From Ectocarpus siliculosus (lineage: Eukaryota; Sar; Phaeophyceae; Ectocarpales; Ectocarpaceae), in NCBI GenBank assembly GCA_000310025.1, contig FN649727.1:2336762-2400761 (forward strand): 64,000 nucleotides of DNA. The letters are read 5' to 3'. A program made the translations under genes and the position numbers. The number at the start of each line of letters is the position of its first letter. The stretch's first letter is position 1. Under the pieces are notes generated by a model. It did not search any database. It had not been told where the DNA came from and saw only the letters and a program-made list of their open reading frames with translations. This document shows positions 1 through 64,000 of this stretch, piece after piece.

Positions 1-3000
1 TCGTTTCTGATGGAGCAGGTAGCACCCACAAACAAACGAGAGGTGCCACGTAGCGCTGAGTATTGCTGAGAGCAGACAGAACCGACAGCCCGATGAGCCA
101 AGAAACTCTAAGGACCAGGCCTGTCCCCGCCTACGGAGGAACAACTACAATGGACTTAACGCGTTTAGTTTAAGTTTGGAGAAATTCGCATCCCCCCCTC
201 CACACGCGCACATTTCACCTCAACTCCTGTCCCCCGCCCTTCCCAACTCACCGCATGACGTCGCGAATTTCGGGTGGCTGTCCACAGTTGTGGGATCTCC
301 GGACTTTCCACTGCGTGCAGACCTTCCAGGCGAACAACGACGGAGAGATGCCGAAAGACAAGGCTTCCACCTCGTGCTTCGTCCACTTCAAAATGCCCCC
401 TCTCAGGTCCAACCAGGAGCAGGTGGGTTGACCACAAGCGTTTGGATCAGTTGCATCTAGATGTGTCATTGGTGGCGCTTCCTCTGCGGACCACCTCTCA
501 TAGAAATGCTGTGGTGGTGGTGATCCAGTCGAAGCAACTTTATCGTCGCATCACAATATCTCATGGTGTATCCCTTATAAGAGCTTCGGTGTTGTTGGAG
601 GGTAGGGGAGTGGTCAGCGGAAACAACTCAGAAATACTATTCTGCAATTCTGCGCCTCCCTTGTACACGGGAACCTCGAAAGACCTTACCCTCTAAGAAG
701 TGCTTGGACATTACCTCACTCTGCAAACTTCGAAGCACCATAGGCAGTTTTCTACGTCACTAGCCATGGGTGTAAGGCAAAACATGCAATCATCGCTTCC
801 GTAGACCCGTTGTGGTTGACCACCACACTGCTCGTTCCGTAGAAGAACGTGTCAAGCTAAAGCTATCTACAGTAGTAGGCTCTCTACCCATAGTGCTAAC
901 ATTGTATGACCCTCGTACTTGTTATAAAATTTTATCCTTGAAGGACGAACATCGGTTGGTTCTGGCGAGAGGAAAGCGACTGCTTCCTTTCGACCAGTAC
1001 CGCTGCAAGACGGAAGCAATCACCGACGATTTTGCTGTGACGTGCGCGTGCTTCAATCACACCTCGCTCACTATCTTGACGGCCACTGAGAAGACGGTCA
1101 AGGTACGATGCCTCCTTTGTCTTCCTTGCTAGAACCACGGCGGTGTGGTCGTGCCATCGCGCCTCCGAAAGACATGTGTGAGGCCACGATATATGTGTGC
1201 ATGGCCTTCCAAAGCACGAAGAGTAAGGTGGTACTCTGTCCTGGTGGTTTCAGTTTGAGGAATCGGGACGCACGTTCAATGACCTCCCAGAGTTTCTTGG
1301 TCTACCTGAGGGAGGGTTTAGAGGTTCCCTAAGGCTGAAAAACAGGTCATGTGAGGCGGTCTCAAAGGCTCGAGGCAAGTCGAGCAAGAAGTGATTGGCA
1401 CCTGTAAGTAGCGCCTCTGTAAGCCCACAGCTGTACAGAATCTCTTACAGATTTGCACTATGTATTGGCTTCTGTAAAAGACGCCGGGTTTCGGATTTCA
1501 CTTTGCTGAAAAACACCAATCTCTCCTTCCCTGAGTGTTCTTTGGTCCTGCTCTCTATATGCAGATCTGGGATGCCGTGGGAGGGATTCTTAAGGGGGTT
1601 TTCAAGGGCATCACTGGCGCGGATATCACGGCGGTCTGCCTAGATGACAGGTACGTTGATATACCACGCCTACATCCTACAACAAGCAGAGGTGTGGCAA
1701 TGTCAGCTGGGTAGCAAAGCCAGCTAAGTAGCTTACGCACTCACAACCGGTTACGCACAGCTTTTTTTGGCTTGGTTTTCAAGCCGCTGGTGGACTTCCA
1801 TGGCAGGCGTAGTCCGATAATTTGAATTGGAAAATTTGTGGAGTCTTGATGTCTTTATTTTGCCAGGGTACCCTCACAGCATCCGCCCTTCGCTCTACAA
1901 CGAGCTTCGAATCTGACTAGACTGTACTCCTCAGTTTGGAGCGACAAATATTGTCCCAACATCCCTTCCGGGACCAACCCGTTGTCAACTTGCGGTATTT
2001 GGTGGCCCTGAAATCTAATCAGGGAACGCAAATTCATTCTCGGCAACGCCAAGGGCGAAGTGGCAGTCTACAACTTCAGGAATGGGGCAAAGATGAAAGA
2101 CCTCGACACGCAAGCCGGGCCCATCGCCGGGCTGATATACTGCGCTCGTGAGAAGGCTGTTCTGGTCGCTTGCCAGGCAAGAAAAACGAGCCCTTACATG
2201 CTTTCGTCGAATGTCTGGTCCGCGCCTGCTCTCTATCAGCCATTTATAGCTGATTGATGTACAATGCATTGATGCGTCAAGACGGGAGAGGATTAATTTA
2301 CTCGTCAGGACGAGTCGAGAAGCCCGAAATAGAGAGTAAGAATCATATGACCCCAAAGGCAAGACATGACTTTTTCCCTACTTGAAATGTCAGTCTGTCT
2401 TGTTGGAGCGCGCCCCCCTCCGTGATTTTCCACAATTTGCAACAAACATCCAAGCAGCCCACACCTGCTCTATTTTTCTGTTATTGCGACGTTTCTCTGG
2501 TTTGATCAATCTGAAATCGCAGGACGGCGACATGGTGTGCTTCGACGAAATGGATCCGGACAAGGCAGTTGTCCTCGTCAATTTCGAAGGAGGCGGTTCG
2601 GCCTATTCCGAGGACCTGAACAATGTGGCATATTCGCATTGCAATGGCCTGGTTGCCACGAGCAGGTTCACCTCCGCATAGATTAGAAGATTTTTTTCGT
2701 GTGGCGCGCCTTGTGTTCGGGTGTGTGCTTGTTCTCGACGTGCCGGACTACGTGTCCTTGCTATGGTTCCGTGATTTACACTCAACTATATTTTTATCAT
2801 TAACCTCTGCAAAACATGTGGTATGGGACATCATCATCGATGTGGTTATTCTTGTACTTGAAGACGTTGAGACTTGAAACGGAACATCGGATCGCATATA
2901 AACTCGCTTGCTTTGCTGGTTAGCGCCTTAGCTGTAGTCCTGGAGTGACTTTACCCGTAGTTGGCGTAAATGAGGGGATATCGTTGTCTACAGCGCCATT

Positions 3001-6000
3001 GTCGTGTTGTAACACCCGCACCATACGAAGTGGAGCCGGGCTGTGTATCGTATACCCTTCATCTAATCCCCAAGCTCCATCGCTCAGAGAGTCAAGCTGC
3101 AGCGACAACGGCCGATAAAACTGTCTTGTTTTCGCTTCATATCCCGGGGATTCGTCGTCATTCGAGTGCCTCTCTCCTCTTATCTGTTTGGTTCCCATTC
3201 AATCCCGCGGGTGGCTTCTTTCTGTGGAAACTATCAACGGCTCTCAGCTGCAACCCGGAGGACGGAATTCTCATCTGGGGCTTCGGGACCGGAAGGCAGG
3301 AGCATGTCCTGGCCCACGGCAAAGCAGAAGGTGAGAGACGTATGAGGGGTGGTCGAACCATGGCTCCGAACACCTGGAACTTGTGGCAGGTAAGGTCGGG
3401 CGTTCGTGAGCTTGTTAACATAGTCTGTGACTATTCCTCCACAAGGCAGTCGCCTGCAGTGCTGTCGTTCAGCTCCTTTCTGTTGCCGTGGAGTGCTCGC
3501 CATCCATCTGTGTCTTTTACCAATGTCACGTTTTCCCGCACCGGCGGTGGACTAGGTTTGGTGAGCAGCGTGGCGTCCCTGGTATTCTTGGATCCCCACC
3601 CTCTGCTCTTGGCCACCTACTCTGACGGGACGATACGCTTGTGGGGCGTCAAGGGGAGCCCGCTCAAAGGATTGATGGTCTTGATGTTTCCCAACCAGCC
3701 ACCAAAGGAGGCGCTCTTTTGGGGAGGGGAAGATGCGGAATACCCGCTGTTGAGGTAACGAGAGGCAAAGAAGGAATCATTGACAGAGCGAGAGATAATT
3801 GTGTTTCAAGTCTCTTGGTTGAGGTGGTGGATTTGGTTCTTCTTGTGTTCGCACGCATTTACCCCTGTTTCTTGGCTCGCCCCGCCCGACGGAACACGGA
3901 ATATAACGATGATAGTAAATCAACTGTGCCAGATCTCTGACGCGCATAACGTTGTTTCCGACTAAAACACAACATTATACAGACTTCCGCCTTCCACGGC
4001 AAAGAACCCACCCACAGAGCAGAAACTCGGGACTACTGGCGCCGACCAAGGCGGTCAAGAACCGATAGGCGAAACCAAGGAAGATACAACTACCACGGCA
4101 ACTTCTGAGGTTGATGGGCGGGGGGTGGGGAAAGGCGTTGCGTTGGGGTCTATTGGCCAAGGCGGAGAGACACCTACTCAAGAAGAAGAGGATGAACAGG
4201 CATTCTCGACATGGAGGGTCCATCCTCGCATGACTCCTCGCAAAGATCAAGCCTTACAGGTCAAGAGGTTGTTAGGAAGTTGCACCCCCAAAAGTCAGTA
4301 CCTAAACCAGTAACATGATCCCGACTGATGTACGTGATAGACAGTGGCGAGAGTTGAGAAACGCTAAAATTCGAGAGACAGTGTAACCTCGATCCGAAGC
4401 GGAAGCAGCTTCCCCGTAACTGGAAACGCTCACATCGTCTTGCTACGATAGGTCGAAAAAAACAACCTCTCGCCAAACGCCTTTCATTACCGCAAACCAA
4501 CCCCAAGAAGGACTGTAGCTTACAACATTGAAGCCTTGCAAGTATCGTCATAATAACGTCACATGGACCTCGTAAAAACTGTGTCATATTACAACCTAGA
4601 TGTTCAAATCGGCAGACTAGCGCATTTCTTCGTCCAATCCCCCCAGTTCTTCATCACCATGACGTGATTTTCATGCTTATCTGCCCCACAAGGTCATCAG
4701 TACAACGTGGGACCCCGAGAGCGCTTGCCTTTTCACCGGGGATGAAACGGGAAGGCTCCGTTGTTGGAGTCTCCGCAAGGTGTTGGGAGCTCTTGGAGCA
4801 GAGTCCACGCGGGAGTCCGCGGCGGAAGAGGGCCAAGCAAGCTCTCAGGAATGCGAAACTGAGGCGACCGAGAGTCTCGGACCCGGAGGTCGGCGGGACG
4901 GAGCGGGGGCCGTGGCCGCGGGCGAGGCTGGTAGCCTATTGCGAACGGAGGTGAGCATGTCGTACACAGCGATGATGGAGACCGGAAAACAGAAAATATC
5001 TACGCCGTTCAGAAGACCGGGTTACGGATGACAAGACATGCAAACGTTGCGGGGCCGAAGGACTTGCTGTCGCTGGGGGTGGTTGTAATACGAGAGAAGT
5101 GTGTGGACGGACACCGCTCCAGACGTTTGTAACTGTGATGCTCTTCCATCTGTGATTGTTCCATTAACATAATGCTGTTCCTCAACACGGGAACTCGTGC
5201 ACCACGGTGCTACCCACTTGGGTTGACCTCCCATCCCCGAACAGTAGACTGGCGAGAAAAAACGAAGTCTGGGTTGTAGTTAGCAAGCCGGACGGCTGAA
5301 AGCCCATACAAGCAGCTCACGCTCCTCTTCAACGGTGTCCATGCCGAACCAATTGGAATGCTTTCGTTTTTTCTTATTGCACGGTAGTCTTGAACAGCCT
5401 CCGATTATGGTGAGTTCATCAGTGGCATACCCAACCTACACTTGCCAGCCTGTACCTCCCACCCACGCCTGTTTTGGCTGGGAACAACAGGACAGTGGAG
5501 CAAGGAGGGGGAGCACGGAAAGTAGGAGGAAGAGCAGTGTTAGCTTGACAATGGTGAGAAGCCGTATGGGCTCAACCCAGCAAGCAGGAACTTTGTACGT
5601 GCGTTGCTGATGCTCGATACAGTGAGTCATTGCCTCATGCACCAACGAGTTATCTGCAATTTTTCTTGATTTTGGGACTTGCGCTGGCGGTCCCTGCCAA
5701 GGAACCAACCTGTGACTGTTGGTCGTTGGATTCCTCTTCAACATTTGGAAGGACAGAAACACTCAATTAATCTCGTGAACTACACTTGATCAGAAATTTC
5801 TTTTTTTACCTAGTCTCCATTTTTCGGTGCATTGGGTTGTGAGTTCAAACTACAGCGCGCTTGGAATGCGAATGCGCCTCTCTTTTGCTTGGTATTGGTA
5901 GATCTTTGTTGAAATTGTCTACCTACCGTATTTGGTATTGAAAAGTGACCCAGCCAACGTAAGTGAAAACACGACAACGTCCTCCGGTCGCCCTCTGGAT

Positions 6001-9000
6001 CTTCCCTCCCGTTACACCCCCTCTATCAAAGTCACCACTCTCCGTCACCAGGGTCACGAAACATATGGTAGATTTCCTGTGGGGCGCGGAGAGCGCGCAC
6101 GAAGATTCCATCGGGCTGGTCGTCCTCGTGTCTACAGACCCCCCTGCTCTGTTGACGAGCGGTGCGGACCGCTGCGTAAAGGCCTGGAGGCTCGATGGTA
6201 GGCCGCAGGGGATGCTCCTGCAAGGGCTGGCGCCTCACGCGCCAAACCCACGGTGGTCCTTCAGGTGTGCCTTGTGATTTATTCACCTCAGCTTGCTTGC
6301 TTTGTGCAGCACGTGGGTTTGCGATGGCGGTGGGCACCGTCATATACGCTGGTGAAAGCGCACTTCGAAATTTCGTGTGGTTCCTCTCGAAAGCGTCGTT
6401 AGCTGTACATACCACTTCTCCCCAACAACAAACAACCAAATACGTGGAATTGCCTCATACCGTGGTGGTTCACTTCGACAACAGAAACCCAGTAGAGGGT
6501 ACGCAATCATGGCATCAACATTCGGAATAGCGCGTAATACATAGTCCCTGCCTTCTTCGCATTCGCCCGGGCCTGCCTTCAGCGTCAACGTTGAAGCTCT
6601 GGCTCAAGCAGAAAACGCCGAAGCTAGAACTGTGCTGTCAGCGATGAAGGAGCGCGCCGCCAACAACCGTCTCGCAGCGCAAGAGGCCGCAGAAGCTGCA
6701 AGGTTCCCCGACCCTGACCCACAGCGTCGCTACCACCATCACCACCACTACCACCACCAACAGCAGCATCGTCGTAAACGCAGTAGCACCGGTGGTGTCT
6801 CTCTTCCACCTGCGGAACCGTCCCCGCTGAAGCAGGCTCAGCTGTTGCGGCAGCGCAAAGAAAATACAGCGGCAATGGCACGGGCTGCTGTAGAGAAAGG
6901 GTCTAAAATTGGTGGTGATGGAAGAAGTGACGGGCAACCGATGCCGGAGGCGGAGGTCAGTGAAGGCGGCTCGGAGGTCACGTTCACTTCTTCACGAGAG
7001 GTCATGCGTCACGCGGCGTTGCAGGCGATGTCGGAAAGCATGGGGAATTATCGCAAGAGCGACTCCTGCAGCGACTGGACAAGGTGCATATCGGCCATGC
7101 TGAAACACTTCCTCCGACGTTTTTCGTTCATCGCTGTTCGATGGGAAAATATGCGTTGATACACGAATACCGTAATATGAAGTTGTACCAGTACCTAAAC
7201 CAGTAAAGCGATCCGGACTGATACACCCAGCAAACAGATACGAGATTTGATTTGTTTTTTGCGCCCCCAATGGCTTCCTCGAAGGACATGACGGTATCTT
7301 TAACCAATTACACCCGTCTCTCGCCCGCTCCTCGATTTGCTCGAACATCAACACAACTTTAATGGACAAGCTCCACGTCATCTTCAAGGTCTTCTTATAC
7401 TAGGTTCAAGGGTCGTCCGTCAGTAGTACCCCCCGCTCCCGGTAGACGGCGAGGGAGGCCTGCAGCCGGCCTTTCGGCTGTCGTTGATCGCGTTGGCAAG
7501 GTAGGAACATGCGCACATAGGAGTTCGTTCTACTGTTTAGAGCATGTTGTGGAGGTACCACGAACACGTAGTCGGAGACACGATACCTCCCAAGCGCAGA
7601 GAAACGTAAAAGCAACAACCGAAGAACACGCGGACGCTGCTCCTTGCACCACGGGTTTTGGTACCTACAGGAGCAGCGAGGGCCGCACGCGTGGCCCGAA
7701 TACACGCAGAAGGGGTTGTACCCTACTCCTACCCCCCACCGAGATACCAATACTAATGTCTTCTTTCGTGGCAGTTTCGATACGAAAGCCTAGAGATATG
7801 CCACAACCGGCGCAGAGATCCAAGTTATGAGAGCATCATTTATCTTTGCCCTCGCTCTGTTCATACTTCTTATTCTCCCACATTTGTCCATCGCATTGTT
7901 CCACAGCTAGCCCCAAATCCTTCGCTCTGTCCCCAACCTATTCAAATCTCGCTGCATACAGCTGCTGGATCAAGCGGAGAGCTTCTCAGCTGAGCATACC
8001 AACCGTTTCGGTGGTCGTCGGTCGAATCTATCGGATTTTGCCCAAGGAGCATTGCTTGCAGATCCGCGCAGGATCCCCCCCCCTAGTACAAAAAAAAGTG
8101 CTGATACTGCGATGACATTTCGATCGGCTGTGCTGGGTGAAACGGCGAGTGGAAGCGGAGGCGGTAGCCAAGCCAGCAAATCAGAACCGCGGGGGGGGCG
8201 ATGAGATACATAAACGAGGGTAGTTGGCTCTCGACCCGACGTTGAGAATAACTTCATGTTGGAAGCACATTGTGTTAATGCTGAGCCGACGGTGTTAGTT
8301 ACGGGTTGACGGGCTTGGGGATTGTTAGTGCAACATTCCCAGCTTGTCGTCATTGGCACAGGGCCGGCAACAAACCTAGTGTCAGTGATCCACGCCGTCT
8401 CTCAGAAACACGGAAAGGGCAGTATCTGAGTTATAAGGTAGGTCCATGTCTGTATGACGTTAGTATCCACATGATACCCAACAGAACGACCAAACGATTT
8501 GCGTCTTTTTTTTATAACAAGCACGACGAGCAGTTGTATCCACGCGGCTGTGAGCAGCGCATGATATTGCAAAGAGGGTGGTGCATCTCTGGCGGTGCAT
8601 CTCTGGCACACGACACTGTGCCGATAGCAGACGTCTCTCCAGGTTTGAATGAGCCGTGTAGGACAAATAAGCCTTTCCCAACCAAGGGTCACCGACGGCC
8701 GCCCTGGGTACCGTCGCAAACCTACTCTCTTCTAACTGCAAATCCAGTATCTACCATCTTTGCGGTCTTAGGACTTACCTCGTCAATTGTTCGTGTGACT
8801 GTGTTGCCGTTGCAGCTTTAAAATACCCTTGTACTTTGTTCCGTGCATCTTATCGACTGAGAGATCCCCATTTTCTGTGGCTTGCTCTTTGTGGCAATAA
8901 CGGTGGATAGAACAATTCCCCAAGGATCCAGACTATCCACGTACAAAAAAGTCAATCAACTACGGTAGTTCATCGCCTTCCTCAAGCATGCTAGATCCAA

Positions 9001-9413
9001 TCTCTATGTCAGTCGTATCCACGAATTAATGACAATGCCCCCGTTAGTAGTTCGGCACCAAACCAAAGTCTGCTCCCACCACATCATCGGGCATACACCG
9101 TTTTTCACATTCTGGTGCCAATTTTCACTAGCCAGAACCAGCAGTCCCGACGGAGCAGGACGAGCTCCTCGTAAACGTCATTGGGTACCGCCGCGCCCAC
9201 GGCACCTATCGACAAATGTCGTACGGAAATCCCTCAAGAAAACCGGGGGGAAATGAAGGCTCACCCTTGGCAGCTCCTGCACCCACGGAGGCAAGCGATC
9301 TGAAGCAATTGGTGTTCGGGCAGTCGCGGGGAGCCGGCAGTACTGGCAAACCTAGATTGACGTACGACTTCGATACGTTCGAGGCTACCCATGCCTCCAT
9401 TATATGTAGCTGA
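1..9413 (+). CDS. Large WD40-repeat protein, probably axonemal (5' end outside window)
   Basis: I see a multi-exon WD40 beta-propeller protein. Exons that join in phase: 288-422, 944-1102, 1565-1650, 2023-2176 (GC donor), 2523-2665, 3248-3330, 3556-3754, 3983-4259, 4693-4950, about 6032-6264, 6583-7083, 7911-8136 and 9142-9413 (stop TGA). A small exon at 5902-5958 is possible, and bases 1-18 may end an earlier exon. WD signatures include KTVKIWD (made by joining 1102 to 1565), TGDETGRLRCWSL, SDGTIRLWGV and TSGADRCVKAWRLDG. The order of repeats resembles the WDR49/WDR64/WDR95 group as I remember it; that group is linked to cilia, so a flagellar role is inference. The tail after the propeller is charged with a His-rich stretch (6735-6780). 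The frame breaks in a G-run at 7042-7045: one extra G would restore a helical reading ending LLQRLDK and make the next junction phase 0. If the last join is wrong, the gene would instead stop at 8204. A scaffold role is likely; partners are unknown. Confidence 0.72.
2177..2522 (+). other. GC-AG intron in the WD40 gene
   Basis: The upstream exon ends CAG and is followed by gcaaga, with no usable GT nearby. Joining 2176 to 2523 keeps the frame and produces a normal WD repeat (VACQ then DGDMVCFD). The extended match to the GC-donor consensus supports a real non-canonical intron. Confidence 0.6.
4296..4329 (+). repeat. Dispersed 34-base repeat, copy 1 (intron of the WD40 gene)
   Basis: The 34 bases start CAGTACCTAAACCAGTAA and match 7189-7222 at 30 of 34 positions in the same orientation. 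Both copies sit in introns of the same gene. They may be remnants of a short mobile element; no terminal repeats or coding potential are visible. Confidence 0.6.
7189..7222 (+). repeat. Dispersed 34-base repeat, copy 2 (intron of the WD40 gene)
   Basis: This is the direct-orientation partner of 4296-4329, with four mismatches clustered in the second half. It lies just after the donor at 7084, in the intron that ends at 7910. Confidence 0.6.
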
Positions 9414-11006
9414 GTCTTTCGGGTGTTCGGGGAGTCAAGTGGGCCAAAGCTCCTTTCATCCGGAGGGTGGAAATAGAAAATCCGGAATGCCAGGGATATC
9501 TGCACGGCCGCAGCGAGCAAGGATGTCAATGTGCCGTGGCACATGGGTTTTCTTGAGGGCGGAGGTTCATGGTGTCGTGGCCCAAGGGCTGATGGAGGTA
9601 GCCAGGTTACATGCGGCCCCTAATCTGGGAGTAAGGGGTACGTGGCCTGGTTCGTGATAACAACGACGAGACCCCGGGCATAGTAGGGGCGGGTGGATAA
9701 ACAGTAACATTTACCATGTCTTTAGCGCGGAGCACTGCTGAGGAGAGAAGCATTGAGCGAGACGGAGATGATGTGTGTGGGTAGAAAAATCGTTGAGGTT
9801 TCTTTCCCATCTTGTTAAGCCGTTCTCAGGCCTTCCGGGTTTGGAGGATGGTCTGCGTGGTCGGTGGTAGTTTCAACGATGAACACCCCGGCTTGGTTGG
9901 GGTACGAGAATGGATCTCTTCCAAGTGTGTTATGTTATTCGTTGCAGGGGTACTCTATTTTGCACAATTCGGTCAGCCTCCGAGGCTGAGAGAGACTCTG
10001 TTTTATTTCTTGGCGATTGTTCCTGTGCCATGGTTTATCGCTTTCAAATTTCTCGCTCGTAGGAATTCTTCGTGTTTTGTGGAGCATTTGTCTTATCGAA
10101 ACGAAGGGATCCACACCTGTTGGTGGACCATAGTCCAGTGTAGGCAATTTTTTGCATTAACCCGTACGCCCGAGAAATTCATTTATTGCTCTTCTTTGCT
10201 TTACTAAAGAGAGTACTTCGAAGTATATATCAGAAAGGTTTCTAAAACACATACCACCAATCAGACGCACCCACATAAGTTGCCGGCATGACATAAGGCC
10301 CATGGAGCAAACAAGAACTATGAACGACCCCCCCGGTGTTCACGAATAGCCCCAAGTCTCCATGCACAAAGAAGAAAGTAACTGCAGATTATAGCCGCTT
10401 CATCCCCCACCCAGAAAAAGTGTCACAAGACCAGAACACATGTTACATGTGCCGGATTGCCACCCAGCTCGCGGGGCGCAACCTCACAGGAGCTTTGCAG
10501 TCCCACACCACCCTTCGTGCTTGTTCGTCCTCTGGAGGGATTACTCCTCCCATTGTCGATAGAAAGCCGTAGGTGCGTTCTGAACAACGCAAGAGGGGAT
10601 CGATGAGGGCCCTGGCTTCATCCAAGCACGTCTCGTTTGTCACCTGGATCAGAAGGTGGCGCAGTGATGTATCACAGATGGAGCGAAATTGTCGCAAAGG
10701 AAAGTCACAATTGCCAGGCAATCCCAAGGGCAGTGAATGGTGTGCTAGGCCGGCCAAATGCGAGGGTAAAGGAGGTGTGGAGCAGCCCCGAAGGATATAC
10801 CCAGGTGTCCAAAGGGGGAAGTTTCCCCAAAAGCGGAAAGTGCCCAAAGGGGGAAGTGTTTACAGCATGTACATTATTGTCAATATCATGGGGTATTCGC
10901 ACCCCATAACAAAATAATACCATGTACATAGTTAAAACCTTTGGGGCTTCATGCCCCGCAGTGCGCAAGTACAGCATCACATGAAAAATAAACGGATCCT
11001 TCTCTT
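9414..11006. other. Convergent spacer between the WD40 and LRR genes
   Basis: About 1.6 kb lies between two 3' ends. I see no convincing coding exon; open frames here are short and lack splice signals or recognisable motifs. It probably holds the two 3' untranslated regions. Confidence 0.5.
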
Positions 11007-14000
11007 CTAGACTAGTGGAAATGTCCTCAAGCAACCCACCGTAATGCTTCCGATGATGTTGTCCTTGCGTCCGAAGGAAACCTGTATGCTTGTCTCTTGC
11101 CCCGGAGCTAGCTTTACAGACGGCTCTCCTCCCTGAACCATGTGCGAAAGACACAATGTCAGAAATCGACCGCTACCATTGCTATTTTGATTGTTGGCCG
11201 TGCCCCTCCTGCTTTTTAGGGTACGCGGAGGCGTTTCTCGCCCTTTTGCCACAGCTTTCTTGGTGGTGATGAGACGTTTTGGATAGATTAATGCTTGAAG
11301 GTAAAAATAAAAAATGCCGCGCAGCTTATTGGGTTCGAATTACATACTATCGCCCTTTCAAAACGCCACTTACTTCTTGAAAGTAGGGTTCCGACACCCG
11401 TAACACTCACTTGTGGAACACCCGTAGCCTTCGTTTGCTGTCCGGTTTCCACACCCTTGGACAGGAAATTCTGTGAGTCAATCGATCTTTGCACCTAGAA
11501 CAAACCACAACAGAGTCAAGGTGGACCGCGGAAATGCGGCGCTTGCAATCAGGGATATGAAAACACCAAACCCAGTTCGACCCTTGTCATGATAGCATGC
11601 AGCTCATTGCTATAGCAGAGGCTTGACCTTGAACTCTCTAATGTAAGTCTGTCCTGTTCCTTTTGAGTTAGATAATCATTGACGAGTGCTTTGTACCCTC
11701 CACGAGAAAGTGGAATTCGTGTGACGACGAAGAAAATGTTGTTTCTTGTCAACACTAAGGATGTTCAGCAATGTTTGTGTGTTCGGCAGTATACTTCCAC
11801 ACGGCAACGCTTACCTGCCCTACCAGATCGCGAACAGGCCTCTTGGGTCTACCCATGGCATAGTCGATCTCGATCAGAGTGTCAATGCTCAGGTGGTTGT
11901 CCTGGCAGAGTAGAATGCCGAGGGTGTTGTTCGCTTCCACAGCTCGTGCCACGGCTCGAAACGAAGTGTCTGTTCCCCCACACCCTGACAAGTCCAACTC
12001 CAGCAAAGTTCTACGTGCACGCGGACGGGAAGGTCGCGTTCGTCAGAAACGGCATCCTTGTTGACTTTATGTACATTTTGATAGGTTTATTCCTATGACA
12101 TCGGGGACCCTGTGACATTTTCAGCACACGAGTATGTTGTGCTCCCCTCGCCTTTGTCGGGCACTTGCAAAGTACAATGTGGGTTTTCAGGGACACGCGT
12201 GGAATCTATAAATACAAGAATATCTCACGCGCTTCCGCTTCTTAGTAAGGTTATTCTGTGCCGTTGTGTACTCAGGTGGCACTACCAAACTCTGAGCGGG
12301 GTATCCATCTCACGAGTTCTTAGCAATCGCAGTGGCCAGTGCTGCCAAGCCCGTGGCACCGAGATGATTGTTGGAGATGTCGAGACTGAGAAGGGCATCA
12401 TTGGAGAGAAGCATGGCGGCGATGGCCTTACCACCGGCAGCTTTCAACAAATTGCACGGGAGGAGCAACCTGCAATGATATAAAAACAAGGATTAACCGC
12501 AGGGAACCAATACACGCCGTCAACGTTGTGCCGGAAGGTGAGCTGGCTGTGATTGCGAAGAGGAACGAATATTACGTTCGCACTAGTGGAGATAGCTCCT
12601 TTTCTTGGCGAGGAAGTGCAAGTCTCGGATGCCATATTTCTGGCATCAGAGGCGCTGGCGATTCGTCAGAGACCATGATCAGCACGAACAAAAGCCATTT
12701 TCAAACAAGCCACGCTGCAAACGCGACTCGCTAGTGCTCCCGTTTTCTGTTGCAAAAGTTCAGTTCAAAGCACTGGGTCTGTAGTTGGCTTATTGCCAAT
12801 ATTTTCACCTTCTGAGAGCGTGGTTATCCGCAAGTACGCGGGCTAGTGCCGATGCGCCGTCGTTTCCTATGGTGTTGTGCCCAAGACACAGCGTCTCGAG
12901 GTGCAGAGATGTTTGTAGCGCGTTCGCGATTTCTTTCGCTCCATTGTCACTCACGCCACATCCGCCAACGTACAAACCTGTTGAGAATCAGTGCCACAAA
13001 ATGAGGGGTTATTTCCTAGGCGCCCGTACCTTCACGTACCAAGAGTAAAGACTCCTCTTCAGCTTTCGGACTATACTCTACATGATCAGTTTTAAAGCAT
13101 TCCGGTGACAAATGCGGTAAACCTACACACTTGTTTATTTTTTGGCGGTATCGGTATAAACCGGGGTACTTAACACGACGAAAAAGGTCGGTAAGGAGAA
13201 CCATCGTTACTGGAACATCCCCTCGCAGCATAAGTTACTGTGGTTGCATCGCGACGAGATTCCACAGCTTGGTACCAACTCAATATACCGTAGGGTCACC
13301 TCGCAATCGTCGTCCAGCTACAGCACCCTTCACCAAAGGTGATACGCCTGCGTTCCCCAAGGAGTTTCCTGAAAGATGCAGCTCGCGCAACGCCGGAGAG
13401 TTCGCAAGGGCTGCCGCCACACCCTCTGCCCCAGCGACCCCAACGCGATTGCTGTCAAACATGGTAGCAAGCATCGACACGGCCTTACAAGTTACGAGAG
13501 TGCGTGTGTAGCAGATCTGTAATAGAATTGTTTTCGGCGGTTCTCCGGCCGATCCACGCTGAAACCGCGCGTTGCCGTACATCCACACACCTTGCACATA
13601 CTCTTACCGTACGTACTGGAGGTAGATCTGGTACTACATTTAACACGTAATACGATTACGTGTGGTTCATGATAGCACTACTTACACCTTTTCACAAGGC
13701 AATAGAGCCACAACACATCGAACTGATAGGTACTTACGTTCTTGCTTTGATCGCACCTGCTTAACCATAGGTCAAGGAGAAACCCCCCGCTAGGTCCCAC
13801 GGCGGAATCCACAATTGCGATTGCGCCGGCGTCGCCGATGAGGTTACCGGTAAGATTGAGTTGCTCCAATACAGCATTGCCGAGAAGACCTTGAGCTAGA
13901 GCGGCCGCGCCTGATTCACAAGGCAGAGCTCGAAACCACGGCGATGAAATGACGATGGTATCGGGTCGTGTTGGTGGCCATTGGCGCGCCTTACCCTCTC

Positions 14001-15057
14001 TGTTGCTGGTGGCATGTAGAAACTATGAACGGGCACATAGCTCTACACCATGACGAAAAGTACACGTATTAGAGGGATGCCCATTAGGAATCAAATAGTG
14101 GGAAGCATGGTAGCCTGTAGTTCGGCTACGGCTTACCGTTTGACTCAAGAGAGTACAATAATTGGGATCGACTAGGCAAGATTTTCCGTTGCCCACGTCA
14201 CCACTGGTTTCCGCTTCACTATTATTCCTAGCCCCCGAACCAGTTCACAGACCAAGGTAGTATATCCAGCATTCGCCCTGGTGTGTTTTCGGTGTCTCCC
14301 TTATCTTCTAGCACGTGTATCACTCGCTAATGTGACTTTTCTCGCTGTGTGGCCAGCATGAATTAAGAGTGCGGGTGGTAGTCGGCAGGTATTTACATGG
14401 TATTTCGGACCATGAAGCACCACGAAAGTCCGTATTCTTATACAGAAAATCGTGAGCACAAAGCCCACCCACTGCGCACTTCCATCTAAAGTAGCACCTC
14501 AACAATAGCACCATATTTATGTACTTATGAAATATTGACGACTCCTCACCCGCATCTCCGATCCCGCACCGTTTGAGACTCAGCGCTCGGATTGTGGATA
14601 TCCCCGTTCCGTCAGAACGCAAAAGAGGCATAAGTAGCCTAGCTCCCTCATCCTTCAGATCAGGGTTAAGCGAGCAATCCACGGACGTTGTTGACGACCT
14701 TTCCCTCAGGATAGTTGCAAGTGTCTCCGCTGCACCAGCTCCAATATTGTGGGCCGACAAGTTGAGAGAAGAAAAGTGCGGGTCCTTGCTCCACGTTTGG
14801 GCCAATTTTCGCACGGATGTGCCATCTGTTGTAAACCGAGAATCCGTAATAACGCGTCGGAAATAGAACGGCCCCCTGTAAACACACTGGTACGTACCAG
14901 CATCAATACAGAGTGTTGATTATACGTATGGATATACACGGTTCACACGAACTCCGAGAGGGTCCGCGGTAATGAATCTCGCGAACTTGTTTACAAGTAT
15001 CATCAACTACACACCAAAGATCTGGTCACGGTCGTGAAGTTCCACATTACGTGGCAT
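11007..15057 (-). CDS. Leucine-rich-repeat (ribonuclease-inhibitor type) protein
   Basis: Eight exons join in phase on the minus strand: 15057-15015, 14825-14550, 13910-13738, 13483-13300, 12977-12809, 12469-12314, 12010-11815 and 11132-11007, giving about 440 residues from ATG at 15057 to TAG at 11007. The repeats have the RNI/NLR-type pattern of about 28 residues, for example LRELHLSGNSLGNAGVSPL, LETLCLGHNTIGNDGASAL and LLSLDISNNHLGATGLAAL. No NACHT, kinase or signal peptide is present, so it is a soluble LRR protein that most likely binds other proteins; its partner is unknown. The last 41 residues leave the LRR pattern and contain APGQETSIQVSF, perhaps a small beta domain. It is divergent from coaX, 311 bases away. 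The first exon (14 codons) is the least certain; a further exon inside the 11133-11814 intron is possible. Confidence 0.75.
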
Positions 15058-15368
15058 CTTGAAAATCGTTAAGTTTGCTCAACGGGGGGAGCAACCAGAG
15101 AGGGTGAGACAGGAGAATGATACCACTCCTGGAATCCTCGCTCCTCGCTCCTCGCTCCTCGCCTCCTCGCCTCTCGCTTGAGCTGGGGAGGCGGCGAGAT
15201 TTTACCTTTTTCAGCGGTGAGAACCTTTTTGTACCCCGAACAGCAACAAAAATATCACAACAGCAGAGTTCCAGCATCTGCCCGCATATCCCCGCCTGGA
15301 CGTGCTCCGCGCTCCTCCGGTCCCTCCTTCCTCCTCCCCGGTGTTTCCTCTTACGGTGGCTCGCAACT
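15058..15368. promoter_or_regulatory. Presumed bidirectional promoter, LRR gene / coaX
   Basis: Only 311 bases separate the two presumed start codons, so both promoters and 5' leaders must lie here. The coaX side has a C/T-rich stretch with repeated CTCCTCGC near 15127-15170. No TATA box is evident. If coaX starts at the upstream in-frame ATG at 15117, the interval shrinks to about 60 bases. Confidence 0.45.
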
Positions 15369-18217
15369 ATGGAGCATGGGATGTGGCTATGTCTGATGAT
15401 CGGCAACAGGTACGAAGTGGCTGGCTCTTTGATTTGCCCATGGTCGAGAATGCCTTTCGCAACATCATGAACCGCCCTGATGTACACACGTACACACGTA
15501 CACACGTACACACGTACACTTCCTTCGCAGTCGCCTGCACTGGGCTCTGCTAGAGAGAGACGACGTCATGGAAATGTGGGACACCGGCCACCTACGGAAG
15601 GACGATGGAATTGAAGGCCCTACTGCTACTTCTGGGGCTGTTCAAGAAGGGATACCTCTGTCACTCATGTCTTCGAGGGCACGAGCCCTGCTAGGGGTGG
15701 GTAGGGAGGTGCAGACTATTGTTGTTGTACATGCGGTATGCTACTTCGAACTTCGAACGGATAGCATCAGCTGAGCTCACAGCATCTCTGCTGGGGTCAA
15801 TTTATTTTTATTGCAATGCTGCTTACAGCTACTTTGAAAAGCTCTATGTAGAAAACTAAGTATTGTTGTGTCGACAACGACTGCCAACGTGTGATGGCCG
15901 AGTGTAGAGTATGCAGACTTGACCGTCACGTATGCATCGGTACATTGTAGATACACTTTGCACACCGGGCTTTAGGCTGGGCCATTCACGGATACAAGTA
16001 GAGGTTTGTAGAAGTTGAGTCGAGATGTGATCGCCTAGACTAATTCGAACTCTAGTTTCAGCAGTATTTACAACCGGTTTCGTTTCTTCTGTCCTTTTGG
16101 CCTTTCGTAACAAAGGTGTTGCGCTCGTCTCCCCTCCGACCTTGACTTGTACCTGGTACCAGTGATCGATTACAATGTACATGGTGCCTCGCTCTGTTGT
16201 AGACTACCACATTATCCCCGTTGGTACACGGCGCCTTAAGCTAAGACTCGTCTTGGTTTTCACACGTATTGGCGCCGACGTATGAATCGCCCTACTCAAC
16301 TTTGAACTGACGCGAGTACGAAGTGTGTTGCACCAAAACATCGACCATCGTGACGGCCTACTCTCTCTGTTTTCAGGTCGGCCAGACAGTTGACGATGGC
16401 GTCCCTCCAACCGGTGACGGGGGCAACGCCTCAACGTGCTATACTGCCGATCCGAGGCGTTTCAAAGTTGCCTCTGTCGTTCCGGAGGAGTTAGAGCGTT
16501 GGCGCCGAAGATGCCCAGGCATCAGTCCGATCTCCTCTACAGATGCCCTTGCCGGAGTGCAAGAGTACCCGACGCTAGGTGTAGATAGAGCCTTGGCCGT
16601 TAGGGGTGCTGCACGGATGAGGTAAGAAATTGATATACTTGTCGCTGATCTATTAATCCGCGGGAGGGTTCTTCGAAAGCGGCGTTCTGTCCTCGTCAGG
16701 ATTAGAACTCACGCAAGTCCTGCGTATTTGAGACGGCCGGTGCAGTCAGTGAACATCGTTTTCATGTTCGAGAGCTAGTCCGTCGGTGGTACGATGCGTT
16801 CTCAACGGCGAAAATTGCATTTTTTCGTAACGACGCAACCTATGAACAGCACTTCGGCACAATCCTGCCCCGCAAGGCAACCCCCGGACCGTTTGCTGCC
16901 ACCGCTCATTAATCTGACAAGGGGATGGCCTGTACTGGTTATCGACTGCGGTAGCGCATTGACATTCACGGCTGCTGACGCAAGCGGGAGGCTGGCGGGA
17001 GGCGCAATCTTACCCGGAGTACGGCTCCAGCTCGCTGTGCTGGGATCTCGCACGGCGCAGCTACCTTCTGATGTCGTCTTACCGGATGAACTGCCCCTCA
17101 GGCAAGTTTTTCGGGTCCTTTCTCGCCACGCGCACGCCAGTTTTGTTTTTGTAATTTCTAGTATCCCCATAGCCGGGGGAAAACATCATCTTGGGTCTTA
17201 CGTACTCTGTCGGCGCATTCGAAGGAGCTTCTGTACTGCCAAAATGCGAGTGACGTTCCTAGTCGCACGGACCACACAAGATTGAAGCACGCACAAGTCG
17301 GTCAATGTTTCTCAAAGAGCACTCTACCCGTGTTGTCGCCCCCTATGAAAAAGTATCGCCGACCGGAGCGTTGTTGCTCGGGTACTGCTCCAAGGAAGAA
17401 GAAGTTTCTTCCCAAACCACACCCGAGCGAAACCCTAGTGAAACTCCCCGTAGTGTGTGTGTTTGATACTCCGTAAGAAGATTAGCGTTCGTGCCTTGTG
17501 GCTGTCCTTCGCAATCGCCCTCCTGCTAAGAAATGCGTCGTCTTTCGTGTTACTGTCACATGCGACCTAGGTGGGCGATGGGGACGTCTGGCGGTATCCA
17601 AGCAGGTGTGATGTGGACCATTGTTGCAGGCATCCACAGCTTCATCAAGGACCGGTGGAAAATTGATCCGGACGCGACGGTCATCTTCACTGGTGGTGAC
17701 GGCCAGGTAGGAGTCACTAGCTGTGGGAATGGACAAGCCTTCCAACCACACCCGATAGCCACGCCGAAGGCTACACCCGTTCAAGCACCCACCAGTTCTT
17801 GCACCTCTTTTTGTCGTTTTTCTTGCAACGTGTTAAATGTACGATACACAGGACGTTGGCATGTATGTCGTGGCTGAAGGGTTGAGGTGGTCTTTGTATT
17901 GTGCTGTGAGAGCGCTGGCTCCATGTACTCTGATATGGTTCGGACTGTCAAGCTTCCACACCAGTATTGGCGTGTTTAGGACCCATTGGAGGGACAAACT
18001 GACGAAACAGGCCGCCCTTCACATGTGATGATACCTTTGGCACATCCCCGACGACGTTTCACTCCTCTTATGCCAGGTCTTGCATCGAGCTGTGGTAGAC
18101 TTTTGGGAAGCGGAGGGACCAGACTTGGTTCGAGTTCGAAATCGCCTGGAGTTCGTTCGGGAGGTTATTCATTGGGGAATAGCTTCCCTTGAGCTAGGAA
18201 AGGGCTCTGATAGTTAG
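15369..18217 (+). CDS. coaX: Type III pantothenate kinase (CoaX), cyanobacterial style
   Basis: This enzyme phosphorylates pantothenate with ATP, the first step of coenzyme A synthesis. Six exons join in phase: 15369-15409, 15531-15696, 16377-16621, 16877-17101 (GC donor), 17571-17706 and 18077-18217, giving 317 residues. In order I see [12 protein letters not shown] (residues 10-21, ATP phosphate loop), [11 protein letters not shown] (133-143, with the conserved GxDR Asp at 139), [10 protein letters not shown] (172-181), GGAILPG, then SGGIQAG and FTGGDG near 265-270. The usual loop is D-x-G-N-T/S; here Met10 takes the Asp place. From memory, cyanobacterial CoaX also starts with an IGNSR loop and has YPTLG-DRAL, so a plastid-endosymbiont origin is likely. 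An in-frame ATG at 15117 could add 84 residues, possibly for targeting. The gene is divergent from the LRR gene. Confidence 0.9.
15482..15519 (+). repeat. Microsatellite (ACACGTAC)n in coaX intron 1
   Basis: Four to five near-perfect copies of an 8-base unit sit just before the exon-2 acceptor at 15530. The unit alternates purines and pyrimidines. It is useful as a polymorphic marker; no function is implied. Confidence 0.9.
17102..17570 (+). other. GC-AG intron in coaX
   Basis: The exon ends CTCAG and continues gcaagt, a strong GC-donor context. Joining to 17571 rebuilds the expected CoaX sequence [13 protein letters not shown] with no gap, so an unseen exon in this 469-base intron is unlikely. 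Confidence 0.7.
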
Positions 18218-19020
18218 TTAGAGGTGTTGGAGAGGATGTGTAAATTGTTTTTCGAAGAAGAGCGTCGTTTTTTTTATGCCAGTTCTTCTTCCTCCAACAA
18301 AATGTGAGGGGGTCCCAGGAACAGCACTTGTGAAGCCAGCAGAGAGTGGAGTATTTTTTTTTTGTCAAGCTTCAAATGAAATACATGAACGACGAAGCAA
18401 ATGCAAAATTGAAATGTGCTTGACCCTTGCCGTGAGAAAAAACAGTTGGAGAGAAACAAGGTTCACTTCAAGGTGGGCGCTTTTGGGCGCATTCACCATT
18501 GTAACAAGCGCTTGTGATGATGGTGGTGGCCATAAGTGAAGCAGCGAACTGCTTGGACTGCGACCAACTGCTTCGACTGCGCTTCCCTAAGAAGCAGAGA
18601 CAACACAGTCGGTGTTTCACAGCAATTAGTGCTGGTTTGATGGGCAAGTTCTTGAACAGCACATCGAAGCAAGACGGACCCTAAACGTACAAACCCCGCA
18701 AAGAAAGACTCCAGGCCGGGATGAGCATTCAAGCATAAGCAGATCAACCTACCTGCGCACAACTTTCGTGATGTCTAGAACTTATCTTTTGAGAAAAAGT
18801 CCACACACCAACGGCCGCAGTCTATCTTGGTATCAACGTGGGGGCGGACCATATACGCCCAACAAAAACGGAAATAATTTATTACGCTCAACACAACACG
18901 AAAATTTTTGCTCAACATGCTGTAATACAGAGCGTTCCAGAGCCACCGCTGCGCTCACACCCTCAGCAGGGGCAGAGCCGATCGCCGGTGCGTTGTACGA
19001 AGCAGCTGGACCGCCCATCA
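18218..19020. other. Convergent spacer between coaX and the PET117-like gene
   Basis: About 800 bases lie between two 3' ends, with homopolymer T runs (18270, 18354) and no coding exon that I can support. Probably 3' untranslated sequence of both genes. Confidence 0.5.
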
Positions 19021-21712
19021 CTAAGGGGGCTTGCTTCTTCGCGCTTCTCTCTGCTCCATCAACCTAATTTTCTCTCTCTCAATATCTCTCCGAACTCCTT
19101 CGCGCATGGCCTGCATGGTCAATGTGTGCAGCACAACGAGAAACAGTTTCCGCACTGTGAGGATATGCGTTGTGTGTCCAAGTGCGAGGTGGTGACGGCA
19201 GGTGTGTGGTGCAAACGAGCAAAGGTGGCCTGACATGGGTAAATATCGAACCCGAGCCTGTATGGACCCGTCGCGCCAACCATTCAAACGCAGTAGACAA
19301 CGGCATTCGTTCACAAACATGCTGCAGTATGGTCATTGCCAGCGTGTGAGAGGGTGCATATTGTCATGAGGAGGATGCAGTCACAGTCTGATACTGGATC
19401 CGAGTGGTGCGCGCCAACGCCAGCCGCCACTACCATACATGTGGCATCTTCCTCAGTCTATTTCAAGAGTACAGCACTAGCTATTCTCTCCTTCCCTCCC
19501 TGCCTCCCTCCCTCTTTGCCTCTTTCGCGGTGCGGGGACAAATGAATCGGGCTTAAGCATTGGCCGGGGGGAACCCTATCTATATCGTCTACTACGAACT
19601 ACTTACAGCCAGTCTCCTATGTTGTGCCACGAGGTCACCCGGCGAAAGCTTCGATACCTTTTCAAACACGGCGTTGATATTGTACCACGTCGCAGGAGTT
19701 CAATGGGTACAGCAGTAAACAGCCGCTCCCGATGATTGAGAAAAGAAATTTCATTGAGAAACAAAATTTTGGCCGGCGCACAACAATTGGCCGAAACGTT
19801 TCCTCCCACGCGACCATACCAAAATGCCAGGCCCGGCGAAAAAACAAATTTCACGCCGCGTGGGGAAAGCGACCGCAAAGCCGGCATAGACTGCTGTAGT
19901 TGGAAACAGAAACACAGCCTTGAAGAACTTTCCACACACCCTCCGATTGGCTTCATACAGCCTGTTCATGTGCTTGCTTGGAGTGGAACATGTTGGACGG
20001 CGAAGTTCTTCCGTGCAGCTTCGCTCTCCAACTCTTGAAACCGCTGGCGGCCGGCCTTGCTCGGCCTTGAGCAGCTCTAAGCTGTGGTCCTTCTCTGTAG
20101 GATCAGAAAACTTCCTGCCACATTGCTGTAGGCAGCAACTGTCCGCGACCACGGAGGATACATCTCTCGATTCGGCACGCCGACGTTTTTTTAGAACCTC
20201 TGTCGGCGGTGTAGAAGGGAGCTCTCCTGCGCCTGGAGATGACGATGAAGTTTCTCCAATTCAATGGAGTCCGAGGCAGGGCCAGCTACGGCGCCGAAGA
20301 AGGCTAGTGTCTGGACTACTAAGGACCATGGGGTGTCTGGTCAGGTAGACTGCGAGAAGGGTCATCGCGGGCAACAACCTCTCTCTGCTAAAAGAAGGTA
20401 GTAGGTAGGTGTGAAACTAAAAATTCAAGTTTGGAGTGGCAAACAATACCTCTGCAGAGGATCCGTGCAGAGGAATTTTTTGCTACGAACTTCCTCCTCC
20501 TAGGGTTTGGTCGGAACTCAGACAACCATAGACACGACCGAAGGGTTGATTCGGAATTTATTGGGGGTTATTTCGTTATTTCGTGTCCAAACGGTGTTGC
20601 CGGGGAAATAATTGTCCAGCGGAGGTTTAATGCAGATTTGGATTTTTCTGAAACGTCACGCTGGTCTGCTGCCGTCGGTCCGTTCCCCGAAACCTCAAAC
20701 ACGTGAAAGTGAGTCAACGCAGTTTCGGCGTTCCGATCGGAACGCGGAAACGTTTTCGCAGTCTGTTCTATTATCAACATATTCACCACCATCGGAACGC
20801 CGAAACGTTTTGGCCGTCTGGTGTATTTTCAAGTAACCTCAAACAATGTTTCCGCGCTTGTAATCGGACACACGCAGGGCCAACAATTTATCGGCTCACA
20901 CACCGCGGCCCACACACCCACACGCTATACCCTCGCGCTCCAGGTCCCCACGTACGGCGTCAGCCTCGTGTGAAGTTCTTCAAGGCCGCGTTTCCTGTTT
21001 CCAACAACAGCAGTCAGTCTATGCCCGCCTTGCAGCCGCTTTGCCCATGCGCGTGAAATTTGTTTTTCAAAGGGCCTGGCATTTTTCAGGGTTTTCCGCT
21101 GGATCACCTAAATAAAACCGAAGCCCACACCCCTTTTTCCTAACACCACGCGGTGACCTCTACGGCAGATCGCCCCTTGGTCCTACAGGAGCAGCTGCAG
21201 TGTGCACTTTTCTCATTGCTGCTTGCTGCTGCTGCTGCTGCTGAAATTGTACTCCACTACCTCATCACCGCCGTTGCTTATCCAATCCCCCGATGAAACC
21301 CCCCCACAATTAGTACTGCTGCGTATGTAGTAATTTGTCACAGCAGTGTACCAATTTGGTACCAAATGGTATTTTTTTTACATGGGTGCACTTGGGGTGC
21401 ATCTTCTGCACAAGATCTCTGCCCGTCCAACGGGTCGATCAACTAACTGGAGCGGGGAATCTCACAGTACATTGACGAAGTTATTACTGATCAGACAAAA
21501 CCCTGGTGCAAGGATATCATACTGCTGTGTACGGGCTTGAGCCCTGACAGCAGAGTGCATTGGCAACATGACAAAAGAGTCACAGGGGTGGGACCTACCT
21601 CTTTCTCGCTCTTCTGGTTGTGATGTACGTAAATGATGGTCGATACCACAGCAAGGCATACTGTACCGAATAGTGCCGGAGCTGCGCCGAGCCCTACCGC
21701 AGGCTTGCCCAT
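19021..21712 (-). CDS. PET117: PET117-like cytochrome c oxidase assembly factor
   Basis: Two exons, 21712-21599 (38 codons from ATG) and 19110-19021 (30 codons with TAG), join in phase 0 to give a 67-residue protein. PET117 proteins are very small inner-mitochondrial-membrane proteins that work with COX15 in haem a insertion into cytochrome oxidase. The sequence shows an N-terminal membrane span (about residues 13-30, ending STIIYVHHNQ), then QKSEKEAMREGVRRDIEREK, which fits the family pattern of a span, a short basic stretch, then R-x-GV-x-RDIER. Length agrees with the family (about 65-100). The intron is 2,488 bases, about twelve times the coding length, and contains the inverted repeat pair at 19.8 and 21.1 kb. 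An additional small exon cannot be excluded. Assignment is by motif memory. Confidence 0.68.
19821..19937 (+). repeat. Inverted repeat, left arm
   Basis: This stretch, beginning AAAATGCCAGGCCC and ending CTTGAAGAACTTTCCACAC, matches the reverse complement of 20965-21083 at roughly 80-85 percent by eye, with small indels. Both arms lie inside the PET117-like intron. They look like two opposite copies, or the two ends, of a mobile element. Confidence 0.75.
20723..20825 (+). repeat. Palindrome and direct repeat cluster
   Basis: GCGTTCCGATCGGAACGC at 20728-20745 is a perfect 18-base palindrome; allowing one mismatched pair it extends to 28 bases (20723-20750). Its right half, CGGAACGC followed by GAAACGTTTT and GTCTG, recurs at about 20791-20825, and a shorter piece, GCCGAAACGTTT, occurs near 19790. 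This lies between the two inverted-repeat arms. Confidence 0.7.
20965..21083 (-). repeat. Inverted repeat, right arm
   Basis: Reverse-complement partner of 19821-19937. It carries a 4-base insertion (GACT repeated) next to the shared CTGCTGT. The arms are separated by about 1.03 kb with no transposase-like frame that I recognise, so a non-autonomous element is the simplest reading. Confidence 0.75.
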
Positions 21713-23264
21713 CGTGTGTCCCTGGTACCTAGCACTGCTGGTGTGCAGTGAAGAGTGCAGTGTTCGGTGGGCTGTGGGGTCGCGACAGACCAGAGAAATG
21801 AAGTATCCCTCCCCCCACTTTTTCGAGCCCTAATCCCTGTTCGCGCACCCCTCTTTGATAGTTTGAGAGCTGCAGAGCTGCAGCTGGTCCCAGCAGCGCC
21901 CCGGGCCTGCAGGGTGCACAAGAGAAGGGTGGAGAAAAGGAAAAACGGAGAGCAAGATTGGAGAGGAACTGAGTGAGAGGATCGAGAGAGCGCACCAGCG
22001 CTCTTTACAAGGGTAAGTTTGGAAGATGCGGCCGACATTGTTGTGCACGCCTCCCAGCAGGTTGCCTTTTCTGACCTCTCGCTTGCAGTCGGATATCGCG
22101 CTCGTGCTTCTCCTCCTGCTTGCTGAACTTAGTCTGGATTGTGAAGAACTCCATGAGGCTTCGTGGTGTTGTACGCGGTTACAAGTCGACACTGATCACG
22201 TCTATATCGGGTTATCTGGAGCATGGCTTTGGCTTGAGTACAATCTTCACTTTTTTTGGGCGAAATCCTGCTGTGCTGTCTGACGACGGGTTTGAACCAC
22301 CAACGCAAGGTCGTTGAAATCCTACGCTTTCTCTGCGCTGCCCGCACCCCTTGATGCCAGCGTCTCCTCATTTACTCTAGTGTTATCGTTTCTATCAGAG
22401 GTTCCTCCCAGTGTTATCGTTTCTATCAGAGGTTCCTCCAATTTACACTCTTGGTTGGGGTCCTATAGCCAGAGGTGCTGACAAGAGCTGCCCGCGTCGC
22501 AGTGTACATTGTTTTTGAGATATGTTTTTGGCGCTTTTTTTACTGAGATACACCACCCCACACAATCTTGCCACAAATCCACGAGACTCCCAACTAACCC
22601 AACAACACGCCACCAACCATCCGGTATTGCATGCGTACAGGTCGCTTAGGATGCTTGGGCGAATTGGGGGAAGTTTTCCAACGGAGTCTTCCTTCGTAAT
22701 AGTCCACCCGAGCAATGATGCACACTTACCCACACAAAGAGATAAATTTGAATGTACCGATTAAATTCTGCCGGTACAGTATCTCATGAATCGTACAGTA
22801 TAGTCACACTGTCCACCCCACGAGAGGTGTCAACGACAACATGCTGGCTGGCCCAGAGAGTTGCCTGATAACCTCGTGACGGCGAGAATTGGGCGGCCCT
22901 TTCATATGCACTATGCTCGTATGCATATGCATATATGTCCGGACCTTCCAGCTCACCAGCTCTATTTTCACGTCATGCGCTAAGCCTCCCCTGATATTAA
23001 GGTGCCAAGCACGTATCACCGACAAACACATCTTCAGTCTGCGATAGTAAGTGCCGTGGTGTTGCGTCAAGGTTAAGAGGCACTTTTCGGACCCTCGCGT
23101 GTTTTCGGTCCTCCTCCTATCCTGCGCACCTGTCACACAGGACGGAGGGACGGAGGGGCGGACGGGCGGGCGGACGCTAAGGCCTACTACCTCCCTTGAG
23201 CGCTGCCCTCCTGCAGCGTCCGAAGGTCGGTTCCGTTGGCTTTTTCGTGTACCGCTCCGTGGAG
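21713..23264. other. Divergent spacer, PET117-like gene / PHD gene, with a tandem duplication
   Basis: About 1.55 kb between two start codons. It contains two adjacent 30-31-base copies of a unit starting AGTGTTATCGTTTCTATC at 22379-22439. A GGTTCAAAC on the minus strand near 22290 resembles a tRNA B box, but no tRNA fold can be made. I see no coding exon, though 5' untranslated exons may be here. Confidence 0.5.
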
Positions 23265-26200
23265 ATGGCCGCTATGCTGTTCTCTGATGCCGGTGGGAAG
23301 GAAGGAAACATGTGGGGAGATAACAGCGCCAACTCGAACGGCGGTGTCAGCTCGGAGAAGAATGGCGCTGGTTCTCCTACAGGCAATGGCGTACCTGCCG
23401 CCGGAGCATTTGCGACATGCCACGCTTGCACCACGGCCCGAGTTTCCCGTAGTGTGACGTGCCAGGGTTGCGAAAAAACGTTCCACTGGACGTGCATGGG
23501 GTTCTACGAACACAAGTACCAGAGGCCAGGACCCAACTGGAGGTGCAAGGACTGCAAAACGGCCGAAGCTGGTGGAGGAGGAGAGGCAGCATCTCCAGCA
23601 GCGCTGGCGACTCAGGCAGTGCAATTGCCGGAGTCAGGAGAAGCGATAGATGTGGATGACTCCCTGGCAACCTCGCCGGAAACCGTGCCTCCGGCAGCAG
23701 CCGTTCCAACTGAGACGGTTACATCATCGGTGGCGGTTGCGTCCCCGTCGGCGCCGGCGCCGGCAGCTACACCTCCGGTAGAGGTGGCAGCGCCGGCTGC
23801 CCCGACTGTACCGTCGTCTACGGGCGAGCGTATCTGCCCGGTTTGCAAGAAGGGCCTTGGCCGAAAGCGGACCATGGACTGCAGCGTGTGTCGCACACCG
23901 TCGCACGCGGGGTGCGTCAACGTCAGGGGCGCCGAGACGCCAAAGAGCTGGGTATGCCGTGATTGTAAGCCGGGTGCCCAGACGACCGCGGGAGGGTATC
24001 CAGGGGATGGAGCGGGGGCGAGAGCAGCGAGGCCACCGGTCGCAGCGCAAACGGTGAGTGTGGGGTCGGTGGCGTGCCGAGGGTCGACCTTGCTCTCGAT
24101 CCAAATCCAGAAGTAGCGCTTGGGGGTTTGTGTGTGGCGCACGGGGGCGGAATGAAACGGGCGAGCAGGTTGAGTCAGCCGGGTGTGGCGTCAATCTCAC
24201 ACACGTTTGCATAGCTCATGGTCTGAGTTGAAGCTACGGCTCAGCCTTGCAAAACATGACCGGGAAATCACACCAGAGAGATCGAGATAATTAGATGCAA
24301 CGGGGGATGAACCACAACCTTTTGAGTATTCACCTCATAGTCTAGACGTTTGACGTATTTGAAGTTTGACACCTTGAGCTCGTATGGATGATGTGGTAAA
24401 CTCTTTTTTTGGTCTAGTGCACCACTCCCGCAGCACACCAAACCAGTCCTTTTTCGCTCACACTCTTGGGACCCCCTCGAAATGTGTTGTCCTATTGTCT
24501 GCTGGTGTGTCCGCGACAGCGTCCTCTTGTCGCCTCGGCTCCTCCTCAAGCTCCTCAAGCTCCTCCTCCTGAGGACTTGCTGGGTCACCTCATCCACCAA
24601 AGGCCGCGCTCCCGCCAGAAACAGTCGATTTCTCCCATAGTCTCCACAGCAACCCTGGCTTATCGCCGCGATGAGAGTGCCTCACGTGGCGCCAGCGGCA
24701 GCGACAGCGTTGGAGTGCTTGGCGAAGACTTGCCCGACTTCGAAGGGTCGGGGGAAGAGACTGACTCGGACCAGGACAGGAGGTCTCCGCGCTCTAGTGC
24801 GGCGGCCAAGGTTGCGGAGACGGCGGCGAAGGAGCTTGTGGCGACGGCCAAACTAGAATCGCTGATGAGTCAGCGGGACAAGGTGATGGGCGGCATGGGG
24901 GTGGCTACGGCCGCTGCGTCTGGGAAAGAGGGACGTGAAACAGGAGGGAGTATATCGGCAGGGTCGGGAGCAGCAGCCGAAAAAGGCGAGGGTGAAGACC
25001 ACGGTCGTGACGCGCCCGCGGAAGGCGTCGAAGATAGCTCCCCGTCTCCCAGAAGATCCCAGCGGAAGGGCGCTGCTCAGCAGGAACCACCGCCTCCGCC
25101 GGCAGTAGAACCACCGAGCGCGTTACTGCCGGTGCCCCCGCTGCCGGGATTTTCTTCGCAATCTTCCTCGCCGAACCCTACGGCCACGCCTGAGGCCAGC
25201 GGTACGACGGCCACGGAAGCTCCTCGGCGGCCGCCGCCGCCTCCGCCGCCGCCCCCGCCGCCGCTGCCATCAGCCGGACCGCCGGTTTCGGTGCAGCAGC
25301 ACGTGGTCGGTGATGCGGGGGTGGAACCACCGTTGCCCCCACCGTTGCCCCCACCGTTGCCCCCGCCGTTGCCCTCGCCCGACGCGCCGCCGCCGTCGAC
25401 CGCGTCAACAACATCGTCCCCCGGCGTTCAGTTTTCATCGACGGCGAGCACCGTTCCGGGCGCGGAGCCTTTCTCACCCTCCGCGGAGGGGTGGTCTCTG
25501 GGGCACACGGGAGCGCAGCCCCCGCTACCGCCGTCGGCACCGCCCCTGCCTTCGCCTCCACTCCCCCCTCCGCCCCCTTGTCCGCCTAGATCCACCGGGG
25601 GCATCGGGTGGGCGGCCGGCGCATCGAATGCCGAGATGGAACTCATTCCGCTCGGCAGGTCGTCGTCGGGTGGGAAGGGCAAAGCCTCGTCAGAAACGGA
25701 CCGTTCCAAGGGGGCGGGGGCGGGGGCGAAGGCGGTAGGGACGGGCAGGAAGTCGTTCTTGTTCTCTGACGAGGAGCAGAGAGCAATGGAGGGTGTTTCT
25801 GGCGGAGGCGGTAAAGCAGCGAAGGGGAAGCCCACGGCGATTCCGGCGGCAAGGAAGAAGGTCAAGAAGAAGCTTGGGGCCGGGATCAAGCCGAAGGTGG
25901 CTACCGTGTTTACGGATGAGGGCCAAGCTGCCGCAGCACGGAAGGTGGGTCGCGTTGCTGGAGAATAACGCTGTCTTGCCCATTGTGTTGCCATCACGCC
26001 GAGTGTGTGCGAATGCCTCAGGTTGGGTCTGGAAGATATGTGGAGACAAGGGTGGTTCTCCTCATACGCCAAAAGGGCTACGGTACTCTTGGTATGCCAC
26101 TGGTGATGATTGTTGTCACGTTTGGAGCGAACGGTACGTGTTGCCTGTGTCCTTTTGGCGGGTCAAACTTTGCGGTTGGCACCTGCGTAAGAATACCGGT

Positions 26201-29200
26201 CCTCCGTGCTCTTGCGTAAGGTGAATTTTAGCCTTGACCGTCGACAATGTTGTCAACAGGAATCATAATGTCGATACCATTGCTGGTTCTGGCTGACCAA
26301 GCGGAACAGGTTACTGCTTAGACAGCTAGGGTGCTGGCTATCTCAGGTATTCAATGTTAACACGGTGCGCCATTTCTTACTCACTCAGTATCGGTATGCC
26401 CCTCCCTGTCCTTCGGCGGCTTGGCTGGGCGTCTTGTTCGGCGTCACAGAAGCGGCCACCATCTCCCGCGGGACCGCGCAGCCACCAGGTGTTCAACGTG
26501 AGGGAGATGATCGAGTCGATGCATGGTCGTGATTCGCCATCGGAGATTGGCAGCGGCGGCTCCGCTGCCGCGCCGCCCGTGTTGCTACCCCACAAGAACG
26601 TTCCCGCGCGCGCAACAGTTGTCGGGCCACGTACCAGGGGACAGCGGACGCGCTGGGCTCCGCCGCCGGTAGGCGTTACCGATGTGAAAACGCTGTCTCC
26701 AACAACTGCTGCTACGGATGCAGGTGCCAAGCCATCCCCCGTGCATACCACGCCTACAGGTCGGCAGGAGAAGCAAAGGGGCAAAGGTGGCGAGCGTAGC
26801 GGGAACGGTGCTTCGTCTCGCACGGTCGGAGGCAAGAAGAAACCAAACTGCGACAGGAAGAAAGATGGCCGAAGAACCAAGTGCAGTAGCAGCAGCACCG
26901 CCACCAGCAGGAGTAGCAGGAGTGGCAGCAGTGGCAGCAGTGGCAGCAGCAGCAGCGGCAGAAGCGGCAGTAGCAGCAGCAGCAGCAGCAGCGGTGGCCG
27001 GAGCAGGACGAGCAGCAGCAGCAGCCGCGAAAGCAGAAGGTCCACCCGTGGTGGGAGTCGAAGCCGAACCCACAGTCGAAGCCGAACCCGCAGCCGCAGC
27101 CGCAGCCGCAGCCGCAACGGTACCCGCGACTACCATCGGCGCCCCGATCATCACCTCAGTAGAGGAGGGGGGCGCAGCGGTGGCAGGTCGGGTGGGCGCG
27201 GCAACAGCCGTGACCATCGCGACCCTAGCAGGAGCAGCTATGGGAACAGCCGCGGCCGAGAGGAGCGGGGCCGACCCGACGCTCGCAACCAGGACTCCTC
27301 GCGGGGAGGCTGGAGCGGCAGGGGCGGCGGCTCTCGTGTCTCTGGTGACAGCAGGGAGCGGGTGGGGGGGCGCGGGTTCAACCACGGTGGGCGGGGGGGA
27401 GTGTGGTGGCCAGGAGAGGGCAGAGGAGAGCAGTTGTTTGCGAAGCGGGCCGAGTCAAGCATGGCAAGGAAGGGCGGTGGTAGTGGCGGGCGTGCCCAGC
27501 ACGTCCGAGGGAACAGCTACGACAAGGACTCGCGTGGGGGGAGAGGTGCTTGCCGTGACCGCTCAGGTCCCGGTCGTTCTAAGGACTTCGAGGCCAGCGA
27601 CCCCTACGGGCGTGATCCACGCGGCGGGGGCAGTAGCAGCGGCGACCGCAACCGGAGCAAGAGCTCCGAGAGGCGGGGGAGGGGGCGAGACATTGACGAG
27701 GACGTCATGCGCGCCAGACGTAAATACAGCGGTGGAGAGGTTCGGTCTCCAGAAGCTACCCCTCGTCGCCAAGACGCACGCCGGCGTCCAGAGACTCCTG
27801 CCGCAGGATCCACAAAGTCGAAGCCTTCGCCACGAGGCCGGGCGTCTCTCACTCCGCTGAAAAGCGCGGGCTCGAGCACGGATCACCATCTTGAAGGAGC
27901 AACCGATGGCAGCGCTTCGCGGGGCCGAGGGACCAAAGGCCACCAGCCCGTGCACGCGCCCAACACCATCTGTGCGCAGTTCGACCAAGTACCCTTGCCA
28001 CCTTCCATCGGGTACAACGGCATGGGCGGCGACGACTTTATTTCGTCCCTGGAAGATCCGCTGTCCGATTCCTTCATGTGCGGAGCATTCCCGAACGTGG
28101 GGTCTCCGGTTCGCCGCTCAAGCAGGTCCTCGTCCATCACTTCACCCTCCCGAGCCAACCACGTGTCGTCTCCTGCGATAACCGTTGGTGGTGGAGATGC
28201 TGCTGCTATGGCTAGCCCGGATGCGGCTACGCCTGGGCCGAATACCCCCGGTGCTCCGGCACCTACCACCCCCTTCTCTCCCTCCGAGCCCGGTCCCTCC
28301 ACAGCGTCGAACGAGCCCAAAGCGACTGCAGCCTCCGGGAAATCGGGCTGTGGCAGGGACATTGCGCCTATGGAAGGTGGCGTCATCCAAAGGGAGAGGG
28401 AACAGGTGTGCAACGATGCGATGACGACAACCAAGGACGACATGCACGGGGCGCCTTATTCCTCTGCACTCTCATGCCTCCCCCCAGCACCGGAGGAGCC
28501 TTCGGCGGTGCTACCGACGCAGCTGGCGGCGGCGGAAGTTGGCGGGCCGACAGCCTCCCCTCTGCCGACGACGGAGCAGTCGCCGCAAGAAGGTGATGCT
28601 GCTGTGCGCCCGTCGGTGCCGCCCCTGCCTCCCGCGGACGGCGGCGTCGAGGATGCGGGCACCGCAGAAGACGGATCCGCCTCGCCGGCTGCCGCCGCGT
28701 TGGCTGGCACGGAAGCAGTAGCGGTCCGCAAGGAAGACGCAGAGAAGGACCCTACCACGCCTTGTGCGAGCGAGGAAACGGGTGGGTCCGCGGCCGCTGA
28801 CGACATTGGTCCATCGCCAACTGGTGAGGGGGCGGTTGGAGAAGCCGTCGGTAATGGTTCGAGGCAGGATGGAGTGTCTGATCGTCGCCGTTCGGAGGTG
28901 GGAGGTGGAGGAGACGATGCTGCCGCCAGCGGGGGGGATGCAACGGCGCCGAACGAGGGCGAGGGAGGGGAGCAGGGAAAGGAGGAGGATGGGATCCAAG
29001 AGGACGAGCAGAGCGCTGGCGAACGGACACCTCGACGCTCGACCGATGTCAAGAGCTCCTGGTACTCGAAAGGCACCATGGTCGTCTTGCACTGCGACTC
29101 ACCAGCTCAAGTCAGAAGCACGAGCAACCCTGTCCTTCCGCTGTCAGACCTACTCGGCAGACCGGTGAGCAGACGACGCGTCGGAGTGTTTTTTCGGATA

Positions 29201-32200
29201 CGAGAGGGTCGGGAGCGGTGATGTCTCGCTCTTCTGGAGACAGCAGTCGATATTCGCAGCCTTTCGTGGTTGCCTGTTTAGTGTGAATTATCAACTATCG
29301 TAGACACGCCAGGTCGCCTTTGTCCGGATGAGCTGAGCTGTTAATTATAGCCTAATCTCTCCCACCGGTGTGCGCGTCGTTGATGTATTCCTCCGGACCG
29401 CAACAGGCCCGAGTCATCCGGGAACCCACTCACCGCATGGGACAAAGATATCACTTGGTGGAGTTCCAGCCATGGGAAGGTGGTCCAGACACGGTGGTAA
29501 CGCTGCGCGCGAAAGCGAAATTACTCAAGCCAGCACCTCTAGACTCCGTCTTCGCCCCTGCCGTCGTCAGTGACGGCCGTGATAGTGGCGTTTCGACCGA
29601 CGGTGGCAGCGCGAGCGCTCGGCTAAGCACGGCTAGAGCGGAGAGCACACCCGCGGGAGCCGGCGCAGCGCAGCGTGTCTCGCGCAAGACTGTAGCGGCC
29701 ACGAGGCCACGAAGGAGATCGACACGGGGAGCCATCAAGGCTACGAAGCAGAGCGTCTCCGTGGACGCGGGCGAGGCGGGGTGTGAGCAGCCGCCGCTGG
29801 CAACGGCACGAGTTGTGAAGCGCGAAGGGAAGGGGAACGAGGAGGCTGAGGAGGACGACATGGAGGTTGACGTGGAAGGGGAGGAAGAGGAGGAGGAAGA
29901 GGAGGGGGGGGAGGAGGACGCAGCAGATGGTAAGGAGTGCAGAAACCGATTGCGTGAAATGATTAGCTGGTGTGCGTCTCGTCGGTATTGATGTCACTCA
30001 GTACGCAACAAATGCATGACAGAGTTCTCATCTACAGCACCTCCCTCCCCCCCCTATTGTGTTTTGCGTTCTTCCGCGTTTTTAACAACCCCCCTCGTAC
30101 GGGTCCCTGTTCTCCGTTCTTAACGGGGTGTTCCCCTCAACCGAAAACACCCTAGACGCAATCGGCGCCAAGAAGCAATCCGCAATCGTGCATTCCTCGG
30201 GGGGTGATAACTCTATGGCGGAGGAAAGAGTTGGCAAGGGCCGGTCGAAAGAGGAGGAGGAAGAAGAGGAAGAGGAGAAGGGGCAGGAGGAGGAGAAGGG
30301 GCAGGAGGAGGGGCAGGAGGAGGGGCAGGAGGAGGGCGTCGCTACCAAAGCCGTATTGGACACCATGGCCATGCCAAAGGAAGGAGAGCCGCTTGACGAC
30401 CCCCGAAAGCCGATGCTGATTCCTGTAGGCACGAGGGTGGTCGTGAAGCAAGCCCCGGCGGAGAGTTCTCGTCCGCGCGGTTGTCAACTCAAAACGTCAG
30501 ATTTGGTGGGAAGGACGGTGAGACGTGCGACAACGTAGAGGCGTTACGATTTCACTGGAGGGCGCAGGAAGGATGGGGCATGGGAGCAGGCTACTGTTGG
30601 TATGCCCATCTGACATAAGAGTACCGAGAGGGGGTGATTGGTTTGTAAGTTCGACAACCTCTGTCTCATCCACGCCGTGTTCCAACCTGCTACCTTTGCT
30701 GCTTGTGCGTGTCAGGGCGTGGTGACGAAGATGGCGACACACGTCCAGGGTACCCGTCACCACATGGTGTCCTTCGAGCCTTGGCCGGGTGGGCCGAGCA
30801 CAACGACCAGCTGGAACTTCGCGCGCAAGCGCCTTGCCCTGTGCCCTTCCGGCATCAGCTCCGGCGGTGCCAGCGTCAGCGGGTCTCGTGGGGCCGGGGC
30901 TGCTCCAGCGAGCAGAAGAGAGGGGAAGGCCAAGGGTGCCGGGGCAGAGGCAGCAGCAGCAGAGGAAGCAGCAGCGACACAAGAGGAGGAGAAAGAGGAA
31001 GAGGGGGCTAAGGAAGGCGGACGGGCCAGGCCCACGCCTCCAAACACCGAGAATTTGCCTGCCGGCACTGTGGTGGTGGTGCGGAGTGTTGAGACCGACC
31101 CGGGCAGGACTCTGAAGTTCGCACGCGACGAAACGTACGAGGCGGGTTTCCAGGAGGTTCTGGGACGAGAGGTTAGTCTCGACCAACACTCATGTAACCG
31201 GCCGGGCCCACATGGCGTACGCACGCAGCAGTCGTGTGTCCTGTAGCAGTCGTGAGTCTCTATGGTGCTGGCTAGACATTGACGTTGTTGTGCACTTTTG
31301 ATGCCTCGGTAGGGTGGGCCGAGCTGGTGCTTGCAGGTTCCCTTAACCGATCTCGTTTTCAATCCTCTCTTGCCGGAAACAGGGTATTGTGGTCAGTGGG
31401 CCCACCTCCACAACGAAGGGATTTCGGTACCACCTCGTGCAGTACGAGCCTTGGGAGGGCGGTCCGACGCGACCATTCACGTGGAACGTCAAGGTGGCAT
31501 CCCTCGAGGTACTCCGTCGCCCCCGGACCGATTTCGCCTCAGGCGACAGCGTGCAAGAAGCGGACGTTAACATGGCTGAGGCTGGCACGCCCTGGGAGGA
31601 GGAGGAGGAGGAGGAGGCGGCGGCGCCAACCCAGGGCGGGAACGCGGCCGAAGCCGGAGCCGAGGCCGAAGCCGAGCCTGAGTCGGCTGAGGTGCCGGCC
31701 GCAGGCGGTCCTCCTGCCGCGGAAGCCTCTACTAAGACGGTAGCCTCGGAAGAACCGCTTTCGCCGAGAGGTCGCTCGCGAGCTCGACGGCACCCTTCTT
31801 CCCTGTACGGCACGACCGCCGACGGCGGGGAGCAGGGAGACCCCGGTATGGAGGAGCAGAAGTCGAGCGAGTCTGAGGCGAGAGTGCTGCTGCAGGCAGC
31901 GGCGGCGGCAGCGGCAGAGGCGGCGGCGGAGGCAGCGGCGGCCGGGGGAAGCAGGAGCAAGGAGGCCAGCGCCGAAGGGAGTAGTGGGGCCACCGCTGCT
32001 GCCGGCCGAGGCACCATCAGCAATGGTAGTGGCCAAGCGCCTGGTTCAGTTAAGGACATTCCTCAGGGCGCGAGCAGCAGCAGCAGTAGGGAGGCACAAG
32101 AGAATCTCCCTTCACACCGTGTAGCGGCGGACGGGCTGGGGTGTGGTTCTGTTTCGCCGCCATCTCGCACGACGAGGTCGTCGTCGATCTCGGCGGAGAG

Positions 32201-35200
32201 CGCGGCGGACGTCGCCGAGATCGGTGGCGCTGTTCCCGCAGTGACCGACCACGAAGCCTCAAGGAGCGAGGGCAAGCGAGGCGCAGCGGAGATGGCGGCG
32301 AACGGAGAGCCGGGAAGGCTTCGAGTGGAGGTGGAGGAAGGGGAGACAGCGGTGGGAGCCGGTTTGGATAGCCCAGCAAGCGCCGTCAAGAGAAGGCGAT
32401 CGCAGGCGACCCTGCTGCTGTCCGACGACCCACTACCAGAAGAGAGCGGCGCGCTGAACAGTGATAGCCCAGCGAGGGCCGGTCCGGCTGACAAGGGAGC
32501 GGTGGTGTCAGGTCGCTGCGAGACAGAGGAGCCGCTGAGTGCGACACAGATGGCCACGGCGGAATCAGAGCGCGTAGCCGCCGAAGCGGCCGCCGCAGCC
32601 GCAAAAACGGCTGAAAAGGAGGCGGCGGAGGAGGAGGAGGCCGCCAGGGTTGCCGAAGAGAACGCCAAGGCGGCGGCAGCCAAAGAAGCCAAAGCAGTCA
32701 AGGCAGAGAAACAGAGGGCCGACAGGGCAAAGGCGACTAAGGCCGCCCATGCTGCTAGGGCCGCCAATGCTGCCAGAGCCAAGCAGAGGAAAGAATCCAA
32801 GGCGAAGGCAATGAAGGAGGCTAGGGCTGCAGCTGCTGCAAAAAAGCAAGCTCAAGACGCGTTGGACGCCCAAACTGCGTTAGACGCTCAAGCCGCTACG
32901 GAAGCTGCTTTGGAAGCTCAAGCCGCCAAGGAAGCTCAAGCAGCTGTTGAAGCACAAGCTGCGTTGGAAGCTCAAGCTGCCAAGGACGCTCAAGCGGCTC
33001 TGGAAGCACAAGCTGCGTTGGAAGCTCAAGCTGCGTTGAAAGCTCAAGCGGCTCTGGAAGCACAAGCTGCGTTGGAAGCTCACGCAGCCAAGGAAGCTCA
33101 AGTTGCGTTGAAAGCTCAAGCTGCCAAGGACGCTCAGGCTGCTTTGGAAGCTCAAGCTGCGTTGGACGCTCAAGCTGCCAAGGAAGCTCAAGCTGCCAAG
33201 GACGCTCAGGCTGCTTTGGAAGCTCAAGCTGCGTTGGACGCTCAAGCTGCCAAGGAAGCTCAAGCTGCCAAGGACGCTCAAGCAGCCAAGGAAGCTCAAG
33301 CAGCTTTGGAAGCACAAGCTGCCAAGGAAGCTCAAGCTGGCAAGGACGCTCAGGCTGCATTGGAAGCACAAGCTGCCTCGGAAGCACAAGCAAGCGCGCG
33401 CGAGGCCCAGGGCACCGAGGAAACTACTCCCGAATCTCAAGCTGCCAAGGACACGCAAGCGGTTGAAAGCACCGCGGCAGGTGCAGAGGCGGCAGGAGAC
33501 GCCCAGGCGGCGCCTAGGACCTCCTCAGACGGGGAGAAAACGAGGGAGGAGTCTTCGCCGACGGTTGTCGGGAGCGATGTGGAAGGAGTTCAGCCTCAGC
33601 AACAGCCGCCGGCAGCCGCGGCGGCGGAGGTGGTGGGTGCCACCGCGCCGCCTTCTGAGAGGCGTGCCCAGGAGGAGCGCCAGCAGGAGGGCGCCGCCGG
33701 TGCGACTTGGGATGGGGCGAGGGAGAACGTGAGGGCGATTCGGTCGACGAGGAAGGCCGCGGCGGTGGCCACTCAAAAGGTGCGCCTTCTATTGTGGTAT
33801 ACTTGACTGCTGCCGAGGTTTCCGGGAGAGAGATTGTACTGCTGTGCGACATTGTTTTGGGCCGACCGTGCTGGTTCTCTACGGTTCTGACGGAGAGGAG
33901 TGTAGGACACAACGCGAGTGTTGCAGCACGCAGCGTTTTGGGTACCAGGGTGTTTTGGACGAAGCTGGAGGTCACGTTCACTTGCTGAGTGGGGGAGACG
34001 TTCCGACGGTTTTTGATATCGGGTGCGAAATGCAGACGATTGTCGTCTTTGTGTTGCAAGAGAACGATGCCCGGGGTGACCTCTCACTTATCCTACAAGC
34101 TGTTGCGAGACTGCTTTTTTTTGTGTAGCTCCGAACATATTAGATTCCGTGGCTTTCCTAGTCGCCTTCTTTTGTTGATTTTCGCTTTTTCCGTTTTATC
34201 CTCCAGATACGAAAACGAAAGAGTGACGGCGGTGGCTATACCGACCGGGCCGCAGGAAGCGAGGGCAAGCGCAAACGCGCCGCGGCATCTTCATCGCATG
34301 ACAACGAGCTTTCGCCCGACAACGACAACGCGCCCCGAGAGGACGAAGGCGGCGCCGGTCGCGCGGAAAAGGGCAGCGAGGACAAGGAGGTGAGTGTTCG
34401 TGTAATAAACGTTTTGCGACCGGCGGGGGGGGGGCTGGGGGCGGGGAGTGGCACTGTCAATGACCGTCGTTTTTGTTTTTGTGCCTCGCGTTTTTTTTTT
34501 GTGGCCCTGGTGCGTACGATGCCCTAGATGCGGACTAACCTGGTTGGGTGCAGTACACCTACCGATTTTCGTGGCCGAGAGAAGAGGCAATGCTACTTCG
34601 CGTTCTTGCAGCCCTGGTGATTCTACCCGTCGCTTGCACCGTGCTCGTATCGGGGGATTTCTCAGGTCCGCCCTCAGCGGACCGGATGCAAAGCCGCCAT
34701 TCCCCGAAACGTGCCCCGACCTCGGTGTCTTGCTTTCGCTTTGAAAAAACACACACAGGGCCGGGCAGAAGTAGCAGTGGAGGAGGAGGAGGAGGAGGCG
34801 AGGCCACCGCCGCTCGAGACAGGCAAGGGATCGAGCGATGGCCTTCCTGACAGCAGCAGCAACCTTGCCGATCCTGCTACTGCTGCTGTTGCGGCCGTGC
34901 CTGCCGAGGCCGCCGTTCCCTGCGAGCCTACCGACACCGGTGCCGTACCCTCTGCCGTACCCTCTGGCGGCACGCACTCGGCTGAGCATGCGCCCTCACC
35001 CGCAGTTACCGCGGCCGGGCCGGCTCACGATACCGCTTCTGCAGAAGTATCACCTGTTGCTGCTACTGATGCTGCTTCTGATCCTGCCGATGCTGAAGCG
35101 AATGCCACGCTAGATGCGGTTGAAGCGCCGCCTCCTGGTGCTGAGCCTGTTGCCGTGGCCGCTTCGGCACAGGCACCACCACGTGCTGGTGCTGCTGGTG

Positions 35201-37491
35201 CTGCTGGTGCTGCTGCTGCTGCCGATGCGGTTTCCGTGCCTGCCACGATTGAGGCGCCTGCGTGTGGTAGTGCCTCCGCTCGTTCTGATGATGCTGTGGC
35301 CGCTACTGCCATGGTCGAGGAACCCAGTGTTGCTGCTGGGGCTCCTGCTGATGCAGGTGCCGCGACCGCTACGGCTGAGACATCTGCTTCTGCTGCTGCC
35401 GCTCCTGGGAACGCTGATGTGGTCGTCACGGCAGAAACGGTCGAAACACCTGCTGCTTCTGCTGCTGCCGCCGCTGCGGCTGCTGCCTTCCCGGCTGTAG
35501 AACGCCAGGTGCGGGCTCTCGCGGCCTCGGTTGCTGCTGCAGGAGCGGTCCCAGCTGCGGCAGGGGGGCCGGCAACAGCGGGGCCGGTTGAAAGCGTGGC
35601 GGGGGCTGGAGGAGTGGACATGCAACGGTTACTGGTGGTGAGATTTTTTGCGTCGTGCGGGGTGGGGGCGGACGTTTGCACGGACACTGTTGAGCAACTT
35701 TTTTGACAGTCTCACGTTAAGGTGCCTCTCAAGTTTTGAAGTATTTGGTTTGGAATGCAAGGCAATGGTTGTTTGTTCCCTCTCGCCCTCAAGCCCCCTT
35801 CCAGCTCTCCGGTTTATGCGACGTTGTCACTGACGGAACAGTTCGATACTTGTACGCCGCAAACACGTTCAAAATCGATGCCCTACCTACCTATAAACCC
35901 GCCTCCTGCTCGCGCTGTTGTTTATTGCCTGGCACTGAGACTCACGCTCGCATACTCCGAATGCAATCGGCAGATGGTACAGGGGCTGCAAGAAGACATG
36001 CAAGGTGTGAAGACACAGCTCAAGAGGCGCCGCAGCAGCGGCGCCAACGAGGAAGTCGGCCGCGCCAGGCATCGTAGAGCGCGTCGGAGCTCGAAGGGCT
36101 CGCCGCCATCGTCGTCATCCCGAGCACGCCACGAGAAACGCGGCCGGTCGGCTTCCCCGCCCTCCGCTACCGACTCGGACCACAGCGACCACTCGTCCTC
36201 GGGCGGGTGGTTCAGCTCCGGCGACGAAGGGCGAAGGCGCGGCGGGGGCAAGGGGGGCGGCAACAGCAAGGGTTATCGGGATGCACACCACCACCATCGC
36301 AGATCCTCCGCACCGGCCAGGCGTAATCATGCCGCGGAGCAGGGGTACTACCCGTACGCCGCGCCCGCTGGCGCCTACCCTTACGCGGCGCCACCGCTAC
36401 CGCCGGGATACTTCCACTACCCCAGAGGGCCTCCTCTTCAGGGCGGCGCGGTGCCGGGCTACCCATCTATGTACCCCGGGCTGGTCTACGGCCAAGGTCA
36501 AGGCCGGCCTGACGGCAGCGGAAGGGGCCCCGTCGAGTGGGAAGGAGGAGGAGGGCAGCACCGTTTCGAGCGGCACCGGCACCGGCGAAGCGAGTCGGAG
36601 CACAGCCAGCAGCGGGACCACCGCTTGTTGAGCGATGATGGGGCTAGGGGGAGGTCGGCCTCATCGCCGGTCAAGGACGACGAGGATGACGTCAACAACC
36701 CCAGAGCCGCTGCCACTGCCGGTCCGCGTGCTGCCGACCTTCCGGACCCCGCTGTTGCCGAGGAGCAAGCGGCAACAACAGCAGCAACAGCAGAGTCGTC
36801 CGAGAGATGCAAGGCGGGCGACGGCGGCGCCGAAAGCGACGGAGGAAGCAGGGCGGCGGCGGCGGCGGCGGCCGCCGGGCACCAGAAGAGCGCCTCGTCT
36901 CGCGCGCGCGGCGGGCGAGGGGGCGAGAGGCGTTCCCGACGCAAGGATGGCTCGGGGGACGGTGGGCGTGCCGCAGGAGGAGCCTCGCGCCGGCACGGCG
37001 ACGGGAGCTATGGCCTGCACGAAGGCAGCGGCTACCGCGGCGCCGGTGGCGCCGCCGAGCAGCAGGGCGGCTTCGGGTACCCGTTGGGTGTCGCGCCGCC
37101 GGGCGGCCTCGTGGATCCGCGGTTTGCGCCTCCGGCGGCACCGATGGGTCGCGGAGGCTACCCGGCGGCCTCTTCTCCCTACATGATACCGCCGTCACAC
37201 CCTCCTCGTGGCGTGTACCATGAGCACTACGGCGAGGCCACGGGCTGGGCGGCGGGCGGGGCCCACCACCCTTACCATGCCCCTGTTCACCCTCCGCCAC
37301 CCCACCACAGACTCTACGAGGGAGGCAATGTGTCCCGCAGGCGCAGGACACGCTCGCCTGCGGCCGAGTCCGTCGAGGGAGAGAGGGAAGGCGGCGGGGG
37401 CGACGACAGTGGTGGCAGCGCTAGAGCGGAGCGGGGCAAGGGAAGTAGGAGCAGGAGCGGGAGCTGGGAAAGCGAGCACGGGGCGACATAG
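23265..37491 (+). CDS. Giant PHD-finger nuclear protein with three novel repeat modules
   Basis: Eleven exons join in phase: 23265-24053, 24520-25944, 26489-29164, 29407-29929, 30156-30517, 30716-31171, 31383-33779, 34207-34389, 34554-34616, 34759-35637 and 35974-37491, about 3,756 residues. Two C4HC3-type zinc fingers sit at about 52-98 (TCHACTTA, CQGCEKTFHWTC, WRCKDC) and 191-235 (ICPVCKKG, CSVC, HAGC, WVCRDC); PHD fingers usually read histone tails. Next come a polyproline region (exon 2), an RS/SR-rich stretch (about 869-960), and three copies of an unrecognised module at about 1594-1670, 1890-1966 and 2037-2122, with core RYHLV-x-FEPWEGGP. Glu-rich linkers, an AQAA(L/K)(E/D) hexapeptide array (about 2565-2750), an Ala-rich exon and a basic, Gly/Tyr/Pro-rich tail follow. 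A chromatin-associated scaffold is inferred. Most junctions are phase 0, so phase alone would not expose a wrong join; exon 34554-34616 is the least sure. It could be two genes. Confidence 0.65.
32850..33395 (+). repeat. 18-base coding minisatellite (hexapeptide AQAA-x-x)
   Basis: About 30 degenerate copies of an 18-base unit related to GCTCAAGCTGCCAAGGAA encode AQAAKE, AQAALE or AQAAKD in the 31383-33779 exon. Array length is always a multiple of six residues in frame. It should form a long Ala-rich helix; the charge alternates between acidic and basic at fixed positions. Strand slippage is the likely origin. Confidence 0.9.
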
Positions 37492-39858
37492 TCGACTAGC
37501 GGCCTGTTGAGGGTGCTTTTGGTTCTTTTGAGGAGCCCGTCGTGACATGCGTTGTGTGTTGCAAGACACGTGCGCGCCGGTTGGTGGAAGAGTGTGTGTG
37601 GGAGGGGAGACGGAAAGCGAGCCTGGTTTGCAGGGATTCACCTACTACCCATGCGACGAAGCGACAAGAGGGCGATAGATGACAACTGGTGTCCGTCGTG
37701 CGCGCTGCAAAAGGCACGATCAGGCAGATACGTCAAAGCCGTAGTGTTTGGAGTAAGTTGTAGTTGTGACAAGGTGCACTAGGACCAGCCGTTTTTTACC
37801 GCTCTCCGTGTCGATGAGCATCTACCTGCTCGTTTTCGAGCGGTCTTGTACCTCGTTGCTCGATTCCTGACGCAGATACAATACAACAGTAGAAAAGTCG
37901 GCATGAACGAAAAGAGTCCTTGATACCACCTCGGTTCTGTGAATTTTGCGGTCGACAGTTGTCGGGAATTTTTTTTCTGGGTCGTTTTGGGGTTCATACC
38001 GTAGAAGTGTTTGGTCCACACTGTGCTCGGGTAATTTTGTTGTTTGTTGTTTGTTTTTGTAGGCTCGGTGTATCGTGCTCTCGTTCGCGCCACTCGTCAA
38101 AGTGTACTCTCGTCCGAATCCTTTTTTCTACGAAGTGATCGGTAGATGGGAACGGATTTGTTCGCCTTTGACGTTGGGCAATGTTTTTTTTTTTCTCATG
38201 TATGTTGAGGGCGTACACCATCGCGGTCTGTGTCGCGGGAGGGTTTAGACTGAAAATCGGGGTTGACGGATCGGTGTGATTCCATCATACGTTTGTGTGT
38301 TGCTTGTGGTGATGTGCTTCAAGTCACGCATGTTGGTCGGCTCTCCCGTCGCCGGCAGGCGATTTCTCAAGCTGTCGGTAGCGACAGCGGCTTGAGCTCG
38401 CTCGCGAGGATTCTTGGTAATTGGCAAGTTGGACTTGATGGCGGTATTGACTGGTTTTAGATCTGGCGCCCGAGCTGGGGGTCTGGCGGGGGTGGTTCGA
38501 TGTCTTGCGTACGTGTCTTGGTGGTGGGTTCTCTTCTTGAAAGTCTCGTCACCCAGCTTGAGCTCCAGTCGAAAAATTGTTGGTCGCGAAAGAAAGGTAG
38601 ATTGAGTCTCACGTACAACAAGTGTTATTTACGCGGGAGACTTGCGTTTCTCGTTTTTTTCAGTTTTTTTGTCGCATGCGGATAGGTAGGTACGCGGGCA
38701 CACGTTTCTTTTTTGTGCTGGTTTTGTCCGCTCTGACTGTGTTTCACATGGAAGGTTTTGCAACCACCCGTCGTGCTTGAGAGATCCGTCACAGGACACT
38801 CAACGACTTTTGCCTGATCGTGTCGATCAGGCCGCTTCTGCGACAAACAAATCGATTCCCCGGAAATGGTTCACCACAAGGCGTGTGACTGTAATTTTTG
38901 TTTCGCTTGCAGAGCGAACAGTGTGATGACGGCAGGCATTTTTTTCGACGCATGCTCTCGGCTGCACTTCCGTCAAGAGGATTGTTTACACATGTCACCC
39001 CATTGTGCTTTCGGCCGATCAATGCAGGTCATTCGCGTTTACCGGCTACTGGGTAAAGAACTCTCTTTTTTACACAAGAACTGCACACACACGTGGGTCG
39101 AATAATCAGTGCCAAGAGAGCGCCAAAATGTCGCCACGCGTTCTGTTACACTTGCTCCCGCCGCACCCACCTCTACTCAACCACTCCGCAATACTTGAGC
39201 GAAGGCCTTGTTCTGCACAATAATTCACGTGACCCCCAAAGTATACCGTGGCGCAGCAGTTATCACCCAAGCAACGAAGTATCGGTCAGCGTTTAGGAAC
39301 TTGGTTCACTCGCCCGCGCATCGAAACACCGCATTAATATTGAACATGAAACAAGAGCACATCAATCAACTTCATTTACGCATTCGCACCATGTACACCG
39401 GAATATTTCAGCACCCGAAAGGAAGACCATCACTTGCCAACCCCTCGGGACACAACTCCTCCATGCTGTGATGTGATGCTCTCATTATTTACGGCTATAT
39501 ATAGGAAAGACCCGCTAAAGTACACCCTGACCAACACGACACATGGCACAGATTTACCGAGACGACAAGAGAGAAGGCAGACAAAGAAAACAGCATACCA
39601 CACGTTACAAACGAGAACAGCAACATGCCTGACGTTACACCGGATGGTTGTGCGCTCTTTCCAAGGGACTCGCAAAAAAGGCTGAAAGCGAGCGATCCGA
39701 CGACGATGAACACTCGACGACGACCCTCCTACGAGCCTCCTCACAAAACCATCCAACCCCGACACGGCCGCGCAGAGGAAACGCCGTTGGCTGCCATAAA
39801 AACGATACCTCCGTCAAGTACCACGATCTTACATGTGGGAACAAACACGGTTCTCCTT
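37492..39858. other. Convergent spacer between the PHD and BRCT genes
   Basis: About 2.4 kb between two stop codons, T-rich on the plus strand (37.9-38.7 kb) and A/C-rich near 39.3-39.8 kb. That switch matches two facing 3' untranslated regions. No splice-supported coding exon is visible. Confidence 0.5.
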
Positions 39859-40723
39859 CTAATACGGGAGGAAATAAATGGTACTGTCGTTAAAGGCGTA
39901 GTGGTTGGCCTTCGTCATGTGCTCCTTGGGCAGTAAGAGAACGCGGCCCCCGAGCACATCATCGTCCAACTCTTCCTCTTCCTCCCCTTTCTCTCCGCCG
40001 GGAGCAACCAAGATCTTGGGACCGTCGCCACGCTTCATCGGGGTCACCGTCACCTTCACCTTCCCCCCCGCCTCCCGCCGAAACGAAACAACGCGTGCCA
40101 CCGCCGGAGGAACGTCGGCGGCGGTTCCACCAGCCGCCGCCGCCCGCGACCCGCCCCCAGTCCCCGCGTCCGCCCCACCGCCGTTGCTGGACATCGCCGC
40201 TCTCTTGTCCTCACGGAGAAACACATAGTCCCCAGCGACGTACCTCTTGCCGCCCGACAGGTGCACGTAGAAGGGGTCTGCCTCACCCGATGTGCCTACG
40301 TCCCCTTTGGCTGCACCTCGACCGCCCTTGCCGCGCCTAGCCCGTTGACGACCCTTGCCCTTCTTGTCTCTGCTGCCGCCTCCACCGCCAGCGCCACTCC
40401 CACTCCCACCGCCACCGCCACCGCCACCGCCACCGCCACCGCCGCTACCGCCAAGTGGAAACCACGGACACGTTCCGGCGTTCGGGAGCAGCAGCCGGCC
40501 GTGGATAATGCACTGGGTGGCCCACTCCAGGCTCCCCGCGGGCGTGCCCATTACTTCGGCGGCCTCCTCCACCGCCGCCGTCGACGCCGAGGCCGAACCA
40601 CCGTCGGCGCTCTTAGGACCGATCACGCAGAAAACCTGGCCATCCTTGACCAGCTTCAGGGCGCCCTCGAGGGTGCACTGGCCCGCCTCCGTCCCCGGGC
40701 TCGCCGCCCCGGCGTTCTTCCTA

Positions 40724-40755
<32 letters not shown>

Positions 40756-43700
40756 CTCGTGCAGTACTATCGCGGTGGCGCCCGCAACGGTCAAGGAGAA
40801 CACCCAGTTATCCACGGCGTTCTTCCCGCCGTCCAGCCCGTCCCCGCAAAAGATTATGTTCTTGCCCTGGAACGGCCGGCCTCGAGCCGACCCGACGGGA
40901 GGCATGAGCAACCCACGGTCTCCGAGCGCCGACCGTCCCAGCGGCAATATATACCCCAGAGGAGGGATGACGGTCGCCACGCTGGAGCACGCGCCCACCC
41001 AGGAGGGGTGCACGATGGGCATCCCCGCAGCCAGCGCGAGCTGGAACTTGTGGGTACGGTCGCTGTCCGGGGTAGCCACCGTTATCATCCGGCGCAGCGG
41101 GGGGGTGGGCTTGTCGCCGTTGGGCATGCCCCCCACTTCGGCTCCTATTTTAGGGTCCCTGCCGCCTGCCACGCTCTGCCTGACTTCCTCGAGTATCCAG
41201 CTTAGCCAGCCGTCATCGTCGGAAACCTTGCCGCCGGCGACCTTGACCACCTTCCCCCCCAGCTTCGTAACGCTGGCCTCGAGCTCGCTCCGCATTTCGC
41301 CCCGAAGGCCCGTGAGGACAACACCCAGCCCGGAGAAAGGGCCTACGTTGATCCGGCGACTCGACGACCGAACACCGGGGGTCGCAGTCAGCGATCGCTG
41401 TATTTTTTTTCTAGCAACGCTGCCGCCGCCGCCGCCGCTGCCGCCGCCTGGTGCGCTTGACGAAGAATTGGGAGGCGAGCGTGCGACCTTCCTCTTTGGG
41501 GTTCCGTTTGCCAAGCCTCCGGTGACTTCGCCGTTGCCATTGCTGGCTCCGCCGCCGCCGCCGCCGCCGCTACTGCTGCCACCGCTGGTCCTAGCAGAGC
41601 CATGTGCTGGTCTTGGGGCCGACCTGCTACCCTGCGGGCGCTTGCTGCCACTCTCACGCGCGCGCACCTCTTCCTGTCCCGTAATCGCGGCATCTCTCGG
41701 AGCCCCTGCGGATCCACCGCCCGTATCCCTACCACCCGCGGATACATCCGCCGTCGCCGGCGCACCAGCAGTTGCGGAACTCCCGCCGCCAGCCTTGCGA
41801 CTTCCTACCTCTGCCATGTTGATCGCAGACGCTAGCTCAAACTGCGGTTGAGTCGGGGCATCGTCCATGTCATAGTCTCTGTCGCCGTCCGAATTGTCCT
41901 CACCTCCCATCTCTAGGCCCTGCTCGCTGCCCTCGCCGCCACCACGAGGCTTCCTGGACGACCGCTTCGCGACGCCGACCCTCCCCCGCTTCGTCGCAGG
42001 GCCAGGCGCCGCGTCGTCTCCTTCGGGGTTGGTAGGGGGGCGTCCTCGCCCGCGCTTGCTGCCTTCTTGTCCTCGGGGCGCGGTTTCACGGCTACCGGCT
42101 TGTTTCTGCCCAGCGGGTTTCCCAGCCGAAGACTTCTTTGCGGAGGGCGGAGACGGGACGCCTCTGCGCCCGCCCGCCCGGCCTGGCAGGCTCATGGCCT
42201 CGACTGGGGGCGCGTCCGGCGGTGTCATGTCCCCTGAATCCGTCCGCTGGACCTTTTGCCTCCGCACCCTGTGCAGCCCCAAGCTCCACTCGACGAAGGG
42301 CCCGTTGTCGTCCCTGCCATCGACGTCAGCTTTGCCCCCCCCGTTCTCGACCGGAGGCTCCGCGGCACCACCCACGGGGGGATCTGCTTGTTTAGGGACG
42401 GACTCGAGGACGTGCTCGAGGACAGACTGCCTGGAATAGAACATGTCGACGCCCAGCCTGCCGGTCTTCTTCGTGGCGCCAGACTTGAGGTAGACACACC
42501 CATCCACGACCCCGTTCCCGTACGCCCAGTGCCACCCATCTTCCTGGAGCTTCGGCCAGTCGTCCCGCCACTTCTGCACCCAATCCACCGCACCTTGCGA
42601 CCGCCCTCGAGCAGCAGGCTTGTCGCAACCAGCGGGCTCGCCGCTCTTCTGTCCCCCGTCGCCGGTCTGGCCGCTTCCTTTCCTCCTGCCGTGACCGGCT
42701 CGCCGTTTCGTGGAAGCAGTTTGGGCGGCCTCCCCGGTGCCGGAGCCCGGCTTGGTTCCCGCAGCGTTCGGCGGCAGCTCCTGTGGCGCCGGCCCCTCGG
42801 CCGTCTGCCGCCCACCAGCTTGGGCACTCCCTCGCCCGTTGCCGCGGCTATTCCTTTGCATGGTGGCGGGACGGGCGGCGGGCGCGGCACCGCAGGGAGC
42901 ACCAGCAGGCGAGGCAGCAGAGTCGACGTTGGCCTCCGCGCTCGAGCCCGCGATGCCCCCCCCCCCGTCGCTGCTCTTGCCGCGCCGAGGTCTAGCCTTG
43001 ACGGGGCCGTCGGCACTCCGCCGCCCGCCACCACTACCAGTACCGCCGTCACCGGGGCAGCTATCGTCCACACGCTCAGCCGTCGCTCCAACGCTGCTTG
43101 TGGGCGGGGGTGCCTCTACTGCCGCTGCCGCTGCCGCTGCCGCTTTGGCCTCCGCCTTAAGAAACGCCTCGTAACGGGAGAGGGCCGGCTGGTCGCAGCG
43201 CACGTGCTGGACGACTTCCTCCTCGGAGACCAGGAAATCCAACCCGTACCTCCCGTTCCTCCCCTTCTTGCCGGGCAACAGATAAAACCACGTATGGAGA
43301 CCCTTGCCGAGAACGCACTTCCAGCCCTCGACGTCAAGAAACGAAATCATGGCCTTGTACGTCAGCCACTCAGGGGACTTCACGCCGCCGTCAGCAGCCG
43401 CAACGAGACCTTTGTCACCCGCCGCCCCGATATTCGCTCGCCCGTCGACCTCAGACGACTTGTCCGCATCGGCACCTTCCCCTCTCCTTGCACGTTTCTC
43501 CCTATTCTTCATTTCCTCGTCTCCCTCTCCCACAACCTCTTTTTCATCCTTGTCCCCCTTGCCCACTGCCTTTGCCTCCTCTTCCCCTCCGTCTTGGTGC
43601 CCCCGCCCCCCCTCCTCTTCCTCTTGCTCCTCCTCCTCGTTCTCCTCCTCCTCCTCCTTCTCTTCATCCTCCGCCGAAACAGGGGTGGTGTCCTTCCGGA

Positions 43701-46215
43701 TGGCCGCCATCGCTCTCTCCGTCCGAAGCTCCTGCGTGGTCATCACCACCTGGTCGTCGTCGTCGTCATCGTCGTCATCAGTATGCAAGTCCCGCACGTC
43801 GACACCGACAGACTCCTCCTCCTCCTCCTCCTCCTCCTCCTCCCTAACCTTCTCCTCGCAAGCCGCAGCAGCAACCCTCCGCGGGGGCCCTAGGTTGTCG
43901 GCGGGGTTCGGGGCCTTTGCCTTGTTCTTCCCCTTGCCGCGATTGGCGCCAGTGCTCTTCTTGGAGGCCCGGCGACGATCGGACTGCTGCGACATCGTGG
44001 GCCGACCGACCACTCCCCCACCGCCGTCACTACTTTCGTCGTCACTATTCATGTCGAAAATGTTTGGTTCCCGCTGGTTCGTGACCCCCAGAGACCTGCA
44101 CAAGGAGGAGAGCCAAAGGAGACGTTTGGGAAACGCGGAACGGGGTGGAATGGTGGGGTCAGAAGCGAGATTTTTGAAGTACAAACTTCGACCGCTCCGG
44201 CTGCAAGCATGCTTTGGAATTCAGGAGGCATATAAGTACAGTTGTCGAAAACAGATACTGTTGTAGAAAAGAGGCAGGCAGTGCAGCGGCGCTTGAAATT
44301 GACTATCGAAGTGAGCTAAACTACAGCATTGAAACAATCCTTCCCGCACGGATCGCGAAAGTGACTTCGAGTATGTGAATCGGCGTACGTGTTATTGTAG
44401 CCGCAAAGTGTACAATACGAAGCCACGGGGTTCAAGACTTACGAGTAGGGCACACCGAAAAGTCATTCGCAGGCCCCCCAAAAAATCGAAAACGGTGGAT
44501 CGACCAAGCTATGTACTTCACTGCTGATGATGTTTCGCAAAATCTCCCTTGACAAAACAAAAACCGCTTTGTCCTCACCTCGGCAACGCTCGCTTCTTCG
44601 AACTCGATAATGATGCCGAGGCGCCCATGTAGGCGCCAGGTGTGCGAGAACCGGAAGCTCCCTTTCGCCCCACAGCGCCGCCGCCGCTTCCGCCGCCTTC
44701 CCCCTCTGCAATTTGCGAGCTCACCCTCATCCGTTTGCGTTTGCCGGACGTGGATGCTCCACCGCCGTTGGATGCCGGAGGGAGCTCCTCCCCGCCGTCG
44801 CCTGTGCCCTGCTTCAGCTCCTCCCTACCCTGCCCGGTGGCCGCTGCGCCAGCTATCTCGTCGTCCAGCAAACGGTCGAACTCGTTCTTCTCCTGCGAGC
44901 AGCCCTTCCTGATCTGCGAAAAATCGTCGGCCTTGAATTCCTGCGAGTCTACCGTCGTTCCTCCGATGCCTGTCAAAAAAATATCTCCGTCCTCGTCTTC
45001 GTCATCCCCGTCATCATCCATCTCGGCGGTAGCACCGGCACGGGCAGCAGCGCCCACCACGCGACGCTCCTCCGGCACCCCGATAGCGAGAATGTTCTGC
45101 GATGCCGATCCTTCCCGAGCGTCGAGGGCGGCGGCGAGTCCGTTGTCATCGTCCTGCGAAGCGGAAGCCCTCGGCAGAGGCGCGTTTCCACCGACCTTGG
45201 TGCGTATCCAGCCGCCACGGCCAGCGATGGCCTTGGCCGGCGATGGCTTCTTGGGGGGCGCTTGCTTCACCGGGGCGGCGGCTGCAAGCGTCGAAGCACC
45301 AGCGCCCTTCCCCTTCGTTGCATGCTCACGCCGCACACTCTTCTTACTCTTCGGCGGTTTCGCTTGGGGCTCGCCTGTTGCTGATGCTGCTGGTGCACCA
45401 ACGCTGAGCTCTTTGTCCAGCCAGCCTTCGGGCAGGGGATGCGGCGAAGACGACGACGACAAGGGGAGAGCGGCTCGGGCCCGGGCCGCCTTCGCCGACG
45501 GCTCCGCCGAGCTCAGGAAGCCGGAGCTCGTCCCTGCTTCGTTGTCTCCCGCCGCCGCCCCGTGCCCACCAGCAGCCCCCCCGCCGCCGCCGCCCGCCAG
45601 CAGCAGCACGCCGCTGCCACGGCCGGCTCTGCGCAGCGGGGAAGGCGTCCTACGCCGGTCCGCCGCACACGCCACCAAGGCACGACCGGCTGCTTGAGGG
45701 ACTGGCGATACCGCCTGCTGCTTCGGCTGGGGGGCGGGATCGATTGTCAGCGCCGCTTCATCCTCTGCCATTGCTCCCAACGACGCGGGGTTGCGCGACA
45801 TGGTATCCTCCAAATCCTGCTCCTGGTTGTCGAGGGCGGCGGTGGGTGGGGGGGCTGGGGCGTCGGGGCTATCAACCTGTGTCGGCTGCGTTGGCTCACA
45901 TTGCTCGTTTTCCTCTCCTCCCGCACCCCCTCCGCCGCCAGCACCACCGCCCGCGGCACCACGTGATGCACTGGCTGACTCTTCTTCGAAAGCAACGTTC
46001 ATGGCGCGCGCAGCCGCGTTGCTCTCGGCGGTTGCGCCACCAGCTGCGTCCAGGTCAGTGTCCTGCGCCGCGATTTGAGTGTCGCCTTGGTCGTCCTCAG
46101 ACTCGTTTCCGCTGTCTCCGCCCTCCGTCACAGTGTCGTCATCATCCCCGTCATCACAAGTTTCTTGCTCTAGCTGAGTGCCCTCGCTTCTCCACTCCTC
46201 CTCCTCCTCCGCCAT
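39859..46215 (-). CDS. Tandem-BRCT DNA-damage mediator-like protein (53BP1/Crb2-like)
   Basis: Two exons, 46215-44579 and 44095-39859, join in phase (split Arg codon) to give 1,957 residues. The first exon is acidic and holds about ten SQ/TQ sites (EGTQL, DTQI, PTQPTQV, ASQD, ASQN, DSQE, FSQI, CSQE, SSQI), an SQ/TQ cluster of the kind phosphorylated by ATM/ATR kinases. Exon 2 has two GW-containing modules (about 790-845 and 1048-1108), poly-Glu and basic linkers, then BRCT 1 (about 1460-1590: VVLTGLRGEM, KLGGKVV, IVHPSWVGAC) and BRCT 2 (about 1617-1760: GKNIIFCGDGL, LEWATQCIIHGRLL). A poly-Gly linker leads to a BAH-like end (about 1820-1957: KRYVAGDYVFL, ARVVSFRRE, ending TIYFLPY). In animals and yeasts, such proteins recruit repair and checkpoint factors at chromatin breaks. 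That role is inferred from architecture. It converges with the PHD gene. Confidence 0.75.
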
Positions 46216-47053
46216 CGTGCGCGGATTTTGAAATGTGTGACATCATGTGCGCCGACCGATCGTTTGGGGGGGGCATTGTTGTACGACCCCCCCTCCCGCC
46301 CCGTACACTAATCTGCTCCTGGTCGCGTGCTCCCCCAATATGTACCGCTGTCCCTCTGCACGTGTCGCTGCCTCTCGCTCCTTGCCATCTCTCGTTTAGC
46401 TCTGGCTGGCTCTTGCTTTCAACGATGAGGTACTCAGGGGAAACACTCGCAGCTGGCGGGATGTTCCTGGCATTGATAGTGCAGGTGATGCTTGGCTTTG
46501 GTGTATTTTGTCCTCTTCTCGAAGACTGCCTGTTTTCGGTCTAAACATGGCGTTGTGCAGATGAGGTTGAGTCCGCCTCGTGCATGCTCCTCCCCAATCC
46601 TAAGCGTCGACCGAGTTGTCCGAGTACCGAGTACTCCTCAAGATGACAACGGCAGCACACCATCGACAAACCCCTTCGGGCTCCGCCACTGCTGCCGTTC
46701 CTCGTTTTGGCGGCCCATTTTATACCTGGAAACCGGGCTATTACTGCTGTAGTGCCAGTTGTGCCTGCCATACACAATGACCATGAGCAGACACCGCGGG
46801 AAGACCTGCTACACTGCTGTAGTCGTAGCGTTTGCGACACACCGCACCCATGTTTGTATGCATGTTTGCACCTCATGGCTCGTTACTGCAGCAGCTTTTC
46901 GCACGTGGCCCACCGAACGCCATGAGTCTGGTTCGTCTTGCATGTCGGAGTACAGCAGTAGCCCATACATATGAGGAAGGAGCGCATCATGACACAACGG
47001 TACGGTCGGTACACACTCGAAGAAAGAGAGCGAGAGATGCCCACAATGGTTGA
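46216..47053. promoter_or_regulatory. Divergent spacer, BRCT gene / DUF3172 gene
   Basis: 838 bases between two start codons must contain both promoters. Three ACAGCAGT/ACTGCTGT octamers cluster here (46743, 46813, 46952). A short frame opening at 46425 (MRYSGETL) has a possible donor but does not fit the phase of either gene. No TATA box is obvious. Confidence 0.4.
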
Positions 47054-49471
47054 ATGTCTGTTTACTGCTTGCATCTGTTGCCGGTATACCACATGTTTTC
47101 ATGTTTGCTGCCTGTATTCGCGTCGGCGGTGTGTGAAGTGGTTGGGAACAAATAACCACCACACCAATCTCACGCTCGCCCGTGCTGTTCGACACGTCGC
47201 CACTACAAAGAACACCGCTCGTTTGCGTGCATGTTCCACATCCACTCCAGCAGACGGCAGGGTTCCTGTGCCCGACTACGATCAACCCTCGCTCCAGCGC
47301 GGCGCATCGAGCTGTCGGGAGCGGCAGCACGAGTGCCTCGCCCGTCAGAAGGCAAAACGGCCGGGTGGAGCGGGAAGGGCAGAGGGGTGGTGGTGTCGTC
47401 GGCGGGGGGTCGAAGCACGTTCTCGGCGCACGACGACGAGACGACTTCTTCTACGACGCCGACGATGACGATCTGTTCGATGATGACCTTGACGACAGGC
47501 GAGCTGTCGCTCCGCAGAGGAGAAAGAGGCCCAAGGTGCCGCTCTTGCCCGCGACGCTCAGCAAGGTTAGTGGCTGTACATGGCGGTGCGTACAGCAGTA
47601 GAGATCCCTGTTGAGCGCCTGAGCGTCGGTTGAATAGTGCCGTTGCAACGGCATGGTGCCGGTGTTTTCGGCGGGCACACGCTTAGTTTCCAAGTCATTA
47701 TCAATACTTTGAATAGCGCCGGCCCGGAATTGTACCGCTGAATTTTCTGGGCATATACCGACACTAAACAGGGACCTCTACTGTACAAGTGTGCCGATGT
47801 CGCCCAAATAGTCTGGATCGAAAGGGGCTTTGTGGTGGTTGGGGTTGAAAGTGCTCTGCGTGCGGTTGGAGTGTTTTCCTTTTGGATGGTGGAAGCTTGG
47901 TATCTTGTCGCCAGTGTATACACCAATGTTTTTTGTCCGCAAATTGTTTCGGCGAGTGGGCGGCAACGCTGCCATCGTCTCGTGCCGACGGCCTTGTGCA
48001 TTGGTCAGTTGTTGATCACCCTTGTTTCGAACTAAACAGCACAGTATGGCAAAGCTGTACTCATATTTTATGGACATTCGCCGCCAAGCCGATCAACTTA
48101 CCTGTTTGTCCCCTGTACAACAATCGCACACGCTTCGTTGAACTTTTCCTACGCTCCTGGGATCTATGCGCACCGAGAAACATGACTCATGCCTCTCCGT
48201 TGCGATTCACTCCGTTCAGGCTCTTATAGCGGGCGTTTTTGTTCTGGGCATCGGCACTGGGGTGACGGTAGACTCGGCAATCAACACCGACCCCAGGGAT
48301 CTGGCGAGCCGCGACGCCATCGACCGCAACGCGCCCAACCCCAACATCTGTCAGACCTACGGGTCTAGTGCCATGGTGGTGGACCAGCGCGTGTTTGTGA
48401 CCTTCAACCCGTTCAGCTTGCACGTCTCGCAGGTATGGGTGGTATGATACTTGTCCACGGTTGAGGGTACGCTTGAACTGCTTTCGCTCGTGGCATGGCC
48501 ATGGTAAGGAACGTGTACTTGATCCCCATTCTGACTGTGTCTTCTTGGTGAGGCTAACAAACCGGTACCGTGGAAATCATTCCGCGTCCCCCCCCTGTAC
48601 GATCCAGGCTCTAATGGTCTGCCTATCTGCTATGCGAAGTCTTTGCTGCGGTATACCGTGAGATGGGCGGGCAGAGGAAAAAATGTCGCACGACGCTTAT
48701 TGCTACCCCGGATTTTTGCACCTTTCTCGACAAGGGCCGTCACCGCTTGCGCTAGAGATGAAGGACATTTTCGTGATTGGGGCATGTATGTATATGGCAA
48801 CTCGTTTTACGCCCCCCGTCTCCTACCGCGTACCCTCTGTGTACCCATCTGCTCGCAGGCGGACACCAAGCCGGGTTGCGTGCTGCGATCGTCCAACGTG
48901 GTGGAGGTTCTGCAGCGGAAGCGAGGGCTGCTGACCAACGAGGACGTAGAGACGTGCAAGGGGGGCATGAACACGTGGGGCTACGTGGGAGACCTGAACG
49001 ACCACCCGCAGCTGTCCTGCGTATACCAGAGCGACGACGCGCAGAACGAGTTCCTCTCCAATCCTAAGGTACGGCATCATTTTTTTCATGGGAATCTAGC
49101 TTGGGGTCTAACGCTGAAACTCTTATGCAGTGAAGGGAAGCCAACAGAACGAAGCTTTGGGCCTAGGCCTAAAGCTGAACCTCTTCTGCAGCGAAGGAAG
49201 CCACCAGAGGGTAGACAATTTCATTGTCCGCATCCGCTCTGAAAGGTTGGTCGTTGATTGCTAAACCCCGACTTCGCCCTCACTCGCGAAATCGCTGCCG
49301 ACCGCCCCTGTTTTTGTTTTTTGTCGCCCCCAGTACGGATTGGGCGAGGACGTGTACGACGATGACCGGGCAGCCGCGGCAAAGAAGAGCGCCGGGAGCG
49401 AGCCCGCGAACGGCCCCCGCGTCATGTCCGGGACTGTGCAGACCGTGGTGACGGACAGGGCAAAAATGTAG
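47054..49471 (+). CDS. DUF3172 family plastid protein of cyanobacterial origin
   Basis: Five exons, all phase 0: 47054-47128, 47251-47565, 48220-48432, 48859-49068 and 49334-49471, giving 316 residues. The core matches my memory of the DUF3172 family of cyanobacteria and plastids: a single membrane span (ALIAGVFVLGIGTGV), then ASRDAIDRN, CQTYGSSAMVVDQRVFVTFN, KPGCVLR, and MNTWGYVGDLN, with paired Cys residues. Function of the family is unknown to me. The start at 47054 gives a hydrophobic leader ending VFASA, read here as a signal peptide, followed by a Ser/Arg-rich stretch; this bipartite form fits targeting to a stramenopile plastid with four membranes. An acidic run (FFYDADDDDLFDDD) precedes PLLPA and the span. 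The core is sure; the first exon is inferred from phase and leader character. Confidence 0.8.
49096..49210 (+). repeat. Imperfect tandem duplication in the last DUF3172 intron
   Basis: Two adjacent blocks of about 50-55 bases share TTGGG-CTAA, GCTGAA-CTCTT-TGCAG and GAAG-GAAGCCA-CAGA. Because each carries a TGCAG, the first duplicated acceptor may be a decoy; the true acceptor is at 49333. Confidence 0.65.
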
Positions 49472-50779
49472 TGTATTATAGTTGATGGTTTACCTTCCAA
49501 TCACGAAATTCGTGCAATGGTAGTAGAGGTGTTTCAGTATTTTTTTTGGGGGGGGGTCGAGTCGCTTGTGCTTGGATTCCTGAGGCCGTAGCAATGCGGG
49601 GTTGCACAACCGGTACTGGAGGGAGTGATGAGGTCCTAGCTGTTGCCAAGGCGTTGGTGACACGTGCTGATGCTGTACAGTAGCAGTAGGTGTGTCCATG
49701 CTTGTTGCTGTCTTGGAGGCTTTGCCAATGGCTGCGTTTCGCCCTGGGGAAGATTTTTTTTCGGTCGTTGACATTTGTCTAGACACCCAACGAGCAGCAG
49801 CGGCACCCTGTATGTACTCCGATGGCATATTGCGTAGCTCCAAGTTAAAGTCACTGCTGTGAAATAATTCACTCTTTGCAGACGACTTGTACCTACCTGT
49901 TACGAATTATGTTTTGGTCCTGCCCTGTATGTCAGCACGGCGGTCGCAACTGCGTCGTTCGTTCACGCTGTGCACGATGGCGGCGAAGCGCAGCCAACGA
50001 TGCAGCTTGCTTGCGGGTGTCGAAACTGGAACTGTTTCCTCTCTTTGCTGTTTTCGTATATTGCGGTCCGTACAATCGGACATGGGTACCGCACGGTAGA
50101 ACGACCAACCTGTTTCGAGTGGTCGCACCTGCGGCCCTGGTTTGCCCCGCCCCTCCCCAGCGACAATGATCTCCGGAAAACGACACTCCGCAGCAGTCGA
50201 AGTGAGATCGGCTTGCCGAACAGCACTAGGCTTGTGATCGTAGTTTTTTGCACGCAATATCCGAAAAACAGGAACACAAGGACGGCTGGGTGGATAGTAA
50301 ATAGTGGGATATGGCATGTACGACGCATCAGCGAGAGACTCTTCCTGCGCTTCAGGTCAACCTGTCTACCTTGACTAAACTATAATGCACGAACACAATA
50401 CTTTAGTCTCGCGGTTAGGGCCTCAAATAATTCGCAACACCGATGAAATTGAAGTCACAACACGGCCAATGACAACAACGACACGTTCGCGCAGAAACGC
50501 TCCAAACGTTTCAAACGAGAGAAGCACTATCTCGAGCAGCGCTGCCTTGACGTACGAAAAAAACCATACAGGGATACACATGGGCGCTGCTTGACGTACG
50601 AAAAAAACCATACAGGGATACACATGGGCGAGCGCTTGACACGGCGCACTCGGTACAGACGACGGCAGGGGAGAACGTTCGCGCGAAGGTCCCGTGCCGC
50701 TGAAAAGGGAGATCGTGCTGGCCTCGGCTCATCAATGCTGTGAAGTTCCAAAACGGACAATCGGGGAGAATACATGACT
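49472..50779. other. Convergent spacer, DUF3172 / SMP genes, with a 45-base tandem duplication
   Basis: About 1.3 kb between two stop codons. Bases 50541-50585 and 50586-50629 are near-identical tandem copies, each containing GACGTACG, a run of seven A and CATACAGGGATACACATGGG. No coding exon is supported. Confidence 0.6.
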
Positions 50780-53700
50780 TCAATCCATCCCTTGCCAATC
50801 CATCACGTGACGACCCTCGGTTTCCGTCGGAATTTCGTTCGAAGAGATAACGAAGTTCGTCAGGCGGTCCTTCAACCACTGCACAACCCTGCCCATCCCA
50901 CCCCTGTGCTCGTACAAGTTGGCCATGGCAGCCGCTCGTCCCCCACGCCCAACCAAGCCGTCTCCTTCGAAGGCGGAGGCGGCCGTCGGGAAACGGCCGC
51001 TGTCCTGTCCCGAGAACTTCCCGGGTTTCCGCTCGTCGGCGTTTTTGCCGTTCTTGTTGCCGAACCCACGGTTGCCCCTGTCCTTGCCTGGCACGTTTCG
51101 CCCGCTGACCTTTCCCCCAGCGGCGGCCTCCCTGCCCTTCGCGAAAGTCGCCGCCGTCGCGGCCGGCAGGCGGGAAGAAGGCAGACGGATGTCGATGCCT
51201 CCGGCCTTTCCCTGCTGCTGCTTCTCCGCTTTCCTTGCTGCGGGTACCTCCGGGCAATCAGGACAGATGGCGCTGGCCGCATCGACTTCGATGAACCTGG
51301 AAGAAACGTCAAGCAAGAGGTATCGACGCGCAGGGGTCATGCACAGATCGAGGTCGGTCGTAGCTTGACCATCCGCATCCCCGAAAGATGTGGTCTCGGG
51401 GGGGTAGGGGGGGGTGTACTCATAGTCGTGCATGCCGTAGTCGTTAGACCATTGACCTCGCGTCTCGGGGGGGTAGGGGGGAGAAAAATGGGTAGGAAGC
51501 TCGCAAGGGGCATCATTGGGTGGTAAGGCGGAGCGGAAGAAACGCAGATATCACAAACTTGAGGTCGTGTTTCTCAAAAATAACACCAGCAACCCAATGC
51601 AGAAGGTATTCAACCCCGGTGCCATGGTTCCCTCTCCCCCCAAAACCAAACAAAATGACGGGGGCCTAGATAAAAAAAGAGGGGTACGATGAGCTGGAAC
51701 TTTATCCTCACCCGGGCATCACGTACGGTGATATTGCCTGCTGCAAGGCCATCCGGGCCCACTCGTCTACAGCGGCAGGCACGGTTCCGAGACTCAAGGC
51801 GTCGAGCCCCCACTGTTCCAGCTTTATCTGGACATCTGGAGGGTCGTCAAACGCGATGAGCGCCTGCTCAGGAGCGCCGGGGGAAGCGGCATGAGCGGAG
51901 AGGGGGAAACGGTTTATTTCATTCCACAGCTACAGCAGTAGCACTCTGTGAAGGGTCGTGAATCCAAGACCTCGCACGGGCCTGTAAGCTGAAGGATGGC
52001 ACGTTATGCGGCTCTGTAATCTTTGATAATTGCTTGAACAGCAGGTCGAGCAGCAGCAGGAGCAGCCAAGCACCACCCACCGCGTTAAAAGTCTAAGCCT
52101 AGGACCTAGCTCCCACTCTTGCCACCTGGTCTACAGCGAACGTGGAGGGGGGGAGGAGTGGAAAGACGCCCACCTTTTCTCTCCAGCAACCTGGCAGAAA
52201 TCAGCCCCGTGTGCCCTAACCAGTGCACCCACAAACTTGACCGCGCTGCAAACCCTTCGGAAACAAACGCCGGGTGTTCGTGGGCTCCTTTCGCCCTCTC
52301 ACACTTTCACTCTCACCGTTTTCACGAAAGGGAACTCGGGTCGCAACTCCGCCCGAACCGACATGCTCCCGCGGAAAAACAGCTCCAGCAACCTGACCGT
52401 CCCCGTCGGTAGCAACGCCTTCTCCAGGCTGGAAACCTTCACTCTCACGCCCACGCGGAGGTCCGGCGCAGCAACTTCCAGGTCCACCCTGAACGACAAG
52501 CATTCGCCTTCGTGGTTGCATCGACCGTCTCCCCACCCAGGCGACGCCGACGAGGTCGGGTCGAGCATCTGTCCAGGCGAAGAGGGGACGTGTCGGGGTC
52601 AAACTTGGCAAGGCGTAGTGATTGCGGCGGAGGCGCGCGCGCGGGGGGGGGGGGGAGGGGGGGGGTGCACTCCATCGTTGTGAAGGGCCGCCGTTCGTTT
52701 GAGGCACGCTGAGGAAGAACGGCACTCGCATTCTATGTGGAGCGTATTTTGCTAGCCATATCCCCTTGTCCGCCTATGGTGGCCGCCATCCATCCTGTTG
52801 GATAGCGATCTTCTTCTCCACTGCCACTCGTCTACATGTAGTACCCCAAAATCCATCTGCATACGTCGCTCCCGAAATATTTCTGTCATCTCTTTCTCCA
52901 AGACATTAGCCCTTCCCCCTTGTATGTTTAGCGTTATCCAGCTTTGTGATTGTCGTTCTCCTCTACCTTGCCATGCAATGGTAAGCGCCCCCTTCGAAGC
53001 GGGGAAGGGAGGAAGACAAACGGCCTGAGTAACGCCCGTAGACCCGAACAGAGGACCAATTTGTTCACACCCGACGTTTCTTGGCGGCAAGCGATCTCGT
53101 CGCGGGACAAAAGAAACGGTGTGGTTGGGGGTAAGGAGGAGGAGGAGGAGGAGGATCCCGACTAAGACTAAGTGATCCCTACCGTAATCCCCAGGATCTG
53201 TGGAGCGGAGGAGCCGAGCTCGACGTCTAGAAGCTCGACCCCAACAACGCTTGTGGGCTTCATTTCTTCCAGCACTTCTAGGAACCCCTCCGTCAAGTGC
53301 CTGTCAAAAGAGGGTGTTTGCAGCGCGGTGCAACGTTGTATGAAAATTAGCAATCGCTCGGGATCGGCACAGACAGGCAGGTTACGGAAAGCAGTAAAAA
53401 TTCACCCGGTCTTACAATAGTTGCAGGTCCTCAACCGCACGTGGACATTCTGCCTCGCCAACAGGAACAGCGTTCACCAAAGTACCTACGCGTGCTTCCC
53501 CAACATGTCACCGCATCGTGTGGCGTGCCCGACGAGGCAACGGTTGCTCGTCACTCACTCAGCGACGAAAGAGCTCAGTCCATCCGCGGCAAGCATGCCG
53601 GTGACGACACAGCCGTGTACATCGCGGCCACCGGCGATACCGTTGACGCCGGCAAATCCTGTCGGCACCACCCGCTTCGTGCCCCCCCAAGCGCTGGCGA

Positions 53701-56388
53701 GGATATGGTTAAGCCACGCCGTCGTTTCGGCTTCCGCGGCGGGATCGAGAGCCCGCGACGCCTGGCCTCGACGGTAACCCTCGTCCCATGCCAACCACGC
53801 CGCTCTGTCGCGCTCTCTCTCCTAAAGGGGGCGTCGTTTTTTTTCGTCAAGAAACAACAACACAGGTGGCGGCAGTGAGGACACCTAGATCAGTCTACTA
53901 GTCTACATCTCCAGGGTGGTGACAATACACGGACCCACAGCATCTGGGGTCTAGAACTCTCGTACGCACCATAGAAATTTCCAGGACAAGGAGCGTTGAT
54001 CGAAGGCGTTCCGCTGGCTTCACCAATACAAGTGAAAACCGACAGCGATTAACGGGGCTTTGTGGAAACAGAACCCCCGATGGATGCCCATTGCAGTATC
54101 AGGGCTCAACCTTAGTCGCATTGGGAAGGTCATTGAGTGGGACCTCCGACTAGAAAATCTCGCCATCATACACGGGGTATTACCTCAAGCACCGAAGCCA
54201 CCAACCACAGCGCGAGAAGCCACAGCATGTACCGACGGCCACCACCACCACCACCACCACCACAACCACCGGCGCTTCGTGGTTCGCGACATGTCGTCCA
54301 CCCCCGTACCCGCCACCCCCACCCCCACCACCATCCCCACCCCCACCCCCACCGCGCAGACGACGTAGTCCCTCCCTCAACACCACGTCCCGACGCTGCC
54401 GCGATCGGCACCGATCTCTCCCCCTCAACCTCGCCCTCCCCACCGCCACGCCGCCGCGTCAGCCCCGGCATCAAGGACCGTCTTGCTTGCCCTGTTCGCG
54501 CCAGGGCGGCCCGTGCCTGTGCGGGGGACGGCAGCGACGGATCAACCCCGTCCGGTTGCGGGACGACCTCGTACGTCCTCCTCGTCCAAGGCGAGCCAGG
54601 CGCTCGCAACGGGGGCGTGCCCGCCGCCTGGCGCAGCCTCGAAAACAGAGAGCGGGAGGGCGAGTGCAGGCTGGCCGCCAGGTCAAACGCCACCGCAGTG
54701 GAGGGCGGCCCTCGGTTCCCGTCGCCCCTTTCGCGCAAGTCTCGCCGCGCCACGGAGCTGCGCTGGGGCTCTCGCGGGGACGGCGGCGGCGGTGGTGGCG
54801 GCGGCGGCGGTTGGTGGCGTCCTCGCTGTCGTCGTCGTCGATCGTAGATAAAAACCGTCAGGAGAATCAACGCCGCGATACGGGGAGCGGGGGGCAGGGC
54901 CCCGTTCTTTAGGCGGAAGAGGCCCGCCGCCTGCCGGACCAAGGCCTCAACTGCCAGGCGCCCGAGGTCACGAACGCCTTCCCACGCCTCGAGAACGCTC
55001 AGCCCGTCGGAGACCAAGGCTGGGTCCGGCGTGAAGCCGTCCTTTTCGGCGGCGTGAGGGGCTGGTTCGGGCGTGCGGACGCCTACGGGTGGTGTTGCTG
55101 GTGGTGGCCGCTTCCCAGGTCCTGGTGCGTCCACGTTTTTCCTAACGTCGTGGTGGCCACCCTGGCCTCTCCGGTTGTTCAGCTTGACCATGTCATCCCT
55201 GGCCCAACCAACGAACCTCTGCACGACTCTAACGGTGTCCTCTGCATTTCGTGCACGAGTCGAGGTTCGGACGGGTGGGGGGAAGGGTTAGAGAAATCGC
55301 GGTGAGAGAGAGTGAGAAGCCAGAGTTTGCTTCTCACGAAACAACACATAATACTCCCTTCGATGTTGGATAGTCTCCGCGCAACACGATCGATACGTGG
55401 TTTTTCATCATCGCGAGGCGCGGCTACCCAAGCTCACCCGCCACCTGGCCCGTGCCCCCAGCCAGCCCTTCCGCCAGCACACCCGCCTGAAACACTGCGT
55501 CCCCAACCCCTCCAACGGCGGCGCTGAGGAGCTTCAGGGACCCGGCCAGAGAGGTGAGGGCTACGCTGCCGATTCGATCGAACGGGTCGGGGTCACCACC
55601 TTGGCTGCTGGACCTCCCTGTTTGACCCGTTGCCCCCGGCGCGGTATCCTCGCCAGAGTCGTCAGGAGAAGCCGAGGAACTACCGGCAGCTGGCCCACCA
55701 CCGGCGTCGTGGCTTCTGGCGGGGTCAGCTGACAGCGTGGGTGGTTGCGCGTTCGCCGGGCTGACGTGCGCCTTCACCCCGCGACTGGCCGCATCAAGTA
55801 TGGACGAAAGGCCCTGTTCGACCGACACACGAGCCGGGAGCCAGTGGGGCACAGACATGTCAAGGTAGATGGACTTTGTCAGGGTAAGCTAGGGAAACAA
55901 TATGCTGCTGTGTGGCTAACATACGGACCGCGCAGCTGTAGAAGCCTGTTTCGTGCTTGGCGACCTGGCGTCGCCACGCCAGACACACATAGGTCGAACG
56001 ACGTGGGGTAGCTCGCACACGTGATGAAAACCCCAAACAGTCTTTATACACCGGTCAAGTTCCAGACGAGAGCTTGGGGGGGGCAATGCTTTCCACTCTT
56101 TCGAGCTACACAAGAAGTAGCAAAGCACCTGCAGCGATGCACCGGTGGTGGTGGGGATGGTGTTTATCCCCCGAAGAGGGATTCTCTCACATTTACGGGT
56201 GCGCTCAGAAGCTTGAAGGTTCCCCCAGAGAGCCCGCCGGCCGTGTCTCCAATAACGCGCATGAGATCGCCCGCGTCGCGAACCCTATCATGCACCAGCC
56301 CCAACACCTCCGCCGCAAACACAACATCTTCATCCAGCTCCTCTTTCCCGGCGCCTCTTCTTCGTTTTCTCCGGCTGTTCTCCTGCTT
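50780..56388 (-). CDS. SMP-domain membrane protein (extended-synaptotagmin-like)
   Basis: Nine exons join in phase on the minus strand: 56388-56197, 55873-55445, 55218-54184, 53821-53641, 53449-53416, 53300-53183, 52568-52317, 51863-51712 and 51296-50780. This is about 970 residues with the 5' end unresolved (ATG at 55858 is an alternative start). The SMP domain runs from the 53821 exon to the 51712 exon: ETTAWLNHILASAW, PTSVVGVELLDVELGSSAPQ, FRVDLEVAAPDLRVGV, FFRGSMSVRAELRPEFPFVK, and IKLEQWGLDALSLGTVP. SMP domains are lipid-transfer tubes at ER contact sites. Two hydrophobic segments precede it (APRIAALILLTVFI and MLWLLALWLVASVL), possibly a hairpin anchor. The C-terminal exon is basic and Gly-rich with no C2 domain, so membrane targeting differs from E-Syts. 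Pro- and Trp/Gly-rich runs from CCA/CCCCAC repeats in exon 54184-55218 are odd. SMP call is good; the 5' exons are less sure. Confidence 0.7.
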
Positions 56389-58706
56389 CTGCCGCGCAGG
56401 CGGGGGTGCGTGTGGTACGTATCATCAGGAGTAAGAAATCGAAATAGACCACAGGTTGTGGGGTACAGCACACAACATGACAGCTTTGTATGTTGTACAC
56501 AGAGCAGCGGGCCAGCTGATCACCCTGGCATTTGTTGTAACTTCGACAACGTCCTACTGGCCATGTCGAACCGATCTCGCCGAAAGTTCAAATTTCTTCA
56601 TCATGTTGTCAGGGTACATATAAAAAGCGATTGCTCGTGAGTGCATTTGGGGGAAGCAACTCCTGTTAAGCCCTTCTCCCATGGCGGCATGAAGGCATGC
56701 GCCGAAGAGAAACTCTGCTGCTTGATCCTAGATCAGCGCTCTTCATCATATGTGGAAAGGATCGGCGTGTACATAGACTACATGTGTAGGTAACATCTCC
56801 ACCGCGGAGCTGCGATTTCATTTTTGTCGGCAAGATTTGAAAATTGGAGGCCGTTCGTCGAGCCATCTGCTGCACATGTAGGCTAGTACACGTACCGTTT
56901 GCGAGGCCGTGAGGCAGGACGCTTATCAGCACCTGAAGATATTCCGAGACTGCTGCCATGACATTGCGCGACGCGAGAGACGCCGGGCTGCTCCTCAAGA
57001 CTACTGCTGTACCACTCAAGACGCCATTGTGCCGACTGCTGTGGAACACACGTGTGATCATCCCGCCGCACCAGGAGCGAACGACACGGCACACGACATC
57101 AAACGACGTGCGACAGCTTATCCCCCTTTCACGAACCCATGTCAAGGCTGTCACATCCCAACGACACGAGTCAGAGGCCAGGCGGTCAGCTGAAACTGCC
57201 GATCGCGTGGGTTCAACCGTTCAACCGCCGCAAACGCAGGGCCAGGTTCAACACAAGATCGGGTGGCAGCATTTTGTATTTCGAGGGCGTCTCGCTCTGC
57301 TTCCCTGTCTCACCGTTTCTTCCTGTCTGGCGCGCCCATGGGCCGGCGGAATGGAAGACATTTGAAGCAGTCCTATCAGTATCACAGCGGTCCATCTACG
57401 AAGTCTTGTCATGGCCACAGCAATGATGTATGCTGGCACTACGCCGGTGTCTGCTTGCTGCGTTTACCGCTGTACCCTAGAAAGTCCAAACGTCCAAAGG
57501 GGGTACATACCCTTTGCAAATCCCGCCGCACCCATCTCCCGCTCGCCCTGCGCCCTGCCGCTCTCGCATTCCGTTTCGCTAGCCGCCAACTCAGCGCCTA
57601 GCTGGCACCCCGAATCAAGGTAAGCTCCTTGAATGAAGAGAAGCAGTGTTTGGAGATCGTTTTGGTCGAGGTACGTTGTGCTGTCAGAGTGTTTGGAACG
57701 AATAGCCCACCGCGTAGATGATCTCAGGTTGTTTCCCTTCTGTTTGGGGGTGTCTTGTCAGCTCGGCAGGCACAGGCCAGGTACAGAGAGAGCACAGCAC
57801 GGCTGCTGTCTTGTAGTTTGATCCCGTACATGTAGGTGATAAGGCGTGGCAACACTCGAACTCGCACGAGCAAGGTAACGGCTTGAAAATGCGAAGTCGG
57901 GCCGTGGCCTCATGACGCCGTCGCACCTGAAGAAGTAAGAGCAAACTCCGTTTCTTGTTGCGCACGTGACGAGTCGCTCCGTCACACAGATTTTTGGCGT
58001 GTGCGCTCTGTACCGCGGGTGTTTCGTCCACAGCCTCGCTTGTTCTTTGGGCGCACCGTTGCCGCCATTTACCTCCCCAACAAATGCTGCTATATATGGC
58101 AACTGTAGCTGCCACTAGCATCAGCCAGCAAGCCCACGGCGACACGCGCACCTCGATGTAGTTCCCCGCTCCGGTTGCCGGTTACCACGTTTCGTACTGG
58201 ACCAGCAGACAATGAGGCGCGGCGGGTTGGCTACCTGTTTGTTTTCGCAACAAATGGCGAACTATCACTTCATAGACTGCTGTAGACTGGTATTCATACT
58301 TTTGACAACATCTAAGAAGATTTTACCCCTCTGGAGATCTAAGGCGCTCTCTTTTCCAGCTACATATTCCCCCCCGCCAACACACACGGGCCTTTAATTC
58401 TGAGGTATATATACAGCAGTGAAGCTATCCGAACTCCGCCGGAATGTTTTTGGAGTGCTCCCGAAGAACCAGGGAGTAGGAAGTATATCGTGCTCGTATA
58501 CTGGATGTGGCAGTACTCCACCCCTCGGATGTAAGGGTCGTCGCGTACACATGATTTGGATGTGGGGTCGTGCACGCACTTCCCAGCTGCGTCTGAAAAT
58601 CCAGAAAAACGAATGCCTCGTTCTGTTGAAACCCGGACGGCACGCATCTCCCCCGATCTACGCTGTTGCCGATAAACCTTTACGTACGCAGCGGGCGAGT
58701 TGGACG
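56389..58706. other. Divergent spacer, SMP / sterol desaturase genes
   Basis: About 2.3 kb. A minus-strand frame near 58151-58080 encodes a short hydrophobic run (MLVAATVAIYSSICWG) followed by gtaaat and might be an upstream exon of the SMP gene, but its phase does not fit the exon at 56388. Two octamers ACAGCAGT/ACTGCTGT (58276, 58413) lie just upstream of the desaturase. Otherwise nothing that I can support. Confidence 0.4.
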
Positions 58707-61696
58707 ATGATTACCAACACCACGGGCAGCGCCGGGCGTTGGGCTGGCTACACCGCGGCGGCCGCGGCGTTGGCCTTGGCCTCGTCGGTCGCCCTCACAG
58801 CGGCAGCGGGGACTGCATCAGCATCGTCGATCTCCGTCTCGGACAGTCCGGGCGCGACGATGATGGCAGGTGCCACCAGCAGCCCCGAATTAGTGAAAGA
58901 GTTCAACGCTTGGATCAACAGCTTTTTGTTCTCGGAGGGCACCATTAAGACGGCGCGGGATGCCATGGGGGCCAAGGCGGCCCACTACTTCCTCACGTAC
59001 GTCCGCAACTTCCTCGGGGGGTCGATTCTCTACTACATCACGGCGGCAATGTGGCATTGGTGAGCTCAGCACAGCAGTGCAGCACGCTCGAATTGATCCT
59101 TAGAGACTGAGTTTATTTCGCCTTTTTTTTGCGTAGACTACCGCGACGATGTCGGCAAGCGCCCTTGCTGAGCTTTGCGGATGCATTTGTTCTTCAGGTC
59201 CCTCACGTGGTATTCATTTGACGTATGTTTAAGAAGTGCGGGACCGCTCAGAGGCCTACCTGGCGTAGATGCATTTATCGGTACCCGTAGTTGCCACTCT
59301 TGCGAGGCGCGCTCCCAACGGATGGATTTCCGTGTACATGAGAATGTCCACTTTTTTCTCGCGGTTTAAACCCGTGGGTAATCGCCGTATCAACGAAACC
59401 TTGACACGGAATGTCGTTGTGGTTCCTTGATCGCCACAACCCATCCTCGTCCTCTGCCCGTCCGTTGTTTAACACGCTCCGCAGCGTTTCAATATTTTTT
59501 TAGTAGTGGGCGTGGTTAATCGCCCAAGGGCGTGTATCGTTTTTCCCTCCCTTTGCAGGCGTGTGCGCCACAGAACCTGCCTTCGGATCAGTTTCCACCA
59601 ACCCCTGGCTTGATGTTTTTTGTACATTCTTGTTTTTTTTCGCTCATGAAGGGTGATCTACGTCAAGATGGGACGCACGCTGTTCCCGAAAGGTATGCCA
59701 GCGCCGGCGGTGATCTGGGACCAGATCCAGCTGGCCCAGCTGAGCACGACGGTATACGCGATGCTGCCGGTTTTGGGGGAGTTTTTCATCGAGGAAGGAT
59801 ATACGAGGTATTGAAAAGAAAACAGGGTGGTGTAGTCGCTAGTGGCTAAAAGCGTGCCGCAATAGTATTGTGGAGAAGCTTCTTTAAGTTCCGAACAGCT
59901 CGACGTGTTCGTGAGGTTTCCGAGGCTGATAATCGTAGGAAAGTGCTTCTGCTACGCTGGAATTGAAGGCCATGAACCAACTAAATGGGAAGCCGAGTTC
60001 TGCTCAAACCTGATGTTTACCAAGATAGGAGACTCTTTGAAAGTCGGCAGGCTGCACCTTCCCCGGCAAAAGCTCTTGTGGTGGTCAAACTCTCATGTCG
60101 ATTTTTGTGCCGTGGTGGTGGTGGTGCAGGTGCTACTTCCACTTTTCGGACGTCGGCGGGCTGATCGGATACGTGCTGTACACAGTGGTCTACCTGACCT
60201 TCGTTGAAATCGGGGTGGGTGTCATCACAAGCTCTCGTGGTTGCTGGTTGAAGCTGTCGGTGTTGGCATGCCTTTTGGAAGTCAACAGGTGTTCAAGACA
60301 AGGCGTGGATTTTTGCCTCTACTTGTAGGGGTGTTCAATTTCAAGCATTGCGACTGTTTCACGTTTTACATGATGACGTGTTCGCGCCGGGTAAGAATAT
60401 TTGCTGGTGACTTTGGAACTTGAAGTGCTGCCGGTGCGCTACGTAGTAGCTGTTCTTTTAATCAATCTCGCCAACGCTTCCACGAGGCTGGAAATGTGGT
60501 GCCTCAGGCCTATAGTTTATGCTTAATCGGAAACGTGCTATTTTATCTCCACATCTGGACGTGCAACGTGTTTGTGTTGAGTGTACCCCACAAGCAGGAC
60601 CGCGTTGCTTTTGCATTTATCCCGAATGAACGAACGCACGCACGAACTACTCTTCCACGGGCTCCCCGCAGATCTACTGGATGCACCGCACGCTTCACAC
60701 GAACAAATTCCTGTACAAGTACGTGCACGCGCTTCACCACAAGTACAACTCCCCCGAAACCTTGTCTCCATGGGCGTCGATCGCCTTCAACCCTCTGGAT
60801 GGGGTCCTCCAGGTGAGATGGCGGTTTTTTGTTTTGAAACTGTACACTATGAGATAGCAATTAATGAAAATATGCGCACTTTGTGTGGGCACTTGCTTTG
60901 GTTTTGTGGCAGGCCAAGCGGCGTAGCTACAGTAGTCTGCTTGTCTGCGCGAAAGCATTTCTGTTTGGCTTTTTGATCCGGCCCCATGTTTTATTTCCTT
61001 TCGTGTTTTATGCCCCTGCTTTTCGGTGCTCGGTATTCTGTGTGGGTATGGTGAAATATTCGAGTCTCCTCTTTCGCTACTGTATCGTGTCTGACTAATT
61101 GCGGCGAGAACCAGGGGACTAGGTGTAGGGAAGAGGTGTAGAATTCGTCGCACGATACGTTTAATACCACCTCAAGAGGGCGAATACAATAGGCAAGACG
61201 AAACGCCTCACAGAATTGTGCACCAGTTGTTGACACACCGCCGCGGAAGCCATTTAGTTTGTCTCAAGCGGCATCTCGTTCACCGACAAGGTCGTCGACA
61301 CTCGGGGCTGTTTGTTGTCTCTCGGGTTCTGTCCCGCACCACACAACAACGGTAGTGTTCCGTGTTCGGGGCTCCTTGTGTTGCGCGCGCCTCTTGCCCG
61401 GTTTCAACGATCGCAGACACTTTTCTGACTCACGCTGGAGTCTTCTTCCCTCCCTCGCTCGCTTTCTGTCTTTCGCCTCTCCCTGCCCCGCAAACACTCA
61501 AACGATGTGGCACAGGCCTGCCCGTACGTGATCTGCTTGTTCTTTATCCCGTGTCACTACTACACGCACATGGCCATGTTCATGTTCACGGCAATCTGGG
61601 CTACGAACATCCACGACGCTGTGCCGGGCAATTCGGAGCCCATCATGGGCGCCAAGTACCACACGGTGAGACTCTATGGGAGAGAAGAGAGAACAA

Positions 61697-61727
<31 letters not shown>

Positions 61728-62047
61728 GTTTATCCACAATCTCTTGAGTTTGTGTCTCGGATGCCAACAGGATCAGTGCCCACAGGCAAGCAAGCGTATC
61801 GCGTAAACGTGCCGTCTCCGCGTGCTCCAGGAAACGAAAATGCAAAAGCGCACCCCACCGCTTCGGCACACACCCTCGCCTCCCTTCTCGTAAAACCTGG
61901 GAACAGGTGCACCACACGCACTACCACGTTAACTTCGGGCAGTTCTTCACCTTCTGCGATCAGTACTGGGGTACCCTCAAGCGTCCGCAGGACATGCGAG
62001 GCTATAGCCAAGAGCCATCGACGGACGCTGCGAAGAAGGCTTCTTGA
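58707..62047 (+). CDS. Delta7-sterol C5(6)-desaturase (ERG3/STE1 type)
   Basis: Six exons join in phase: 58707-59059, 59652-59807, 60130-60214, 60672-60812, 61516-61665 and 61907-62047, giving 341 residues. The enzyme is an ER membrane di-iron oxidase that puts the C5 double bond into delta7-sterols using oxygen and cytochrome b5. The three His boxes are present: HRTLH (203-207), HALHH (217-221), and H294 with HHTHYH (297-302), as are IYWMH, PLDGVLQ, NIHD (276-279) and a preceding YHT. Membrane segments flank them (for example [16 protein letters not shown]). The N-terminus has an Ala-rich hydrophobic stretch of about 55 residues not typical of plant STE1, which is about 280 residues. Plant and fungal homologues act in sterol synthesis; in brown algae the expected end product is fucosterol. 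It converges with the CCDC39 gene. Confidence 0.9.
61697..61728 (+). repeat. (AG)n microsatellite in the last desaturase intron
   Basis: About 15 near-perfect AG units follow the donor at 61666. A simple repeat with no further signal. Confidence 0.9.
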
Positions 62048-62819
62048 TACATTCGAGGCGTGCCGATTTTGATGGGAGGCTGGGCCCAGGGATGGGGGCG
62101 TTAAAACTCTTTCGGCGGCGTGATTGTCGTATCACAGTACTTTCTTTCTTCCCGCCGTTCATTTGTTTGGTGTTGCGTGGATCAACCGGAGGATGTTTTG
62201 AGTGGGGGGAAGTGTGGCGCACGCACCATACCGAGGCGTGCTGTCGATGCGTCCGTTCGCCCTTCTGGTACACTCAGCGACGCCAAGGTCTGACGAACGC
62301 ATGTAGAGGCGAGAAAATGCATATCGCAAACCCGTTTGTGCACTGCGTATATAATCGGATTGGTTGTTTGTTTTACCTTTTCCAAAGCTGCCACGGGGCT
62401 GCTTGGTGTTTTAGGTCGAACTTTCCTGATCTTTGCTGATTTCCAGGACGAAGGGTACATGCTCTCCGTTCAGTTAGCTTTAGAGTTTTGCACGCCGGTG
62501 TTGTTTGCTTGGGTATCTTGTTTGTTGCGTACTACGGTGCACAGAGGTTTGTGTAAAAGGGGCTGGTATGTGTTTTGTGTCTCGAGCGTTTGTGCTACAT
62601 CACGCAACGCTCGTGTGTTTGCAATGCGTGGTCTCTTCAATTGTAATGTTGCTTTTTATGTCTTTAACGCCGCGGTGCGTTTGGCGGTGAACCTACAAAC
62701 TCTTGTCCTCCCCCGCCTTGGCCAAAGCGTTCGTTGTGGGGTTGGACTACGATATTCCTACCTTGGGACTAATCATGGGAGTCACGACAACAAACTGCGG
62801 GAAATACGGTGTTTTTCGT
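62048..62819. other. Convergent spacer, sterol desaturase / CCDC39 genes
   Basis: About 770 bases, T-rich on the plus strand, between two stop codons. Contains only short unsupported frames; probably two 3' untranslated regions. Confidence 0.5.
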
Positions 62820-64000
62820 TCATATAGGAGCCTCGAATAACCTCATTGGCGAGATACCCTCGCCAGCAACGCTACCGCCACCGCCCGCCCGGCTGCCCCT
62901 CCGGTCTCCGAGACTACCACCCCGCATCCCACCCCCGCTCGTCGAGCTCCTCACGCTTGCACCGCCGACGTGAGATGAGCTCTCCGATCCCGCTCGGCTG
63001 CCTTCTGCGCTGCTAGCCCGCCCCGTTTTTGAAGCTCCTGCCGCCACACCGCTGGCGGGGCCGTGGGCCGGCGGGGCCGGCGGTACCTTGAGCTTCTTGA
63101 GATGCAAGCTGATTTTGAGAGCGTCGTGCATCTCGGGGAACTCTCTCGCGAGCTGACCGAGGGTGTAGAGCACGCCCGATGCCGTGTCCCCGAGGGTGCT
63201 CGCCCGTAGCGCCTTTTCCGTGAGCGTTTCCCCGCCCCGCCCGACAAGGGCGGCGATTAGCCCACCACCGTTGTCACGCGCCTCCGCCGTCGCCGTGCCG
63301 CCCGCCACGGGTGCAGGGGTGACATCGTCAGCAGTCGGTACCATAGTTTCGACACCGCCGTCGCGGTCGCTCCTACCTCCCCCGCCAACCCCGGGCGCCC
63401 TGCGGTGCATCGCGCGCTCGCTCGCCAGCCTCTCCCCCGCCCTGGTGAGCGCCTGCCGCTGAGCGTCCAGCTGAGCCTTGGCCTGAACCCTCACCGAGTC
63501 TAGCTGCGCGTTCTGCTCGTCCAGGCGAGCAGCGCGCGCCTTGGCCCCGTCCAGTCGTGCGAGGTCCTCCTCGTGGTCCGTCTGCGCCCGCTGAAGCTCC
63601 TTCTTGCGACGGAAGAGCCCGTCCTGGGCGGCCTTGGCGCGGGCCTCCAAGCTTCTCAGGGCATCGGCGTCCTTGCATCCTGGATCTGCTCGCTGGAAGC
63701 TTACTCGGAAGTCCACGTTGCGCGCGTTGAGGTGCCGCAGGGTGCTCTCGAGGGCCCGTATCTCGCGTTCGCACCTCCGTATCTCCTGGTCAAGCTCGTC
63801 GCCCTCCCGCTGCAGCTCCTCGCGCTTCTGCGCCGCAGCGATGATGAAGTAGGCCTGGGAGGATCCCCCCCCCGCGTGATCGCCCCCCAATTCACCCGCT
63901 CCGGCACCCGCAAATCCCTTGGCCAGCGTCTCGTACTTGGCGCGGAGTTTTTCAACGGCTTGACGACGATCGCCCAGCTCTAGCTGAACGCGGTGGCGCT
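62820..64000 (-). CDS. CCDC39: CCDC39/FAP59-like axonemal coiled-coil protein (C-terminal part)
   Basis: One open frame enters from the window edge at 64000 and ends with TGA at 62820-62822, about 393 residues. It begins with a long coiled coil (LELGDRRQAVEKLRAKYETL, then YFIIAAAQKREELQREGDEL and IRALESTLRHLNARNVDFR), followed by heptad-rich Ala/Arg/Gln sequence to about 63420 and a disordered Gly/Ser-rich tail with SLHLKKLKVP near 63100. CCDC39 and CCDC40 form the 96-nm ruler of the axoneme that positions inner dynein arms and radial spokes. The motif around ALESTLRHLNARN fits the conserved end of CCDC39 as I remember it. The tail is longer than expected. Presence agrees with swimming zoospores or gametes. 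No intron is seen in this part; the 5' portion lies beyond the window. Confidence 0.72.
   Translation of the reverse strand, partial: RHRVQLELGDRRQAVEKLRAKYETLAKGFAGAGAGELGGDHAGGGSSQAYFIIAAAQKREELQREGDELDQEIRRCEREIRALESTLRHLNARNVDFRVSFQRADPGCKDADALRSLEARAKAAQDGLFRRKKELQRAQTDHEEDLARLDGAKARAARLDEQNAQLDSVRVQAKAQLDAQRQALTRAGERLASERAMHRRAPGVGGGGRSDRDGGVETMVPTADDVTPAPVAGGTATAEARDNGGGLIAALVGRGGETLTEKALRASTLGDTASGVLYTLGQLAREFPEMHDALKISLHLKKLKVPPAPPAHGPASGVAAGASKTGRASSAEGSRAGSESSSHVGGASVRSSTSGGGMRGGSLGDRRGSRAGGGGSVAGEGISPMRLFEAPI

Follow-up and report, generated by a model that had tools for sequence, protein, structure and literature searches.

A single predicted gene (23265..37491, + strand) carries the modules described here, in the window of 64,000 nucleotides of Ectocarpus siliculosus DNA. 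Its 10 exons and 9 introns give an open frame of 3748 residues plus a stop codon, in a model whose start codon and splice sites outside the three modules described below were picked by hand. Exon 1 (23265..24053, + strand) encodes a PHD finger at residues 52–97, matched by PF00628 with an E-value of 6.7e-12. A second finger, at about residues 190–236, is PHD-like but weaker, and its match to PHD_2 falls below the cut-off (20.8 bits versus 28). PF00628 scores 45.7 bits against a cut-off of 24, in two stretches, of which residues 52–97 are the best. The Pfam analysis of the gene covered exon 1, exon 6, the last exon (35974–37491) and the modules, with exons 2–5 and 7–9 represented only by the parts lying within modules. 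An Rfam search of positions 23000–38000 at gathering thresholds gave no match.

Three copies of a repeated module lie in the same open model, downstream of both PHD-type fingers and of a stretch rich in serine and arginine, and one transcript would carry the module exons together with the PHD exon. As cut, the modules are 81, 82 and 90 residues long and 33–36% identical. In the predicted protein, the distances between successive module starts are about 146 and 296 residues, and the linkers between them are charged, of low complexity and strongly biased in composition (acidic, alanine-rich and serine-rich).

Three intron-split copies of one module

Copy 1 (29057–29541, + strand) is divided between the end of exon 3 (29057..29164; SWYSKGTMVVL...DLLGRP, with the GT from 29072) and the start of exon 4 (29407..29541; ARVIREPTHRMGQRYHLVEFQPWEGGP...). 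Copy 2 (30407–30850, + strand) spans the end of exon 5 (30407..30517; KPMLIPVGTRVVV...DLVGRT) and the start of exon 6 (30716..30850; GVVTKMATHVQGTRHHMVSFEPWPGGP...), and copy 3 (31046–31526, + strand) the end of exon 6 (31046..31171; TENLPAGTVVVVRSV...EVLGRE, with a loop about six residues longer) and the start of exon 7 (31383..31526; GIVVSGPTSTTKGFRYHLVQYEPWEGGP...). The G-T pairs fall at residues 1613, 1909 and 2055 of the present gene model. These numbers are 18–19 above the segment starts given in the first-pass annotation, whose gene model may differ from the present one further upstream.

Alignment of the three copies leaves 19 invariant columns, including G-T, V-V, G-R, H-x-V and P-W-x-G-G-P. 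The motif proposed in the first-pass annotation, G-T-x-V-V-V followed by x-V-V and RYHLV...PWEGGP, is somewhat idealised as written. Copy 1 has GTMVVL in place of a V-V-V ending and P|ARVI in place of x-V-V, and copy 2, RHHMVSFEPWPGGP, differs from RYHLV...PWEGGP at three positions. Where a basic helix was said to follow PWEGGP, copies 1 and 2 have a clear basic stretch and copy 3 a weaker one.

The copies are homologous beyond chance, as had been proposed. Full-module alignments give z-scores of 16.5 to 22.3, and for each of the three pairs the observed score was reached by none of 2000 shuffles. The same is true of the half after the intron in all three pairs (z 13.8–18.3; 0/2000). In the half before the intron, similarity is significant between copies 1 and 2 (5/2000 shuffles) and between copies 2 and 3 (2/2000), and by itself not significant between copies 1 and 3 (189/2000). 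Moreover, a profile built from any two copies retrieves the third with a probability of 98.1–98.4%. We consider it very improbable that low-complexity sequence or a faulty gene prediction has produced this resemblance. The linkers are highly biased, and some linker pairs beat their shuffles too, as biased sequence does: the upstream linkers of copies 1 and 3 (0/2000) and of copies 2 and 3 (1/2000), and the downstream linkers of copies 1 and 3 (10/2000). The other three linker pairs do not exceed theirs (296, 398 and 1113 of 2000). Against this reading, no linker pair has a z-score above 4.2, compared with 16.5–22.3 for the modules, which are of complex sequence with Trp, His, Gly and Pro at fixed places and whose splice sites match.

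The introns that divide the modules each lie directly after G-R-x, in phase 0 and with GT...AG ends, exactly where they had been placed. They occupy 29165..29406 in copy 1 (junction 29164/29407; 242 nt, GTGAGC...CAACAG), 30518..30715 in copy 2 (30517/30716; 198 nt) and 31172..31382 in copy 3 (31171/31383; 211 nt), all on the + strand. Read through, they contain 5, 3 and 4 in-frame stops, respectively, those of copy 2 being at 30536, 30611 and 30635. With 9 introns in 11,247 coding bases, the chance of a common site is about 6e-7. No obvious similarity among the three introns was visible by eye in one MAFFT alignment. At positions where two copies have the identical residue (Met and Trp excluded), the same codon is used in 29 of 77 pairs, versus 24.9 expected under independent drawing of codons, the pairs being drawn from three copies and hence not independent of one another. 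Silent sites at these residues are apparently saturated; the three copies are old, and their protein sequence has been kept. Because a common site would arise so rarely by chance and the silent sites look saturated, duplication of one intron-bearing unit is by far the likeliest origin of the three copies. The proposal that the unit was duplicated together with its intron is thus upheld by homologous copies sharing site and phase in all three cases, and two duplication events would account for them.

Relatives and probable fold

The first-pass annotation could name no domain with the PWEGGP core, and in agreement with this the modules had no significant match in Pfam, NCBIfam or the PDB sequences. 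In a Pfam scan of the three copies and their consensus reported up to an E-value of 10, although with HMMER filters that lose most matches above about 0.1, none reached a curated cut-off. The typed consensus matched nothing in Pfam, and the only row was SH3_Rv0428c on copy 2 alone, below threshold (E 0.38; 11.3 bits versus a cut-off of 27). A PDB-sequence match at E 1.5 is a cytochrome oxidase chain and was rejected.

Within the 189-Mb Ectocarpus genome, the sole eukaryote genome searched, only these three copies were found. Further candidates there were set aside as chance: G000 C11:4601551 (E 1.5 with copy 1), whose frame lacks the motif; C475:398195 (E 3.2 with copy 2), whose frame lacks P-W-x-G-G-P; the pattern match YFVSFESWKGG at C1:7806, where the rest of the module is absent; and the pattern match at C136:107351, which has an in-frame stop and was judged on the match only, without its flanks. 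Chance also explains a minus-strand match in the window at 56669–57220 (GTAVVLRSSPASLAS; half-A profile, E 0.0056), which has no G-R-x behind it, and a plasmid match in two records (E 0.03), which is out of frame with the annotated FtsK-like gene and has a stop inside. A pattern search picked out 79 stretches of the viral contigs (viral_contigs) and 108 of the prokaryotic contigs (genome_contigs), none of which was confirmed. A literature search for the string PWEGGP returned no paper, which says little since sequences are seldom written out in text. Nothing on the module was found in the accessible portions of PMC7784034 and PMC12477816, or in those of papers on Ectocarpus PHD fingers, on chromatin and Tudor domains and on domain duplication in brown algae.

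The order of the motifs is presumably that of SH3-like barrels, which we take as a lead rather than a test. Strand-like runs in a crude propensity sum coincide with GTxVVV, the residues that open the second half (ARVI/GVVT/GIVV), Y/H-H-L/M-V and VVTL/TTSW/PFTW. Judged from these features of the sequence, the fold would most likely be an SH3-like barrel resembling those of Tudor, Agenet and KOW domains, close to the suggestion of the first-pass annotation.

Tudor and other royal family readers bind methylated lysine or arginine in an aromatic cage. Neither the three copies nor their consensus matched the Tudor/Agenet (PF05641) or Tudor-knot (PF11717) profiles. In the Ectocarpus genome, an array of Tudor-like repeats (G000 C27:3539805-3544097) likewise consists of a small domain repeated in a long protein, with a motif order that is similar by eye (G-x-x-V-x-x-R, G-x-V, Y-x-V-x-Y). 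It lies in a long open frame, whereas an intron divides every one of the present modules, and the 15 repeats read lack the P-W-x-G-G-P of the modules. In hhalign, the modules scored 7.8 against these 15 repeats, a test of low power by its positive control, and among 200 column-shuffled controls the 12 highest scores were 12.3 to 15.3. Against an Agenet match of the same genome the probability was 0.5%, again with low power: in the positive control, five sets of three Tudor repeats reached 3.6–19.4% and all 15 repeats 23.0%. The negative Tudor/Agenet result is weak because the Tudor repeats are themselves hardly linked to the Agenet match.

The MIB_HERC2 (PF06701) and PWWP (PF00855) profiles were not matched by the modules either. 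MIB_HERC2 begins G-D-x-V-V/A-R, close to the G-T-x-V-V-x of the modules, and two of its Ectocarpus matches (L013 and L015) have a G-x-G-T-V core, but all three (L013, L014 and L015) have an R-G-P-x-W that the modules lack; two of the three stop at profile position 33–34 of 66. PWWP is an SH3-like reader domain often found in chromatin proteins, and it has a tryptophan–proline motif, as do the modules. In the three PWWP matches (L016–L018), however, a motif of the P-W-W-P type stands near the start of the match, whereas P-W-x-G-G-P follows the Y-H-L-V segment.

A serious though not favoured alternative is that the modules belong to a known SH3-like family (Tudor, Agenet, KOW, MIB_HERC2 or PWWP) but have diverged too strongly for the profiles to reach them. 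By eye the order of the motifs fits, copy 2 comes near an SH3 profile, hhalign scarcely joins even Tudor repeats to the Agenet match, and two of three matches each to MIB_HERC2 and PWWP end about a third to half of the way through the profile, as an intron cut would give. Nevertheless, neither any copy nor the consensus reaches a curated cut-off, and the signature residues of PWWP (P-W-W-P or P-P-W-P) and MIB_HERC2 are missing. It is rather unlikely that the modules instead serve as protein-interaction units with a fold peculiar to the lineage and unlike SH3. Such a fold would suit the lack of significant matches among known families and solved sequences, and the finding of only three copies in the genome, but new folds are rare, and the strand pattern and glycine placement, by eye and by propensity sum, are ordinary for a small beta barrel.

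A putative multivalent reader

Overall, the best reading of the sequence is that the module is lineage-restricted and probably SH3-like, and on present evidence the protein is not a new kind of system. We put at about 0.5 the probability that the module is a twice-duplicated, intron-bearing SH3-like domain and the protein a multivalent chromatin reader or scaffold. A small beta-rich domain would have been duplicated twice, with its internal intron, inside one large brown-algal PHD-finger gene. The PHD finger would bind a histone tail, while weak contacts to histone, another peptide or nucleic acid would come from the three modules, probably through a face made up of the P-W-x-G-G-P turn and the aromatic residue that precedes it by two positions. 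Such a protein may be nuclear and act on chromatin.

PHF1 and MTF2 are PHD–Tudor chromatin readers in which, as here, a single protein has PHD fingers and, apart from them, a small module of reader-like type. They differ from the predicted 3748-residue protein, in which three unnamed modules lie far to the C-terminal side of the PHD fingers.

The complex multicellularity of brown algae evolved independently. A bolder and less probable proposal is that the module is an undescribed chromatin-reader domain restricted to stramenopiles or brown algae, with P-W-x-G-G-P as its binding turn, tripled in one giant PHD protein as a reader of its own for a lineage apparently without polycomb complexes. 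If the module is merely a diverged Tudor-type barrel, the finding becomes a matter of annotation; a tripled new module beside a PHD finger, if true, would be a concrete candidate for such a reader.

Three intron-split modules and their probable common origin

The three segments were located where the first-pass annotation had placed them, at 29057–29541, 30407–30850 and 31046–31526 (copies 1 to 3), within a predicted forward-strand gene (23265–37491; 10 exons, 9 introns) whose exons join into an open frame of 3748 residues. Spliced across their introns (29164/29407, 30517/30716 and 31171/31383), they read SWYSKGTMVVL...DLLGRP then ARVIREPTHRMGQRYHLVEFQPWEGGP, KPMLIPVGTRVVV...DLVGRT then GVVTKMATHVQGTRHHMVSFEPWPGGP, and TENLPAGTVVVV...EVLGRE then GIVVSGPTSTTKGFRYHLVQYEPWEGGP. 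All three introns are GT-AG, in phase 0 and directly after G-R-x, as had been claimed; read-through meets 5, 3 and 4 in-frame stops in copies 1, 2 and 3, respectively. The introns themselves share no evident likeness in one alignment inspected by eye. Alignment of the copies gives 19 invariant columns and pairwise identities of 29/80, 27/81 and 27/81.

Full-module shuffle z-scores are 22.3 (copies 1 and 2), 16.5 (1 and 3) and 19.3 (2 and 3), with none of 2000 shuffles reaching the score in any pair; the same holds for the second halves, downstream of the intron. Some compositionally biased linkers also beat shuffles, with z ≤ 4.2. For the first halves, 5, 2 and 189 of 2000 shuffles reach the score (1 and 2, 2 and 3, 1 and 3), so that those of copies 1 and 3 alone are not proof of homology; taken together with the second halves and the identical junction, the case is convincing. 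A profile built from two copies recovers the third at 98.1–98.4% probability, and we regard the observation of a tripled intron-split module as sound.

The proposal that the unit was duplicated together with its intron is supported by the site shared in all three copies. With 9 introns in 11,247 coding bases, the chance that the remaining two copies would each have an intron at a given base is about 6e-7. Phase alone is weak evidence, since 8 of the 9 introns in the model are phase 0 and the outer splice sites were picked by hand to keep the frame open. Intron position is strong evidence for common origin, and duplication is very probably the correct account. Identical-residue pairs (Met and Trp left out) use the same codon in 29 of 77 cases versus 24.9 expected from the gene's codon use, the pairs being drawn from three copies and hence not independent. 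Silent sites thus look saturated, yet the core residues persist, from which we take the duplications to be probably old and the protein sequence to have been maintained by selection.

Search for further copies and relatives

Protein searches of the 189-Mb genome with each copy reached a significant level only at these three places. Cross-copy E-values, from second halves only, were 1.9e-4 to 9.4e-4, so a fourth copy of similar divergence should have shown; detection might fail for a far more divergent copy or for one hidden by an assembly gap. The pattern (F/Y)-(E/Q)-P-W-x-G-G-P has three matches in the genome and none in the control. A looser pattern has five (control, none), two of which are not copies; that on contig C136 was rejected solely for an in-frame stop. 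Six-frame scans of the window and of 18 loci with half- and whole-module profiles were clear for the six exon pieces only; the next in rank, a half-A match (E 0.0056) without G-R-x, was discarded.

As anticipated, Pfam supplied no named family: copies 1 and 3 and the three-copy consensus gave no match, and copy 2 gave one sub-threshold SH3 profile (E 0.38). NCBIfam matched none of the copies, a single match in PDB sequences (E 1.5) was rejected, and viral contigs and prokaryote genomes yielded no confirmed relatives. Among eukaryotes the search covered the window's own genome alone, and restriction of the module to this lineage is at most a possibility. Judged by Pfam, NCBIfam and PDB sequences, the domain has no name.

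Fold and comparison with Tudor-like repeats

Crude propensity sums indicate strands at GTxVVV, ARVI/GVVT/GIVV, Y/H-H-L/M-V and VVTL/TTSW/PFTW; the module end leans towards helix. This order of elements is reminiscent of SH3-like barrels, which is no more than a lead.

The EsV_1_7_cys repeat is common in brown algae, Ectocarpus among them; it matched all 150 scored candidates of this genome, a lower bound (880 candidates at first look), and none in 14 control genomes. Long open frames, each with several Agenet matches below the family cut-off, occur at C27:3539805–3544097 (minus strand, 1767 residues, loci L003–L006), C11:3641176–3646224 (1990 residues) and C153:34–1344 (485 residues). The C27 matches are Tudor-like repeats, GDKVEARF...W...DGTY-x-L-x-Y-x-DGDEE-x-x-V, 15 of them distinct, from four loci. 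A Gypsy element carrying Tudor has been described for Ectocarpus (PMC12477816).

Against a profile of these 15 repeats the modules scored 7.8; the 12 highest-scoring of 200 column-shuffled controls reached 12.3–15.3. Locus L002, an Agenet match above the family cut-off (E 1.2e-6), matched the modules at 0.5% probability, compared with 3.6–19.4% for Tudor repeats drawn at random in threes (five such sets) and 23.0% for all 15. With control probabilities this low, the low Tudor/Agenet score still leaves room for distant kinship. The module is probably a small barrel, either a diverged one or one specific to its lineage, and probably not of an altogether new kind.

Elsewhere in the genome, two of three MIB_HERC2 matches (L013, L015) end at profile positions 33–34 of 66, and two of three PWWP matches (L016, L018) at 34 and 29 of 93. 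These end points lie between roughly one third and one half of the profile length, as though such domains were often interrupted there by introns.

Gene setting and possible role

Exon 1 (23265–24053), in the same open model as the modules, encodes a PHD finger (PF00628, 45.7 bits, residues 52–97) and a weaker second one, Pfam giving two stretches. Fourteen PDB sequences match at E ≤ 0.1, including demethylase Lid and autoimmune regulator for the first finger and Jade-1, PHF23 and PHF13 (E 0.0009–0.004) for the second; some others resemble chance. Proline-rich and Ser/Arg-rich stretches lie between fingers and modules. One, in exon 3 (26883–27127), is Ser-rich and Arg/Ser-rich, and its RS-like composition could point to splicing or RNA. 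In exon 7, 3' of the modules, an 18-base tandem repeat of about 27 copies (32902–33391) encodes an Ala/Gln-rich array such as ALEAQA. Downstream, on the minus strand, an open frame of 1453 residues (39862–44220) has a BRCT match (PF00533; E 3.8e-7 over the whole protein, no single stretch below 0.01).

On the favoured reading, and if the model corresponds to a single transcript, one protein would sum the weak contacts of its PHD finger and of three small, flexibly linked modules, with P-W-x-G-G-P perhaps serving as contact face and the role presumably being nuclear. We put at about one half the probability that this protein is a multivalent chromatin reader or scaffold with an SH3-like fold.
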